From Gordonia pseudamarae (lineage in GTDB: Bacteria; Actinomycetota; Actinomycetes; Mycobacteriales; Mycobacteriaceae): a stretch of 64,000 nt of DNA. Where the stretch lies: the NCBI RefSeq assembly GCF_025273675.1, contig NZ_CP045809.1:3782001-3846000 (forward strand), written 5' to 3'. How positions within the stretch are numbered: position 1 is the first letter of the stretch; the number at the start of each line of letters is the position of its first letter. Position numbers and translations under genes: made by a program. The notes below the pieces were generated by a model. The model searched no databases, was not told the origin of the DNA, and saw only the letters and a program-made list of their open reading frames with translations. Shown piece after piece: positions 1 through 64,000 of the stretch.

Positions 1-2
1 AC

Positions 3-257
3 GTCTTCGTTCTCGACGAGCCGTTCAGCGCCCTTGACACCGACACCGAACAGGCGATCGTCCGAGCCATCCGGACCGCATGCCCCACCTCGACCATCGT
101 GATCGGCACCCAGCGTGTCTCGTCGATACGGAACGCCGATCAGATCGCCGTCATCGAGGCGGGCCGCATCGTCGCCGTCGGGACGCATCGTTCGCTGCTC
201 GCCGATTCCACCGTGTACCGGGAACTGGCCGATGCGCAGGCGGTGGCCGGTGTCTGA
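3..257 (+). CDS. ABC exporter subunit, C-terminal end of the nucleotide-binding domain (partial)
   Basis: The open frame enters from the left edge and ends at TGA 255-257, so only the last 84 residues are present. They start at the Walker B segment (VFVLDEPFSALD, catalytic Glu present) with its D-loop, and end shortly after the C-terminal HRSLL region. The switch position, normally His in ITHRLSTI, is Gln here (GTQRVSSI). Heterodimeric exporters commonly have one subunit with this change and therefore one degenerate ATP site. The next gene is a complete ABC exporter half-transporter with a normal His switch, so the two most likely form one heterodimer. Substrate unknown. The frame is certain; the pairing is inferred from adjacency. 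Confidence 0.85.
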   Translation, partial: VFVLDEPFSALDTDTEQAIVRAIRTACPTSTIVIGTQRVSSIRNADQIAVIEAGRIVAVGTHRSLLADSTVYRELADAQAVAGV

Positions 258-288
258 GCAGACCTCGTCGCCGGAGGATACGACCGGA

Positions 289-2181
289 ATGAGAACACTG
301 GCCTGGCTGCTGACGCAGATCCGGGTGAGCCGTCCGCGGATGGCGGCGGTGTCGGCCCTGGCCGTTCTCGCCACGGTGGGCACGCTCGCCACCCCCATCA
401 TCCTGGGCGCCGCCACCAACGTGATCGTCGACGGCACCACCGGACCGGTCGGCGCCGAATCGGGCGCGATGGACTGGGACCTGCTGTGGACCCTGATCGT
501 GGCGGCCGCCGCGATCTACCTGATCAGCTATGTCTGCACGCTGACCCAGGGGCTGCTGCTGACCACCACCGTGCAACTGTCGATCGCGAGGCTGCGCGCC
601 AAGGTGTCCGAACTGATCCCGCGGGTCCCCATCGGGTTCACCGAGTCGACCAAACGCGGTGAGCTGATGGCCAAGGCCACCACCCACATCGACAACGCCA
701 CCACGGTGCTCGGGCCGTTGTTCGTCTCACTGCCGACCAATCTGCTGACCGCGGTGTTCACCACCGTCGTGTTGTTCTGGATCTCGCCACTGCTGGCGGC
801 GATCATCCTGTTGTCCGCGCCGGTCTCGGCGGTGGCCGCGATGGTCGTCGCCAAACGCGCCAAGCCGAACCTGACGCGGCAGTGGCAGGCCACCTCGTCG
901 CTGTCCGGAAGTTTCGAGGAGGAGCTGACCGCGCGGCAGATGCTCAAGGCCTATGAGGCCGATGACCTCGTGAGGGAGCGGTTCACCACACTCAACGACA
1001 CCCTGTTCTCGTCGATGCGGTCGGCACAGTGGACGGCCGGAACTCTGGCTCCTGCCCTGACCTGCATGAACGCGATCGTATATCTCATCCTCGCGGTGGT
1101 GGGCGGTGTGCAGGTGATCAACGGCGACCTGAGCCTCGGCGCCGCACAGGTCGTGGTCGTCTTCGCCTCTCAGCTGGCCGGATCGGTCAAGGAACTCGCG
1201 GGCTTCCTGCCACGCATCCAGTCCGGTGCCGTGTCCGCGGGCCAGGTGCGGGACCTGCTGCAGACTCCCGCGGAATCCGATCCGGCCGTCGACGCCGCCG
1301 AGCTGCCGGTCTCGCCGGAGGGTCCACCGCGAATCGAGTTCGACAACGTCGGTTTCGGCTACGATCCCGGCGCCCGGGTGCTGCACGAGGTCTCGTTCTC
1401 GATGCCACCGGGAACCACCACGGCGATCGTGGGAACCACCGGGTCGGGCAAGACCACACTGACCAGCCTGTTGCAGTGCTTCTACACCCCCGATTCGGGC
1501 AGCATCCGGATCAACGGCACCGATGTCACCGACCTGGGCAGGGCGGGGACGCGCTCGATGATCGCGGCCGTCGCCCAGGAGCCGTGGCTGTTCACCGGCA
1601 GCGTCGGCGACAACGTGGCCTACGGGCTGCGCGAGACCGACGACCAGAGCGATGCGGGGGCACGTGAACTGGCCCTGGCCGAGGCCATCGTCGACAGTCA
1701 TGTGGGCCAGATCGTGTCCGTTCTGCCCGAGGGCCTGGACACGACGGTCGGCAATGACGGCGGAAACCTGAGCGCGGGTGAACTCCAGCTGGTGACCGTG
1801 GCCCGAGCGATCGCGGCCCAGCCCCGGATCCTGGTGCTCGATGAGGCGACCAGCTCCGCCGATCCCCGTACCGAACTGCTGATTCAGCGGGCACTGCTGC
1901 GCTTGCGCAGCAGAACCACCACCCTGCTGGTCACCCATCGCCTGGCCACGGCGGCCCTCGCCGACCAGATAGTCGTCCTTGAAGGCGGCCGGGTGGTCGA
2001 ATGTGGCACCCATCGTGATCTGATCGCCGCCGGGGGCAGCTACGCTCAACGATGCGAGCGAGACAGGCAAGAGGATGTCTCCGACGTCGCCTCGCGCACT
2101 CGGGGGGCCCGCCGGGCCAGTTACGACGAAACACCGACACAGGTATTGGGCCGTATCAACACGACGGTTCCCTGGGAATAG
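289..2181 (+). CDS. ABC exporter, fused transmembrane and ATP-binding domains (heterodimer partner)
   Basis: A 630-residue half-transporter of type IV exporter architecture. The N-terminal 300 or so residues hold hydrophobic segments of the six-helix exporter domain. The C-terminal half is the ATPase, with Walker A GTTGSGKTT, signature LSAGE in place of the usual LSGGQ, Walker B ILVLDEATSSAD and switch His in VTHRLAT. The start is placed at ATG 289 because GGAGG lies at 273-277. A GTG at 250 would overlap the upstream stop and is the alternative. The non-canonical signature here and the Gln switch in the upstream subunit fit a heterodimer with one weak ATP site. Exported substrate unknown; the adjacent mycolyltransferase hints at a cell-envelope role, which is only inference. 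Confidence 0.9.
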   Translation: MRTLAWLLTQIRVSRPRMAAVSALAVLATVGTLATPIILGAATNVIVDGTTGPVGAESGAMDWDLLWTLIVAAAAIYLISYVCTLTQGLLLTTTVQLSIARLRAKVSELIPRVPIGFTESTKRGELMAKATTHIDNATTVLGPLFVSLPTNLLTAVFTTVVLFWISPLLAAIILLSAPVSAVAAMVVAKRAKPNLTRQWQATSSLSGSFEEELTARQMLKAYEADDLVRERFTTLNDTLFSSMRSAQWTAGTLAPALTCMNAIVYLILAVVGGVQVINGDLSLGAAQVVVVFASQLAGSVKELAGFLPRIQSGAVSAGQVRDLLQTPAESDPAVDAAELPVSPEGPPRIEFDNVGFGYDPGARVLHEVSFSMPPGTTTAIVGTTGSGKTTLTSLLQCFYTPDSGSIRINGTDVTDLGRAGTRSMIAAVAQEPWLFTGSVGDNVAYGLRETDDQSDAGARELALAEAIVDSHVGQIVSVLPEGLDTTVGNDGGNLSAGELQLVTVARAIAAQPRILVLDEATSSADPRTELLIQRALLRLRSRTTTLLVTHRLATAALADQIVVLEGGRVVECGTHRDLIAAGGSYAQRCERDRQEDVSDVASRTRGARRASYDETPTQVLGRINTTVPWE

Positions 2182-2192
2182 ATGGAGGTCTT

Positions 2193-3212
2193 GTGTTGAA
2201 AGTACGCATCGGTCAGCGTCCCGTCACTGCGTTCGCCCGGGTGGGGGCGATCGCCGCCGCGGTCACCGCACTGTCGTTGATCGCGTCCTCGGCGACCGGG
2301 GTCGCGTCCGCCGATCCGTCGTCGCTGCTGGTCGACGCCGGTTCCACGTCCGATCGGGTCACCGACATCGTCGTGCATTCGCCGTCGATGAACAACGACA
2401 TCCCGCTGACAATCATCAAGCCGAAGGATCAGTCCAGGCCGCGCGGGGTTATCTATCTGCTCAACGGTGCCGGTGGCGGCGAGGACAACGCCAACTGGCT
2501 CAACAAGTCCGACATCGAGAAGTTCACCGCGAACAAGAACCTCTACGTGGTGATCCCCAACAAGGGACGGTTCAGTTACTACACCGACTGGCAGAAGCCC
2601 GACCCCGAACTGGGTGTGTACAAGTGGTCGACCTTCCTCGGCAAGGAATTGCCACCGGTCATCGACGCCACCTTCAACACCAACGGCCGCAATGCCATCG
2701 GCGGCATCTCGTCGTCGGCCACGTCGGTTCTGAACCTGGCGATCGAGCACAAGGGCCTGTACAAGGCCGTGGCCGCCTACAGCGGTTGTGCCCAGACCTC
2801 GGACGCCTTCGGGCAGCGCAGCATCCGGCTCGTCGTCGAATCCCGGGGCAACGGCGATGCGACCAACATGTGGGGGCCGCTCGACGGTCCGGCGTGGCGG
2901 GCCAATGACCCGGTGGTGCACGCGGACAAGTTGCGTGGTCTCAAACTCTACCTGTCGAGCGGCTCGGGTCTGCCCGGCCGCTACGACAACTTCCGCTACG
3001 TCACGGACGCCAAGACGCTGGCCGATCAGATCGTGGTGGGCGGCGTCCTGGAGGGCGGGTCGTTGTACTGCACCCAGAATCTCGCCCAGCGCCTGCGCAC
3101 GCTGAAGATTCCGGCGACCGTCGATCTCGAGCCCGCGGGCTCGCATTCGTGGCTGTACTGGCAGTCACAGCTGCACCGTTCGTGGTCGTTTTACGAGCAG
3201 GCTCTGCGCTGA
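2193..3212 (+). CDS. Secreted mycolyltransferase of the antigen 85 / Cmt family
   Basis: A 339-residue exported alpha/beta hydrolase-fold enzyme. The N-terminus is a signal peptide: a basic start, an Ala/Val/Leu-rich core, then a cleavage region near ASADPS. It matches the Ag85 layout: a YLLNGAGG oxyanion-side segment, a YTDW...YKWSTFL block, the nucleophile elbow GGISSSAT (first Ser after Ile, equivalent to GLSMA in Ag85), and the C-terminal catalytic His block SHSWLYW. Such enzymes move mycolic acids between trehalose esters and arabinogalactan in the outer envelope, so the host makes mycolic acids. Start is GTG 2193 or TTG 2196 after GGAGG 2184-2188. The gene follows the ABC exporter by 11 nt, so co-transcription is likely. 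A strong hairpin follows. Confidence 0.9.
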   Translation: MLKVRIGQRPVTAFARVGAIAAAVTALSLIASSATGVASADPSSLLVDAGSTSDRVTDIVVHSPSMNNDIPLTIIKPKDQSRPRGVIYLLNGAGGGEDNANWLNKSDIEKFTANKNLYVVIPNKGRFSYYTDWQKPDPELGVYKWSTFLGKELPPVIDATFNTNGRNAIGGISSSATSVLNLAIEHKGLYKAVAAYSGCAQTSDAFGQRSIRLVVESRGNGDATNMWGPLDGPAWRANDPVVHADKLRGLKLYLSSGSGLPGRYDNFRYVTDAKTLADQIVVGGVLEGGSLYCTQNLAQRLRTLKIPATVDLEPAGSHSWLYWQSQLHRSWSFYEQALR

Positions 3213-3226
3213 GACGATTCTCTGTC

Positions 3227-3261
3227 CCGCCCCTCTCGCCGATCGACCGCGAGAGGGGCGG
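3227..3261 (+). terminator. Hairpin terminator after the mycolyltransferase gene
   Basis: A perfect 12-bp stem (3227-3238 with 3250-3261, 11-nt loop) begins 14 nt after the mycolyltransferase stop. There is no clear U-tract, as is common in this group. It closes the exporter-mycolyltransferase unit. Confidence 0.75.
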
Positions 3262-3504
3262 AATCGTCGCCCCCGGAGCACGTATACAACAGTTGAATCC
3301 TTCGTGAAAGTTATCATTGTGTAATAACAGCGTTCACTTCTCCTAGCACCTGTGAGCTGCACACTCTCTCCCCATTACAACCATATTGTCACAAATTGAT
3401 AACCCTTCATGCTGGTGTGTTCCGGGTCATATAGCGGGCCGCTGGTGGGTGTTAGCTTTCCCATGGCCATCCAGGCCGGATCGCTACCCACAGAGGAGAC
3501 CCAC

Positions 3505-3597
3505 ATGGCTCACAAGGCAGACGTCATCGGTGGCGCAATCGCAACGGTCATCGTCGGCGCCGTCGCGGATCAGATTGTCAACAGTTCCTCCGAGTGA
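3505..3597 (+). CDS. 30-residue glycine/valine-rich hydrophobic peptide
   Basis: A very small gene chosen for its good ribosome site (AGAGGAGA at 3492-3499, 5 nt before ATG) and a terminator hairpin about 50 nt after the stop. The product has a short charged head (MAHKAD), a hydrophobic Gly/Ala/Val/Ile stretch of about 18 residues, and a Ser/Glu tail. This could be one membrane-spanning or membrane-surface helix. I recognise no family. Upstream, 3262-3504 has no other gene and is A/T-richer than its surroundings, consistent with a promoter. A second peptide of similar style lies at 4670-4777. Possible roles are a membrane-active peptide, a small membrane regulator or a toxin-like peptide; none is demonstrated. 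Confidence 0.55.
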   Translation: MAHKADVIGGAIATVIVGAVADQIVNSSSE

Positions 3598-3648
3598 GGA
3601 ACGTCGGGGCTGAGCTCGGAGTAGCCTCAGCCTCTGGATATGCCGCAC

Positions 3649-3683
3649 ACAAGGCCGGTCACGCTGAGCGTGACCGGCCTTGT
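3649..3683. terminator. Strong hairpin, probably a bidirectional terminator
   Basis: The arms 3649-3665 and 3667-3683 are fully complementary (17 bp); a realistic hairpin is a 14-bp stem with a 7-nt loop. It sits between the rightward small peptide gene and the stop of the leftward GNAT-like gene at 3727, so it can end both transcripts. Confidence 0.75.
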
Positions 3684-3726
3684 CGTGTATGACCAGAATC
3701 GGCGAGTCGTGGACGACCAGAATCAG

Positions 3727-4407
3727 CTATGCGCGCAGGCCGGCCTTGATCGCGGGAATGTCGGCGGCGACCACCTCGAATGTCCACACGGTCAAGCCCG
3801 CAACATGCGCGTGGGCACCACGATCGGCCAAGGACCACTTGCGCCGGTACATGTCGGCCAGCGCCGGATCGTTGGTCCGCAGCACAACCGATTCGCCGCG
3901 GGCCTCGGCGAGGTCCCCAACCTCCAGCACAAGCGCCGACAGCACCCCGGTATTGCGGGTGTTCGGGCTGACGATCGCAAGGCTTACGTCGATGGCCTCA
4001 GGATTTGACCACACCGCGGCGTCGGCATCGCGCATGGCCGCGTACCGTTGCGCAAAGTCCGGATGCGCCGTGACAAAGGCCTTGGTATATGCCACTTGTT
4101 CCTCGGAGGCCGGGGCGGGCGAACGGCCCGGCACCCGCAGCAGAACGACACCGACCAGCACGCCCGAAGCGTCGAACGCGCCGAACGCATCCCCCGACTC
4201 CAGCACACCGCACCGGATGTCGGCCAGCCAGCGCGCAGACTCATACGACAGCGCGTCCCCGAACAACCAGCGGTACACAGGCAACTCCAGATAGGCAGCA
4301 CTCACCAGATCCACCACCTGTTCCCGGTCGCCGGGACCCAGCATCCGGCAACTCACCTCACGGTCATGGCCTCCGATCACCATCGGCCCGCGGCCTGTCG
4401 GCTTCAC
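3727..4407 (-). CDS. Putative GNAT-family N-acetyltransferase
   Basis: A 226-residue soluble protein. A core beta-strand segment (ASGVLVGVVLLRVPG) is followed by a segment resembling the acetyl-CoA loop (LAIVSPNTRNTGVLSALV) and a C-terminal segment on the pattern NDPALADMYRRKW, as in GNAT enzymes. The loop lacks a clean Q/RxxGxG/A signature, so assignment is moderate and the substrate is unknown. Start is GTG 4407 because GGAGG lies 7 nt upstream; in-frame ATG 4383 is the alternative. The gene lies alone between two small hydrophobic peptide genes and is convergent with the first and divergent from the second. Acetylation of a peptide or self-protection is possible but speculative. Confidence 0.6.
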   Translation of the reverse strand: MKPTGRGPMVIGGHDREVSCRMLGPGDREQVVDLVSAAYLELPVYRWLFGDALSYESARWLADIRCGVLESGDAFGAFDASGVLVGVVLLRVPGRSPAPASEEQVAYTKAFVTAHPDFAQRYAAMRDADAAVWSNPEAIDVSLAIVSPNTRNTGVLSALVLEVGDLAEARGESVVLRTNDPALADMYRRKWSLADRGAHAHVAGLTVWTFEVVAADIPAIKAGLRA

Positions 4408-4622
4408 CCGCCCACCTCCATCTCGGCTCGTCGCCGTTCCTCGCCCGATCCGATCGCCACGGCCTCGGGTCCCGATGGGCAGACTAAACCACGACCGGCC
4501 ACACAGCGGCAGGTTTGCCAACTCGCCCCCGGTGTATTGCGCCCCGATCACGACTCGATATGTGGTCGTTCCACCCACAAATCCGAAAAGCTGGCACACT
4601 CCTGATCCTCTATGCTAACTTC

Positions 4623-4649
4623 TGGTCATGGCCGAATCGGCCATGACCA
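4623..4649. promoter_or_regulatory. Perfect 13-bp palindrome, operator-like, before the second small peptide gene
   Basis: Arms 4623-4635 and 4637-4649 are perfectly complementary around one central base (core TCATGGCCGA). The site lies 20 nt before the ATG at 4670 and between divergent transcription units. This fits a dimeric repressor operator; a leader hairpin is the alternative. Confidence 0.5.
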
Positions 4650-4669
4650 CCCACCTATAAGGAGCAATA

Positions 4670-4777
4670 ATGGCACTTCGTGAAGGCGGCGTTCCCAGCC
4701 AGGGCGACATCATCGGCGACATCGTCGGCAGCATCGTCGGCGGCCTCATCGACGGCGGCGGTTCGTCGGGCGACTAG
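4670..4777 (+). CDS. 35-residue glycine-rich amphipathic peptide
   Basis: A tiny gene with an AAGGAG ribosome site 5 nt before the ATG and a 17-bp terminator hairpin from 4791. The product has a short N-terminus (MALREGG), a repeating segment of the pattern DIIGDIVGSIVGGLID, and a Gly/Ser/Asp tail. The regular spacing of Ile/Val/Leu with Asp/Gly suggests an amphipathic, membrane-associating helix. It resembles the 30-residue peptide at 3505 in size, Gly/Ile/Val content and gene layout but not in alignable sequence. I recognise no family. It has its own palindrome upstream, so its expression is probably controlled separately. Confidence 0.55.
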   Translation: MALREGGVPSQGDIIGDIVGSIVGGLIDGGGSSGD

Positions 4778-4790
4778 TTTTCGATCCACC

Positions 4791-4832
4791 AGAGAGAGAA
4801 CGGATTCTGAACATCGAATCCGTTCTCTCTCT
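4791..4832 (+). terminator. Strong hairpin terminator after the second small peptide
   Basis: A 17-bp perfect stem (4791-4807 with 4816-4832) around an 8-nt loop, 13 nt after the stop. A very long stem for a 36-codon transcript. Confidence 0.8.
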
Positions 4833-5236
4833 TCGTATGTGTGAAATGCGAACGAGATGGTGGCAACGCCGGGCGCCCATAGTGTGCGCAGAACACTGAT
4901 CAAGAATCACGGGACCATCTGTTGACACCCGCCGATCGGGCTGCACTACCGGCACCATCACGAGCTTTTCAGTATATTCCTGTCGCAAATCCTTCTTTAA
5001 CTAAACTAATATCACGCGGTAATCACGACTCCACAATGGTCGCGCCACAAGCCGTCCCAGCGCCGCCCGAGCACGAACCCGGCCCCGTTGAGCGTTTGCC
5101 CACCACCCGGTTGCTCCTGGACGACTTCGGCGCGCATATCCGGCGAACATACGGTTGACTGTCGGGTGGACGCCGGAAACGTCGCATCCGGTGCCACATC
5201 CAGCCAGCCCGCGACGCCGCTCACCGAGGAGTCACC
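4833..5236. other. Intergenic region, no gene recognised
   Basis: 404 nt. The central part (about 4960-5020) is A/T-rich against a G/C-rich background and probably holds the promoter of the hydrolase gene that follows. Open frames here have no ribosome sites or protein-like composition. Confidence 0.5.
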
Positions 5237-6325
5237 GTGCCCGGCCCCGACAAGCCCCACACCCCGCCACCCGGCACCCGACCCGGCGCGCCCAACCTCC
5301 GTCCCGTCTCCGACACCCGGATCCGGATCGAGTACCGGACGGTGCACGGCTACCGGCGCGCGTTCCGGATCGCCGGCGGCGGCCCCGCGTTGTTGTTGAT
5401 CCACGGCATCGGCGACAACTCGTCCACCTGGGACGAGATCATTCCCACGTTGGCTCAGCACTACACCGTGATCGCTCCCGACCTGCTCGGCCACGGCCAG
5501 TCCGACAAGCCGCGCGCCGACTATTCGGTGGCCGCTTTCGCCAACGGTATGCGTGACCTGCTGGTGGTACTCGGTATCCCCAAGGTCACCGTGATCGGCC
5601 ATTCCCTTGGCGGCGGCGTCGCCATGCAGTTCTGCTACCAGTTCCCCCGGTTCGTCGAACGGCTCGTGCTGGTCGCGGCGGGTGGGGTGATGCGCGAGGT
5701 CAACCCCGTCCTGCGGATGGTGACCCTGCCCGGAGCCGGCGAACTCCTGGCCATGCTCCGGATTCCCGGCGTACTGCCCGCAGTGCGCTGGGGCGTCGAC
5801 AAGCTGGCCGATGCACCCCGTCTGCCCGGTGTCCCCGCCGGCTGGTCACCGAGCGGGGCGCTCAAGGACCACGACGACCTACTGCGGGTTGTGAGCGGAC
5901 TCGCCGACCCGGGCGCTTCCAAGGCGTTCCTGCGGACTCTGCACGCCGTCGTCGACTGGCGCGGGCAGTCGGTCACCATGCTCGACCGTTGTTATCTCAC
6001 CGAACGCCTGCCGATGCTGGTGCTCTGGGGCGACGAGGACACCGTCATCCCCTACCATCACGCGATCATCACCAACACCGTCATCCCGCATTCGGAGCTC
6101 GTCACCTTCGAGGGCTCCGGTCACTTCCCGTTCCACGACGATCCCGAACGCTTCACCCGCACCCTCATCGACTTCATCGAACGCACCACACCGCTGGATT
6201 TCGATCCGCTCATGTGGCGTGAACTGATGAGTTCGGGAGGCGCTCAGACCGCCGACTTCGAAGGTGACGAGGAGACCATCGACGAGGTGCTCGAAGCGTT
6301 CGAGGACGAGCGCAGCGCCACCTGA
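5237..6325 (+). CDS. Alpha/beta-fold hydrolase
   Basis: A 362-residue soluble hydrolase. The HGIGDNSSTWD segment is the oxyanion loop, GHSLGG is the nucleophile elbow (Ser), LWGDEDTVIP carries the acid region, and GSGHFPFHD carries the catalytic His. The N-terminal 25 residues are Pro-rich and the C-terminal 35 are acidic (EGDEETIDEVLEAFEDE), an unusual tail. GTG 5237 is preceded by GAGGAG 5 nt upstream. The family includes esterases, epoxide hydrolases and C-C hydrolases, and the substrate cannot be read from sequence. It stands alone: an intergenic region lies before it, and truA is convergent after it. Confidence 0.85.
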   Translation: MPGPDKPHTPPPGTRPGAPNLRPVSDTRIRIEYRTVHGYRRAFRIAGGGPALLLIHGIGDNSSTWDEIIPTLAQHYTVIAPDLLGHGQSDKPRADYSVAAFANGMRDLLVVLGIPKVTVIGHSLGGGVAMQFCYQFPRFVERLVLVAAGGVMREVNPVLRMVTLPGAGELLAMLRIPGVLPAVRWGVDKLADAPRLPGVPAGWSPSGALKDHDDLLRVVSGLADPGASKAFLRTLHAVVDWRGQSVTMLDRCYLTERLPMLVLWGDEDTVIPYHHAIITNTVIPHSELVTFEGSGHFPFHDDPERFTRTLIDFIERTTPLDFDPLMWRELMSSGGAQTADFEGDEETIDEVLEAFEDERSAT

Positions 6326-6448
6326 CCCACCGATTCAGCCGGGCGATTCCGAATATCCGCGGCGGCGGCCGGAAGGCGACCCACCCGTCGGTCCAGGCTC
6401 GTCACTCGTGCTCCTCGCGCCTCAACCGGCACGGTGGGCGGCAAGGGT

Positions 6449-7303
6449 TCAGGTGCCGCAGCAGCCACCGGGAGTTCGCACGTCACGCGTGATCGCGTTG
6501 CGAGCCGAGAGTTCGGCGTCGGCGGGATAGTCGACACCGATCAGGCACAATCCGCGGGCCTCTGCGACAGGTACTTGCTGGTTGCGTTCAGTCGCACCGA
6601 GCAACCGTCGGCACCAGCCGATGTCGCGACGGCCGTCTCCGACACTGGCGACGGCGCCGACCAGGGAGCGGACCATCGACCAGCAGAACGCGTCGGCGCT
6701 CACCGATCCGACCAGCACACCGTCGTCGTCGCGGCGCCAGGTAAAGCGTTGCAGCTCGCGGATGGTGGTGGCGCCCTCACGTCGCCGGCAGAATGCGGCG
6801 AAATCGTTGAGCCCCAACAAAGTCTGTGATGCGGCGTTCATCGCGTCGACGTCGAGCGGCCGACGCCACGCGGCTGTGGTGCGGGCGACCACCGGTTCGG
6901 CACCCCACCGGGCATCGGTAAGCCGGTACTCGTAGTGCCGTCGCAACGCCGAGAAGCGGGCATCAAAGTCGGCGGGCACCCGGTGGATCTCCTTGACCCG
7001 CACATCGTCGGGCAGCATCTTGCCCAGCCTTCCGACGAGCATCGACGGATCGCCCGCGATGCTGCGGGTGTCGAGGGCCGACTCCGGGATGTCCGCGTGG
7101 CATACCTGCCCGGTGGCGTGTACTCCCGCATCGGTGCGGCCGGCGACGGTAAGCCGCACCGGCACCCGCAACACCATCGCCAGGGTGTCTTCGAGGACCG
7201 CGCATACCGTCCGCTGATCGGTCTGCCGCGCCCAGCCCGCGAAATCCGTTCCGTCGTAACCCACATCGAGCCGCAGACGGACTAACCCGCTGAGCTGATT
7301 CAC
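6449..7303 (-). CDS. truA: tRNA pseudouridine synthase A
   Basis: Converts uridines 38-40 of the tRNA anticodon stem-loop to pseudouridine. The nucleophilic Asp is in [10 protein letters not shown], and the N-terminal [13 protein letters not shown] block and C-terminal SFCW-like [11 protein letters not shown] block are typical. Length about 284 residues is normal. The start is uncertain. GTG 7303 ([12 protein letters not shown]) has a weak GAGG before it. An upstream GTG at 7339 would fall beside the hairpin that follows rplQ, so I prefer 7303. Position directly after rplQ is the usual actinobacterial arrangement. Confidence 0.95.
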
Positions 7304-7340
7304 CGGGCCTCGTTGCGTATCCCCGCTGATCCCACACACA

Positions 7341-7377
7341 ACGAACCCGTCGTCACCTGAGGTGACGACGGGTTCGT
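7341..7377 (-). terminator. Hairpin between rplQ and truA
   Basis: Arms 7341-7358 and 7360-7377 are perfectly complementary (18 bp). It lies 16 nt after the rplQ stop in the direction of transcription and should end, or strongly attenuate, the rpoA-rplQ transcript before truA. Confidence 0.75.
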
Positions 7378-7392
7378 GGGCAGCGTTGCTGC

Positions 7393-8100
7393 TCAGTCTT
7401 CCGACTCCTGCTGGCTCGGCGGCAGCGAGTAACCCGCGGCCTCGGCATCGGCGTCAGTGGCGAACCAGACCTCGGCGACCGTCGAGTCGTAGAACCGGGT
7501 GCCGGGGCGGTGGTAGAGCTTGGAGCTCTCGTTGCCCTTGATCGGGAAGCCCTCCGGCTGCGATCCGTCCTCGAGCGGGGCGTGCGAACCGGTGGCCGCG
7601 GGAGCCTCCGAGGTGTCGAGCAGACCCACCGGAGCGGCGGTCTCCTCGGACTCGGGGGCGTCGGTGGCCTCGGCCGCCTTCTGCGCCTCGGCGGCCTTGG
7701 ACGCGGCCGCGCGGTTGGCGCGGTTGGCCTCGGTCGACACAGTCTCACCGGTCACCAGCTCGATCACTGCCATGGGGGCGTTGTCGCCCTTGCGGTTCAG
7801 CGTCTTGATGATGCGGGTGTAGCCGCCGTTGCGATCGGCGTACGACGGACCGATCTCCTCGAACAGCACGTGCACGATGTCCTTGTCACGGATGACCTTG
7901 AGGACCTCACGACGGTTGGCGAGCTTGCCGTGCTTGGCGTGCGTGATCAGCTTCTCGGCGTACGGGCGCAACCGCTTGGCCTTGGCTTCGGTGGTGGTGA
8001 TGCGGCCGTGCTCGAAGAGCGAGGTGGCGAGGTTCGCCAAGATCGCCTTCTGATGGCTCGCCGACCCGCCGAGGCGGGCACCCTTTGTGGGCTTGGGCAT
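7393..8100 (-). CDS. rplQ: 50S ribosomal protein L17 with an extra C-terminal domain
   Basis: The first 120 or so residues are canonical L17 ([20 protein letters not shown] through [11 protein letters not shown]). The total of 235 residues is about twice the bacterial norm. After an Ala/Glu-rich linker (about 120-180) comes a compact conserved-looking C-terminal unit: [13 protein letters not shown], then [17 protein letters not shown], then [12 protein letters not shown]. This resembles short domains I know from tails of some actinobacterial secreted nucleases and other proteins; its role on a ribosomal protein is unknown to me. It is the last gene of the infA-rplQ group, and a strong hairpin follows. 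Confidence 0.97.
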
Positions 8101-8192
8101 TGCTATCTCCTAGAAGAGACGACTCTCGATCTTTTCCGAAGACCTCGAGTCACGGGTTCTGATGGTGGGCTACAGCCCCCAGCGCTGTTCGG

Positions 8193-9245
8193 TCAGAGTT
8201 GTTCGGTCTCTGCGAAATCCTCGCCGCCTTCATCGCTGAACGTGGCATCGTCCGACCACGTGCCGGTGGCCGGGTCGTAACCGGCGACCTGCGACGGGTC
8301 GAAGCTGGCCGGGCTGTCCTTGAGCGACAGACCCAGCGCGTGCAGCTTGACCTTCACCTCATCGATCGACTTCTGGCCGAAGTTGCGGATGTCGAGCAGG
8401 TCCGACTCGGTGCGGGCAACCAGCTCGCCGACGGTGTGCACACCTTCGCGCTTGAGGCAGTTGTACGACCGGACGGTGAGCTCGAGCTCCTCGATCGGCA
8501 GGCTGAACGACTGGATGTGATCCGCTTCGGCCGGCGACGGCCCGATCTCGATGCCCTCGGCCTCCACGTTGAGCTCCCGGGCGAGCCCGAACAGCTCGAC
8601 GAGGGTCTTGCCCGCCGACGCCAGCGCATCGCGTGCGCTGATCGAGTTCTTGGTCTCGACGTCGAGCACGAGCCGATCGAAGTCGGTGCGCTGCTCGACG
8701 CGGGTGGCCTCGACCTTGTAGGTGACCTTCAGGACCGGCGAGTAGATCGAGTCGACCGGAATCCGGCCGATCTCGGCACCCGACGCCTTGTTCTGCACCG
8801 CGGGAACATAACCGCGGCCACGCTCGACGACGAGCTCGATTTCGAGCTTGCCCTTGTCATTGAGGGTGGCGATGTGCAGATCGGGGTTGTGCACGGTGAC
8901 ACCGGCCGGGGGCACGATGTCGGCGCCGGTCACGGTGCCCGGCCCCTGCTTGCGCACGTACATGGTGACCGGCTCGTCTTCCTCGGAGCTCACCACGAGG
9001 CCCTTGAGGTTCAGGATGATGTCGGTGACATCCTCCTTCACGCCGGGGACGGTGGTGAACTCGTGCAGGACACCGTCGATGCGGATGCTGGTGATGGCAG
9101 CGCCCGGGATCGACGAGAGCAGGGTACGGCGCAGCGAGTTACCGAGGGTGTAGCCGAAACCGGGTTCGAGCGGTTCGATGACGAACTTCGACCGATTCTC
9201 GGCGACGATCTCTTCGGTGAGGGCAGGTCGCTGTGAGATGAGCAT
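8193..9245 (-). CDS. rpoA: RNA polymerase alpha subunit
   Basis: 350 residues, nearly collinear with mycobacterial RpoA. The N-terminal assembly domain ([20 protein letters not shown]) is followed by the C-terminal domain that contacts UP elements and activators ([32 protein letters not shown]). ATG 9245 begins the usual MLISQRP. It lies between rpsD and rplQ and is transcribed leftward with them. Confidence 0.99.
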
Positions 9246-9335
9246 CTGGTGGATTTCTCCCTATGGCCGACCGCTATTTGACGGCCTAGAAGTGGACCGA
9301 ACAGCTTGTGCTGTAAGGCTGTAGCGATCTGAGGA

Positions 9336-9941
9336 CTACTTGGAGTAGAACTCGACGATGAGCTGTTCGGAGATCGGGATCTCGATCTGGGCGCGCTCGG
9401 GAACGTTGTGCACCAGGATCCGCAGCGTCGACGGAACCACCTGCAGCCAGCCCGGAACCGGACGATCGCCGACGAGCTCCTTGGCGATCTGGAACGGCGT
9501 GGTGGCCAGCGACTTCGGCCGGACATCGATGATGTCGTACTGGCTGACGCGGTAGCTGGGCACATCGACCTTCACACCGTTGACGGTGAAGTGGCCGTGG
9601 CTGACCAGCTGGCGGGCTTGGCGACGGGTCCGGGCGATGCCGGAGCGGTACACGACGTTGTCGAGACGCGTCTCGAGGATGCGCAGCAGCTCGTCACCGG
9701 TCTTGCCGGAGCGACGGTTGGCTTCCTCGTAGTAGCGGCGGAACTGCTTTTCCAGGATGCCGTAGGTGAAGCGGGCCTTCTGCTTCTCCTGCAGCTGGAG
9801 CAGGTACTCGCTCTCCTTGATCCGCGCGCGGCCGTGCTGGCCGGGCGGGTAGGGGCGACGTTCGAACGCCTGGTCTCCGCCGATGAGATCGACACGCAGA
9901 CGACGAGACTTCTTGGTGGCGGGGCCGGTATAACGAGCCAT
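9336..9941 (-). CDS. rpsD: 30S ribosomal protein S4
   Basis: 201 residues starting MARYTGPATKKSRRLRVDL. Nucleates assembly of the 5' domain of 16S rRNA. The S4 RNA-binding domain (RLDNVVYRSGIARTRRQARQ) is intact. The start at ATG 9941 is set by family alignment; the frame extends 18 codons further up without support. Confidence 0.99.
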   Translation of the reverse strand: MARYTGPATKKSRRLRVDLIGGDQAFERRPYPPGQHGRARIKESEYLLQLQEKQKARFTYGILEKQFRRYYEEANRRSGKTGDELLRILETRLDNVVYRSGIARTRRQARQLVSHGHFTVNGVKVDVPSYRVSQYDIIDVRPKSLATTPFQIAKELVGDRPVPGWLQVVPSTLRILVHNVPERAQIEIPISEQLIVEFYSK

Positions 9942-9964
9942 GAGTTTCTCTGTTCCTTTCCCGC

Positions 9965-10372
9965 TTAGACCCGACGCCGCTTGGGCGGACGGCAACCGTT
10001 GTGCGGCTGCGGGGTGACATCGGAGATGGTGCCGACCTCAAGGCCGGCGGCCTGCAACGACCGGATGGCGGTCTCGCGACCCGAACCCGGTCCCTTGACG
10101 AACACGTCGACCTTCTTGACGCCGTGTTCCTGCGCCTTGCGGGCGGCGTTCTCGGCGGCGAGCTGCGCGGCGAACGGGGTGCTCTTACGCGAACCCTTGA
10201 AGCCCACGTGACCCGACGACGCCCAGCTGATCACGTTGCCGTTGGGGTCGGTGATCGAGACGATGGTGTTGTTGAACGTCGACTTGATGTGTGCGTTGCC
10301 GTGCGGGACGTTCTTCTTATCCCGACGGCGTGTGCCCTTCTTGGGGCCTGCGGCGCGTGACTTCGGAGGCAT
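9965..10372 (-). CDS. rpsK: 30S ribosomal protein S11
   Basis: 135 residues with the usual basic head and the C-terminal [26 protein letters not shown] block ending in [10 protein letters not shown]. Platform protein of the small subunit. Its ATG overlaps the last base of the rpsM stop codon, so the two are translationally coupled. Confidence 0.99.
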
Positions 10373-10740
10373 TACTTCTTCTTCCCGGCGATGGTCTTCT
10401 TCGGGCCCTTACGAGTGCGGGCATTGGTCTTGGTGCGCTGTCCGCGGACCGGCAGACCACGACGGTGGCGCAGGCCTTGGTAGCAGCCGATCTCGATCTT
10501 GCGACGGATGTCGGCCTGGACCTCGCGGCGCAGGTCACCCTCGACCTTCACCGAGGCTTCGATGTACTCGCGCAGCTTAGAGATGTCTGCGTCGGTCAGA
10601 TCCTTGGCGCGCAGGTCGGCGCTCAGGCCGGTGGCGGCCAGGATCTCCTTGGAGGTGGTGCGACCAACTCCGTAGATGTACGTGAGTGCGATCTCCAGCC
10701 GCTTTTCGCGGGGAAGATCCACACCAGCAACACGTGCCAT
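10372..10740 (-). CDS. rpsM: 30S ribosomal protein S13
   Basis: 122 residues ([21 protein letters not shown]-terminal [15 protein letters not shown]). Head protein of the small subunit contacting P-site tRNA. The 233-nt gap before it (10741-10973) is large for this cluster and may hold a promoter; no gene is seen there. Confidence 0.99.
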
Positions 10741-10973
10741 GTGGCGTGATTCCTTTACTTGTCAGAGGTCTGCTCCCAGTCCGTCCCGCCTGTGCGGATT
10801 CCGTGGTGAATCCGTATCGGGCCCCGGCCTCTGAACCGGGGGTGGGCGCCTGCGGCGTATGCCGACGCTGGTGCTGGGAGGGCTTCACAAAAGTCTGTTC
10901 AGCTCTGGTCGTGCCTAACTCAGTTCTTGCGTATTCAGTTGTGTGTCTCAAGCGACCACGAGTGGTGCTGTGA

Positions 10974-11087
10974 TCAGCCCTGACGCTGCTTGTGGCGCAG
11001 GTTGTCGCAGATCACCATGACCCGGCCGTTGCGGCGGATCACTTTGCACTTCTCGCAGATCGGCTTGACGCTCGGCTGAACCTTCAC
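10974..11087 (-). CDS. rpmJ: 50S ribosomal protein L36
   Basis: A 37-residue protein with a zinc-type arrangement (CEKC, then a Cys in VICDN), i.e. the zinc-binding C+ form. GTG 11087 has AAGGAG 6 nt upstream, and the family always starts at this point ([14 protein letters not shown]). Longer upstream extension is not supported. Confidence 0.97.
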
Positions 11088-11249
11088 GTCTCGCTCCTTA
11101 ACATGGGCCTGCTGGGCGTCGGGCTTGAGTCCGGTCTTCCCTCCTCGCTCGGGATCGCAAGCTCCCCCTCGCTCGTCAGTCCAGACCGGACACGCCTTCC
11201 TGCCCACCAGACCGGCTGGGCGGTCCAGTGGTGTGACTACCAGACCCGA

Positions 11250-11471
11250 TTACTTGTACCGGTACACGATTCGGCCACGTCCGAGGTCGTAGGGCGAAAG
11301 CTCAACGACCACCCGATCCTCAGGCAGGATGCGGATGTAGTGCTGCCGCATCTTGCCGCTGATGTGGGCGAGGACCTTATGTCCGTTCTCCAGCTCAATG
11401 CGGAACATCGCATTGGGCAGAGGTTCGACAACACGCCCCTCGACCTCGATGGCCCCGTCTTTCTTCGCCAT
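11250..11471 (-). CDS. infA: Translation initiation factor IF-1
   Basis: 73 residues, [20 protein letters not shown] to GRIVYRYK: the single OB-fold factor that occupies the ribosomal A site during initiation. GGAGG is only 2 nt before the ATG, a tight but usable spacing. It is the first gene of the rpmJ-rpsM-rpsK-rpsD-rpoA-rplQ group. Its frame stays open far upstream but only this part is coding. Confidence 0.98.
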
Positions 11472-11771
11472 ATCCTCCGCGATCCTGGCGTGCGATTGCC
11501 CGCAAGCCCGGTTGAATCCATGTCTATCCGTTAGGGTGATGGCACTCCGCTGCCGGAGACCACCGTGGTGCGCCTCCCCGGCCACGAGCCGCCGCCGGAG
11601 CGATGACACGCGAAAACCGGGCACGCGACGCGCACCGACGATCCATGTTACGCCTAGTGCGCTATCGGGTCCAAATGCGACGCCGAAGCGGCGTCCGCCA
11701 CGAGAAAGCTCCGCGGGCGCGACCGGCGATCCGGCCTGCACGCGCGGGCGTCGGCCTGGCACACTTGGCTG
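11472..11771. other. Divergent intergenic region between infA and a holin-like gene
   Basis: 300 nt with no gene. It should hold the leftward promoter of the infA group and a rightward promoter for the membrane protein. I could not fix -10/-35 elements with confidence. Confidence 0.5.
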
Positions 11772-12176
11772 ATGCAGCAGTTTCTGGTGCGCACCGCGCT
11801 GACGGCGATCACCCTGTGGATAGCGACGCTGATCGTGCCCGGCCTCGACTTCGTCGGTGGCGACGAGACGTGGGAGAAGATCGGCATCGTCGTTGTCGTG
11901 GCGATCATCTTCGGCCTGGTCAACGCGGTCGTCAAACCTGTCGTGCAATTGTTCGCGATCCCGCTGTACATCCTCACCATCGGGCTCGTGCACATCGCGA
12001 TCAACGCGCTGATGCTGGAGCTGACGGCCTGGATCACGCGTAACACCACCCACTGGGGGCTGGCCGTGGACGATTTCTTCTGGTCGGCGATCCTCGGCGC
12101 GATCGTCGTCTCGATCGTCAGCTGGATCCTCGACCTGACGCTGAAAGAGGACCCGTGGCGGTGGGCCGACCGATAG
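11772..12176 (+). CDS. Four-helix membrane protein of the YvlD / phage holin-like (Phage_holin_4_2) family
   Basis: 134 residues with four hydrophobic segments (approximately 5-25, 35-55, 60-85 and 95-120) and the family-typical run [20 protein letters not shown], then [12 protein letters not shown]. Cellular members are small inner-membrane proteins of unknown role, often near stress genes. The phage holin name is only by family. It precedes the SIMPL lipoprotein by 34 nt on the same strand and is probably co-transcribed with it. Confidence 0.85.
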
Positions 12177-12210
12177 GGTCGGTGTCATCCGAATCGTCCG
12201 AAGGCGCCCG

Positions 12211-12924
12211 ATGACCACACGTCCGCTGATCCTGCTGTCGGTTCCGGTTGTCGCGGCGGGACTGCTCGCCGGTTGTGGCGACGACGGTTCCGCCGGCGAC
12301 GAACCCCGCAGGGTCACCGTCATCGGCACCGGCGAGGTCACCGGTGTCCCCGACACCGTCACCGCGGTGGTGGGCGTCGAGGCCGAGGGCGACGACGTGT
12401 CGACAGCCCTGAACGAGGCCAACACCAAGATCAAGGCCGTCACCGACGCCGTGGTCAAGGTCGGCGTCAAGGCCGAAGACGTGCAGACCCAGCAGGTCTC
12501 GCTGTCCCCGCGACACACCAGCCCGGGACCGGGGCAGGTGTCGGGTATCGGCGGGTACACCGCCGCCAATACGCTCACCATCAAGGTCCGCGACGTCGGC
12601 ACCGCCTCCGTGGCATTGAGCGCGGCCGTCGACGCCGGTGGCGACAACACCCGTATCACCAGCGTCGGCCTGTCCATCGACGACGACGCCGACCTGCTCG
12701 AACAGGCCCGCACCCGCGCCTTCACCGACGCCCGCACCCGCGCCGAACAGTACGCGTCCCTGTCCGGGGACAAGCTCGGCCCGGTGCTCTCGATCGACGA
12801 GCAGGTCAGCGGCGCCTCCCCCAAGAACTATGCCCGCGAGAGCGCTCTCGACGCCGCGGTTCTCATCTCCCCCGGACAACAGACCCTCACCTTCACGGTC
12901 ACGGTGTCGTTCACACTCACGTAG
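12211..12924 (+). CDS. SIMPL-domain lipoprotein
   Basis: 237 residues. The signal peptide ends in the lipobox LLAGC, so the mature protein is a lipid-anchored surface or periplasm-side protein. The rest is a SIMPL (DUF541) domain: [18 protein letters not shown] at the start, a long helical region with repeating Ala/Thr/Lys, and a C-terminal strand [11 protein letters not shown]. Members form large oligomers and are linked to stress and immune signalling in other organisms; the molecular function is unknown. ATG 12211. The next gene is convergent and only 16 nt away. Confidence 0.9.
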
Positions 12925-12940
12925 CCCGGCCGGGACCCGC

Positions 12941-13795
12941 TCAGGCCCCCAGGATCGCGGCGAGTTGTTCGGCGGGTGCCGACGAACCGAGGATCTGGAT
13001 GGCGACGTGGTCGGCGCCACCGGCCAGGTGCTCGTCGATCTGCTTCTTGACGTCGGCCGCATCTCCGTGCGCCACCAGCGCGTCGATGAGCGAGTCGCTG
13101 CCGCCGGCACCAATGTCGGCGTCGGTGTATCCGAGCCGGCGCAGGTTGTTCGTGTAGTTGACCAGGTGCAGGTAGGGCTGATCGACCGGCGGCCTGCCCA
13201 CCGCTCGCGCCGAGACCGGGTCGGCGTCGAGGACCACCTTGTGTTCCGGGGCGAGCAACGCCTCCGGCCCGAGGATCTCGCGGGCAACCCGCGAGTGGGC
13301 CGCCGGCACCAGGTAGGGATGCGCGCCGAGGGCACGCCGCGCCGACAGTCTCAGCACCCGCGGCCCGAGCGCGGCGAGCACCCGTCGATCGCGCGGAACC
13401 CCTTCGGCATCGAGCACGTCGAGGTAGTCGGTCAGTGCCTCATACGGTTTCGTGTACTCCGAGGTGGCCTCGGGATGACCGGCGCCCAGACCGAGGTAGA
13501 AGCGGCCCGGAAAGTCCTCGTCCAGCGCCCGGAACTCGCCCGCGATCACCGCGGGGTCGGTGTTCCAGATGTTGACGATGCCCGTGGCGACGGTGATGTT
13601 CTCGGTGGCTTGGAGCACTTTTCGCACCGGCCGCAGGTGCGCCGGTGACCCGCCGAGCCAGACGGTGCCGAGCCCGAGTCGCTCGAACCGGGCCACCTCG
13701 TCGGCGGAGAACTGCGCAAATCCGCCCCAGACACCGTATGTGCCGAACCGCTTCTTGTGTGCCGCCCGCGAGCTCAGGTCATCATCACCGGACAT
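12941..13795 (-). CDS. LLM-class F420-dependent oxidoreductase
   Basis: A 284-residue luciferase-like (TIM-barrel) flavin/deazaflavin enzyme. YGVWGGFAQFSADE and LGTVWLGGSPAHLRPV at the start, VATGIVNIWN in the cofactor region and GRFYLGLGAGHPE are typical of the F420-using TIGR03620-type branch. Substrate unknown. ATG 13795 has AAGGGA 6 nt upstream; a longer frame exists but lacks a site. It is divergent from the sulfonate-type ABC operon and shares its intergenic region, so joint control is possible. Confidence 0.88.
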   Translation of the reverse strand: MSGDDDLSSRAAHKKRFGTYGVWGGFAQFSADEVARFERLGLGTVWLGGSPAHLRPVRKVLQATENITVATGIVNIWNTDPAVIAGEFRALDEDFPGRFYLGLGAGHPEATSEYTKPYEALTDYLDVLDAEGVPRDRRVLAALGPRVLRLSARRALGAHPYLVPAAHSRVAREILGPEALLAPEHKVVLDADPVSARAVGRPPVDQPYLHLVNYTNNLRRLGYTDADIGAGGSDSLIDALVAHGDAADVKKQIDEHLAGGADHVAIQILGSSAPAEQLAAILGA

Positions 13796-14113
13796 CGGGG
13801 TTCCCTTCGTCGTTCCCTGTATGCGGGTGGCCCGTGTGTGGGGCCACCCGTATGTGGCGGACACGCCTTGGCCCCCGGCACCGCTCCCGACGAACCGGGC
13901 CGTTCCGGGGTCTTCTGCGCCCGCAGCCGATCCGGGTCAACGCAGGATCGCACGTTCTCATTCCTTGGGGGCGACTATTTCTCAGCCCGAATCCAACCGT
14001 TGGGTGTGCACGGCCGTGTTGGCACTCTTACCCGAGTTATCGGGCGCACCGCTTGGCCGTGCCCCGACTGCTTTCACCACCCTGATTCGTCAACACCGAA
14101 GCGAGCGAACACC
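13796..14113. promoter_or_regulatory. Divergent control region with a 10-bp hairpin
   Basis: 318 nt between the F420 oxidoreductase gene and the ABC importer operon. A perfect 10-bp inverted repeat (13824-13833 with 13841-13850) sits 29 nt before the oxidoreductase start. A second stem-loop (CCCGA-GTTA-TCGGG) lies near 14030-14045, followed by a G/C-rich leader. This could be an operator plus a structured leader. I do not recognise a known riboswitch. Confidence 0.4.
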
Positions 14114-15202
14114 GTGCGCATCAGCCGGAACACCCGATCCGCCACCCTCCCGATCCTGTCAGCCCTCCTCGCGATCATCGCGCTGGTCCTCACCGCCTGC
14201 GGCTCCTCCGACGACCACGGGGTGGACCTGAGCAAGGATCTGCCCACCGAGATCCCCGCCGGAACCACGATCGTGTGGGCCGACCAACAGAACAAGTACC
14301 AAACCCTTTTCGCCGCATCCGGTCTCGACAAGGACCTGCCCTACAAGCTGGAATACGCCAACTTCACCGGCGGGCCCGCCGTCCTCGAGTCGTTCCGCGC
14401 CGGCACCGCCGATATCGCGGGAGTCGGTGACGTGCCCCCGATCCACGCGCAACTCACCGATCAGAAGGTACCGATCGTGCTGGCGCTGCAGAACAGCCTC
14501 ACCACCTACGATCTGGCCACCGCCCCGGGGGCGGATGTGAAGACCGCCACCGATCTGCGCGGCAAGAAGATCGCCTACGCCGAGGGTACCGCCCAGCAGG
14601 CCGTGGTACTGCGTGCCCTGGCCAATGCCGGACTTGAGGTCAGGGATGTCCGGCTGGTCAAGCTGAAACTCGCGGAGTTCTCGGATGCACTGGGCGCCAA
14701 TCAGGTTGATGTGGCACCATTGAACGAGCCGCGACTGACCCGCTACCTGCGCGATTTCGGTCGTGACGGCGCCTCGACGGTCGATCCGAACAGCCTCGGC
14801 CGGGTCTCGGAGGGCCTGAGCTACGTGTACGCCCGCGGCGAATCACTGACCGACCCGGCCAAGGCCGCCGCGCTGCGCCACCTCGTGGGCGTGGTCATCA
14901 AGGCATACCAGTGGGCCAACACCCATCCGGCCGAGTGGATCGAGCAGTACTACGTCAATAATCAGAACGTCACCGCCGACGACGGCCGGCGCATCCTGCG
15001 CAGCACCGGCACCGTCGCCTTCCCGCCGCTCGACGACGCGCTGATCGAACGCCAGCAGGCCACCATCGACGTTCTCGACAACGCCGGCCAGTTGCCCAAG
15101 AAGGTGCGCGCAGCAGACGATTTCGATCTCCGCTTCACCCCAGTGATCGAGGACGCCAAGAAGGAATCGGGCGCGCCGAGTGAATCGGGAGTCATCCGAT
15201 GA
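14114..15202 (+). CDS. ABC importer substrate-binding lipoprotein (aliphatic sulfonate/nitrate type)
   Basis: A 362-residue SsuA/NMT1-type binding protein. The signal peptide ends in lipobox LTAC, so it is lipid-anchored outside the membrane. Family segments include GTADIAGVGDVPPIHAQL and LRGKKIAYAEGTAQQAVVL. Start at GTG 14114 is set by the signal peptide. It overlaps the permease gene by ATGA and is followed by an ATPase and a two-component-type monooxygenase subunit. Uptake of an organosulfur compound and its oxidative desulfurization is the most likely job; the exact substrate is not evident. Confidence 0.88.
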   Translation: MRISRNTRSATLPILSALLAIIALVLTACGSSDDHGVDLSKDLPTEIPAGTTIVWADQQNKYQTLFAASGLDKDLPYKLEYANFTGGPAVLESFRAGTADIAGVGDVPPIHAQLTDQKVPIVLALQNSLTTYDLATAPGADVKTATDLRGKKIAYAEGTAQQAVVLRALANAGLEVRDVRLVKLKLAEFSDALGANQVDVAPLNEPRLTRYLRDFGRDGASTVDPNSLGRVSEGLSYVYARGESLTDPAKAAALRHLVGVVIKAYQWANTHPAEWIEQYYVNNQNVTADDGRRILRSTGTVAFPPLDDALIERQQATIDVLDNAGQLPKKVRAADDFDLRFTPVIEDAKKESGAPSESGVIR

Positions 15203-16089
15203 CCACCACAGTCGCGCGGAACAGTCTGTCCCGCAACCAAAACACCGCCCCACCACGCGACACCGACAGGTCGGACGACTATCCGGGCCTCGAACATCGC
15301 ACCGGCGCGCCACGGCGAAGGCTCGGCCCGGGAAACCCGATCCGCGGCGGCTGGCTGCTGGGACCGGCGCTGCTGGTGGCGATCTGGTTCATCGGTTCGG
15401 CCACCGGGTTCATCGACGAACGCACGCTGCCCGCCCCCTGGACGATCGCCGAGACGGGCGCCGACCTGTGGTCCGACGGCCGGCTCCCCGACAACATTCT
15501 CGCCTCGCTCAAGCTGGCCTCGATCTCCTTGGTGATCGGCGTACTCGCCGGCCTGGTGATGGCGCTGGTCGCCGGCCTGAGCCGACTCGGAGAGGCCCTG
15601 CTCGACGGGCCGGTGCAGATCAAACGCGCCATCCCCACTCTGGCGATCATCCCGCTGGCGATCATGTGGTTCGGCATCGGCGACACCATGAAGATCACCA
15701 TCATCGCCCTGGCCGTGCTGGTCCCGATCTACATCAATACCCACGCCCAGTTGCGTGGCGTGGATCTGCGGCACGTCGAACTCGCTCAGACCGTGGGTCT
15801 TTCCCGACTCGAGTTCATCCGGCGGGTCGCCTTACCCGGCGCCATCCCCGGCTTCTTCACCGGCCTGCGACTGGCCGTCACCACCTCGTGGCTGGCACTG
15901 GTGGTGGTCGAACAGATCAACGCCACCAAAGGTATCGGCTATCTGATGGACCAGGCCCGCACCTACGGGCAACTCGACATCGTCGTCGTCGGACTCGTCG
16001 TATACGGCGTGTTCGGTCTCCTGAGCGACACCGTGGTACGCATCATCGAACGGAGGGCACTGACATGGCGCAAGTCACTGGGCAGCTGA
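15199..16089 (+). CDS. ABC importer permease (SsuC type)
   Basis: 296 residues. An unusually long polar N-terminal region (about 50 residues) precedes about six membrane helices. The EAA loop that docks on the ATPase is present (ELAQTVGLSRLEFIRRVALP, conserved G and hydrophobics). It overlaps the binding-protein gene by 4 nt and the ATPase gene by 25 nt, showing tight translational coupling. Confidence 0.9.
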   Translation: MTTTVARNSLSRNQNTAPPRDTDRSDDYPGLEHRTGAPRRRLGPGNPIRGGWLLGPALLVAIWFIGSATGFIDERTLPAPWTIAETGADLWSDGRLPDNILASLKLASISLVIGVLAGLVMALVAGLSRLGEALLDGPVQIKRAIPTLAIIPLAIMWFGIGDTMKITIIALAVLVPIYINTHAQLRGVDLRHVELAQTVGLSRLEFIRRVALPGAIPGFFTGLRLAVTTSWLALVVVEQINATKGIGYLMDQARTYGQLDIVVVGLVVYGVFGLLSDTVVRIIERRALTWRKSLGS

Positions 16090-16853
16090 TCGATTCTCCT
16101 GGGCACCAACCCACACCGGCGGCACACCGGGCAGTGGTCGACGATCCGGTTCTGGTGGCCGACAAGCTCACCCGCCGGTTCGGCGAGCGCACCGTCCTCG
16201 ACGAGATCGACCTGACCATCGCGCGCGGTGAGTTCGTGGCCCTGCTCGGCCGCAGCGGCAGCGGCAAGTCCACGTTGCTGCGCGCGGTCGCCGGGCTCGA
16301 CGTCGGTGTCGACGGCACCGGCGACCTGTTCGTCGCCCGCAATTCGTCCGTGGTGTTCCAGGATTCGCGCCTGCTCCCGTGGTCACGGGTACTGCCCAAC
16401 GTCACCCTCGGGCTGTCGGGCCGCAACGCCGCCGACGCCGGGCGCACCGCGCTCACCGACGTCGGCCTCGAAGGCCGGATGCGGGCCTGGCCCAACGAAT
16501 TGTCCGGCGGCGAACAGCAACGGGTGGCACTCGCCAGATCGCTCGTGCGCCAACCCGAGCTGTTGCTCGCCGATGAGCCCTTCGGCGCGCTCGACGCCCT
16601 CACCCGTATCCGCATGCACGGCCTGCTCCGCGAATTGTGCGGCAAGTACCGGCCGGGGGTGCTGCTGGTGACCCACGACGTCGACGAGGCGATCACCCTC
16701 GCGGACCGGGTCCTGGTCCTGGACAACGGCCGGTTCGTCGCCGACCGCGATCTCGATTCGCTCGGCCCCCTGCGCTCCCTGCGCGACCCCGAGTTCGTCG
16801 CCCATCGCGAAGCCCTGCTCGCCGCGCTCGGCGTCGACATCACCACTCACTGA
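16065..16853 (+). CDS. ABC importer ATP-binding protein (SsuB type)
   Basis: 262 residues: Walker A GRSGSGKST, Q-loop in VVFQDSRLLPW, signature LSGGEQQRV, Walker B LLLADEPFGALD and switch His in LLVTHDVDEA. ATG 16065 has GGAGG 8 nt upstream, inside the permease gene. Powers the sulfonate-type importer. Confidence 0.92.
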   Translation: MAQVTGQLIDSPGHQPTPAAHRAVVDDPVLVADKLTRRFGERTVLDEIDLTIARGEFVALLGRSGSGKSTLLRAVAGLDVGVDGTGDLFVARNSSVVFQDSRLLPWSRVLPNVTLGLSGRNAADAGRTALTDVGLEGRMRAWPNELSGGEQQRVALARSLVRQPELLLADEPFGALDALTRIRMHGLLRELCGKYRPGVLLVTHDVDEAITLADRVLVLDNGRFVADRDLDSLGPLRSLRDPEFVAHREALLAALGVDITTH

Positions 16854-16873
16854 CCGACGGAAGGAACACACCC

Positions 16874-18229
16874 GTGAGCACACAACAGCTCCACCTGAAT
16901 GCCTTCATCTATCCCGCGGGCCATCACGAGGCCGCATGGCGTCACCCACGCAGCCAACCGCACCGCATCTTCGATGCCGACTACTACCAGGAGATCGGAA
17001 AGGCCGCCGAGGCAGCGCTTTTCGATGCGGTCTTCTTCGCCGACGGCCCAGCGCTGCGCAGTGAGGCCGCCTTCAGCACCGCGGGCCGGCTCGAACCGAT
17101 CACCGTACTCGGCGCGATCGCCGCGGCCACTGAACGAATCGGTCTGATCGCCACCGCCTCCACCACCTACTACGAGCCGTACAATCTGGCGCGCCTGTTC
17201 TCGACACTCGACTTCCTCTCCAAGGGTCGGGCCGGCTGGAACATCGTCACCACCTCCACCGATGCCGCCGCCGAAAACTTCGGCCTCACCGCACATCCCG
17301 ATCCGCAGGCGCGGTATCGACGGGCCGCGGAGTTCGTCGACACCGCGACCCGGCTATGGGATTCCTGGGAGGATGATGCGGTCGTCCTCGACCGGGACAA
17401 CGGACAGTACGCGGACACCGACAAGATCCACCGCGCCGAGTTCGTCGGCGAACATCTCACGGTGCGCGGCGCTTTCAACGCACCTCGCTCCCCGCAAGGC
17501 TATCCGGTGCTGGTGCAGGCGGGGGCGTCCAACGACGGGCGTGCGTTCGCCGCACGGTACGCCGAGGCGATCTTCACCGCGCATCAATCGCTCGCCAACG
17601 CGCAGGCCTTCTACTCCGACATCAAGGACCAGGCACGCGGCCTGGGCCGCAACCCCGATCACATCAAGATCCTGCCCGGCCTGAGCCCGTTCATAGGCGA
17701 CACCGAGGCAGCGGCGAAGGATTTGGAGCGCGAGTTCAACAAGCTCACCGTTCCCGCCTACGGCCTCAAGCAGATTCGCGGCATCGCCGATGTCGACCTA
17801 TCGGCCCTGGACCTCGACGCCCCGGTCCCCCTCGACGCATTCGGCCAGGCGGGCAACGTCACCGACAACCAGCGCAGCCGCAAGCAGGTGGTGGCCGAGA
17901 TCGTCGCGAAGGAACGGCCCACCGTCCGCGAACTGCTGCACCGGCTCGCCGGGGCGCGCGGACATCGGGTCGTCGCCGGCACCCCCGAACAGATCGCCGA
18001 CACCATCGAGGAGTGGTTCACCCGGGGCGCCGCCGACGGGTTCAACGTGATGCCGCCCTACTACCCGGGCGGACTCACCGACTTCACCGAGCACGTCGTA
18101 CCGATACTGCAGCGCCGCGGCCTGTTCCGTACCGAATACACCGGCACCACCCTGCGCGATCATCTCGGCCTGCCGCGGCCGGAGAACCAGTTCGCCGTCC
18201 GGCAGGCGTCGGCGCAGAGCGCCAGTTGA
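16874..18229 (+). CDS. FMN-dependent monooxygenase of the NtaA/SnaA/DszA family
   Basis: A 451-residue luciferase-like monooxygenase. The family-typical blocks are FDADYYQEIGKAAE, ATASTTYYEPYNLAR, SKGRAGWNIVTT, and the C-terminal RRGLFRTEYTGTTLRDHLGL, closely patterned like DszA and NtaA ends. These enzymes use reduced FMN from a separate reductase to oxidise organosulfur or amine substrates. GTG 16874 follows GGAAGG. Position in the importer operon suggests it attacks the imported compound. No flavin reductase gene is in this window. The name dszA is not justified without a tree. Confidence 0.88.
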   Translation: MSTQQLHLNAFIYPAGHHEAAWRHPRSQPHRIFDADYYQEIGKAAEAALFDAVFFADGPALRSEAAFSTAGRLEPITVLGAIAAATERIGLIATASTTYYEPYNLARLFSTLDFLSKGRAGWNIVTTSTDAAAENFGLTAHPDPQARYRRAAEFVDTATRLWDSWEDDAVVLDRDNGQYADTDKIHRAEFVGEHLTVRGAFNAPRSPQGYPVLVQAGASNDGRAFAARYAEAIFTAHQSLANAQAFYSDIKDQARGLGRNPDHIKILPGLSPFIGDTEAAAKDLEREFNKLTVPAYGLKQIRGIADVDLSALDLDAPVPLDAFGQAGNVTDNQRSRKQVVAEIVAKERPTVRELLHRLAGARGHRVVAGTPEQIADTIEEWFTRGAADGFNVMPPYYPGGLTDFTEHVVPILQRRGLFRTEYTGTTLRDHLGLPRPENQFAVRQASAQSAS

Positions 18230-19521
18230 GGGGCTCGGACCCCGCCTGTACCGGCGAGACCGCATCCGCCCGCACGCTCGCCCTGCACGTCCACCTGCCG
18301 ACAGGTCTGCTCGGTGTGGCCGGCGGCGCCACCGCGCCCATCGTGGTGCTGGCGGCGCTGGCCCACGGGGCGTCGGTGTCGCAGGCCGGATTGGTGGTGG
18401 CCGGCGGCGGGCTCGGTATGGTCACGGCCGATCTGCCCGCCGGAAGCCTGGTGGCACGAATCGGGGAACGCTGGTCCATCGCCATCGGCAGTGCGATCGG
18501 CGTGATCGGCGCGCTGCTGTGCGTGGCCGACGTCTCGCTGCTCACGCTCGGCGCCGGAGTGGTCCTGCTCGGCCTCGCGCAGGCTGTGTGGGGGCTGGCG
18601 CGGCAGTCGTACCTGACCGCGGTCGTGCCGTTCGGGCAACGGGCACGGGCGATTTCGGCGATGGCCGGCATGAGCAGGCTCGGCTTCTTCCTCGGCCCGT
18701 TCATCACCGCCGTCATCCTGGGGGCGGAAACCACCGGCGACGACGGGGGTTCGGGCCACCTGTCGTACGTGTTCGCGGTGCAGCTGGCGATGGTGGTGAT
18801 CGCCGGCGTGCTGTTCGCGACCATGGCCGACCCGCCGCAGCCGCGCGCTCGCACCGTGTCGCTACCGATCCGCCGGGTCGCCGCCCGCGAACGCGGAACA
18901 CTGCTGCGTCTGGGCCCGGGGGCGTTGGCACTCGGCGCGGTCCGGGCCTCGCGAACGGTGGTGCTGCCGCTGTGGGCTGAGCACATCGGTATGTCGGGTG
19001 CGACGATCGCCCTCGTGTTCGGTGTGGCGGGCGCACTCGACGTCGGCCTGTCGTATCCGGCCGGGGTCGGCCTCGACAGGTTCGGCCGGCGCGCAATGGC
19101 CGTCCCGGCGATGACGCTCTATGCCGCCGGCCTGCTGTGCATTCCACTGGCCGACTCCGAGGCCGGGGTGTGGATCGTGGCGCTCGTCGTCGCCTCGGCG
19201 AACGGCCTCACCAATGGGCTGGTCATGACGATCGGCGCCGACGCCGCCTGCGAGGATGCCCGTCCGCAGTTCCTCGCTCTGTGGCGGCTGCTGCACGACG
19301 GCGGGTCGGCGGGCGCACCCGCGGCGGTCGGTGCCTTGGCCGGGCTGCTCGGGCTGGGCGCGGCATCGGCGTGCACCGGGCTGGTCGGTCTCGCCGGTGC
19401 GGTGGTGTTCGGGGTGTTCCTGCCCCGCACGCACCGCACCGGCGAGGCTGGCATCCTGGACCGATGCGAGCGGTCATCCAGCGAGTCAGCCAGGCGAGTG
19501 TCACCGTCGATGGCGAAGTAG
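18226..19521 (+). CDS. Major facilitator superfamily transporter
   Basis: About 431 residues with roughly 12 hydrophobic helices and the MFS loop 2-3 type segment [13 protein letters not shown] and its second-half repeat [19 protein letters not shown] 18226 overlaps the preceding TGA (TTGA), giving the most economical start, though it is not certain. The gene ends inside dtd: its last 58 nt overlap the dtd coding region in another frame. Substrate unknown; it may export or import compounds of the adjacent organosulfur operon. Confidence 0.82.
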
Positions 19522-19931
19522 TCGCCGTCCTCGACATCCCCGGCACCGGCACCACCTGCGAGCACGGCCTCGTCGTGCTTGTGGGCGTCACCCATGACGA
19601 CACCACCGATGACGCCGTGCGCCTTGCCGACAAGCTCTGGCGACTGCGGATCCTGCCCGGTGACGAGCGCGAACTGTCCGCCGCCGATCTCGGCGCACCG
19701 ATCCTGGTGATCAGCCAGTTCACCCTGTACGCCAACACCGCCAAGGGTCGCCGACCGTCGTGGAACGCCGCCGCTCCCGGACCGGTGGCAGAACCACTCG
19801 TCGACGCCGTGGTCGAGGAACTGCGATCGTTCGGTGCCACCGTCGCCACCGGGCGCTTCGGTGCCCACATGCACGTGTCGCTGGTCAACGACGGGCCGGT
19901 CACCCTCATCCTGGACACCGACCGGCGTTAG
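19464..19931 (+). CDS. dtd: D-aminoacyl-tRNA deacylase
   Basis: 155 residues, [20 protein letters not shown] at the start, the catalytic-pocket segment SQFTLYA, and the C-terminal Gly-cisPro-type NDGPVTLIL. It hydrolyses D-amino acids (and Gly) from mischarged tRNA. The gene starts inside the upstream MFS gene, an unusually long 58-nt overlap. The stop codon abuts the left flank of an IS110-type element. Confidence 0.97.
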
Positions 19932-19936
19932 CGTTG

Positions 19937-20168
19937 GCTCAGTGTCAGGGTTAAGGCAGCCGCCATCGGTGGCTGGTTGGATCCTGAGCATTCGGTGCCT
20001 GGCTCATAGCGTTGGTGTCGCCTTCGGGCTGACGAGCATGCGTTTTGCCGGCATCGGGTGTGAAGGACCGGCCGGCGTGACTTGATAGGAGCGTGGCGTC
20101 GCCCCGACTGAGATGTGTCCGCCGACCGGCCCAATCGTCCTCGCATCTGAGTGAAGGAGGCAACCACC
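19937..20168 (+). ncRNA. Candidate IS110 bridge RNA region
   Basis: IS110-group elements encode a bridge RNA in the left non-coding end, just before the recombinase gene. Here an outer stem GCTCAG/CTGAGC (19937-19942 with 19984-19989) encloses CAGCC/GGCTG. A second G/C-rich stem region follows (about 20050-20140). The motif CTTGATAGGAG (20081-20091) nearly repeats CTTGACATAGGAG (21214-21226) at the right end and could be a guide segment. The coordinates are a guess at the extent. Confidence 0.4.
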
Positions 20169-21218
20169 ATGGTTGTTGTTGGAGCCGACGTACACAAGCG
20201 GACGCACACGTTTGTCGCTGTCGATGAGGCTGGCCGCGAGCTCGGCCACAAGACGTTCGACGCGGACTCCGCTGGCCATCGCAAGGCCGTCGCGTGGGCG
20301 CGTGAACGGTTCGGGACCGAGCTGCTGTGGGCGATCGAAGACTGCCGCCACCTCTCAGCACGACTTGAGCGTGATCTGTTGACCGTGGGCCAGCAGGTGG
20401 TGCGGGTGCCGCCGAAGATGATGGCCGAGCAGCGACGTACCGCCCGCACGCGGGGCAAGTCGGACCCGATCGACGCGCTCGCGGTCGCCCGGGCCGCGTT
20501 ACGCGAGCCGGACCTTCCGATCGCCTCCCATGATGAGCAGTCGCGGGAGCTGAAGCTGCTGGTCGACAGGCGTGATGACCTGGTCAAACACCGCACGGCG
20601 ACGATCAACCGACTACTGTGGCGCGTCCACGAACTCGACCCTGCATGGGCGCCGAAGGCGACGTCTCTAGACCTGGCCAAGCACCAGCAGATCCTTGCTG
20701 ACCGGCTCGCTGGCGCGCCCGGGATCGTGGCCGAACTGGCCCGTGACGAGCTCGCTGACATCGTCGATCTGACGGTGCGGATCAACCAGCTCCAGCGGCG
20801 GATCGCGGGGCTGGTCGAGCAGGCCGCGCCGACGCTGCTGGCCATGCCCGGTGTTGGCGCCCTGACCGCGGCCAAGCTAGTCGGTGAAGCCGCCGGCATC
20901 AGCCGGTTCAAATCCGAGGCAGCGTTCGCCCGGCATGCCGGGATCGCGCCGATCCCGGTCTGGTCGGGCAACACCAAGGGCCGGGTCCGGCTCACCAGGT
21001 CAGGCAACAGACAACTGAACGCAGCCATCCACCGCATAGCCGTCACCCAGATCCGACTCGATGGCCTCGGCCGGGCCTACTACGAGAAGAAGAAGGCCGA
21101 AGGCATGTCCACACCCGAGGCCCTGCGATGCCTCAAACGGCGCCTCGCGCGCGTCGTATTCAACCGCATGACCGCCGATCACGCCGCCGCGACGACCGCC
21201 CTCGCCCAAGCGGCTTGA
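20169..21218 (+). CDS. IS110-family DEDD recombinase (transposase)
   Basis: 349 residues. N-terminal RuvC-like DEDD domain: VVGADVHKRTHTFVAVD (first Asp), WAIED (Glu), and RGKSDPIDALAVARA (the DxxD pair). The C-terminal Tnp2 domain has the helix-hairpin-helix-like MPGVGALTAAKLV and the region IPVWSGNTKGRVRLTRSGNR with the catalytic Ser. ATG 20169 has AAGGAGG 8 nt upstream. The frame is intact, so the element may be active. Such enzymes move DNA under bridge-RNA guidance. Confidence 0.93.
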   Translation: MVVVGADVHKRTHTFVAVDEAGRELGHKTFDADSAGHRKAVAWARERFGTELLWAIEDCRHLSARLERDLLTVGQQVVRVPPKMMAEQRRTARTRGKSDPIDALAVARAALREPDLPIASHDEQSRELKLLVDRRDDLVKHRTATINRLLWRVHELDPAWAPKATSLDLAKHQQILADRLAGAPGIVAELARDELADIVDLTVRINQLQRRIAGLVEQAAPTLLAMPGVGALTAAKLVGEAAGISRFKSEAAFARHAGIAPIPVWSGNTKGRVRLTRSGNRQLNAAIHRIAVTQIRLDGLGRAYYEKKKAEGMSTPEALRCLKRRLARVVFNRMTADHAAATTALAQAA

Positions 21219-21232
21219 CATAGGAGAAACGC

Positions 21233-22075
21233 ATGGGACGTATCACCACCCGCCGCCCCGTCACCCGAATCAGGGGCGACGGGCACACCGTGCGGCGACC
21301 GGACACGCTCGCGGTGGAGGAGCCACTGGAGATCCGGGTCGGCGGCCGGTCGCTGGTGGTGACCATGCGCACCCCCGGCCACGACGTCGAACTCGCCGCC
21401 GGATTCCTGGTGTCCGAGGGTGTGCTGACCGGAGCCGATGACCTGCTGACCGCCCGCTACTGCGCGGGCGCCGACGCCGACGGCGCCAACAGCTACAACG
21501 TCCTCGACCTCGCGCTCGCCCCGCACGTGGCTCCCCCCGCGCCGGAGTTGGCGCGCAGCTTCACCACCACCAGCGCCTGCGGGGTGTGCGGCAAGGACAG
21601 CATCGACGCGATCGGCACCCGGTCGTCGTTCGGTGTCGCCGACGACCCGCTGACGGTTACCGCCACCATGCTCCTGCGGCTGCCCGACCGCCTGCGTGAT
21701 CACCAGAACGTCTTCGACAAGACGGGCGGCCTGCACGCCGCCGCACTCTTCGACGGCGCCACCGGTGAGCCGGTGGTGGTGCGTGAGGACGTAGGCCGGC
21801 ACAACGCCGTCGACAAGGTCGTCGGCTGGGCCCTCACCCAGGGACTGCTGCCGCTGCGCGGCCACATCCTCCAGGTATCCGGCCGTGCCAGTTTCGAATT
21901 GGTGCAGAAGGCGGTGATGGCCGGAATCCCGATGCTCTCGGCGGTGTCCGCCCCATCATCACTGGCCGCCGACCTCGCCGACGAATCCGGCCTCACCCTC
22001 CTCGGTTTCGTCCGCGGCGACTCCCTCGTCGCCTATACCCGTGAGGACCGCATCGACGGGGCGGCACCGGTGTGA
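21233..22075 (+). CDS. fdhD: Formate dehydrogenase accessory sulfurtransferase FdhD
   Basis: 280 residues. FdhD transfers sulfur from a cysteine desulfurase to the molybdenum cofactor of formate dehydrogenase. The essential CxxC is in SACGVCGK (Cys116/Cys119), with GEPVVVREDVGRHNAVDK and the C-terminal LLGFVRGD as family blocks. AGGAGA is 5 nt before the ATG and lies immediately after the IS110 recombinase stop, so transcription may now depend on the element. No formate dehydrogenase gene is in this window. Confidence 0.95.
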   Translation: MGRITTRRPVTRIRGDGHTVRRPDTLAVEEPLEIRVGGRSLVVTMRTPGHDVELAAGFLVSEGVLTGADDLLTARYCAGADADGANSYNVLDLALAPHVAPPAPELARSFTTTSACGVCGKDSIDAIGTRSSFGVADDPLTVTATMLLRLPDRLRDHQNVFDKTGGLHAAALFDGATGEPVVVREDVGRHNAVDKVVGWALTQGLLPLRGHILQVSGRASFELVQKAVMAGIPMLSAVSAPSSLAADLADESGLTLLGFVRGDSLVAYTREDRIDGAAPV

Positions 22076-22156
22076 GTGCGATGTGGCACCGCCCGTCGCC
22101 GCTGGTATCCGGCGTCGGTCCGGTGAACCGACGGGACTGTTCGGGCCGACGTCGCG

Positions 22157-22954
22157 CTACGGGCGCGTGGTCAGGATCCTCGGTCCGTCACCGGTCACGA
22201 CGACGGTGTGTTCCCAATGCGCGGCCCGCGATCCGTCATCGGTGACGACGGTCCAGTCGTCATCGAGCACCGACGTCTCGGTGGTGCCGAGCGTGAGCAT
22301 CGGCTCGATGGCGAGGGTGGAACCGATGACGAGCAGCGGCCCCCGGTTCGGTTTGCCCTCGTTCGCCAGGAACGGGTCGAGGTGCATTTCGCGGCCGATG
22401 CCGTGACCGCCGTAGCCGGAGACGATGCCGAATCTGCGACCGAACGTGACCTCGGCGGCGCGGGTCGCCTTTTCCAGAGCGTGGGAGATATCGGTGAGCC
22501 GGGCACCGTCGACCATGGCGGCGATGCCCGCCTCCAGCGTCAACCGGGTGGCCTCGCTCAGATCCGAATCGGCCTGCGACAGTTCGCCGATACCGAACGT
22601 CCAGGCGGAGTCGCCGTGCCAGCCGTCGAGGATGGCACCGCAGTCGATGGACACCAGATCGCCCTCGGCCAGGACAGCGTCCTTGGTGGGGATGCCGTGC
22701 ACCACCACATCGTTGACGGAACTGCAGATGGATCCGGGAAAGCCGTGGTAGCCCTTGAACGACGGGGTCGCCCCCGCCTCGCGGATCACCGATTCTGCGA
22801 TCTCGTCGAGGTCGAGGGTCGACATTCCCGCTGTGGCCTCGGCACGTACCGCGACGAGGGCAGCCCCGACGACCGCCCCCGCCGCCGCCATCGCATCGAC
22901 CTCGCCGGCCGTGCGAAACGGTACGCGCTTTCTGCCTCTACGTAACACACTCAC
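22157..22954 (-). CDS. map: Methionine aminopeptidase, type I
   Basis: 265 residues. It removes the initiator Met. Metal ligands are visible in [15 protein letters not shown] (two Asp), [10 protein letters not shown] (His), AIEPML (Glu) and WEHTVV (Glu). GTG 22954 (or 22948) lies 13 nt after the adk stop, the usual adk-map order. Downstream, where infA normally follows closely, there is about 10.7 kb of other genes. Confidence 0.96.
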
Positions 22955-22967
22955 GTGAGTCGACGAC

Positions 22968-23522
22968 TCACTTCTCCACCGCGGCGAGCACCGCGAGCAC
23001 ACGCTGATGGACTTCCTGCACATCACCGACGGCGTCGATGGTGGTGACCTGTCCGGCGTAGTACTCCAGCAGCGGCGCGGTCTCGGTGGCGTACACCGAC
23101 AGCCGGTTGCGGATCACGTCCTCGGTGTCGTCGGCACGGCCACGGGACAGCATCCGCTCCACCACCACGTCGGCGTCGACATCGAACGACAGCACACCGT
23201 CGAGGGTCGCGTCGAGATCGGCGAGGATCTGGGCGAGCGCATCGCCCTGTTCGGTCGAGCGCGGAAACCCGTCGAGGATGAAGCCTTTGACGGCGTCGGG
23301 CTCGGCGAGCCGGGCGCGCACCATGTCGACGGTGATCTCCGACGGAACCAGGTTGCCGGCGTCGAGGTACTTCTTGGCCTCGATGCCCACCGGGGTGCCC
23401 TGCGAGATGTTGGCCCGGAACAGATCGCCGGTGGAGATGTGCGGGATTCCCAGCGCCTCGCTCAGCAGCTCTGCCTGTGTACCTTTACCCGCGCCGGGCG
23501 GACCGAGAATAACGAGTCTCAC
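22968..23522 (-). CDS. adk: Adenylate kinase
   Basis: 184 residues, the short (lidless) form usual in actinobacteria. P-loop [12 protein letters not shown]-binding ISTGDLFR and GFPRSTEQ blocks are intact. It converts ATP plus AMP to two ADP. The start overlaps the secY stop by ATGA, so it is coupled to secY. Confidence 0.98.
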
Positions 23523-24838
23523 TTGAGGAACCCTTCGTACTTCCGTTGCATCAATTGACTGTTGACCTGCTTCATCGTGTCCAAACCGACACCCACCATG
23601 ATCAGCACCGCGGTTCCACCGAAGAAGTTCAGGCCGCTGGCCGCGCCACCGCTGCTCATGTCGAGGAAGACATTGGGCAACACGGCGATGATACCGAGGT
23701 AGATCGAACCGGGCAGCGTGATTCGGCTCAGCACGTAACCGAGGTAGTCGGCGGTGGGCTGGCCAGGACGGATACCCGGGATGAAGCCGCCGTACTTCTT
23801 CATGTCGTCGGCCCGCTCTTCAGGGTTGAAGGTGACCGCCACGTAGAAGTACGTGAAGAAGATGATCATCGCGAAGTAGATCAGGATGTGCGACCAGCTG
23901 GTCGGATCCGTCAGATAGTCGTTGACGAATTTCTTCCAGCCCGAGGTGTCGTCGGAGCCCGCGGTGAGCTGCAGGATCAGCTGCGGCAAATACAGCAGCG
24001 ACGACGCGAAGATCACCGGGATAACACCGGCCTGGTTGACCTTGAGCGGCAGATATGTCGACGATCCGCCGTACATCTTGCGACCGACCATCCGCTTGGC
24101 GTACTGCACCGGGATACGGCGCTGGCCCTGCTCGACGAACACGACACCGGCGACGATGACCAGTGCGGCCACACACACCAGCGCGAAGGCGAGTCCGCCA
24201 CGCTGGTCGAGGATGGCCTTGCCCTCGGCGGGGATACGGGCGGCGATACCGGCGAAGATCAGCAGCGACATTCCGTTGCCGACGCCGCGTTCGGTGATCA
24301 GCTCGCCCATCCACATGACGACGCAGGCGCCCGCGGTCATGACGAGCACGACGATCGTCAGCGCGAACACCGACTCGTCGTTGAGCACGTCGCCGGTGCA
24401 GCTGTCGGGAAGGAGCTGACCGCGCGAGGCGAGAGCGACGATGCCCGTCGACTGCAGCAGGGCCAGCGCCACCGTCAGGTAGCGGGTGTACTGCGTCATC
24501 TTGGCCTGGCCGGATTGGCCTTCTTTGCGCAGTTGTTCGAAGCGCGGGATGACGACGGTCAGCAGCTGCACGATGATGCTCGCGGTGATGTACGGCATGA
24601 TGCCGATCGCGAACACCGCCAGCTGCAGAAGTGCGCCGCCGGAGAACATGTTGATCAGCGCATAGACCTGGTTGTCACCGGAGTTGATCTGGTCCATGCA
24701 GTCGTTCACTACTTTGTAGTTCACGCCCGGGGACGGGATGGTAGCGCCGAGGCGGTACAGGATGACGATGCCGATGACGAAGAGGATCTTCTTCCTCAGG
24801 TCCGGCGTCCTGAAGGCCGCGACGAGGGGGGAGAGCAC
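23519..24838 (-). CDS. secY: Preprotein translocase subunit SecY
   Basis: 439 residues with ten membrane segments; the plug and second helix region begin PSPGVNYK, and the C-terminal cytoplasmic loops carry [16 protein letters not shown]. It forms the protein-conducting channel with SecE and SecG, which are encoded elsewhere. Start GTG 24838. The 219-nt gap before it contains a hairpin after rplO, so secY-adk-map may have its own promoter. Confidence 0.99.
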
Positions 24839-24998
24839 TAAGTTCCTCCTAGTCCGGGGTGGTGTCGGCCGAGGTGGCCGGGAACGTCATGTGAAACTCT
24901 AACAGTGGCGCCGAAACCGGCTCGTCGGCCACAGTGTGACCAGGACTTTTGTCGGTTTCGCTAATGAACGGCCGACTGGCGGCCGACACAAACCGCAG

Positions 24999-25049
24999 CG
25001 AGCCGCCGGTCAAGAGAAGCGCATGAGGCTGCTCTTGTCCGGCGGCTCG
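24999..25049 (-). terminator. Hairpin between rplO and secY
   Basis: An 11-bp stem (24999-25009 with 25039-25049) extends, after one mismatch, through six more pairs (25011-25016 with 25032-25037). It starts just past the rplO stop in the leftward direction. Full or partial termination here would separate the ribosomal genes from secY-adk-map. Confidence 0.65.
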
Positions 25050-25057
25050 TGAGCTTG

Positions 25058-25498
25058 TCAGAGCTCGGAGACGCTACCACCGGCGGCGGTGATCTTCTCC
25101 TTGGCCGCGGCGGTGAACTTGTTGGCGGTGACGTTGACGGCCACCGACAGGTCGCCGTCGCCGAGCACCTTGACCAGCTGGTTCTTGCGGACCGCGCCGG
25201 CGGCGACGAGCTCGTCGACGCCGATGGTGCCGCCCTGCGGGAACAGCCGGGCGATGTCGCCGACGTTCACAACCTGGTACTCGACCCGGTTGCGGTTGGT
25301 GAAGCCCTTGAGCTTCGGCAGCCGCATGTGGATCGGCATCTGGCCGCCCTCGAATGCGGCGGGCACGTTCTTGCGTGCCTTGGTGCCCTTGGTGCCGCGA
25401 CCGGCGGTCTTACCCTTGGAACCCTCACCGCGACCCACACGGGTCTTCTCGGTCTTCGCGCCCTCCGCGGGGCGAAGGTGATGAAGCTTGATGGTCAT
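25058..25498 (-). CDS. rplO: 50S ribosomal protein L15
   Basis: 146 residues; [20 protein letters not shown] and the Gly-rich [20 protein letters not shown] head are diagnostic. Late-assembly protein of the large subunit. It follows rpmD by 4 nt. Confidence 0.99.
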
Positions 25499-25502
25499 TT
25501 GC

Positions 25503-25682
25503 TTAAACCTCTTCGACTGTCACGAGGTGGCGCACCACGTTGATCAGACCGCGGTTCTGCGGGGTGTCCTCGCGGGTGACGGTCTTGCGGATGCCCTTCA
25601 GGCCGAGGGTCCGCAGGCTGTCACGCTGGTTCTTCTTGGTACCGATGGTGCCCTTGATCTGAGTGATCTTCAGTTCGGCCAT
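25503..25682 (-). CDS. rpmD: 50S ribosomal protein L30
   Basis: A 59-residue protein read directly: [20 protein letters not shown], then a [12 protein letters not shown] block and a C-terminal [16 protein letters not shown]. It lies 3 nt after the rpsE stop and 4 nt before rplO. Confidence 0.97.
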
Positions 25683-25685
25683 GAT

Positions 25686-26318
25686 CTACACTCCCTGACC
25701 GGCACGGGCGCGGAGCATACCGGCCGGTGCCACATCTTCGATCGGGAGGCCACGACGGGCCGCGACCTCTTCGGGGCGCTGCAGCATCTTGAGCGCGGCA
25801 ACGGTGGCGTGGACGACGTTGATCGCATTGTCGGAGCCGAGGCTCTTGGCGAGAACGTCGTGCACACCGGCGCATTCGAGCACGGCACGAACCGCGCCAC
25901 CGGCGATCACACCGGTACCGGGGCTGGCCGGACGAAGCATGACGACACCGGCTGCGGCCTCACCCTGAACCGGGTGGGTCACGGTGCCGCCGATCAGCGG
26001 GACGCGGAAGAAGTTCTTGCGAGCCTCTTCGACACCCTTCTGGATCGCGGCCGGAACTTCCTTGGCCTTGCCGTAGCCGACGCCGACGAGGCCCTGGCCG
26101 TCGCCGACCACCACGAGAGCGGTGAAGGAGAATCGACGGCCACCCTTGACCACCTTGGACACGCGGTTGATCGCGACCACGCGCTCAAGCTGATTGCGGT
26201 CCTGCTCGCGATCACGGCCGCCGCGGTCACGGCGGTCGCCGCGGCCGCGGCGCTCGTTGTTGTTGTTGTTGTCGTTTCCGGCGGGTCCGTTTCCGCCGTC
26301 ACGCTGACGTCCGGGCAT
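25686..26318 (-). CDS. rpsE: 30S ribosomal protein S5
   Basis: 210 residues. The N-terminal 40 residues are a low-complexity Asn/Arg/Gly/Asp extension (five Asn in a row and RGDRRDRGG), followed by canonical S5 ([20 protein letters not shown]). It is important for decoding accuracy. Confidence 0.99.
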
Positions 26319-26364
26319 CAGAGGTTCCCTCCGGTCACTGTGGTGTTGCTGGTCGAGATGGTCA

Positions 26365-26763
26365 TCAGAAGCTCAGGCCTCCCTCGCGGGCGGCGTCGGC
26401 GAGCGCGGCGATACGGCCGTGGTAGTCCTTGCCACCACGGTCGAACACGACGGCCTCGACACCGGCGGCCTTGGCACGGGCGGCGATCAGCTCGCCCACC
26501 TTGCGGGCATGTGCCGACTTGTCGCCGTCCACCGAGCGAACCTCGGCCTCGATCGACGACGCGGCGGCAACGGTCTTGCCGGCGAGGTCGTCGATCAGCT
26601 GGACGTGGATGTGGCGGCTGCTGCGCTTGACGGCCAGACGCGGACGCTCGGCGGTGCCGGCGACCTTCTTACGCAGACGGAAGTGCCGGTTCGCGGTCGC
26701 GGTGCGACGACGAGTCGAGACGTCCTTGCCGAGCGGCTTGCGATCGATCTTGGTTTCACTCAT
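26365..26763 (-). CDS. rplR: 50S ribosomal protein L18
   Basis: 132 residues, with [20 protein letters not shown] and the C-terminal [20 protein letters not shown]. Binds 5S rRNA. It is 3 nt after rplF. Confidence 0.99.
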
Positions 26764-26766
26764 GGC

Positions 26767-27303
26767 TTACTTACCCGTCTTTCCGACCTTGCGACGGATC
26801 TGCTCACCCTCGTAGCGGATGCCCTTGCCCTTGTACGGGTCGGGGCGACGCAGGCGACGGATGACCGCCGAGATCTCGCCGACTTTCTGCTTGTCGATAC
26901 CCGACACCGAGAACTTGGTGGGCGACTCGACGGCGAAGGTGATGCCTTCGGGAGCCTCGATCGGCACGGGATGGCTGTAACCGAGCGCGAACTCCAGGTC
27001 CTTGCCCTTGGCCTGCACGCGGTAGCCGACACCGAAGATTTCCATCTTGTTGGTGTAGCCCTGCGTGACGCCGATGACGAGGTTGTTCACCAGAGACCGG
27101 TTGAGGCCGTGCAGGGCACGGCTGCGGCGCTCGTCGTTGGGACGGGTCACCACGATGCTGCCGTCTTCCTGAGCAACCGCGATGGGCTCGGTGACGGTGT
27201 GGGTGAGCTCGCCCTTGGGGCCCTTCACGGTGACGTTCTGGCCGTCGATCGAGACGGTGACACCGGAGGGGATGGCGATGGGATTCTTACCGATACGCGA
27301 CAT
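26767..27303 (-). CDS. rplF: 50S ribosomal protein L6
   Basis: 178 residues, [17 protein letters not shown] at the start and the C-terminal [19 protein letters not shown]. It binds near the sarcin-ricin loop region. Confidence 0.99.
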
Positions 27304-27316
27304 TGTTCAGCCTCCC

Positions 27317-27715
27317 TTACCAGACGTAGGCGAGGACTTCGCCGCCCACGCCCTGGTTGGCCGCCTGACGATCGGTGAGCAGGCCGGACGACGTGGAGAT
27401 GATGGCCACGCCGAGGCCGCCCAGGACCTTGGGCAGATTGGTGGACTTCGCGTACACCCGCAGACCCGGCTTGGAGACGCGGCGCAGACCGGCGATGCTG
27501 CGTTCACGGCTCGGGCCGTACTTGAGGGAGACGACCAGGCTCTTGCCGACCTCTGCATCTTCGGTGCGGAAGTCGGTGATGTAACCCTCGCGCTTGAGGA
27601 TCTCTGCGATAGCCACCTTGATCTTCGACGACGGAAGGGTGACCTCGTCGTGGTACGCCGAGTTGGCGTTGCGCAGACGTGTCAAAAAGTCTGCGATCGG
27701 GTCAGTCATGGTCAT
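27317..27715 (-). CDS. rpsH: 30S ribosomal protein S8
   Basis: 132 residues ([18 protein letters not shown]-terminal [11 protein letters not shown]). It is a key 16S rRNA central-domain binder. Start ATG 27715 or, two codons later, 27709. It is the first ribosomal gene of the block here; the usual upstream partners rpsN, rplE, rplX and rplN are absent from the window, so rpsH must have its own promoter in 27716-28071. Confidence 0.99.
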
Positions 27716-28071
27716 GGTTGACCGTCAACCTTTCTCGTAGTGGTTCCCATACAACGCGGGAGTGCGGACACTCCCCCGGTGGGCCTTCCACGAAGTGGAC
27801 AGTTGTGCAGGTTCTCCCCTGGCGATGCCATTGGCTTTTCGCCGGCACCGCGTCGGGTATGAAGTTGTGGCTCCTGGGGGCACAGTTCACCCAGGCAACC
27901 GCTCAAGTGTAGGGAACCTGCGGTCAGAACCCAAATCGTCCCGGATCAGGTCCCAAACCCCACCGCTTGTCGACCCATTCCAGATAGCTGCAGCTGTCAG
28001 TAGCCACACCTACCATCGGATGCAGTTGTGAGAATGCATCCAGCATCAATCCCAATGAAGGCGGCGGGCCG
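27716..28071. promoter_or_regulatory. Divergent control region between rpsH and the nuclease-HerA operon
   Basis: 356 nt with no gene. A 7-bp hairpin (27758-27764 with 27769-27775, 4-nt loop) lies in the rpsH leader. An inverted repeat GGATGCA/TGCATCC (28018-28024 with 28035-28041) lies 30 nt before the nuclease start and could be an operator. Promoter elements could not be fixed. Confidence 0.45.
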
Positions 28072-29103
28072 ATGTGGTGGCAGGAGGCGATCCGGGCGGG
28101 AAAGGCGCTGCGCGTGCTCGGCGTGAGCGGTGACGACCTTGACGCGCTGACGGAGATCGATGCCCCGAACAGTCCGATCGTCGTCGGGCTCTGCCCTCCT
28201 GAATCAGGTGCCCGGGCGCGGACGATCGTCGACTTGGTCGCCGGGGAACTGCAGAACGCCGTGCTGAATCTGTACCCGACATGGCTATCGGCGTTCGGCG
28301 ACGCCGGCCTCACGGCTGATAGAGGTTCGCTCGGTGTTGCAGCCGCAGTAGCGATCGCCCGGCGTATGAGCAAACAGACCACCGCCTACTCACCGTTCGT
28401 CGTCGATCTTGCCCGGTCGGCCGCATCGAACACACAACCACGATCCGAGTACCCGACCGATATCCGATTGTCCGGTCTGGCCGATCTGCTTCGGCGCAGT
28501 TACGGTCGCGACGACATCGTCATAGTCGTGACCGCGGACTACGAGGTCACCGACAGGGCGGCAGCGATCGGGTCTGCGGCCGAGTGGCTGGCACATGCCG
28601 GACGCCTCACCGTGTGGCTCGTCGGCCACGAATTCGACCAGCTCACCCGGATACCGTGCATCAATCTGCGTTGCGACCGCGGGGCCACAGCCACAGCCGT
28701 CCCCTCCGGATCCCCAGATACGGCCACGGCATCGGCGGCCATCACGCTCACCCCGTTCGGTGGCCGACCCGCGGCGAACAGCGCAGCCGAACAGTTCCTC
28801 GAACGGGCGTTGGCGCGTGAACCGTGGGCGAGTGAACGGGTGTGGAACCGTGGCGTGGATGGTCTGGATGCACTGGCTCAGCCCATCCGCGTCGACCTGC
28901 AGTGGCGGTACGAACGCATCATCGTCGAGCTCGACGGCGCCGACCATCGCGCTCCGCAGAAATACGCCGCAGACCGATTGCGCGACAACCTCCTCCAATT
29001 TGCCGGCTATATGGTCCTGCGCTATCCGAATGAACGAGTTCTCGATGATGTGGGGGCGGTCGTCACCGAACTCCGCGAAGTCGTGCGCGCTCGAAGCGAT
29101 TAG
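28072..29103 (+). CDS. DUF559 / Vsr-like PD-(D/E)XK nuclease fused to an unknown N-terminal domain
   Basis: 343 residues. About residues 230-340 match the DUF559 nuclease pattern: an early Glu (SAAEQFLERALA), a strand with RVDLQWRYERIIVELDG (Asp and the ExD-type pair), His in ADHRAPQKY, DRLRDNLLQFAGY and VLRYPNERVLDD. That is a restriction-endonuclease fold with plausible catalytic residues. The first 220 residues are not recognised; they contain an alternating strand-helix region (DDIVIVVTADYEVTD; GRLTVWLVGHEFDQL) like a Rossmann-type sensor. It is first of a three-gene rightward operon with a winged-helix-like protein and a HerA-type ATPase. By analogy with nuclease-HerA defence pairs it may cut foreign DNA. 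Confidence 0.75.
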   Translation: MWWQEAIRAGKALRVLGVSGDDLDALTEIDAPNSPIVVGLCPPESGARARTIVDLVAGELQNAVLNLYPTWLSAFGDAGLTADRGSLGVAAAVAIARRMSKQTTAYSPFVVDLARSAASNTQPRSEYPTDIRLSGLADLLRRSYGRDDIVIVVTADYEVTDRAAAIGSAAEWLAHAGRLTVWLVGHEFDQLTRIPCINLRCDRGATATAVPSGSPDTATASAAITLTPFGGRPAANSAAEQFLERALAREPWASERVWNRGVDGLDALAQPIRVDLQWRYERIIVELDGADHRAPQKYAADRLRDNLLQFAGYMVLRYPNERVLDDVGAVVTELREVVRARSD

Positions 29104-29152
29104 GCCGACCGAAGACTGGGCAGCAACCCTGGCAATAAGGAAAGATCACCCT

Positions 29153-29806
29153 GTGACCAACGATGCACTGTCGCCTCCCGAACGCACCATCCTCTTCGCG
29201 CTGATGGCTCATGCGACCACGATCCGGAACCCGGACCTCAAGGCAATCGCACCCGAGATGACTCCGACTCGCAGGGCGAAATTCAACAAGTTGGGACTGG
29301 TCGAGTCCTCAATGGTCACACGGACTTACGTCCACACCCTCACCGACGCCGGTTGGGCCTGGTGTTCGGCGGAACTCAGTGCACCGACGCCACCGAAGGC
29401 ACGAACCGCGGAGAGAGCGCTGGCCGAGGTCCTGCGCGGCATCGGCCGCTACCTGAGCGCCACTGACACACTGTTGTCGGACATTTTCGGTATCGAGGCG
29501 CCCCCGCAACAGAAATCCGCAAACCAGACGTCCGCAGGTCCTGCAGCCGACCTCGGAGCCCGCGTGCGCGCGGCATATGGCGGCATGCGTTCTCGCCCCG
29601 GCGCGTGGGTGCGGGTCGCCGAACTGCGCGCCTCGCTGGCAGACATCGACCGGAACGACTTCGACGCAACCCTGGTCGCGTTGCAGCATGAGCCCGGCGT
29701 CCGCCTTGAGCCCAACGAGAAGCAGTCTTCGCTCACCGCCGAGGATCGTGCCGCAGCGGTTCGGGTCGGCAATCAGTTCTGCCACCTGTTTGCGATCGAG
29801 GACTGA
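29153..29806 (+). CDS. Unknown protein, probable winged-helix N-terminus, middle gene of the nuclease-HerA operon
   Basis: 217 residues. The first 75 (LSPPERTILFALMAHATTIR, then LVESSMVTRTYVHTLTDAGW) have the order helix-helix-recognition helix-wing typical of a MarR-like winged helix. The C-terminal 90 residues contain a second compact region (RPGAWVRVAELRASLADIDR, DFDATLVALQHEPGVRLEP, LTAEDRAAAVRVGNQFCHL) that also looks like a winged helix. I know no named family. GTG 29153 has AAGGA about 11 nt upstream. Its stop overlaps the next ATG (TGATG), so it is made together with the ATPase. It may be a DNA-binding adaptor or autoregulator. Confidence 0.6.
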   Translation: MTNDALSPPERTILFALMAHATTIRNPDLKAIAPEMTPTRRAKFNKLGLVESSMVTRTYVHTLTDAGWAWCSAELSAPTPPKARTAERALAEVLRGIGRYLSATDTLLSDIFGIEAPPQQKSANQTSAGPAADLGARVRAAYGGMRSRPGAWVRVAELRASLADIDRNDFDATLVALQHEPGVRLEPNEKQSSLTAEDRAAAVRVGNQFCHLFAIED

Positions 29807-32800
29807 TGGATCCACAAACACGACGGGCACTCGAATCGATCCGACTGGATTGGGCGACCACCCGCGACGACATCTGGGAACCTCAGGCCTTGGTACACGT
29901 CGACGGCCTGCATAGCGCCGTCATCGACGAGACGATGCGATCGTTCAGCGATGCGCGGGCCAGCACGGCAGCGAGCCCGCTCGGCGTGGTGATCCAGGGG
30001 CCCGCCGGATCGGGAAAAACACACCTGCTGGGACAGGTCCGCGAACGAGTCCAGAACGCGGGCGGCTACTTCTTTCTCGCCAAGCTCCTCGATGGTACGA
30101 ACTTTTGGCAATCGATCATCGTGTGCATCACCGAAGACCTGAATCGGCCGTCGCCGACCCACTCGTCACAATTGGTCCAGCTTCTCGACCAACTCGGCCG
30201 GGAAGCCGGCCTGTCCCCCGACGACCAGCGGTCGATCGTCGGCGACGCGCCGCTGTCACCTGAGATTCTCGAACGATTCATCCGTCGTGTCTACCGCAAG
30301 CACCCCACGCACCGCCGACGTTCTCAGCACATTCTGCGCGCCCTTGTCCTCACCGCCGCAGAGGATTTCGCTCTCCAGGACCTCGGTGCCGCTTTCCTTT
30401 TTCTCCAACTCGACGATGACGACGAAGCCAAGACCTGGGGCATCCAGGTCAAGAGGCTCGGATACCAGGAGGTCGTCGAGAATATTTCGCGCATCCTGGC
30501 CATGGACGAAGCGGCCGTGCTCGCGATCGACCAGCTCGACACCCTCATCGTGACCGACCACGACGGACACTCCGACCAGAGCGCCGTCGACACCATCGCG
30601 CACGGCTTGATGACCCTACGTGAAACACTCAGCCGGACAACGTCAATTGTGTCATGCCTGTCGACTGCCTGGACCATCCTCGAAGACGAAGCCCCACGCG
30701 CGGTCGTCGACAGATTCCGCAAACTACCGCCACTGCAACGGCCGACGTCGGCCGACTTCGGCCGCGCCCTACTGGCCAGACGATTCGCCGCGTTCTACGA
30801 AACAGCTTCCTTCACCCCGCCGTACCCGACCTGGCCGATCAATGAGGCCGCTCTGGCCGAATCCATCAACCACACCCCACGCACGCTGATGCAGGCCGCC
30901 GATCGGCACATTGGGATATGTCTGCGCACGGGAACATCATCGGAGATGATGACCCTCCGCGACAGCAGTACCACCAAGACCGTGACCGCTCACGACGACC
31001 CTGAGTTCGCCGCGCTCGACCAGCGATTCGACGATTTGATCCGGGCAGCCGATCCGACGGCGATCATCGACCCGTCGACGGAGGACACCCGTGTCCCGGA
31101 GTTATTGATGGCCGGTTTGGCGACCTGGGTCGGTGCCCTCGCGGCCGACGCTGAATCCTACCGGTGGGATGATAGGCCGGGTAAGCAACCCAATCTCCAT
31201 GCCCGACTTCGCCGGACCATCGACCCGGACACCGACGCCCAACAATCCTGGTCGTTCCGGGCCATCGCATCGACCAACGCGATTGCGGCACAGACCCGTC
31301 TGGCGAAAGCCTCCGCCGCAGCCGGATTAACCAACCACCTCAATACTCTGGTCATCCTGCGGCAGGCACCGTGGCCGTCGGGCCCCAAGACCGCAACCGT
31401 GGTCACCGAATTCATCGATCGCGGTGGCCGGGTGATCGCCTGGTCCGCCGACGACATCCGGGTATTGATCGCAGTGCGCGCGCTTCGCGCCGAACACGCC
31501 GACCGTCTCGGTGAATGGATCGTGTCACGGAACCCCGTGTCACGAATCGCGTGGCTCGATCAAATCCTATCCCCGACCGGGGACAGTTCCGGCGCTCCTT
31601 CCGGTGAACCCTCACCGCACGAACCGGATCACGAACCGAGCGCGGTTCCACCCCCGCCGGATGTTCACCCGCAGAACAGTGACGGTCCAGATAATGACAG
31701 GCCCGAGTACCCCGAGAGCAACAACGCCACTACTTCCATCTCTCCACAACCGTCCGCCGACGACGAACCCACCCGCAACGCCGAACCAGTGGCTCCGGCA
31801 CCGCACCCAGAGCCCATCCAGGTGCGACCGGATCATTTCACCCTGGGGTCGGTGGTCGGCGCACTGACCGCGCGCGAGGTCGGCATCGACCTGGAGGCAC
31901 TGCGCAAACACACGGTGATCTTCGCCGGATCCGGTTCAGGCAAAACAGTTCTCATCCGGCGCATCATTGAAGAGTGCGCTTTGCGTGGAGTCTCATCCAT
32001 CGTTCTCGATGTGAACAACGACCTCGCCCGCCTCGGACAGCCATGGCCGGCGGGCTCCCGTGAATGGCCGAACGCCGACGAGGAGACCGCGGCCCGCGAC
32101 TACATCGCGAACACCGATGTCGCCGTGTTCACTCCGGGAAAGATGTCGGGGCGGCCGTTGAGCTTCCAGATGCTGCCCGACTTCACCGAGGTCGTCGACA
32201 ACCCCGACGAGTTCGGCGCCGCAGTCGCCTCGGCGCTCGGAGCGTTGGCGCCACGGGCCCTCGCGATCGGCAAGTCGGCCAAGCACAAGCGCATGATGGC
32301 CACGCTCAAACAGACCATCGAACATTTCGGCCGGACCGGTGGCGGCACCATCGACACGCTCGTGGACCTGCTCGCCGACCTCCCCGACACCTTGTGCGAA
32401 TTCGCCGACAGCCCCAAACTCGGGCGGGAGTTATCGGACAACCTGCGTTCCGACCTGATCACCGACCACGTGTACAGCAACGAACCGGTCGACCCGTCGG
32501 TCCTGCTGACACCTCCGCCCGGCTACCGTGCCAGGGTTTCGGTGATCAACCTGTCCGGTCTGCCCGACGCCAACAAGCGCAACAACTTCATCGGCCAACT
32601 ACAAATGTCGCTGTTCGCGTGGATCAAGAAGCACCCGGCCGGCAACAAACCGCTCGGTGCCGTCCTGGTCATGGACGAGGCGCAGAATTTCGCACCGTCG
32701 GAGAAAACCACGACATGCACGGAAAGCACCTTGGCACTGGCAGCTCAGGCAAGGAAGTACGGGCTGGGCCTCATCTTCGCGACTCAGGCACCTAAAGGCC

Positions 32801-33072
32801 TGCACAGCAAGATCGCGGGGAACGCCTCCAACCAGTTCCTCGGCCGATTCCAGTCGCCGGTCCACATCTCTGCGGCCAAGGAACTCGCGGCAGCCAAGAG
32901 TTCAGACGTTTCGGACATCGGCCGTCTGACCACCGGTGTCTACTACGCGGCCGTCGACGGCGGCCCATTCACCAAGATCCGCACCCCCCTGTGCCTCAGC
33001 TACCACCCGCCGAGCCCGCCCTCGGAGGAGGAGGTCATTGCGATCGCCCGCACCTCGGCGTCCTCGCACTGA
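29806..33072 (+). CDS. Two-ATPase protein: N-terminal AAA ATPase fused to C-terminal HerA/DUF87-type translocase
   Basis: 1088 residues. N-terminal ATPase: Walker A GPAGSGKT at 65-72 and Walker B-like AAVLAIDQLDTLI near 240, ORC/AAA-like. Residues about 585-675 are a Pro/Glu/Asp-rich linker (SGEPSPHEPDHEPSAVPPPP). C-terminal ATPase: FTLGSVVGALTAREVGIDLE, Walker A GSGSGKT at 708-714, Walker B VLVMDEAQNFAP (Asp957-Glu958) and a sensor block ARKYGLGLIFATQAPKGL. These are hallmarks of HerA/VirB4-type hexameric DNA pumps. Both P-loops look active. Joining these two ATPases in one chain is unusual to me. Operon context with a nuclease suggests DNA surveillance or restriction. Confidence 0.8.
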   Translation: MDPQTRRALESIRLDWATTRDDIWEPQALVHVDGLHSAVIDETMRSFSDARASTAASPLGVVIQGPAGSGKTHLLGQVRERVQNAGGYFFLAKLLDGTNFWQSIIVCITEDLNRPSPTHSSQLVQLLDQLGREAGLSPDDQRSIVGDAPLSPEILERFIRRVYRKHPTHRRRSQHILRALVLTAAEDFALQDLGAAFLFLQLDDDDEAKTWGIQVKRLGYQEVVENISRILAMDEAAVLAIDQLDTLIVTDHDGHSDQSAVDTIAHGLMTLRETLSRTTSIVSCLSTAWTILEDEAPRAVVDRFRKLPPLQRPTSADFGRALLARRFAAFYETASFTPPYPTWPINEAALAESINHTPRTLMQAADRHIGICLRTGTSSEMMTLRDSSTTKTVTAHDDPEFAALDQRFDDLIRAADPTAIIDPSTEDTRVPELLMAGLATWVGALAADAESYRWDDRPGKQPNLHARLRRTIDPDTDAQQSWSFRAIASTNAIAAQTRLAKASAAAGLTNHLNTLVILRQAPWPSGPKTATVVTEFIDRGGRVIAWSADDIRVLIAVRALRAEHADRLGEWIVSRNPVSRIAWLDQILSPTGDSSGAPSGEPSPHEPDHEPSAVPPPPDVHPQNSDGPDNDRPEYPESNNATTSISPQPSADDEPTRNAEPVAPAPHPEPIQVRPDHFTLGSVVGALTAREVGIDLEALRKHTVIFAGSGSGKTVLIRRIIEECALRGVSSIVLDVNNDLARLGQPWPAGSREWPNADEETAARDYIANTDVAVFTPGKMSGRPLSFQMLPDFTEVVDNPDEFGAAVASALGALAPRALAIGKSAKHKRMMATLKQTIEHFGRTGGGTIDTLVDLLADLPDTLCEFADSPKLGRELSDNLRSDLITDHVYSNEPVDPSVLLTPPPGYRARVSVINLSGLPDANKRNNFIGQLQMSLFAWIKKHPAGNKPLGAVLVMDEAQNFAPSEKTTTCTESTLALAAQARKYGLGLIFATQAPKGLHSKIAGNASNQFLGRFQSPVHISAAKELAAAKSSDVSDIGRLTTGVYYAAVDGGPFTKIRTPLCLSYHPPSPPSEEEVIAIARTSASSH

Positions 33073-33177
33073 TCCGCACCACTCATCCGATGGCACGACA
33101 CTTCCTCCCGAACCCGCAGGAAGTGACTAGGCTGGCTAACGCTCCTGACGCATCACCGACCGGAGGACTGCAGAGAC

Positions 33178-34332
33178 ATGGGCGTGATCTCCAAGCTCAA
33201 GGGCGAGCTCGTCGACATCATCGAATGGTTCGACGACACTCGCACGACGCTGGCGTGGCGTTTTCCGCGCTACAACAACGAAATCAAGAACGGTGCCCAG
33301 CTGATCGTCCGGGAGGGCCAGAAGGCGGTGTTCGTGTACCGCGGCCGGCTCGCGGACACCTTCGGGCCGGGTAACTATGAGCTGACCACCGAAAATCTGC
33401 CGATCCTGTCAACGATCCAGGGGTGGAAGCACGGTTTCAAGAGCCCGTTCCGTTCCGAGGTGTACTTCATCAACACCCGGCCGGTCACCGAACTGCGGTG
33501 GGGCACCCCCAACCCGATCACCATCCGCGACCCCGATTTCAAGATGGTGCAGGTCCGGGCCAACGGCATGTGTGTGGTGCGGGTGGCCGATCCCGCGATC
33601 TTCCTGCGTGAGGTGATCGGCACCGACAGCAACGTCAACGTCGATGAGATCTCGGAGTTGCTGCGGCGCATCATCGCGCAGGCATTTTCCGACATGATCC
33701 TGCAGACCGGCGTCGGGGTGATCGATCTGCAGGGCAAGGTCGGTGAGCTCTCGCAGAAGCTGAAGGTGTTCGTCCAGGAGCGGGTCGACGACGAGTACGG
33801 ACTCGGGATCGAGGACATTCTGCTCAACGTGTCGCTGCCGGAGGAGATCACCGCGGCGATGACCCGGGGCGTGGCGCGCGGTGTGGAGGAGCAGGGTTTC
33901 CTCAATCAGGTCGACGACATGCAGCGCTATCAGCAGGGCAAGCTCGGTGAGGCGATGGTCGCGGGCGCGGCCAATCCCGGCGGCAGTTCGGTGGGCGATT
34001 TCCTGGGTGCCGGTATGGGTATGGCGCTCGGCCAGCAGATGGGCATGGGCGGCGCCGTCGCCGGTCCCGCACAGCCGGCTCCGGCCCCCGCGGCGGCACC
34101 ACCGCCGCTGCCGACGGCCACCCAATATCACGTGGAACAGAACGGTCAGGCCGGCGGACCGTACACGGCCGCGCAGTTGCAGCAGTCCATCGCCGCCGGT
34201 TCGGTGACCAGGCAGACGCTGGTGTGGTCGGCGAACATGGCCGGGTGGACGGCGGCCGGGCAGGTTCCCGAACTCGCCGCGCTGTTCCCCGCCGTTCCGC
34301 CGCCGCTGCCGCCATCGATGCCCCCGGCCTAG
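33178..34332 (+). CDS. SPFH-domain protein with C-terminal GYF_2 domain (YdjI type)
   Basis: 384 residues. Residues 1-260 form an SPFH/virion-core-type domain (VISKLKGELVDIIEWFDD, IVREGQKAVFVYRGRLADTF, VDEISELLRRIIAQAFSD). A Gly/Met/Pro-rich linker follows. The last 75 residues are a GYF_2 domain (YHVEQNGQAGGPYTAAQLQQ, LVWSANMAGWTAAGQV) that binds Pro-rich partners. The next protein begins with a Pro-rich stretch, a natural ligand. In B. subtilis, YdjI works with YdjG and PspA-like YdjF in envelope-stress defence. There is no transmembrane helix; it is probably membrane-associated through YdjG. Confidence 0.85.
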   Translation: MGVISKLKGELVDIIEWFDDTRTTLAWRFPRYNNEIKNGAQLIVREGQKAVFVYRGRLADTFGPGNYELTTENLPILSTIQGWKHGFKSPFRSEVYFINTRPVTELRWGTPNPITIRDPDFKMVQVRANGMCVVRVADPAIFLREVIGTDSNVNVDEISELLRRIIAQAFSDMILQTGVGVIDLQGKVGELSQKLKVFVQERVDDEYGLGIEDILLNVSLPEEITAAMTRGVARGVEEQGFLNQVDDMQRYQQGKLGEAMVAGAANPGGSSVGDFLGAGMGMALGQQMGMGGAVAGPAQPAPAPAAAPPPLPTATQYHVEQNGQAGGPYTAAQLQQSIAAGSVTRQTLVWSANMAGWTAAGQVPELAALFPAVPPPLPPSMPPA

Positions 34333-34421
34333 ACACTCGCCAGATTTCACCGGTCCAGATGCTCGGCCAGGTTCAGCACCCGACCTGAGACCGCCGCATT
34401 CTTGTCCGAGAGGATCCCTCG

Positions 34422-35726
34422 ATGACCACTCCCCCCGTGCCGCCACCGCTGCCGTCCGACGGACCGCCACCTCCACCGCCCGGCGCCCCACCACCGCTGC
34501 CACCCACGGGTGCGGGCAGCCCGCCACCGATCCCGCCCCGGCAGGCCGGGCCGCCGCAGGACCGACGACCGCCTGCCGCGCAGGCCCCGGTGCCCGACTC
34601 ACGCTCCGGGCGGGCCGGCCAGTATCACGCCACCGAGGACACCCGCACGTTTCCGTGCGTCAATTGCGGCGCCAACCTGGTGTTCGATCCGGCGACCGGC
34701 GTGCTGCGCTGCCCCAGCTGCAACAGCACCCGCGAAATCGCCCGCACCGACGCCAGGATCGGTCTGCACGATCTGCGCAGTTCCGAGGTCGCGGCCGGCA
34801 GCACCCGTGGGCTGTTGTCGGCGGACGATCCCGCAGCCTCCGACGAACACCAGGTGGTGTGCCAGAACTGCGGTGGCACAACCGTGTTCACCGGAACACT
34901 GACCGCAACCCGCTGCCCGTACTGCGCGTCACCGATCCAGCGCGACGACATTCAGGACGCGCCCAAGACGTTGCCCGTCGACGGGGTGATCCCGTTCGGG
35001 GTCGACAGCAAACAGGCGCGGCAGAATATCGAGAAATGGATCAGTTCACGCTGGTTCGCGCCGACGGAGTTCAAGAAATACCGCACCCTCGGTTCGTTCT
35101 CCAGCGTGTACTTCTCGTACTTCAGTTACGACACCACCGCTTACACCCGTTACTCCGGGCAGCGCGGTGACGACTACACAGTCGTCGTCGGCGAGGGAGA
35201 CGATAGGCACACCGAAACCCGCACCCGCTGGAGCCACGTTCACGGCGAGGTGGTCGATAACTTCAAAGATGTTGCAGCCCTGGCAAATAAGGGCATCGAT
35301 GCGGAGCGTGTGGAGGAACTCAAGCCGTGGCCGATCCAGACGGCACGCCCGTTCACCGGCGAGTATCTGGCCGGTCACCTCGCCCGCACCTATGAGATCG
35401 GCCCCGATGAGGGTTTCCAGATCGCCCGCCGCGAGGAGATCGATGCGCGGATCACGTCGACGGTGCGCCGCGATATCGGCGGCGACAAGCAGCGCATCTC
35501 GTCGTCGGAATCGCGATTCAACCCATTGCAGTTCCGGTATCTGTTGCTGCCCATCTGGCTGCTGACGGTGGTGTACGACTCGAAACCGTTCCAGGTGTAC
35601 ATCAACGGTGTCACCGGCGAGGTGCAGGGTTCGCGGCCGTACAGTAAGACCAAGATCATCTCCGCGATCGTCGCCGCCCTCGCGCTCATCGCGGCGATAG
35701 TCATTCTCGTACAGGCGGTGAGATAG
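34422..35726 (+). CDS. Membrane protein with TFIIB-type zinc ribbons (YdjG type)
   Basis: 434 residues. The N-terminal 65 are extremely Pro-rich (PPVPPPLPSDGPPPPPPGAP), a likely partner of the GYF domain next door. Two zinc ribbons follow: CVNCGANLVF...CPSC and CQNCGGTTVF...CPYC. A soluble beta-rich middle comes next, and one transmembrane helix lies near the end (IISAIVAALALIAAIVILV). It anchors the SPFH complex at the membrane in the known B. subtilis pair. Start ATG 34422 lies 89 nt after the SPFH gene. Confidence 0.82.
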   Translation: MTTPPVPPPLPSDGPPPPPPGAPPPLPPTGAGSPPPIPPRQAGPPQDRRPPAAQAPVPDSRSGRAGQYHATEDTRTFPCVNCGANLVFDPATGVLRCPSCNSTREIARTDARIGLHDLRSSEVAAGSTRGLLSADDPAASDEHQVVCQNCGGTTVFTGTLTATRCPYCASPIQRDDIQDAPKTLPVDGVIPFGVDSKQARQNIEKWISSRWFAPTEFKKYRTLGSFSSVYFSYFSYDTTAYTRYSGQRGDDYTVVVGEGDDRHTETRTRWSHVHGEVVDNFKDVAALANKGIDAERVEELKPWPIQTARPFTGEYLAGHLARTYEIGPDEGFQIARREEIDARITSTVRRDIGGDKQRISSSESRFNPLQFRYLLLPIWLLTVVYDSKPFQVYINGVTGEVQGSRPYSKTKIISAIVAALALIAAIVILVQAVR

Positions 35727-35728
35727 CG

Positions 35729-36199
35729 ATGGGAATCCTCGTACTGGGCGCCATTGTGCTCGTTGTCGCCGGTGTAGCGGTTGCCGTGGTCGCACTGCTG
35801 CTGATGTTGCGCAGGTCTTCTCGGGCACAGTTGCAGCAGTCGACGCAGCTGTATCCGGGCAGGTCTATCGAGGCGCCCGAGGGCTGGGCACTCGGACATT
35901 CCCCGGAGGCACGGCTGTTCCGGCGCATCCGGGACGCCCTCACGCCGCTGCACAACGCGCCCGGCACCGACATCTCGCTGATCGACGGGCGTGTGCAGAT
36001 CGAATTGGCCGCCGACGATGTGGCTCAGCGCCTGGTCGCCCTGAGCGCCGTCGACCGATCGGTCGCCGAGCCGGTGCTGGCCAGGGCCGAATGGTGGGTC
36101 GGCGCACTGGAATCGGTGACCGGAAGGCTGATCCTCGGGCAACGACTCGAGGTGGGCGAACTGGAGCAGGTCACCAAGCAGAACCCGTTCTCGGGCTAG
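35729..36199 (+). CDS. Small membrane-anchored protein of unknown function
   Basis: 156 residues. One N-terminal transmembrane helix (VLGAIVLVVAGVAVAVVALL) is followed by a basic stop-transfer (RRSSRAQ) and a soluble alpha-helical domain. It starts 2 nt after the zinc-ribbon gene, so it is coupled to it and probably belongs to the same membrane complex. No family recognised. Confidence 0.75.
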   Translation: MGILVLGAIVLVVAGVAVAVVALLLMLRRSSRAQLQQSTQLYPGRSIEAPEGWALGHSPEARLFRRIRDALTPLHNAPGTDISLIDGRVQIELAADDVAQRLVALSAVDRSVAEPVLARAEWWVGALESVTGRLILGQRLEVGELEQVTKQNPFSG

Positions 36200-36318
36200 A
36201 CGGGGTATGCGACGCGGGGAGAAGGTCCCGACACAATTGCGTGTCGGGCCGGTCGCGCTCAGTGGTTCTGCGGAGCGCTGCTAACATCACGCCGTTCGTA
36301 TCTGGGAGGGGGAGTCTC

Positions 36319-37248
36319 TTGGCTTCACGATGGAGCGCGGTCGCGCTCGCTTTGTCTGCTGCGTTCGCGCTGGGTGCGTGTTCCGACAGTCCGGAGGAGA
36401 AGGCGACGGCCGACTGCGGTGCCGTGTGGCGCGCCGTGTCCGATGTCCCACAGACTCTCGAGCGCTACAAGAAGAGTGGCGGTACGACGACGCTGTCCGC
36501 CGTCGTGCTGACATCGGACGAGCTGGACCAGATCCACGATCCGGAGCTGAAGAAGCTTGCCGAGCAGGGCGCCTCGCTGGCCAACCGCCTCAACGAGACC
36601 AAGGATCCTGCCGTACAGAACCAGATCGTCACTCAGACGAAGCAGGTTTTCGAGGCGTTCCGCAAGAAGTGCGACGGGTGGATAGGCACTACGGCGCAGC
36701 ATGACGAGCTGAGCCAGATCCTCGCGGCGGGCAAGGTACCCGAGCCCGACAAGCATGCTCCGATCACCGGGACCACACCGGAGGGCACCACCGTCAAGCT
36801 CGGCGAGCCGGTGCTGGTCAAGTACACCGACTATGAGGGTCGCCAGGGCAAGGTGAAGTTCACTGTCACCGAGGTCGCACCGTTGTCGAGCAGCGACTTC
36901 CTGCGCATCAACCGAAACAAGCGCAACTCCTACGGTCCGATCAAGTACCTGCGCTTCACCGTCGAGGTGATGTCCGACGATCGTCCCTACGAGGCTCAGC
37001 CGAACGTGATTATCAACCCGGAGTTCTCCTTCGGCACCTCCGACGACCAGCTCGTGAGCACGCTGACCTTCAGCGAGCCGTTCGATTCGTGCAAGAACAC
37101 CACCGGCAACGTTGCCTCCACTGGTGACTTCTGCAGGGTCATCGAGGTCCCGAAGAGGTCGACACTGAAGACCGTCGGGGTGACCACCCTCGACAAGTCG
37201 CACCAGAAGCCGCCCGGTACGACGCTGTACCGCTGGACCGTCGGCTGA
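36319..37248 (+). CDS. Lipoprotein with helical N-terminal and Ig-like C-terminal domain
   Basis: 309 residues. Signal peptide with lipobox LGAC, then an alpha-helical region (about 30-150) and a beta-rich C-terminal region (PVLVKYTDYEGRQGKVKFTV, YLRFTVEVMSD, FDSCKNTTGNVASTGDFCRV with a likely disulfide). The beta part resembles DUF4352-type Ig-like domains. TTG 36319 is favoured because GGGAGG precedes it and it gives a proper signal peptide. It stands 119 nt after the membrane operon. Function unknown. Confidence 0.7.
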   Translation: MASRWSAVALALSAAFALGACSDSPEEKATADCGAVWRAVSDVPQTLERYKKSGGTTTLSAVVLTSDELDQIHDPELKKLAEQGASLANRLNETKDPAVQNQIVTQTKQVFEAFRKKCDGWIGTTAQHDELSQILAAGKVPEPDKHAPITGTTPEGTTVKLGEPVLVKYTDYEGRQGKVKFTVTEVAPLSSSDFLRINRNKRNSYGPIKYLRFTVEVMSDDRPYEAQPNVIINPEFSFGTSDDQLVSTLTFSEPFDSCKNTTGNVASTGDFCRVIEVPKRSTLKTVGVTTLDKSHQKPPGTTLYRWTVG

Positions 37249-37499
37249 CGAGGAATGATCACGAACTGTAGATCGGGGAAGGTATGCCGTCCCGCGTGAT
37301 GATCTCAGTCAGTTCAGATTCTTGATCAAGCCGGCGTCGCCACGCTGGAGCGAAGGCACACCTGGTGCCCAACGTGATTTCAGTCGCGTTGGCGCAGTTC
37401 CTCGACTCAGGTGCCGGGTTATCAGTGGCCACGACCGTCATCCAAACCGAATGGCTTACAGTAAGCTGAACAAGAGTCGATCGGTGGAGGGATTGAGAC

Positions 37500-38309
37500 G
37501 TGGATCTGGGATTTGCCGGCGCCGTGGTCGTGGTCAACGGCGGCACCAAGGGGATGGGCCGGGCGGCGGCCGAGACGGTCGCGGCCGAAGGCGCGAAGGT
37601 GGCGCTGCTGGCCCGGGGTGAGCAGGGTCTGGCCGATACGTCGGCGCGACTGACCGAGCTGGGCGCCGCCGACGTCCTGCCGATTCCCACCGACCTCAAC
37701 AGCCGCACCGAGATCGACGCCGCGTTCGCCACGATCGGGCAGCGTTGGGGCGTGGTCAACACGCTGGTCAACGCCGTCGGGCCGGTCGATGTGGGCATCG
37801 GCCCGCTCGATGCCGTCGACGATGCCAATTGGCACGCCACCTTCGACATCGGCACCCTCAGCGCCGTCAAATGTGTCGAGGCCGCACTCCCGTTGCTCCG
37901 CAAGGCGCAGTGGGCACGCATCGTGAACGTGTCCGCGCATTCGGTGCGACGCCAGTCGCCCACCCTGATCGCCTATACCGCCGCCAAGGCCGCACTGACC
38001 AGCGTCAGCAAGAACCTCTCGCAAACCCTTGCACCCGAGGGAATCCTGGTCAACACGGTTTCCCCCGGATCGTTCCTGTCCCAGGGCCTGCGTGACTACC
38101 TGTCCCGGCTTCCCGAGGACCGTCGTCCCGACCTGGATGATCTGTACGCGGTCATGGACTCGATCGACGCCGAGTTCGGTCATCCCGCCTTCATCCGCCG
38201 CGCGGCCCTGCCCGCCGAGATCGGGCCGGTCATCGCGTTCGCCGGGTCGCGGACCAACACATACATGACCGGCGCCGACCTCAACGTCGACGGAGGTTCC
38301 GACTTCTGA
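37500..38309 (+). CDS. Short-chain dehydrogenase/reductase
   Basis: A 269-residue classical SDR. Cofactor loop VNGGTKGMGRA (a variant of TGxxxGxG), NAVGPVD in place of NNAG, catalytic Ser in NVSAHSV and YxxxK in AYTAAK. The C-terminal TGADLNVDGGSDF is typical. GTG 37500 has GGAGG 7 nt before it. It lies at the left edge of the isonitrile/NRPS cluster and could oxidise or reduce an intermediate, but it may be unrelated. Preceding 37249-37499 holds no gene. Confidence 0.88.
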   Translation: MDLGFAGAVVVVNGGTKGMGRAAAETVAAEGAKVALLARGEQGLADTSARLTELGAADVLPIPTDLNSRTEIDAAFATIGQRWGVVNTLVNAVGPVDVGIGPLDAVDDANWHATFDIGTLSAVKCVEAALPLLRKAQWARIVNVSAHSVRRQSPTLIAYTAAKAALTSVSKNLSQTLAPEGILVNTVSPGSFLSQGLRDYLSRLPEDRRPDLDDLYAVMDSIDAEFGHPAFIRRAALPAEIGPVIAFAGSRTNTYMTGADLNVDGGSDF

Positions 38310-38391
38310 CCTCGGACTCCCCGGGGTACCTCACAACACCTCTTGACCCTGTGAGTCCACTGTGACAGGATTCGCGATGGCAAGGCCCTGG

Positions 38392-38410
38392 TTAGGCAAG
38401 CCATAACAAA
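38392..38410. promoter_or_regulatory. Weak iron-box-like site before the carrier-thioesterase gene
   Basis: The 19 nt TTAGGCAAGCCATAACAAA match 13 of 19 positions of the DtxR/IdeR consensus (TTAGGTTAGCCTAACCTAA) and sit 60 nt before the ATG at 38470. The left half is good and the right half is weak. Confidence 0.4.
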
Positions 38411-38469
38411 CTCGTCGCGCATTGTCGCCGACGGGTTGACGGCCGTCGGTATGTGTCAGGAGGAGTGCG

Positions 38470-39540
38470 ATGCCGCTGGGTCGCCGCCGCATCCTGCGCA
38501 CAACCAGGGGCCGTCAGACGGGCTCCACCACCGAACAACTGCTGGCGCAGCGCTGGGCGAAGGCGCTCGGCGGCGTCGATGTGGGCCCGGATGACACGTT
38601 CTACGATCTCGGCGGTTCGTCACTGCAGGTGGTCGAGATGCTGGACGGTTTCCGGTACGACTGGGCCGTCGCACTGACCCCCGCAGACCTCGTCGAGCAC
38701 CCGACGCTGCGCGAGTTCGCCGCACATATTGACGCCGTCCGCAGCCGCGGTTTCCGCACCCGGACATCGACGACCATTCGGCTGCAAGAAGGTTCGCCGC
38801 CCGGTGACACGCTGTTCTGCGTGGCCGGTGCGGGTGCGTCAACGCTCAGCTTTGTCAGACTCGCCGCCGCGCTCGAGCCCGACATCACCGTCTACTCGTT
38901 GCACGGGCGCGGCCAGGAAACGCGGGGCATCCCCGAATTGACCCTCAAGGGGCAGGCGCGGCGCCAGGTCCGGCAGATCCGTGCGATCCAACCGTCGGGC
39001 GTCTACCACCTGGCCGGACATTCCTCGGGTGCGGTCGTCGCCCTCGAGTGCGCTCGACTGCTGCGCGATTCCGGAGCGCAGGTGGCGCCGCTGGTGCTGA
39101 TTGATCCGCGGGTCCCGGCCCGCTCCGCGCCCGCGAACCCGACCGACTCCGCGAATCCGCCGGCCGGGCGAGCCCGCGGCGACGGCGCTCCGGCCGCCGC
39201 CACCCCGCCGATGCACGAAAGATTGCTCACCCACGCCAGGGTCGCGGCGTGCGGTATCGTGCAGTTCGACGTCAAGACGCAACAGGACATCGCCTGGGAG
39301 CGTGGCCGGCGGTCTCACGATCGGCACCGCCTGCGCCCTTTCGACCACCCGATGACGATCGCCTTCAGCCGCGAATACATCGACCACATCGAACTGTGGC
39401 GGCATTTCACCGGCTCGGAAACTGAATTCACCGAGATCTGCGAGCGGCACAACGATCCGTTGCGGGACACTTTTGTCGCCACATTGTGCGCCGATCTCAT
39501 CACCGAGCGGTGTCTGGACAGCCTCAACCACGCACCGTAG
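38470..39540 (+). CDS. Free-standing peptidyl/acyl-carrier - thioesterase didomain protein
   Basis: 356 residues. A carrier domain (residues about 15-90) has the phosphopantetheine Ser in DTFYDLGGSSLQVVEML. A type I-like thioesterase follows (about 100-356), with Ser in LAGHSSGAVVALE and a C-terminal His region. AGGAGG is 6 nt before ATG. In known isonitrile lipopeptide loci a stand-alone acyl carrier (ScoB/Rv0100) receives the fatty acid. No separate carrier gene is seen here, so this carrier half may do that job, while the thioesterase may release or edit chains. An alternative is that it is the detached last domains of the NRPS. Confidence 0.8.
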   Translation: MPLGRRRILRTTRGRQTGSTTEQLLAQRWAKALGGVDVGPDDTFYDLGGSSLQVVEMLDGFRYDWAVALTPADLVEHPTLREFAAHIDAVRSRGFRTRTSTTIRLQEGSPPGDTLFCVAGAGASTLSFVRLAAALEPDITVYSLHGRGQETRGIPELTLKGQARRQVRQIRAIQPSGVYHLAGHSSGAVVALECARLLRDSGAQVAPLVLIDPRVPARSAPANPTDSANPPAGRARGDGAPAAATPPMHERLLTHARVAACGIVQFDVKTQQDIAWERGRRSHDRHRLRPFDHPMTIAFSREYIDHIELWRHFTGSETEFTEICERHNDPLRDTFVATLCADLITERCLDSLNHAP

Positions 39541-39603
39541 GGACCTTGTGCCCCACATCAACCGGGCACACCCGGCCGGTTTGCAAAGAGACAGTAAATA
39601 GTG

Positions 39604-39622
39604 TTAGCTAAGGCTTACCTAA
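39604..39622. promoter_or_regulatory. Iron box (DtxR/IdeR-type operator)
   Basis: TTAGCTAAGGCTTACCTAA matches the mycobacterial IdeR consensus TTAGGTTAGGCTAACCTAA at 16 of 19 positions. It lies 21 nt before the dioxygenase ATG, overlapping the likely promoter. This predicts repression when iron is plentiful. Confidence 0.75.
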
Positions 39623-39643
39623 TTTTAGACTTGGTGAGGCGCT

Positions 39644-40522
39644 ATGGAATTTTCTACCGTGTCGGCAAATCAACTCGGAATCACTGTGCGCGGACTGATT
39701 CCGCAGGTGGCCACCGATGACGAGATCAGGCAATTGCACGACGCCGTGTTCGAACACAAGCTGGTGATTCTCAAGAACCAGGATCTGCCCAGCCCCGACT
39801 ACCTCGAATTCGCGCGCCGATTCGGTGACGTCGTCCGCTACTACGAACCGATGTACGAACACCCCGAGCACCCGGACATCTTCGTCTCGTCGAACGTTCC
39901 GAAGGACGGCAAGCAGATCGGTGTGCCGCGCACCGGAAAGTTCTGGCATTCGGACTACCAGTTCCGGTCCGACCCCTTCGCCATCACCTTCATCTATCCG
40001 CAAGTCATCCCCATCAAAAACCGGGGCACCTTCTACATCAACATGGCCGACGCCTACCGCAGGTTGCCCGGGGACCTCAAACGCGAGATCGAGGGCACCT
40101 ACAGCGTCCATTCGGTGCGCAAGTACTTCAAGATCCGCCCGAGCGATGTCTACCGGCCGCTCAGTGAGGTCATCCGCGAGGTGGAGACCAAGACCCCGCC
40201 GCACATCTGCCCGACCGTCGTCAAGCATCCACGTACGGGTGAGCCGGTGCTGTATATCAGTGAAGGTTTCACCGTGGGAATCCAGGACGGCGACGGCAAC
40301 GATCTGGGTGAGGACCTGCTACAACGCCTGTTCGAGGCCACCGGCCAACTCGACGACAGTTGCTCGCAGCCGGGCACCCACCTGGTGACCCCCGAACCGG
40401 GTGATCTGCTGATGTGGGACAACCGCTCGCTGATCCATCGTGCGTTACACACCCCCACGCCGGAACCGACCGTCTCACACCGCGTCACCGTGTCCGACGG
40501 AGCAACCCTCCAGCCGGTCTGA
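39644..40522 (+). CDS. Isonitrile-forming non-heme Fe(II)/2-oxoglutarate dioxygenase (ScoE / Rv0097 type)
   Basis: A 292-residue TauD-fold enzyme. In the characterised family it converts an N-carboxymethyl-3-aminoacyl substrate to an isonitrile by oxidation and decarboxylation. Iron ligands are His102 and Asp104 (FWHSDYQF) and His265 (DNRSLIHRA), and Arg280 should bind 2-oxoglutarate. The three-Tyr pattern YYEPMY (66, 67, 71), which in ScoE lines the substrate pocket, is present, as are [10 protein letters not shown] and the Lys region after it. The similarity to Rv0097 runs the whole length, unlike generic TauD proteins. An iron box lies just upstream. A hairpin after it separates it from the thioesterase gene. 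Confidence 0.88.
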
Positions 40523-40539
40523 GCACTACCCGCCTTACC

Positions 40540-40582
40540 GGCGAGACCGGGCCGCACACGATCTGTCCGGCCCGGTCTCGCC
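40540..40582 (+). terminator. Hairpin between the dioxygenase and thioesterase genes
   Basis: A perfect 14-bp stem (40540-40553 with 40569-40582, 15-nt loop) starts 18 nt after the dioxygenase stop and ends 21 nt before the next start. It should terminate or attenuate inside what is otherwise one pathway. Confidence 0.65.
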
Positions 40583-40603
40583 TCACGATTGGACTATCCC
40601 GAC

Positions 40604-41134
40604 ATGACCGTCACCCTGCCCGAACATCATCGAAGACTTTCCGACGCCGAGCTTTTCACACGGGTCATGGCCCCGTACGCCGGCAAACGGGCCATCTATC
40701 TCACCGAACCGCCAACAGTCACCGTCGAAGACGGAAACCTTTGTAGTGCAGGTTCTTACAGCATTTCCGAGCCCTGCTACATCGATGACACCGGCCACTT
40801 CAACGCGGCCGAGTTCATCATCTGCTACAACCAGCTGATGTACCACGCCCTTGCGGTGGCGGTACGCGATGACCTCACCCCGCAGTTCGCGCCGTGGACA
40901 CTGGAGGACTACTGGGCCAAGCAACTGCCCGATGTCCTGATCGTCGAAACCACGTCCAAGTTCATCCGGCCCATCGCATCAACCGCGTTCACCGGCCGGT
41001 TCTCCGTCACATCGACGATGGCCGGCAACCGGCTCCTGGTCCTGGACACCGCGATCGCCTTCAGTGACGACACCGGCGGGCAGTGCTCGGGAACCGTCCG
41101 CCTGGCCATCGTCCAGCCGCCGGTGAAGCGATGA
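40604..41134 (+). CDS. FcoT-like thioesterase of isonitrile lipopeptide biosynthesis (ScoD / Rv0098 type)
   Basis: 176 residues, hotdog-fold. The blocks RVMAPYAGKRAIYL, DDTGHFNAAEFIICYNQLMY and the Cys/Gly C-terminal region match Rv0098 (FcoT) along the length. In the known pathway this protein adds glycine to the beta carbon of an unsaturated acyl-carrier and releases the product. ATG 40604 agrees with the family start; a TTG at 40589 is in frame. The gene ends in an ATGA overlap with the ligase gene. Naming follows the described Sco/INL order and relies on recognisable similarity, not a search. Confidence 0.85.
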   Translation: MTVTLPEHHRRLSDAELFTRVMAPYAGKRAIYLTEPPTVTVEDGNLCSAGSYSISEPCYIDDTGHFNAAEFIICYNQLMYHALAVAVRDDLTPQFAPWTLEDYWAKQLPDVLIVETTSKFIRPIASTAFTGRFSVTSTMAGNRLLVLDTAIAFSDDTGGQCSGTVRLAIVQPPVKR

Positions 41135-42705
41135 CCGACACCGCTCACCAGATCACCCAGGATCGGCTCTACTTTCCCGAATGCCGCACCCTCACAGGAA
41201 CACTCGCCTTTCACGCCGCACGGATACCAGAGCATCCGGCGGTGGTGACCGCGCAGTCCACGCTCAGCTACCACGATCTCGACGGCACCAGCAACCGACT
41301 GGCTCGCGCCCTGGCCGACGCCGGCGCCGAGGCCGGCACCCGGATCGCGGTGATCGGGCATGAGAGCGCCCACTACTACGAGCTGCTGTTCGCGGTGGCC
41401 AAGATCGGGGCCGTCCTGGTCCCGGTCAACTGGCGACTGTCGGCCCCCGAGGTGGCGCACATCCTCAACGATTCACAGGCCATGTTCCTGTTCGCCGACG
41501 GCTCGACCGACACCGCCGAACAACTGCCCTCGGTCACCATGATTCGTTATGACACAAGCGATTACCCGGACTGGCTCGACCGGTTCGATGACGCTCCGGT
41601 GATACCGGACACCACAGAGAACGACCCGATCGCCCAGCTGTACACCAGCGGCACCACCGGTCTGCCCAAGGGTGTCGTACTGCCGCAACGCAGCTTCTTC
41701 GCCATCGGCGACCTGCTCGCCGAGGCCGGGGTCGACTGGATCGACTGGCGCGAGGGCGATGTGAGCCTGATCGGCCTGCCTGGTTTCCACATCGGCGGAT
41801 TGTGGTGGGCGATGCAGGGTTTCCGTGCCGGGATCACCAATGCGGTGATGCCGTTCTTCAGCGCCGAACACGCGCTCGCCCTGTTCTCGCGATACCGTGT
41901 CACCACCGGCTGCATGGCGGCGGCGATGATTCAGATCCTGCTCAGCGATCCGTCGGTGTCGCGGCGCACCTTCGCCTCACTGCGCAAGGTCATCTACGGC
42001 GGATCACCCATCAGCGAGGATCTGCTGCAACGGGCGATGACGATCCTCCGATGCGATTTCGCACAGATCTACGGACTCACCGAAACCGGCAATACCGCCG
42101 TCTGCCTGCCGCCGGACCAGCATCGCCCGGGAACCACACGGATGCGTGCGGCCGGACGCCCCTATCCCGGTGTCGAGTGCCGCATCGTCGACGACGACAG
42201 TCGGACGCTGCCGGTGGGAGTCGTCGGCGAGGTGCATCTGCGAACCCCGGCCCGGATGCTGGAGTACTGGCGGCTGCCGGAGGCGACCGCGGCAACCCTC
42301 GTCGACGGCTGGATCATCACCGGCGACGCGGGATACCTGGATTCCGACGGATATCTGTACATCCACGACCGCATCAAGGACATGATCATCTCCGCGGGTG
42401 AGAACGTGTATCCGGCCGAGATCGAGAACGTGCTCGCCGGGCATCCGGCGGTACACGATGTCGCGGTGATCGGCGTCCCCGACGAACGCTGGGGCGAGGC
42501 GATCCACGCGTTTGTCACCGTGACCGCGGGTGCCCAGATCGAGACGCGCTCGCTGGTGGAGTTCGCCTCCACGCGGCTCGCGGCGTTCAAGCTTCCAGCG
42601 AGGTATCACATCGTCGAATCGATTCCGCGTAATCCCAGTGGCAAGATATTGCGTCGTGAACTGCGAGCCGAATTCTGGTCGGGCCGGGACCGTCAGGTCA
42701 ACTAG
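41131..42705 (+). CDS. Fatty acyl-AMP/acyl-carrier ligase (ScoC / FadD10 type)
   Basis: A 524-residue ANL-superfamily adenylating enzyme. AMP-binding loop LYTSGTTGLPKG, IYGLTET, ITGDAGYLDSDGYLYIHDR and the catalytic Lys near the end (NPSGKILRREL) are all intact. With the FcoT-like and ScoE-like neighbours it fits FadD10, which loads a fatty acid onto the pathway's carrier protein. ATG 41131 overlaps the preceding stop (ATGA). The following flippase gene starts 3 nt later. Confidence 0.88.
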   Translation: MTDTAHQITQDRLYFPECRTLTGTLAFHAARIPEHPAVVTAQSTLSYHDLDGTSNRLARALADAGAEAGTRIAVIGHESAHYYELLFAVAKIGAVLVPVNWRLSAPEVAHILNDSQAMFLFADGSTDTAEQLPSVTMIRYDTSDYPDWLDRFDDAPVIPDTTENDPIAQLYTSGTTGLPKGVVLPQRSFFAIGDLLAEAGVDWIDWREGDVSLIGLPGFHIGGLWWAMQGFRAGITNAVMPFFSAEHALALFSRYRVTTGCMAAAMIQILLSDPSVSRRTFASLRKVIYGGSPISEDLLQRAMTILRCDFAQIYGLTETGNTAVCLPPDQHRPGTTRMRAAGRPYPGVECRIVDDDSRTLPVGVVGEVHLRTPARMLEYWRLPEATAATLVDGWIITGDAGYLDSDGYLYIHDRIKDMIISAGENVYPAEIENVLAGHPAVHDVAVIGVPDERWGEAIHAFVTVTAGAQIETRSLVEFASTRLAAFKLPARYHIVESIPRNPSGKILRRELRAEFWSGRDRQVN

Positions 42706-42708
42706 GCC

Positions 42709-44055
42709 GTGACAGAGCAGGTCACCATGGGAGCCGAACCGTCCACCGACCCGGGTGGCCGGTCACGGTGGCAGAGCCTGGAGTTCAATTCAACCGCGCT
42801 GATGGCGGCGGGGTTGATCAACAGTGCGCTCGGCCTGGTGTTCTGGGCGCTGGCCGCGCGCTTCTTCGTCGAAGCCGAGGTGGGGCGCGCCGGCGCGGTC
42901 ATCAACACCGCGGTCATGCTGTCGACGCTGGCCAACCTGAGTCTCGGCGCATTGTACGAACGCTTCCTTCCGCTCGCCGGACGCCTTACCGGCGGACTGT
43001 TGATCCGCGGCTACGTCGTGACCGGGACGCTCGCACTGACCCTCGGCGCGATCTTCATCGCCGTCGGTCCGGCCGACGACTTGTTCGGGTCCACCACGGG
43101 CAAGGGGCTGTTCCCGCTGTGCGTGGCCGTGCTGGCCGCCTTCGCGCTGGCCGATTCGGTGCTCGTGGGTCTGCGCATCGCCCGGTGGGCCGCGGTCAAG
43201 AACATCACCCTCGCCGTGCTGAAGCTCACCGTGTTGTGCGGGCTCGGCATCACCGTGGCCGACCGGAACGATTCGATGTCCGGCGGATCGATGCCCGGAA
43301 GCACGGCGATCGAGGTGTCGTGGGTGCTCACGGCGGCCGTCGCGGTGATCGCGGTGCAGGCCGTGGTGGTGATGTCGGTCCGTGCCCAGTCCCGCACCGA
43401 GCCGTCGTTGCCGCCCAATCGGCAGCTGCTGAGCTACTTCGCGAGCACGTTCGGCATCGCGGCGCTGGCCAGCATCACCCCGCTGGTGTTGCCGCTGTTG
43501 GTGGTGGTGCAGGCCGGGGCCACCGACACCGCCTACTTCACCGTGTCATGGACCATCGTCTCGGCGATTCTGGTGGCGGTGCTGATGGTGTGCGGGCCGT
43601 TTATCGCCGAGGCCGCCGCCCACCCCGAGCAACTCGCCGCCCTCCTGCGCAGATTCCTGCGCCTGTTCGGTGCGGCCAGCGTGCTGGCCGCGTGCGCTTT
43701 GGGGGTCGGAGGTCCGGTCGCACTGTGGCTGGTCAGCCCCGACTACGCGGCCAACGCGTGGTCGCTGATGCTGGCGGCGGCGCTGGTCCCGATCGCGAGC
43801 GCACCCGGAGTTGTGTTCGCGTGCCTGTGCCGGGTACACCGCACCATGGCGCCTGCGGTCGCGCTGCAGGTGGTGTCCACCGTCGGCGTCATCACCGGCT
43901 GCCTGTGGGTGATCCCGCGGCACGGCATCACCGGCATCGGCTGGACGTACGCCGCGGTGGAAACCCTCGGTTCGCTGTTGATCGCGGTGCCGCTGTGGCG
44001 GCGGCTGCGCACCGACCTCCGGGCGGTTCCCGCGCAGCCCAACCCCCGGCACTGA
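42709..44055 (+). CDS. MOP-superfamily flippase / exporter
   Basis: 448 residues with about 12-14 hydrophobic helices and few charges, similar in layout to polysaccharide or lipid-linked flippases (MATE/MurJ/Wzx type). A short polar N-terminus precedes FNSTALMAAGLINSALGLVF. GTG 42709 follows the ligase stop by 3 nt, so it is in the same transcript. Export of the lipopeptide across the membrane is the natural guess; no cluster of this kind that I know uses a flippase of this class. Confidence 0.75.
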   Translation: MTEQVTMGAEPSTDPGGRSRWQSLEFNSTALMAAGLINSALGLVFWALAARFFVEAEVGRAGAVINTAVMLSTLANLSLGALYERFLPLAGRLTGGLLIRGYVVTGTLALTLGAIFIAVGPADDLFGSTTGKGLFPLCVAVLAAFALADSVLVGLRIARWAAVKNITLAVLKLTVLCGLGITVADRNDSMSGGSMPGSTAIEVSWVLTAAVAVIAVQAVVVMSVRAQSRTEPSLPPNRQLLSYFASTFGIAALASITPLVLPLLVVVQAGATDTAYFTVSWTIVSAILVAVLMVCGPFIAEAAAHPEQLAALLRRFLRLFGAASVLAACALGVGGPVALWLVSPDYAANAWSLMLAAALVPIASAPGVVFACLCRVHRTMAPAVALQVVSTVGVITGCLWVIPRHGITGIGWTYAAVETLGSLLIAVPLWRRLRTDLRAVPAQPNPRH

Positions 44056-44162
44056 ACCCCCTATCCCGACCCCGACCTGTCCGATCGGACACCGTTCGGG
44101 CTAAGAATGCGGTTTCACCTACCCATAGGGCGGCTCTGCCCCCCATTATGTGAGAGGTGTCG

Positions 44163-46658
44163 ATGTCGCTATCCGAAGTGCGGAGCGCCCAGGCCCTGAA
44201 TCGGGCGACGGCGCACAGCGGAACGTTCCCCGGCGGCTGCGTCATCATCGGTGGCCCGGGTTCGGGCAAGACGACAGCCCTACTGGAATTGACACGCACG
44301 ATCGGCGGCCCCGTCACCATGATTTCGGGCACGCTCGGCAACCTCGGCCTCGCTTTTCCGGGCCTGTCCGACACCACCGGAGACTCCGCCCGCTGGGTGG
44401 TGGCCGAACGCCTGCGGTCCGACGCCGCGGCCCTGGCCATCGACGATGCCCATCTGCTCGACGCCGGGTCCGCGGCCATCGTGCACGCCCTGGCGGTTCA
44501 CGACCACATCCCGACCTTCCTGACCTGCCGGACCGAGACACCCGACCGGTCGGCGCCTGCGGCCATCGCCACGATCTGGAAAGATGGCCACCTGCCCCGC
44601 CTGGATCTGGCCGACCTGACCGTCGACGAAGCGACCGACTACCTCCGGGCGGCGCTCGGTCGGGCACCCACCGCCTCGGGGGTGTCCCGGTTGTTGCGCT
44701 GGGCCGGTGGCAGCCCCGCCGCGTTCGTCGAAGGTGTCGCCCTGTCGATCGAGCGCCGCTGCTGGGTGGAGACCGGCGATGTCGCGGTATTCCGGTGGAC
44801 GCCGGCTCTCACTCCCCGCCTGCACGACCAGGCGTGTGCGGAGTTCACGGCACTGCCCGAGCCGGTCCAGCAGGTGGTCGCGTCCCTGGCGGTGGCCACG
44901 CTGGCCTGCGAGTCCCATTGCGGTGGAGGGATTCCCCTCGACGCGGTGCTGGCGGTGTGTGCGGTGGAGGATCTGGTGGCGGCGGAAAAGTGCGGAGTGC
45001 TCGACGCCGACCGCCGCCAGGTATGGCTACGCAAACCGTACCTCGCGTCGTGGGCGGCGTCCGGTACCCGGCAATTGGACGCCGCGATGTGGGCGCAGCG
45101 GCTGGCCGACGGCTGTCTGCTGGCCGCGCGCCGTTCCACCGACCCGGGCGCGGACGACGACACGACCGACCGGACCCTGATGCTGGCCGGTGAGCTGAGC
45201 CGGTTGACACCGCGTCCGGACCCGGATGTACTGGCGGCAGCCGCCGACGCCGCGCTGCGCCAGGGCGAACACCTCACCACGATCCGGCTCGGCAGCGCCT
45301 GTCCCAGCCCGCCCGAGTCGGTGGGTTGGGCCGCACTGCATCTGGCGGATGTGGCGAAGCTGCGCGAGCTGCTGGCAGCATCGACCCCGAGATTCCCCGC
45401 GCTGGTCGCCGTGGCCGGATGCGTCGAGGTGTGGGCGGGCCGGGGTCCGGGCGAATTGCGTTCTCTCACAGCGGACCCGTGCGCGGCGGTCACCAGGGCA
45501 CTGGCCGCCGACACCATCGTCGGAACGTGGATCGCCGCGCTGTACGCGAACGCATTCGCCGTCGCCGGCGATATCGACACGGTCCGGGCCATTCTGGCGC
45601 TCGCCGACCCGGTCGGCACAGGTCCCGGGCCGACGACCTCGGACGCAATGCTCAACCTCTATATGCGTGGCACTCGTGTCATGGCGCTGCGTATGTGCGG
45701 GGATGTGGCCCGTGCCTGCGCCAGTGCCGACCGGCTCATCGAAGACACCCGCACTGCCCCGCCGCGAGTGCGTGCGATGGCCGCACTCGTGGCCGCCGCC
45801 ACGTACGCCGAATCCGGTCAGTTCGCGCAGGCGCGTGCCGGTCTGCACGAGGGAGCCGAGATCTTCGTCGACTCGGTGGGCCGACAACTGTTCACAGGGT
45901 TGATCGCCCGCATATCGGCGATGGAATCGGGAACAATCGACACCGAGTTCGCGGTGTCGGCATCGCCTGTACCCGGAGGTTCTACGGTCACCTCGTTCAC
46001 CTCGATGGATGTCACCAATCGCGCGTGGGTGATGGTGGCCGACAACAGGATCGACGACGCGGTGGCGATGTTGCAGGACGCCGCACATGATGCCGTCGCC
46101 GGCGGCGCACCCGCGGTTGCCGCCGATTGCAGCGAACTGGCCACCCGGCTGTGCCACCCCGACGAAGCCTGCGTACCGACCGCTCTGCGCGACCTTGCCC
46201 GACGACACAATCCGCTCAGCAGATTTGCACTGACAGTGCATTACGCCGATGCCTGGCAGCACCAGGACGGCGAAGCACTGCGGGCCGTCGCCAGGGACTT
46301 CGAGACGGCAGGCAACCTGCCGACCGCCGCCGACGCCGCCGCACAGGCCGCCGAAGCGTTCGACGATGCCCACGACGGACCGGGTGCGTACGCGGCCCGG
46401 ACCCAGGCCCGGCTACTGTCCGCCCGCTTCGATCGACTGAGATCACCGGCGCAACAGCGCATCGAGGACGGCGCCCGACTGACCAGGAGGGAGAAGCAGA
46501 TCATCGAGCTGGTGTGTCGGGGGTTGTCCAACAAGGAGATCGCCGACCAGCTCGAGTTGTCGGTGCGCACCGTCGAGGGGCACGTGTTGCGGGTGTGCGC
46601 CAAACTCGGTGTGCGCTCCCGCGGAGAGGCCGCGCACATATGGAGTCCTTCGGCGTGA
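44163..46658 (+). CDS. Large LuxR-family ATPase regulator (LAL), first of two
   Basis: 831 residues. N-terminal ATPase with P-loop GGPGSGKTT and Walker [11 protein letters not shown], a long alpha-helical repeat middle (TPR-like, about 250-750), and a C-terminal LuxR helix-turn-helix ([20 protein letters not shown] through [11 protein letters not shown]). Such proteins are pathway activators in many actinobacterial clusters. ATG 44163 has GAGAGG 5 nt upstream; GTG 44157 is possible. The gene overlaps the next regulator. Confidence 0.88.
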
Positions 46659-49180
46659 GCCGGGTGTGGCCGTATCTGCCGCGACCGGCCGAAGCACGCA
46701 CCATCATCACCGCGGTGCATGACCGGCGCCCGGTGGTGGTCACCGGGCCGGCGGGAATCGGCAAGACCAGTCTGACAAGGGCCGCGCTGACCGGACGCGG
46801 GTCGGCAATCGACTGGGTGATCGGATCAGAGTCCTTACGCGACAACGCCTTCGGCGCGCTCGTTCCGGTCGTTCCGATAGACGGACTAGGTGACGTGCGA
46901 GCGGTTCTCGCCGCTCTCACCGAACGCCTGACCGAACGCGAGGCGATACTGGCCGTCGAGGGCGCCGATCAGCTCGACACGGCGTCGGCAACGGTGCTCG
47001 CGCAGTTGGTCCGGGCCGGTGCGGCACCCGGAGTGGTGGTGATGAGCCGATCGACGACCCTCGCCGACGTCGACCCGGCCCTGGTGGCGGCACTGACGGT
47101 GACACGGGCGGTGCACGTGACGCCGGACCCGCTGTCGGTCGATGAAGTCGCCACAGTGATTGGCGACTTCCTGCTCGCACCGATGGATTACGCAGATGTG
47201 GCGCGGATTCACGCCGAGTGCGAGGGCAACCCGTTCTATGTCCGGCATCTGGTCACCGGTTCGGTCGGCGCGCTCGATCGGCGGCCAGACGGAACGTACT
47301 TCCTGAGACGGGAGTTTGTTGTCACCCCGGAACTGGGCGCGATCGTCGGGGCCGCCGTGGACACGGCCGGTCCGAACACCCGAAAACTGTTGGAGTTTCT
47401 CAGTATTCTCAATCCGCTGTCGATGGCGATGGTGTCCGCACTCGGCCTCGGCGATACCGCCACATCCGCTCCTGCCGATCTGGTGACCACCACCGGTGCG
47501 GTGGTATACCCGGCACACGCGATCATCGGTGACGTGGTGTACAGCCGACTCGGCCGGCTGCGCCGCGCCCAGCTCACCGCCGAATTGGTGGATGTACTGG
47601 CGACGGCAACCACCCCGGTCGCCGCGTTGCACCGGGCCCGGCTTGCCGACGAGATCGGTCGGCCACTGCCCGCGCAGGCGAATCTCGACGCCGCGGCAAC
47701 TGCGTTCAACAACGGTCAGTTCGTGTTGTCCGAGCGGCTGGCGTCGTTGGCGGCATCGGTTGATTCCTCACCGTTCGCCCGTTGCCAACAGGTTCGTGCG
47801 GTGGCCGCCCAGGGCGATGCGGTCCGCGCGCGACGACTGCTCGATGATATTGATGTCGACACTCTCGACGAAGTGGGACTTGCCACGTACCTGGTGACGG
47901 CGTGCGTGCACTATTCGGCCGCCATCGGTGAGCACACTCGTTCATTGAGGCTGCTGGACGAGTTGTGCCCGCTGATCGCACTGCCGCCGCTGCGCGGGGC
48001 TACCCACGCCATGCGGGCGATAGTCACGCTCAACGCCGGCCGACTCGCTGAGGCATTGTCCAGTGCACGTGCGTGTTTGACAGGTGAGTGGGATGACATG
48101 GTGTGGGTTGCGCTGGCCCGTTACGTCGAGGCCGAAGTGCTGCGCAGACTCGGTGAGACCCATCGACCGACGGTCATCGGCGAGGACGCGGTGCACTTGT
48201 CGGCTGCGGTCGGTCCCCTCGTAGGCGTCGGCGCACTCCGCACCGTCACCCTCATCCACATCGCCCGGGGCCGACTCGACGAGGCACGGGCTGTGGCGGA
48301 CCGATTCGCCGACAATGTTGCACTCCAGTCACTTCCGCGTGCGGTAGCGTGTTCGACATCAACGCTGGTGGCCATCGCGGAGGGCCGGTTCGGCAAGGCG
48401 CAGCGTCTGGCCCTGGACAGTCTGCACGCGCTGCCCGCCGACGACCGTAGCGGGCTGGGTCGTGGTGTCGCGGCATCGCTGGCCGGGGTCCGGGCGATGT
48501 TCGGTGACGTGGACGGCGCGCGATGGGCCCGGCAGCAGTGCGAATCGATGACCTTCCACATCGACGACTGGACCGAGGTGAACCTGATTCAGTGCGACGG
48601 GTTCGTCCGTGCTGCCGGCGGCGAGATTTCCGCGCCGATCGACTGTTTCCGCTCTGCGGCCGCGATTTTGTTCTCCCACCAGCAGGTCGCCGACGGCATG
48701 ATCTACCTGTACTGGTCGGTCCGATTCGGCGATCGGGACGCGGCCCGGCAACTCTGCGACCCCAGGTACCGGGGTGAGGGCGCGATCGCCCAGCTGATGG
48801 CGACCCATGCGCGCGCGTTCCTCGACGGCGATGCCCGCGGGCTACAGGCCGTCAGCGATGAATTCGCCGAGCTCGGCTATATTCCCTACGCCGCCGACGC
48901 ACTCGCACACTCCATCGTGGCGTTGCGGGCGTGCGGATCGCGGCGCAAAGCACACGGCCTGACGCCGCGACTGGGCCGGCTCCGCCGCACCGCCGACGAC
49001 TTTCTGTCACCCGCTGTTCTCGCCGCCGAACTGGGCGTCAATCTTTCGCCCCGTGAACTGGAGATCCATGCGATGACCGAGGCGGGCAGTTCCCGCGCCG
49101 AGGTGGCGCAGGCCTTGGGCATCCGACCGTCGACGGTGACGGCATTCCGGTCGAAAGTCCGCGAACGTATCAGTTCGTGA
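46640..49180 (+). CDS. Large LuxR-family ATPase regulator (LAL), second of two
   Basis: 846 residues. P-loop GPAGIGKTS, Walker B-like [11 protein letters not shown], helical repeat middle, and a short C-terminal helix-turn-helix ([20 protein letters not shown] through [16 protein letters not shown]). The usual LuxR spacing is slightly shortened, so DNA specificity may differ from its neighbour. Start ATG 46640 overlaps the upstream gene by 19 nt; GTG 46655 (GTGA overlap) is the alternative. Two adjacent, translationally coupled LALs suggest a hetero-oligomer or stepwise control of the cluster. Confidence 0.85.
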
Positions 49181-49252
49181 GCACAGCCGTTTGATCCACG
49201 GCCGCACCGGTGAACGCCCCCGAGTGACACGCAACTGTCGACGCGTTCTCCG

Positions 49253-49260
49253 TGAGCGAC
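49253..49260. repeat. Target site duplication of the IS256 element, left copy
   Basis: TGAGCGAC, identical to 50695-50702 on the other side of the element. The site is intergenic, 72 nt after the second LuxR regulator. Confidence 0.8.
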
Positions 49261-50694
49261 AGTAGTGCCCCATAGAGTGGTGTAACTCGGTGACCAGGAC
49301 CGTGGCCGGCAGCGTGTGGCTGTCGGTATGGAAGCGGTCACCGTGTGATCCTTCGAGTCAACCTCTCACAGAATCCTCGAATGGAGTCATCACGATGACC
49401 GCACCCCACATTGTCGACCCGGCCGGCCTGTTGAGCCAAGCTCTGACCGACGCGTCACCGGATCTGATGCGCGAGCTGCTGCAGACAGTGATTAACGCCC
49501 TGCTGTCTGCGGATGCCGACGCCGTGTGCGGCGCCGAATGGGGCCGCCGGTCCGAAGAGCGCACCAACTACCGCAACGGCTACCGCCACCGACCCCTCGA
49601 TACCCGCGTAGGCACCATCGACGTCGCCGTGCCCAAGCTCCGGTCGGGCACCTACTTCCCCGAGTGGTTGCTCGAACGCCGCAAACGCGCCGAGTCCGCG
49701 CTGATCACCGTGGTCGCTGACTGCTATCTCGCCGGGGTCTCGACCCGCCGGATGGACAAGTTGGTCAAGACCCTGGGCATCGATTCGTTGTCGAAGTCGC
49801 AGGTCTCCCGCATGGCCGAAGACCTCGACGAACAGGTTGCCGCGTTTCGTCACCGCCGACTGGACGAGGCGGGACCGTTCACGTTCGTCACCGCGGATGC
49901 GTTGACGATCAAGGTCCGCGAGAACAAGCAGGTCGTCAAAGCCGTCGTGCTGCTGGCTACCGGAGTCAATGGTGACGGTCATCGTGAGGTGCTTGGCATG
50001 CAGGTCGCCACCAGTGAGACCACAGCCTCGTGGAACACCTTCTTCGCCGACCTCGTGGCCCGCGGCCTGGGCGGAGTTCGCCTGGTGACTTCCGATGCCC
50101 ATGCCGGGCTCATCGAGGCGATCGCAGCGAACCTACCGGGAGCTGCCTGGCAACGCTGCCGCACCCATTACGCGGCGAATCTGATGGCGGTGTGTCCGAA
50201 GTCGATGTGGCCAGCGGTCAAGGCCATGCTGCACAGCGTCTATGACCAACCCACTGCTGGTGCGGTGAACGCCCAGTTCGACCGGCTGCTCGAATACACC
50301 GAAGACCGCCTACCCGAAGTGGCCGAACACCTCGGTGACGCCCGTGAAGACCTGCTGGCATTCGCCGCGTTTCCTGATGACGTGTGGCGCCAGATCTGGT
50401 CCAACAACCCCACAGAACGACTCAACCGCGAGATCCGGCGCCGCACCGACGTCGTAGGCATCTTCCCGAACCGCGATGCCATCGTCCGTCTCATTGGCGC
50501 AGTGCTCGCCGAGCAGACCGACGAATGGGCCGAAGGCCGCCGCTACCTCGGCCTCGAAGTGCTCAGCCGTTGCCGACTGACCGTCACCGACACCGACCAC
50601 ACACCGGAGGTGAACACCGACCCACTGATCCAACTACCCGCCTGACCACCTACGAAGGACCACAACCAGTTACACCACTACGCGGGACTTGACC
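49261..50694 (+). mobile_element. IS256-family insertion sequence with 27-bp imperfect terminal repeats
   Basis: 1434 bp. Left end 49261-49287 and the reverse complement of right end 50668-50694 share the inner 12 bases AGTGGTGTAACT and a CCC motif further out. Identical 8-bp flanks TGAGCGAC (49253-49260 and 50695-50702) are the target duplication, as expected for IS256. The transposase is intact. Intact duplication means insertion is fairly recent and has not been rearranged. Confidence 0.85.
49395..50645 (+). CDS. IS256-family transposase
   Basis: 416 residues. Mutator-type DDE enzyme with Asp in FVTADALTIKV, Asp in LVTSDAHAGLIEA, and Glu in SNNPTERLNREIRRRTDVVG; the RNGYRHRPLDTRVGTIDVAV head is typical. 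ATG 49395 has GGAG about 8 nt before it; the frame opens further upstream without support. Full length, so probably functional. Confidence 0.95.
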   Translation: MTAPHIVDPAGLLSQALTDASPDLMRELLQTVINALLSADADAVCGAEWGRRSEERTNYRNGYRHRPLDTRVGTIDVAVPKLRSGTYFPEWLLERRKRAESALITVVADCYLAGVSTRRMDKLVKTLGIDSLSKSQVSRMAEDLDEQVAAFRHRRLDEAGPFTFVTADALTIKVRENKQVVKAVVLLATGVNGDGHREVLGMQVATSETTASWNTFFADLVARGLGGVRLVTSDAHAGLIEAIAANLPGAAWQRCRTHYAANLMAVCPKSMWPAVKAMLHSVYDQPTAGAVNAQFDRLLEYTEDRLPEVAEHLGDAREDLLAFAAFPDDVWRQIWSNNPTERLNREIRRRTDVVGIFPNRDAIVRLIGAVLAEQTDEWAEGRRYLGLEVLSRCRLTVTDTDHTPEVNTDPLIQLPA

Positions 50695-50702
50695 TGAGCG
50701 AC

Positions 50703-51317
50703 GTGCGGTCGCTATCGATCGCGACGAACAGCACCGCGCCCAAGCCGTCGAAAGCGTCCCTACGGTCAGTCGCGCATCCCCCGAACCGTACGTTCGGACT
50801 GTATCCCGAACAGATGCAACTGTCGCGATAACCACGCCTCCACCTGCACATATCGCACAATTGAGTAGTCGTCGGAGGAAAATAGGTAGTCGGCTCACAT
50901 ATCGCCGCCCGACGGCACCGGTGATCATTGAGGAAGCTTCATCGAACTATCCCTGGAGTGTGTCCGAATGCGCGTCTCGCACAAGAATCATGCCCGGCAC
51001 TCCACTGGCATCCCGCCGGCACCCCACCGCAACCACCACGCTTCCCGGCCAACCGTACGGCCACCTCCACATCACACCGGGCAGGTCGGCACCGCAGACA
51101 GTGGCAGTCTTGGGCGCAACCCGAATTGTCGTGATTAAACAGGCCGATCCAACAACAGGAATTTGAGCGATGTCACAGTCGATCCGGGAAACATTGGATC
51201 CACGCCGAGAATACGGACTATTCCATAGTTAGTGTAGAATTTCTACCGTATCGTGAAATGGGCACTAAAATGAGTCAAAAAAGTATCCTCACGCATTCAA
51301 TTGAGAGTTGAATTGCC
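50703..51317. other. Intergenic region after the IS256 element, no gene recognised
   Basis: 615 nt. An imperfect palindrome CCGAAC-CGTAC-GTTCGG lies at 50781-50797. The right part (about 51180-51310) is clearly A/T-rich for this genome and may be foreign or promoter DNA. No protein-like frame is convincing. Confidence 0.45.
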
Positions 51318-51536
51318 ATGCTCATGAAGCACACCGAAGACGACGGAGATCTCTCGATCTTCGCCAAAGGCGACCAGGTTCTGATCGCGTGCAACAAGGG
51401 TTGCTACTGGATATTCACCGCCAAACAACAGAGAAGGGTAGGATCGTTCAAGATCCAGGGCAGAAATCGAGACATGATTCACGATAAGTTCGGCTCCGAT
51501 GCAGCGGACTCTGGATGGAGCCTTCGAATGACGTAA
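51318..51536 (+). CDS. Small hypothetical protein
   Basis: 72 residues, ATG 51318, with reasonable protein-like composition (DLSIFAKGDQVLIACNKGCY and WIFTAKQQRRVGSFKIQGRN) and A-rich codons unlike the neighbours. No clear ribosome site and no known family. It sits in an A/T-rich patch after an insertion sequence, so it may be a transferred remnant. Real coding status is uncertain. Confidence 0.3.
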   Translation: MLMKHTEDDGDLSIFAKGDQVLIACNKGCYWIFTAKQQRRVGSFKIQGRNRDMIHDKFGSDAADSGWSLRMT

Positions 51537-51925
51537 GCGGGTTATGTGCAGAATAGTCCGCCCGTCTGCTGTGGACCGACCGTCCGAAGCGCACGAACAT
51601 GCCCGGCACGGGCAGGAAGACGCTATGAAAGGCACACCCAGCCGTGCGAAATGTCTGACGTTGACCCTGAGCATCCTGGATCATGATGAGGTAGATGCAG
51701 CGCCGAATACCCTGCGGTCTCGAACATGACCGTGACGGCCGAGTACATGCAGATTCGACGCCAGGGCAGTTGCTCGTACATGCGCACTGATGCTCGGGTG
51801 GTGGTCGCTGGCGTCAGTCCGCCAATCGCCTGGTATGCAGTCAATTCGATACCAGCGGGTCGCCGTTCCGCGTACGATGAGCAACGCCCGCGACCAGCAA
51901 TTGGAGCGGGTGGCACACGGCCCGG
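51537..51925. other. Intergenic region before vapC, no gene recognised
   Basis: 389 nt, downstream side of the leftward vapBC genes. Frames here lack ribosome sites. Nothing else is seen. Confidence 0.4.
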
Positions 51926-52351
51926 CTACAGCCGCACCGTATGCACTCGGACGGATGGATATCGCGCGGCAAGTTTGCGGTCGAGCGTCGCCAGACCAGC
52001 GCCTGCCGAATGAGCGAACGCGGCGAGGTAGTCGTCGGTCCACAGTTTGTGGCTACCGTCAGGCTGTGCGGAAAACGCCCGGAAAACGGTGTCCAGGGCA
52101 GCGGGTTCGTCTGCCCAGATCACCCGCTCGTCGGCGGCGATCGCATCGACGTGTTGCCATGCTTGCGCACGAGTCACGACATCGTCGCCCATCACCGACG
52201 GGTTGGACATCAACCGCAACAGACCGGTCTGCGTGACTCGGCACAGAATCAAGTCCTCGGTCTGTGCGTCGAACCAGTGCGCCGCGGGCTCGTGATGCAC
52301 GTGCCGTCCCCACGCCGCGGCCAGCCAGACACCCACATCCACCAGGATCAT
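51926..52351 (-). CDS. vapC: PIN-domain ribonuclease toxin VapC
   Basis: 141 residues. Starts MILVDVGVWL with the first metal-binding Asp, Glu-rich middle, and the C-terminal acid cluster LWTDDYLAAFA with GLATLDRKLA. It is an RNA-cleaving toxin neutralised by the adjacent antitoxin. Its ATG overlaps the vapB stop (ATGA), the usual coupling. Confidence 0.9.
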   Translation of the reverse strand: MILVDVGVWLAAAWGRHVHHEPAAHWFDAQTEDLILCRVTQTGLLRLMSNPSVMGDDVVTRAQAWQHVDAIAADERVIWADEPAALDTVFRAFSAQPDGSHKLWTDDYLAAFAHSAGAGLATLDRKLAARYPSVRVHTVRL

Positions 52352-52593
52352 CGGGTGTACTTCTCCACTTCCTCGGCATCGAGAGCGGCCTCGATGTCGC
52401 TGTTGGTCATATCCACGCGAGGCCCATCGGATTTGATCAGCGGAAACGTGACACGTTGCCCATCGTTGACCCCGGCCGCGACCTCTCTGGTCAGAGCCTT
52501 GATGACCAGCTCTTTCAAAGTCATGCCGCGATCCGCGGCGGCAACCTTGGCCGCACGCATCAGCTCAGCGGGAAGATCGACAGTTGTGCGCAT
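52348..52593 (-). CDS. vapB: Antitoxin VapB (ribbon-helix-helix type)
   Basis: 81 residues. N-terminal MRTTVDLPAELMRAAKVAAA is a ribbon-helix-helix DNA-binding start; the C-terminal acidic tail (SDIEAALDAEEVEKYTR) should wrap the toxin. It likely autorepresses from its own promoter in 52594-52926. Confidence 0.9.
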   Translation of the reverse strand: MRTTVDLPAELMRAAKVAAADRGMTLKELVIKALTREVAAGVNDGQRVTFPLIKSDGPRVDMTNSDIEAALDAEEVEKYTR

Positions 52594-52926
52594 AAAAGCA
52601 TATTAGCACTCAGCCGCGGCGCATCTCCGCAGGAAGCCCCCGGTGTCCCGGCCTCCGCCCGGGCGCCGGGAACCGAGAGCGAAGGACGGTCGGGCCGCCT
52701 TGCACGTGTCGCCACAACTGGACTGTGCAGCGCTCGCGCGCAACGTCCTAGTGTGATGCGCGATACACCCAACGGTCTCAAATGCCCTACTCGGCTAGGA
52801 CTTTTGTCATGGGTCGGGATAGCCTTACGTCCTAGTACCCGACGTACTGTTTGGTACTTGTCGGCCGGATGTGAGGGGGACCGCACCCGACCGGGTACGG
52901 ATTGATGTTGGCAAGGAGTTACCCGC
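52594..52926. promoter_or_regulatory. Divergent control region between vapBC and the NRPS gene
   Basis: 333 nt without a gene. The left end (TAAAAGCATATTAGC near 52594-52610) is a plausible vapBC promoter/operator. The right part should drive the NRPS. A partly symmetric stretch lies around 52815-52850. I see no good iron box here, unlike before the dioxygenase. Confidence 0.45.
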
Positions 52927-55900
52927 TTGAGTTCCCCCGAGACGTCGTCGCGCCCGACTGCAGAGACGAGTGCGCCCGCTACCGATGGCACGATGCGCCT
53001 CACCGCGGCTCAGCGAGGAATCTTCTACGCGCAGGAGCTCGACCCGGACGTCCCGATGTCGGTGGCCGCGTTCTTCGAGTTCCACGACACGGTCGACGCC
53101 GACCTGCTCGAACGGGCCACGGTCGCCGCATGCATGGAGACCCAGTCGGGTTTCGCCCGGCTGCAGCCGGCCGGAGATGACGAGCCGCGACTCGTCGTCG
53201 ACACCTCCCTCGATCTGACACTGCGCCACGTGGACCTTTCGCAATCCAACGATCCACGGCAGGCCGCTATGTCGTGGATCGACAACCACCGCTCCACGCC
53301 CGTCGACGTGCTCGCGGACAGACTGGTCACCACCCATCTCCTGCACCTCGGCGAAGGTCACTCGATCTGGTACCTGTGGTGCCACCATCTGGTCCTCGAC
53401 GGCTATGGCGCCACCATCGCGATGGCCCGGGTCGCCGCGCACTACGCGGCGGGCGTCGCCGGTGAGCAGTTGCCCACGTTCGAACCCCTGTCCCTCGCGC
53501 AGCTCGCCGGCGTCGACGAGCACTACCGGCAGTCCGAACGCTTCGCCGCCGACCTCGCGTACTGGACCGAACGCCTCGCGGGATCGGCCGACGAACCGGA
53601 AATGATGTCGTTCTCAGCGACCTCCGAACCTGCCGCACCCGTGGCCATCGTCCGATCGGCCGACCTGAACAGCACGCTGACGCAACATATCCGGGACCTC
53701 GCGAAGAAGTCCGGGGTCCGCACGGCCACGATCCTGGCCACCGCCGTCGCAATCTATCTCGCCCGATTCAACGACGTCGACGATGCGACGCTGAGCCTAC
53801 CACTCGCCGTCCGGGACACCGACGAACTACGTGGCTGCGCGGGCGTGACCTCCAACGTCCTGCCGATCCGCGCGCGCCTGACCGGCGATGACGGCACGTC
53901 GCCGACCGTCGCCCAGCTACTCGCCCGGGTTGACACCGAGATCGCCGGAGCGGTGCGGCATCAGTGGTTCCGCCACGAGGACATCTCCACCGAGATCCTG
54001 CCCGCCGCGCAGGGCCGCCGCGGGTTCTTCGGGCCCATGGTGAACGTGATGATGTTCATGTCCCACCTCGACTTCGGTCCCACCCGCGCCGACGTCAACG
54101 TGGTAACCACCGGGCCGGTCGAGGACATGTCGATCAATCTTTACCGCGGATTCGACGGGGGCATGCGCCTGGACCTGGAGGCGAATCCGAACATATACAG
54201 TGCCAACGACATCGAGCTGCACCACCGGCGGATCATCGACCTGCTCCATCAGCTGGTACACGTCGGCCCCGACGCTCCCGTCGCCGCCGTCACGCTGCCC
54301 GCCGATCCGGGCACCGACGGTCGTGGCGCCGCCGGTGAACACGTCACCGTCGGCGAACACACACTGATCGATCTGCTCGACGCCACCGCCGACGAGCACG
54401 GTGAACTGACCGCCCTCACCGACGACCTGGACACCACCCTCACCCATGCCGGACTGCGCGTGCGCGCCGAGCGGATCGCCCGCGCCTTGGCCGCACGCGG
54501 GGTCGGGCCCGAAGTGGTGGTGGCGGTCATGATCCCCCGGTCCGTCGACCAGGTGGTCGCGCTGCACGCCGTCACCCGTTCCGGTGCGGCGTACCTGCCC
54601 ATCGACCCCGGTGAACCGGCCCCGCGACGCGCGCACATTCTCGCCACGGCCCGGCCGGCACTCGTCATCGCCGCCGATACCCCACACGCGGGCATCGATG
54701 TCCCGGTGGTGACCCTCGACGATCTGGCCGCCGACACCACCGGCGTCGCACCCGCCCGGCCCCGGCCCGACCACCCCGCGTATGTCCTGTTCACCTCCGG
54801 CTCCACCGGCCTGCCCAAGGGTGTGGTGATCAGTCACCGTGCCATCGTCAACCGGCTTCGCTGGATGCAGGCGGAATACGCGCTGACCGAACAGGATCGC
54901 GTCCTGCAGAAGACCCCGGCCACCTTCGACGTGTCGGTGTGGGAATTCTATTGGCCGTTCATCGTCGGCGCGGGTCTGGTGGTGCCCACCCCCGACGGAC
55001 ATCGCGATCCCTGGTATCTGCGCGAGACGATCGCCCGGCACGGTGTCACCACGGTGCATTTCGTGCCGTCGATGCTGTCGGCGTTCGCCGCCGCCCACGC
55101 CGACGGCGCCGGGGACGATCTGCGCGGCCTGCGCCGTATCATCACCAGCGGCGAAGCGCTCACACCGACCACCGTCGCCGCGATGGCCGCGATCTGCCCG
55201 GCGCCCGTCCACAATCTGTATGGGCCCACCGAGGCCGCCATCGACGTGACCCACCACAATGACTGCCGCGCGGACGATTCGGTGATTCCCATCGGCCGCC
55301 CCGTCTGGAACACCACCGTCCGGGTACTCGACCGCGCGTTACGGCCACAGCCCGCCGGGGCGATCGGAGAACTGTATCTGGGCGGGGTACAACTGGCCCG
55401 CGGGTATGTGAACCGGCCCGCGCTCACCGCCTCCCGATTCGTCGCCGACCCGTTCGGCGGCCCGGGCGAGAGGCTGTACCGCACGGGTGACCTGGTGCGC
55501 ATGCGGATCGACGGCGCACTGGAGTACGTGGGCCGCGACGACGCCCAGGTCAAGATCCGCGGGCAACGCGTAGAACTGGGCGAGGTCGAAAGCGCACTCA
55601 CCCAGCTGCCGGGGGTGCGTTCGGCGGCCGCCGTGATCGTCGGCGGGACCACCGCCGACACCGCCATCCTCGCCGGATATGTCTGCGGTGCCGACAATCT
55701 CAACAGTCAGGTCATGCGCAAAGAGCTTTCCGCGCATCTGCCCGCGCATATGGTGCCCACGGCGATAGTCGTCCTCGACGATCTGCCGCTCACGCCGAGC
55801 GGCAAGCTCGACCGTCGCGCACTTCCCGAACCCGTACTCGGCGAACCGGACGCCGAGATGGTGGTGCCCACCGACCGGTTGTCGCGGCTGGTGACCCGCA

Positions 55901-58900
55901 CCATCGGCGATGTCCTGGGTATCGCCGACGCACCGGAGATCGGTGCACCGCACCACACCGGGGTGTCGATGACGACCGGCTTCTTCGACCTCGGCGGCAA
56001 TTCGCTGGCCGCCACCCGGGTCGCCGCACGCCTGTCCGCGGCGACCGGGCGCCGGATCGGTATCCGGGCCATCTTCGACGGTGACGACGCCGCGGGCATC
56101 GTCGCCGCGCTGCGGGAGTCGGGCGTCACCGATGACGACGTGGCCGACAATATGGGATCGGCGGCACCGACCGGCCCCGATGACGCACTGACCGCCGACG
56201 CACTGACCGATGACACACTGACCGCCGACCAGCGGGCGGTACCGCTGTCCCCGGCCCAGCACCGACTGTGGCTGACCGCCCGGATCGACCCCCGGGAATC
56301 GGCGGCCTACCATATCCCGTTCACCGTACGGTTTGTCGGACCGCTCGACGTCGAGGCGCTGCGTGCCGCATTGAACGACGTGGTCGCCCGCCACGAGCCG
56401 TTGCGCACCACGGTGTCGGAGGTCGACGGCATCGCGTACCAGCGGATCGTCGACGTCCGGCCCGACCTCATCGAACTCGACACCCACAGCGGGGATGCGC
56501 TCTCCGACCGCGACTTCGCGCGGCTGCCCATCGACCTGGCCACCGACCTGCCGATCCGGGCCCGACTCGTCACCCACGCAGACGACGATCACAGCCTGAC
56601 CATGGTGATTCATCACATCGCCGCCGACGGCTGGTCGCTGGCTCCCCTGGCCGCCGACCTCGCCGCCGCCTACCGGGCACGCCGCGAGAACACCGCCCCC
56701 GCATGGACCGCACTGCCGGTCAGCTATAGCCGGGCCGCGCTCGCCGCCCACACCTGGCTCGACGATCCCCGCTCGAGCGCCCCGGCCGAACTCGATTTCT
56801 GGTCACGCACGCTGCGCGACACCCCGGCTGAAACCGAACTGCCCTACACCGGTCAACGACCAACAAGCGCGAGACCAACGAGCGCGAGACCAACGAGCGC
56901 GGGACCAACGAGCGGAGTGCTCGCCGGAGCCACGGCGCACTCGGCGATCGCCCCCGAGGTACTGGTCCGGCTCCGCGACATCGCGGCCGCCCACGACGCG
57001 ACGATGTTCATGGTGCTGCACGCGGTGGTGGCGGTGTTGCTGCGCACCCTTTCCCGCACCGACGACATCGTGCTGGGCACCGCCGTATCGGGGCGTGGCG
57101 CAGCCGAACTCGACTCGCTGGTCGGTATGTTCGTCAACACGCTCGCGCTGCGCACCCGAACCGACAAGTCACTGACGTTCGCGGAGTTCCTCGCACAGGT
57201 CAAGTCCGCCGATCTCGACGCCTTCGACAACGCCTCCTATCCGTTCGACAGGATCGTCGCCGAACTCAATCCGGCGCGCGGTGGCACCGGCCAGCCGTTC
57301 TTCAGCGTGGCCGTCGGACTCGACGACGATGTCGCCATCGACTTGGACTTCCCCGGACTGTCGGTGACGGCCTCGCGCGTCGACACCGGTATCGCCAAAT
57401 TCGATCTGCACGTGTCGTTCGTCCCGCACCGAGTGACCACGGGCAGCCTGCCGTCCCGGATGGATATCGAGTTCTCCTACGCAACAGATCTTTTCGATCG
57501 GACCACAATCGACGCCCTGGCCATCCGACTGCAGCGGGTGCTGGCCGCGGTCACCGCTGACCCGTACATCGTGATCGGCGACATCGAGGTTCTGGAACCG
57601 CACGAACGCATCGCTCTCGTGCCCGCGCCCGGTCGCGCCTCACGCACCCCCCGGCACCTGTCGCAACTCCTGGCCGATGCCGTGCGCGAGGCGCCCGGGA
57701 CGACGGCTGTGGTCGACGGCGACAGGTCACTCACCTACACCGAACTCGATCGCCTCGCCAACCGGCTTGCCCGCGTGCTGATCCGGGCCGGAGCCGGACC
57801 CGAACAGTATGTGGCGGTGTCGTTGCCGCGCAGCATGGCGTCGCTGGTGGCGATCTGGGCGATCACCCGCACCGGTGCCGCCTGGGTGCCGGTCGACCCC
57901 GCCTACCCCGCTCGCCGCCGGTCGTTCATGCTCGCCGATTCCGGTGCACGGCTGGTGATCACCGATATCGACCACGCCGGTGACACCGATCCCGAATCCG
58001 GCCCGGACTCCGGACACCGGACCATCGTTCTCGGAAGCCCCGAACTGGCCGCCGAACTCGACGCGTATTCGTCGGCACCGATCGTCGATGCCGAACGCAC
58101 CGCACCGATTCGCGTCGATCACATCGCCTACCTGATCTACACCTCCGGCACCACCGGCACCCCGAAGGGCGTGGCGGTCACCCACCGCGGCCTGGCAGAT
58201 CTGCTGGCCTCCGCCGTCGAAAATTACGGCGTTCATTCGAACAGCCGTACGATACAACTTGTTTCACCGAGTTTTGACGCCTCGATCCTCGAACTGCTCA
58301 GCCCGCTCGCTACGTCCTCGACAATGTACATAGTGCCGCCCGGCATTGTCGGCGGCCGCGAGCTGTCCGACTTCATCGCTCGCCATCGCATCACCCACGC
58401 GTTCATGACACCGTCGCTGCTGACGGCGATGTCGCCGGCCGACGTCCCCGAACTCCGGTCCCTGGTGATCGGTGGGGAGGCGCCGAACCCCGACGCGGTG
58501 CGTCAGTGGTCGATCGACCGGATGCTGTTCAACGGATACGGCCCCACCGAAACCACGGTCATGGTGACCTCGTCGGACCCGCTGACCGCCGCGGACGTGT
58601 TCGCGGACGGCTCGGTGCCGCTCGGTTCTCCGCTGCGCGGGGCGTCGTTGCTGGTTCTCGACGAGCGACTGCGCCCGGTGGCACCCGGCGTTGTCGGCGA
58701 GCTGTATATCGGCGGCGGTCGCCTGGCCCGCGGATATCACGGTGCGGCGGCGATCACCGCGTCCCGGTTCGTCGCCAACCCGTACGGCGAGAACGGTGAA
58801 CGTCTCTACCGCACAGGTGATCTCGTGCGATGGCGTGCCGATAGTCGGCTCGAGTTCCGGGGCCGTATCGATCAGCAGACCAAGATCCGCGGCTTCCGCA

Positions 58901-61900
58901 TCCAGCTCGGTGAGATCGACGCGGTCCTCGCCGGCGATCCGTCGGTGACCCGATCGGCGACTGTCGTATCAGGTACCGGAACGCAAGCCGCTCTGGTCTC
59001 CTATGTCACCGGTACCGGGCTCGACCTACGCGCCCTGCGCACCGTGCTGTCCGATCATCTACCGGCGCACATGGTCCCGCCGACGATCGTACGAGTCGAC
59101 ACCATCCCGCTGACCCCGGTGGGCAAGACCGATCTGCGGGCACTTCCCGACCCTCGGACACTCGCGGCCGGCGATGTCGATATCGTCGGCACGGCCGAGT
59201 ACGTGGCCCCGCGCGGACCGATCGAGGCCCGGATCGCCGCGACCGTCGCCGAAATCCTGGAACTCGAACCCGATTCGGTGGGCCGGGACCACGACTTCTT
59301 CGCCCTCGGTGGCAACTCCCTGCTGGCGACGGTGATGGGCGGGCAACTCGAAGCACTCGCCGGCCGGCGCGTCCCGGTCCGGGCGATCTTCGAGCACCCC
59401 CGGATCGCGGATCTGGCGAGGTTTGTCGCCGAATGCACCCCCGACGTCCGTGAGCTGCCGGGTCTGGTGCACGATCCCGGTGCCCCCGCCGAGCCGGGGA
59501 CCGCTCAGCACCGGATGTGGTTCGCCAACCGGATCAACGAGGCCGGCGCGGAGTATGCGATCGCGTTCGCCCTGGATCTGCGCGGACCGCTCGACGTGGA
59601 TGCTCTGCGGGGTGCGCTGCTGGCCGCCGTCGAACGCCACGAGCCGCTGCGCACGCGCTACCCGGAGTCCGATGGCAGGCCGGTGCTCGACATCCGACCG
59701 GCGGGCGAGGTCACCTTCTCCCTGGAGGCCGTCACCGCCGACGCCGACGAGTGGCTCGCGCTGGCACGGGAATCGGCCAGGTTGCCCTTCGATCTCACCA
59801 CCGAACTGCCGCTGCGGGTGTGGCTGCACCGGCTGGCCCCCGACCATCACAAGCTCACGGTCGTCATCCACCACATCGCCGCCGACGGCTGGTCGATGGC
59901 GCCGCTGGCCCGCGACATCACCCGCGCCTACGCCGACCTGACCGGCGGAAACGCACCGTCCCTGACCCCGCTGCCGGTGACCTACCGGGACTACCTGCGC
60001 CGCCAGGCCGCCCTGGACCTCACCGCGTCGGCGAACTGGTGGGCGCGGGAGCTGGCCGGTATCGGCACCGCCCCGGCGGTGATGGCCAGTGCCGACTACC
60101 GCGACGACGACTCGCGCGGCGCACGTGCGGGGTTCATCGAGGTGCCGTTCCCGGCGTCGGTGCGCGAGGCCCTGCGCGGACGCGTCGACACCCGACATCC
60201 TTCCGGTGCGACCGAGTTCATGGCGGTGCACGCGCTGGTGGCGTTGTTGCTGTTCCGCACGCACACCGACATCGATGTCCGGCACCACGGCGGTGACATC
60301 ATCATCGGCACGCCCAGCGCCGGTCGCGACGACCACCGCCTCGGCGATGTGGTCGGCATGTTTGTCAACCTGGTGGCCCTACGCACCCGGATCGACCCGT
60401 CGGAGACGTTCGCGGATCTGCTGGCAAAGGTCCGGACGGCCGACCTGGACGCCTTCTCGCACGCCGACATCCCGATCGAGGAGGTCCTGGCCGCCGCGCC
60501 CGGATCGGCGGACGGATCCACCCGCCCCGGCGGACCGCGACTCCTCGACGTCATCCTGTCGGTGGAGAATCTGCCGTCCACTCCGTCGATCGACCTGGCC
60601 GGCCTGACGGTCACCCCGGAGGAACTCGACACCGGCGACACACGTTTCGCGTTGGAGGTGCGGGTTCGCGGCGACGTAGCACGATTCACCTACGACGCGA
60701 CGGTGTTCGCCGACCAGCACGTGCGGGGCCTGGCCCTGGTGCTCGGCAGGCTCGCCGAGCAGGTGGTGGCCGACCCCGATCGACGCCTGGACGACTACCA
60801 CGTCCCCGACGACTGCGTGGCCGCCGCCCTCGTGGGTGTGCCGGCCCGGCAACCACGGCATCTGGCGCTGCTGCTGGCCGACGTCGTCACCGCGCACCCC
60901 GATCGTCCGGCCGTCACCGACGGTGTGCGCGCGCTGACCTACCGCGAGTTCGGTGCCCTGACCCGGCGTTGGGCGGTGGCCCTGGCCGACCGTGGGATAG
61001 GCGCCGAAGATGCCGTGGTCGTGGCCGTCTCCCGGTCCATCGAATCGGTGGCCGTGGTGTGGGCGGTGACGACGGCCGGTGCGGCCTTCGTCCCCGTGGA
61101 TCCCCGGCAGCCGGCCGAACGCGTCGCACATCTGGTGGCCGATTCGAGGGCCGTCCTCGGGATCACCGCCGAAGACTCCGTCGCCACACTGCCGCAACGG
61201 ATTCCCTGGATCAGGATCGCCGATCTGGACTCCGGTCGGCACGAGGTCCCGGCGACGGCACCGGCCGTCGCGGACCCGGCATCGGTCGCCTACGTCATCT
61301 ACACATCAGGCTCGACCGGACGGCCGAAGGGTGTGGCCGTCACCCACCGGGGGCTGATTGCCTTCGCCGACAGCCAGACCCGACGCTTCGGCGTCGAGCC
61401 GGGCTCGCGTACCCTGCATTTCGCCTCACCCACCTTCGACGCATCGATCCTGGAATTGTTACTGGCCGCCAATTCGGGTGCGACGCTGGTGATCGCACCG
61501 ACCGATATCTACGGCGGAGACGAACTGGTCGACTTCCTCGACGATCAACGCATCACCCACGCGTTCATCACCCCGGCCGCGCTCGCGGCGGCATCGTATC
61601 GGCCGCTGCCGCACCTGCGGACACTCGGCCTGGGCGGCGAATCGCTGCGCACCGAACACATCGCGCCGTGGATTCCCGGCCGGCATGTGATCAACATGTA
61701 CGGGCCCACTGAAACCACTGTGGCGGCGACGATCTCGGAACCGCTGCGAGCTACCGGACCGATCCCGATCGGCGGTCCGGTCGACGGAACCCGGCTGCTG
61801 GTGCTCGACGCACGCCTGCACCCGCTGCCGCCGTACGTGCCCGGCGAACTGTATGTGTGCGGTCCGGGCCTGGCCCGCGGCTACCACGGGCAGCCCGGCC

Positions 61901-64000
61901 GGACCGCGGCGGCGTTCGTGGCCCATCCCGATCGGCCCGGCGAACGCATGTACCGGACCGGCGACCTGGTGATGACCGACCATCACGGCAGGCTCATCTA
62001 CCGTGGCCGCACCGACAAACAGGTCAAGGTGCGCGGGTTCCGGATCGAACTCGGTGAGATCGACGGCGCCCTGCTCGCGCATCCGTCGGTCGAGTTCGCG
62101 GTCACGGTCCCGCACGGTGACGGCGCGTCGGCAGGTCTGGCGTCATACGTGACCGTCGAGCCCGGCGCCGACATCACCGGCCCCGGTCTGCGCACAGTGC
62201 TCGCCGGACGGCTGCCACGGCACATGGTGCCCGACGCGGTGCTGGTCCTCGACCGGATTCCGTTGACCACCAGCGGTAAGGTCGACCGGTCCTCGCTCCC
62301 CGCCCCGATCCTGGCGCACGACCCGGGCGATGCCGGGCGGGCCCCGGACACCGCCGAGGAACTCGCCGTCGCCGGGGTCGTGGCCGATATCATCGGGCAC
62401 CCAGCCGGGTCGATCGCCGCAACCGATGACTTCTTCGAACTCGGCGGCACCTCGCTGACCGCGACAACGCTGATCTCGCGGATCAATGCCGTGCACACGG
62501 GCGATCGCATCCCGGTGCGCGCGGTCTTCGACCAGCCGACCGTCGAAGCGCTCGCCCGGCTGGTCCGTCTCGACGGGGCCGCACCCGTCCGGCAGCGCGA
62601 CCTCGGGCCGCGCCCGGAGACGCGGATTCCGCAGGCACCCAACCAGAGACGACTGTGGCTGATCTCCCGGACCGATCCGTCGGCCGCGGACTATCTGCTG
62701 CCGCTGACCATCACATTCCGCGGCGACCTCGACACGCTCGCGCTGCGCGGGGCGCTCGTGGACATCGTGTCCCGCCATGCCGTGCTGCGCACCGTGTACA
62801 CCGAAACCCCCGACGGGGCCGAGGGCGCGCTCATGGACGCGGCCGAGGCCGTCGGCGATCTGCCGGTCCGCACCAACGGCGGTGTCGACGAGTATGCACG
62901 GGAATTGCTTTCCACCGGAATCGATCTCGCATCCGGTCCACCGTTGCGGGCGGTGCTGGTGGCGGTCGATCCCGGCACGCACACGCTGTTGCTGGTGATC
63001 CATCACATCGCCGCCGACGGCGCATCGCTGCCGATCCTTGTCGGCGACCTGGCGGCCGCCTATCACGAACGGGTGGCCGGTCGCACCGCACCATGGGAAC
63101 CGGCCTATCCCGATTTCCGCGACTACACCCTGGCGATGACCTCGGACGAGGCGCTGGAGTCCGCCGCCGCCGACACCGACTACTGGACCGGACTCCTCGC
63201 CGACGCCCCCACCGACACCGCCGTACCGTACTCGGGGCCGGCGCCGGCCCGCGAGAGCGCGCCGCCCGGATCGAGCGTCTCCGTCGAACTCGGAACATCC
63301 CTGCGCGACAAACTGATCGACGTGGCACGAACACACCGGACCACACCGTTCACCGTCCTGCACACCGCGCTGGCCATTCTGCTGCACCGGCTCGGCGCCG
63401 GCGACGATCTCGTCATCGGCACACCCGTGAGCAACCGGGGCGTGCCCGGAGCCGGACTCGACTGCTCCGAGGTCGTGGGCATGTTCGTCAATACGCTGGC
63501 ACTGCGCACACTCATCGATCCGGCCGAAGCCGCGGCCACGCTCATCGACCGGGTCCGGGACGACGACCTGGCGGCCTGGGATCACCTCGACGCCCCGTTC
63601 GACGACGTCGTCGCCGTACTCAACCCCACTCGGCGACAAGGCCATCATCCACTGCTGGGGGTGATACTGTCCGTGCACGGCTTTGCCGACAACCTGACCC
63701 CCGGCGCTCCCGACGACTCCGGCCTGTCACTCTCGTGCGGCGAATTCGACACCGGCGTAGCCAAGTTCGATGCCCAGTTCACCATCACCGGAGTCTCCGC
63801 CGGAGCCGAGCGGCCCACCCTCACCCTGACCTACGCGACCGACCTGTACACCGACGAGACCGCCCGCGCCACGACCGATCGATTTGTCCGGGTCCTGCAC
63901 GCGCTGACCGAAACACCTGAACTTCCCGTCGGCGACATCGCCCTCAGCGGCCCGGACGAGCTGGCCCGGTTGACCCCCGCGGCCGGTCCGCGGGCGGGGC
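52927..64000 (+). CDS. Very large non-ribosomal peptide synthetase, continues past the window
   Basis: At least 3691 residues, one uninterrupted frame. TTG 52927 has AAGGAG 8 nt before it. Order: C1 (HHLVLDG, His153), A1 (FTSGSTGLPKG; FDVSVWE at 667), T1 (Ser1026), C2 (HHIAADG, 1229), A2 (FDASILE, 1783), T2 (Ser2131), C3 (2315), A3 (FDASILE, 2837), T3 (Ser3176), C4 (3359), then A4 begins. Read against EntF, A1 gives DVWHISLIDK, essentially the serine code. A2 reads about DALFVGGVMK and A3 about DALFGGMVAK, which I cannot assign. No cyclization, epimerization or methylation domain is seen. An N-terminal C domain suggests that the chain starts by acylating Ser with a fatty acyl, here probably the isonitrile one. 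Confidence 0.95.
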   Translation, partial: MSSPETSSRPTAETSAPATDGTMRLTAAQRGIFYAQELDPDVPMSVAAFFEFHDTVDADLLERATVAACMETQSGFARLQPAGDDEPRLVVDTSLDLTLRHVDLSQSNDPRQAAMSWIDNHRSTPVDVLADRLVTTHLLHLGEGHSIWYLWCHHLVLDGYGATIAMARVAAHYAAGVAGEQLPTFEPLSLAQLAGVDEHYRQSERFAADLAYWTERLAGSADEPEMMSFSATSEPAAPVAIVRSADLNSTLTQHIRDLAKKSGVRTATILATAVAIYLARFNDVDDATLSLPLAVRDTDELRGCAGVTSNVLPIRARLTGDDGTSPTVAQLLARVDTEIAGAVRHQWFRHEDISTEILPAAQGRRGFFGPMVNVMMFMSHLDFGPTRADVNVVTTGPVEDMSINLYRGFDGGMRLDLEANPNIYSANDIELHHRRIIDLLHQLVHVGPDAPVAAVTLPADPGTDGRGAAGEHVTVGEHTLIDLLDATADEHGELTALTDDLDTTLTHAGLRVRAERIARALAARGVGPEVVVAVMIPRSVDQVVALHAVTRSGAAYLPIDPGEPAPRRAHILATARPALVIAADTPHAGIDVPVVTLDDLAADTTGVAPARPRPDHPAYVLFTSGSTGLPKGVVISHRAIVNRLRWMQAEYALTEQDRVLQKTPATFDVSVWEFYWPFIVGAGLVVPTPDGHRDPWYLRETIARHGVTTVHFVPSMLSAFAAAHADGAGDDLRGLRRIITSGEALTPTTVAAMAAICPAPVHNLYGPTEAAIDVTHHNDCRADDSVIPIGRPVWNTTVRVLDRALRPQPAGAIGELYLGGVQLARGYVNRPALTASRFVADPFGGPGERLYRTGDLVRMRIDGALEYVGRDDAQVKIRGQRVELGEVESALTQLPGVRSAAAVIVGGTTADTAILAGYVCGADNLNSQVMRKELSAHLPAHMVPTAIVVLDDLPLTPSGKLDRRALPEPVLGEPDAEMVVPTDRLSRLVTRTIGDVLGIADAPEIGAPHHTGVSMTTGFFDLGGNSLAATRVAARLSAATGRRIGIRAIFDGDDAAGIVAALRESGVTDDDVADNMGSAAPTGPDDALTADALTDDTLTADQRAVPLSPAQHRLWLTARIDPRESAAYHIPFTVRFVGPLDVEALRAALNDVVARHEPLRTTVSEVDGIAYQRIVDVRPDLIELDTHSGDALSDRDFARLPIDLATDLPIRARLVTHADDDHSLTMVIHHIAADGWSLAPLAADLAAAYRARRENTAPAWTALPVSYSRAALAAHTWLDDPRSSAPAELDFWSRTLRDTPAETELPYTGQRPTSARPTSARPTSAGPTSGVLAGATAHSAIAPEVLVRLRDIAAAHDATMFMVLHAVVAVLLRTLSRTDDIVLGTAVSGRGAAELDSLVGMFVNTLALRTRTDKSLTFAEFLAQVKSADLDAFDNASYPFDRIVAELNPARGGTGQPFFSVAVGLDDDVAIDLDFPGLSVTASRVDTGIAKFDLHVSFVPHRVTTGSLPSRMDIEFSYATDLFDRTTIDALAIRLQRVLAAVTADPYIVIGDIEVLEPHERIALVPAPGRASRTPRHLSQLLADAVREAPGTTAVVDGDRSLTYTELDRLANRLARVLIRAGAGPEQYVAVSLPRSMASLVAIWAITRTGAAWVPVDPAYPARRRSFMLADSGARLVITDIDHAGDTDPESGPDSGHRTIVLGSPELAAELDAYSSAPIVDAERTAPIRVDHIAYLIYTSGTTGTPKGVAVTHRGLADLLASAVENYGVHSNSRTIQLVSPSFDASILELLSPLATSSTMYIVPPGIVGGRELSDFIARHRITHAFMTPSLLTAMSPADVPELRSLVIGGEAPNPDAVRQWSIDRMLFNGYGPTETTVMVTSSDPLTAADVFADGSVPLGSPLRGASLLVLDERLRPVAPGVVGELYIGGGRLARGYHGAAAITASRFVANPYGENGERLYRTGDLVRWRADSRLEFRGRIDQQTKIRGFRIQLGEIDAVLAGDPSVTRSATVVSGTGTQAALVSYVTGTGLDLRALRTVLSDHLPAHMVPPTIVRVDTIPLTPVGKTDLRALPDPRTLAAGDVDIVGTAEYVAPRGPIEARIAATVAEILELEPDSVGRDHDFFALGGNSLLATVMGGQLEALAGRRVPVRAIFEHPRIADLARFVAECTPDVRELPGLVHDPGAPAEPGTAQHRMWFANRINEAGAEYAIAFALDLRGPLDVDALRGALLAAVERHEPLRTRYPESDGRPVLDIRPAGEVTFSLEAVTADADEWLALARESARLPFDLTTELPLRVWLHRLAPDHHKLTVVIHHIAADGWSMAPLARDITRAYADLTGGNAPSLTPLPVTYRDYLRRQAALDLTASANWWARELAGIGTAPAVMASADYRDDDSRGARAGFIEVPFPASVREALRGRVDTRHPSGATEFMAVHALVALLLFRTHTDIDVRHHGGDIIIGTPSAGRDDHRLGDVVGMFVNLVALRTRIDPSETFADLLAKVRTADLDAFSHADIPIEEVLAAAPGSADGSTRPGGPRLLDVILSVENLPSTPSIDLAGLTVTPEELDTGDTRFALEVRVRGDVARFTYDATVFADQHVRGLALVLGRLAEQVVADPDRRLDDYHVPDDCVAAALVGVPARQPRHLALLLADVVTAHPDRPAVTDGVRALTYREFGALTRRWAVALADRGIGAEDAVVVAVSRSIESVAVVWAVTTAGAAFVPVDPRQPAERVAHLVADSRAVLGITAEDSVATLPQRIPWIRIADLDSGRHEVPATAPAVADPASVAYVIYTSGSTGRPKGVAVTHRGLIAFADSQTRRFGVEPGSRTLHFASPTFDASILELLLAANSGATLVIAPTDIYGGDELVDFLDDQRITHAFITPAALAAASYRPLPHLRTLGLGGESLRTEHIAPWIPGRHVINMYGPTETTVAATISEPLRATGPIPIGGPVDGTRLLVLDARLHPLPPYVPGELYVCGPGLARGYHGQPGRTAAAFVAHPDRPGERMYRTGDLVMTDHHGRLIYRGRTDKQVKVRGFRIELGEIDGALLAHPSVEFAVTVPHGDGASAGLASYVTVEPGADITGPGLRTVLAGRLPRHMVPDAVLVLDRIPLTTSGKVDRSSLPAPILAHDPGDAGRAPDTAEELAVAGVVADIIGHPAGSIAATDDFFELGGTSLTATTLISRINAVHTGDRIPVRAVFDQPTVEALARLVRLDGAAPVRQRDLGPRPETRIPQAPNQRRLWLISRTDPSAADYLLPLTITFRGDLDTLALRGALVDIVSRHAVLRTVYTETPDGAEGALMDAAEAVGDLPVRTNGGVDEYARELLSTGIDLASGPPLRAVLVAVDPGTHTLLLVIHHIAADGASLPILVGDLAAAYHERVAGRTAPWEPAYPDFRDYTLAMTSDEALESAAADTDYWTGLLADAPTDTAVPYSGPAPARESAPPGSSVSVELGTSLRDKLIDVARTHRTTPFTVLHTALAILLHRLGAGDDLVIGTPVSNRGVPGAGLDCSEVVGMFVNTLALRTLIDPAEAAATLIDRVRDDDLAAWDHLDAPFDDVVAVLNPTRRQGHHPLLGVILSVHGFADNLTPGAPDDSGLSLSCGEFDTGVAKFDAQFTITGVSAGAERPTLTLTYATDLYTDETARATTDRFVRVLHALTETPELPVGDIALSGPDELARLTPAAGPRAG
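56860..56915 (+). repeat. 15-bp tandem repeat inside NRPS domain C2
   Basis: About 3.7 copies of a 15-bp unit (CCAACGAGCGCGAGA and variants) at 56860, 56875, 56890 and 56905. In frame it encodes repeats of Pro-Thr-Ser-Ala-Arg in a loop of the condensation domain (residues about 1312-1330). Because the unit is a multiple of three, copy number can change without a frameshift. Confidence 0.85.

Follow-up and report, generated by a model that had tools for sequence, protein, structure and literature searches.

The window analysed in this study is a stretch of 64,000 nucleotides from Gordonia pseudamarae, and it carries at positions 28072–33072 three genes on the + strand, here designated NUC, WH and AAAHER, whose features are as follows.

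NUC, 28072–29103, + strand: 343 aa, an N-terminal region followed by a C-terminal DUF559 nuclease domain
NUC nuclease domain, 28891–29085, + strand: residues 274–338, with D275, E286, D288, G289, H292, D301, R302, R304 and D305
WH, 29153–29806, + strand: 217-aa tandem winged-helix protein, with domains at residues ~1–80 and ~130–215
AAAHER, 29806–33072, + strand: 1088-aa fusion of an Orc/Cdc6-like AAA+ module, an alpha/beta domain, a disordered linker and a HerA motor
Orc/Cdc6/TnsC-like AAA+ module, 29914–30966, + strand: residues 37–387, Walker A G65–T72 at 29998–30021
Alpha/beta domain, 31003–31569, + strand: residues ~400–588, following the AAA+ module and preceding the linker
Disordered linker, 31576–31824, + strand: residues 591–673, pLDDT <50 at 591–615 and 617–673
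HerA/FtsK-type motor, 31825–33063, + strand: residues 674–1086, Walker A 708–714 at 31927–31947, Walker B DEAQNF 957–962 at 32674–32691

The WH gene starts with a GTG codon at 29153, preceded by AAGGAAAG, and ends at 29806, where its stop codon and the start of AAAHER have one base in common (TGATG), bearing out the three tightly spaced rightward genes of the sequence-only reading. The open frame of 1120 codons is not a product of chance, because the longest frame in 300 mononucleotide shuffles of the 5 kb reached 415 at most, and all three genes are confirmed as real at the coordinates listed. A palindrome lies beside the cassette at 27983–27998, and the inverted-repeat scan found no other inverted repeat of note there. 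The promoter scan of the cassette returned one site against 0.9 expected, and seven terminators were predicted against 3.5 expected. An SPFH/GYF_2 protein and a zinc-ribbon protein are encoded downstream (33178–35726, starts at 33178 and 34422); they were rejected as members of the system and are regarded as a separate unit, because they are found near rpsH without the trio in another Gordonia (G051, locus L131). The region 38470–64000 contains carrier-protein/thioesterase and TauD genes, one gene that reads as an AMP-dependent ligase and a protein of at least 3669 residues running past the window edge, and it looks like a nonribosomal peptide cluster.

Pfam assigned DUF559 (PF04480) to residues 274–338 of NUC with an E-value of 1.1e-11, and the NUC profile matched the PDB entry 3hrl, an ‘Endonuclease-Like Protein’, at E 1.4e-11; we take the fold class of DUF559 to be PD-(D/E)XK/Vsr-like. 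The residues listed above for the nuclease domain are invariant across 22 aligned homologues and the catalytic motif is present in 55/55 called NUC genes, so that the nuclease-like C-terminus with plausible catalytic residues, proposed from the letters alone, is upheld. A PADLOC scan of the 22 homologues returned DpdF in 18 (best E 6.4e-6), mREase_II in six and PDC-M07A in one, matches from which only the likeness of a common nuclease-like domain may be claimed. The AlphaFold model of WH (pLDDT 89.8) contains two winged-helix domains, and its Foldseek matches are mostly winged-helix proteins, the best with an E-value of 5.9e-3 and none below 1e-3; the earlier description as a winged-helix-like protein was therefore right about the fold but not about the number of domains, which is two rather than one. 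Homologues of WH gave only weak PADLOC matches, in one or two members each (E 0.017–0.046). A profile match of WH to calmodulin chains at E 2e-5 was rejected as a chance likeness of helical segments, because the model is a winged helix.

AAAHER matched AAA_22 (E 3e-10) and DUF87 (E 1.5e-9) in Pfam, and the two Walker A motifs, like the Walker B motif of HerA, contain residues that are invariant in 27 aligned homologues, in agreement with the two intact P-loops, one ORC/AAA-like and one HerA/DUF87-like, read from the sequence. The first Walker A motif fits 79 of the 80 loci described below, the sole miss being L065, which lies beside a contig end, while the second fits one motif expression in 94/98 and another in the remaining four, all from Streptomyces. 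The linker between the two modules is disordered as anticipated, with pLDDT below 50 almost throughout residues 591–673. The alpha/beta domain was absent from the earlier reading and was seen in the AAAHER structure prediction, with a predicted order of helix-strands-helix-strand. Five segments scanned gave no Pfam match above the cut-off for this domain, and a TCAD9 match in one homologue (E 0.029, below cut-off) was not accepted; visual inspection of 99 aligned proteins showed no conserved (D/E)-x-K, and the domain is a candidate catalytically dead REase-like domain.

The HerA fold of AAAHER is common to SIR2-HerA, DUF4297-HerA and DndH, and sequence profiles favour HerA for the motor. HerA chains have an N-terminal barrel. 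The alignments of AAAHER to HerA chains begin at chain residue 109–152 and the preceding AAAHER residues 591–673 are predicted to be disordered; since no alignment starts before chain residue 109, the barrel seems to be unmatched, with the linker and AAA+ module standing where it would be.

A scan of GTDB species genomes yielded 106 relatives, from which 80 loci were kept, 78 actinobacterial and two alphaproteobacterial (L050 and L058). All 80 have a WH homologue within 200 bp upstream of AAAHER; WH and AAAHER overlap by 1 or 4 bases in 83/97 called pairs, and NUC and WH do so in 30/53 called pairs, with an overlap of 19 in eight more. Together with the window, 19 Gordonia stretches and three plasmid records, these gave 103 loci, typed by similarity over the whole of each fetched stretch, three identical pairs included (G045/L003, G047/L005 and G011/L059), among which 59 were typed as NUC, six as DUF4365 and 38 as neither. 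The 59 comprise 55 called NUC genes, two loci recognized by translated search (L066 and L112) and two with remnants alone (L022 and L061), whilst the 38 include three loci with little upstream sequence (L031, L038 and L065), a half gene at a contig end (L123) and three in which the core is broken or incomplete (L055, L063 and L115). DUF4365 (PF14280) was matched in Pfam at E 1.7e-14 in L040 and 9.5e-12 in L049, and in four more loci by similarity; together with a companion protein it occurs in Kribbella, Actinomycetospora and four Streptomyces loci. In Kribbella and Streptomyces this companion (C74; L040 8321–9334, L049 8259–9344), of 337–361 aa, is encoded after DUF4365 and before WH; it matched nothing in Pfam and showed no likeness to NUC by profile. 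The nuclease is thus exchangeable around a conserved WH-AAAHER core.

A quick tree of 96 of the 99 AAAHER proteins, from which three truncated or doubtful rows were dropped and which drew long-branch warnings, requires 10 changes among NUC, DUF4365 and none, and nine changes in the presence of NUC, at least seven of which are forced by well-supported branches; when the remnant loci L022 and L061 are counted as lacking NUC, the numbers become 11 and 10, and such counts do not separate gain from loss. NUC is missing from entire mycobacterial clades of 14 and eight rows. Nuclease loss is shown in three Mycobacterium/Mycolicibacterium relatives by NUC remnants adjoining the core, upstream of WH (L022, 55 residues at 85%; L061, 61 at 59%; L034, 17 at 82%). 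Within Gordonia, G013 is without the ~1 kb in which G018 holds NUC. Two loci have repeated parts: L069 of Rhodococcus sp. IEGM 1381 (610–9579) is a tandem NUC-WH-AAAHER-WH-AAAHER whose second core has no second nuclease, and in L116 of G007 (7001–12426) the N-terminal part of AAAHER (residues 1–587) recurs alone directly after a full AAAHER.

Selection was estimated from thirteen hand-chosen pairs, seven nuclease-less, five with NUC and one mixed. The dN/dS of AAAHER was 0.07–0.13 in the seven nuclease-less pairs, 0.04–0.13 in the five with NUC and 0.08 in the mixed pair, and that of WH was 0.09–0.22 (six of the seven nuclease-less pairs), 0.05–0.20 and 0.16, respectively. Purifying selection thus acts on the core in nuclease-less pairs, and the core is therefore kept when the nuclease is absent. 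This conserved core whose nuclease comes and goes, which we consider the most interesting feature of the locus, suggests that the core works either without a nuclease or with one encoded elsewhere. One explanation is that WH and AAAHER are a complete machine alone, a translocase that binds DNA and either keeps out or removes foreign DNA or acts in DNA remodelling, with nucleases as an option; the repeated changes on the tree, the nuclease-less clades, the low dN/dS without nuclease and the remnants all speak for it. The nuclease-less genomes could, however, encode a nuclease elsewhere, and the NUC gene is present in 57/103 loci (55 called, two by translated search) with DUF4365 in six more, and we hold this explanation to be quite unlikely. 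A tentative possibility is that WH and the Orc-HerA protein form a self-sufficient DNA-surveillance machine to which the nuclease is a replaceable and dispensable plug-in. If so, many mycobacterial relatives would deal with foreign DNA by nothing more than loading and translocation, or with the help of a nuclease whose gene lies elsewhere.

AAAHER was found in 19/59 Gordonia genomes at E 1e-20 and in 84/301 genomes of the family at E 1e-60, the window's own being counted in both. Several rows of the family survey have a stop counted inside the match, which we read as lying at an end, and most of them have open frames of ~1,050 residues or more. In a sample of 396 genomes of the phylum, 12 passed E 1e-20; six of these were full-length matches, and those six, the window's own included, all belong to the window's order. 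The trio is patchy, and 40/59 Gordonia genomes have no match. A chromosomal repair module, in which HerA and its nuclease would carry out resection as the archaeal HerA-NurA pair does, is unlikely: these 40 Gordonia genomes and 217/301 family genomes have no match, the nuclease is swapped or lost, and in place of NurA the motor is partnered by a tandem winged-helix protein and an Orc module.

In Gordonia carriers the nearest copy of rpsH lies within 34 kb of the gene in 18/19 genomes and at 112 kb in one. Gene content varies between rpsH and rpsN, and non-carriers have other genes there (20 stretches, one of only 3 kb); across Gordonia (L126–L156) this gap contains, in varying order, other genes and a four-gene block (~1240, 560, 220 and 250 aa) that looks like narGHJI. 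The trio is located between rplN and rpsQ in 13 Rhodococcus or Rhodococcoides loci and likewise in Tsukamurella, while some Rhodococcus loci, e.g., L008 and L014, are elsewhere. G028 represents the empty site of G053, with 103 bp against 5093 bp between the flanks; no target duplication was evident at this site, and the pair differs nearby by another gene too (h79). The AAAHER tree, with the warnings given above, mostly follows taxonomy; by this and by its position near rpsH in Gordonia, the locus resembles an old set of genes of the chromosome that some lineages have lost, more than it does a mobile island.

No relatives were detected in 50,697 phage records and IMG/VR at the sensitivity used. 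The three plasmid records are an 11.85 Mb replicon, one with a ribosomal protein operon and a 1.57 Mb Methylobacterium plasmid, and NZ_LR134464.1 and NZ_LT559118.1 look like chromosomes, because one carries the ribosomal protein operon and the other has 11.85 Mb. A part in a DNA transfer apparatus, either as a conjugation coupling protein or as a VirB4-type motor, is highly improbable, given these two chromosome-like records out of three, the preference of sequence profiles for HerA, and the finding that ten proteins of the window and ten neighbours of relatives include no relaxase and no family of type IV secretion.

The neighbourhood was examined with 203 proteins of 110–1400 aa from 16 loci, and PADLOC was run on 140 of them, drawn from 13 loci that lie outside Mycobacteriaceae. 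Among the 25 of 49 families listed, mad3 matched three members, and mad6, C3a189, MkoA and many PD-T4-6 models matched two each; these were not counted as defence, since they resemble kinases and ABC ATPases of a generic sort; the neighbour at L049 5518–7266 is a protein kinase in Pfam. The trio of Allorhizocola (L056) adjoins CARF-HEPN (E 1.1e-214), Mokosh MkoA-like (E 5.7e-87) and DrmC-like (E 9.3e-18) proteins, found in a PADLOC scan of ten hand-picked proteins rather than a systematic count. CHAT and HSP70 beside the Xanthobacter locus (L050), and VapBC and a helicase in Tsukamurella, are suggestive only. Among 31 other proteins of the window, which has 48 called genes, there was no specific defence match at E 1e-15, the only matches being two to mad3, one of which reads as an ABC exporter. 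Evidence for defence from the neighbourhood therefore exists but is thin: the survey for defence islands proposed earlier gave clear defence neighbours at the distant Allorhizocola locus, while the other matches among those listed looked generic.

The trio is best read, on indirect evidence, as a defence against invading DNA, and we place the probability that it forms a restriction-like anti-invader complex at roughly 0.6. In such a complex, WH and AAAHER would form the core, the tandem winged helices and the Orc/Cdc6-like AAA+ module would recognise particular DNA and load onto it, and the HerA module would assemble into a hexameric DNA motor. The nuclease, DUF559, would dock on this machine and cut the DNA fed in, the presumed target being phage, plasmid or transferred DNA. 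The parts, namely an Orc-like AAA+ with winged helices, HerA, and DUF559 or DUF4365, point to DNA loading, translocation and cutting. Conserved adjacency, the kept NUC motif, the DUF4365 exchange, the HerA fold, the patchiness, the empty site, the Allorhizocola neighbours and the class described in the accessible text of PMC10853773 were counted for the anti-invader complex, and the 38/103 loci with neither NUC nor DUF4365 in the fetched stretch, the two loci with a NUC remnant alone, the taxonomy-like tree, the position near rpsH in Gordonia, the lack of a specific defence match among the 31 window proteins scanned, the lack of phage relatives at the sensitivity used and the chromosome-like look of two of the three plasmid records were counted against it.

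PADLOC has no model set for the trio. Its mad8 model is the best profile for the AAAHER motor (E 3.3e-23), a likeness to MADS; the two differ in that NUC (22 homologues) and WH (25) match no mad model at E 0.1, and the mad1–mad8 set is absent, the mad8-like motor being its one member here, while the two mad3 matches of other window genes look unspecific. DndFGH, whose DndH has a C-terminal HerA, differs as well, since the DndH profile matches AAAHER residues 910–995 alone (E 5.9e-5), and DndF and DndG match neither NUC nor WH, nor any of the 31 genes scanned out of 48 in the window at E 1e-15. SIR2-HerA (Nezha) and DUF4297-HerA resemble the trio in having a HerA motor of matching fold and a separately encoded effector, whereas the effector of the trio is DUF559, with no PADLOC match to SIR2 or DUF4297 in NUC, and the winged-helix protein is extra. 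The proposal of a relative of nuclease-HerA systems with a different nuclease and an additional ATPase stands as regards the motor fold, DUF559 and the Orc-like AAA+, but not as a new kind of system. The accessible part of PMC12839542 describes a related HerA system that is linked to BREX and has PglZ and DUF6079 among its conserved components.

The closest likeness is to the Orc/CDC6-HerA/FtsK ‘capture’ systems, a counter-invader class predicted from genomes in 2024 (PMC10853773). According to its accessible text, which gives neither Pfam families nor organisms for the class, the operons encode, on one polypeptide or more, Orc/CDC6, an inactive and an active REase, HerA/FtsK and wHTH, with the inactive REase between the AAA+ and a C-terminal wHTH and a HerA/FtsK domain of clade 2, 4 or 5, and a subset adds in the same operon a fast-evolving multi-wHTH protein with 2–4 wHTH domains. 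The same text, as far as accessible, mentions no single-chain Orc-HerA with DUF559 in actinobacteria, no DUF4365 exchange and no repeated nuclease loss, and no paper evidently on this gene set, nor a laboratory test of such a system, was found in the open-access literature. The trio has in common with the class as described there an Orc/CDC6-clade AAA+ ATPase with a coupled HerA/FtsK motor, an operon nuclease with a predicted active site (DUF559, or DUF4365 in six relatives, with neither in 38/103) and, like the subset, two wHTH domains, here in the WH model. Its alpha/beta domain lies in the right place for the inactive REase, with no conserved (D/E)-x-K and no wHTH apparent after it in the whole-AAAHER model. 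The trio differs in that a single chain joins the AAA+ module to HerA through a disordered linker, and in that the nuclease is DUF559, DUF4365 or missing. A wholly new defence system, proposed earlier on the ground that no named system had this gene set, was rejected because the domains match this published class, and the trio is counted as a probable member of it, the likeness being judged from the description of the class domains in the accessible text. It would accordingly be a compact and widespread (84/301 family genomes) representative of a predicted defence class that is untested as far as the literature was searched, and its natural variants, with one nuclease, another or none, make the need of HerA-type machines for a nuclease directly testable.
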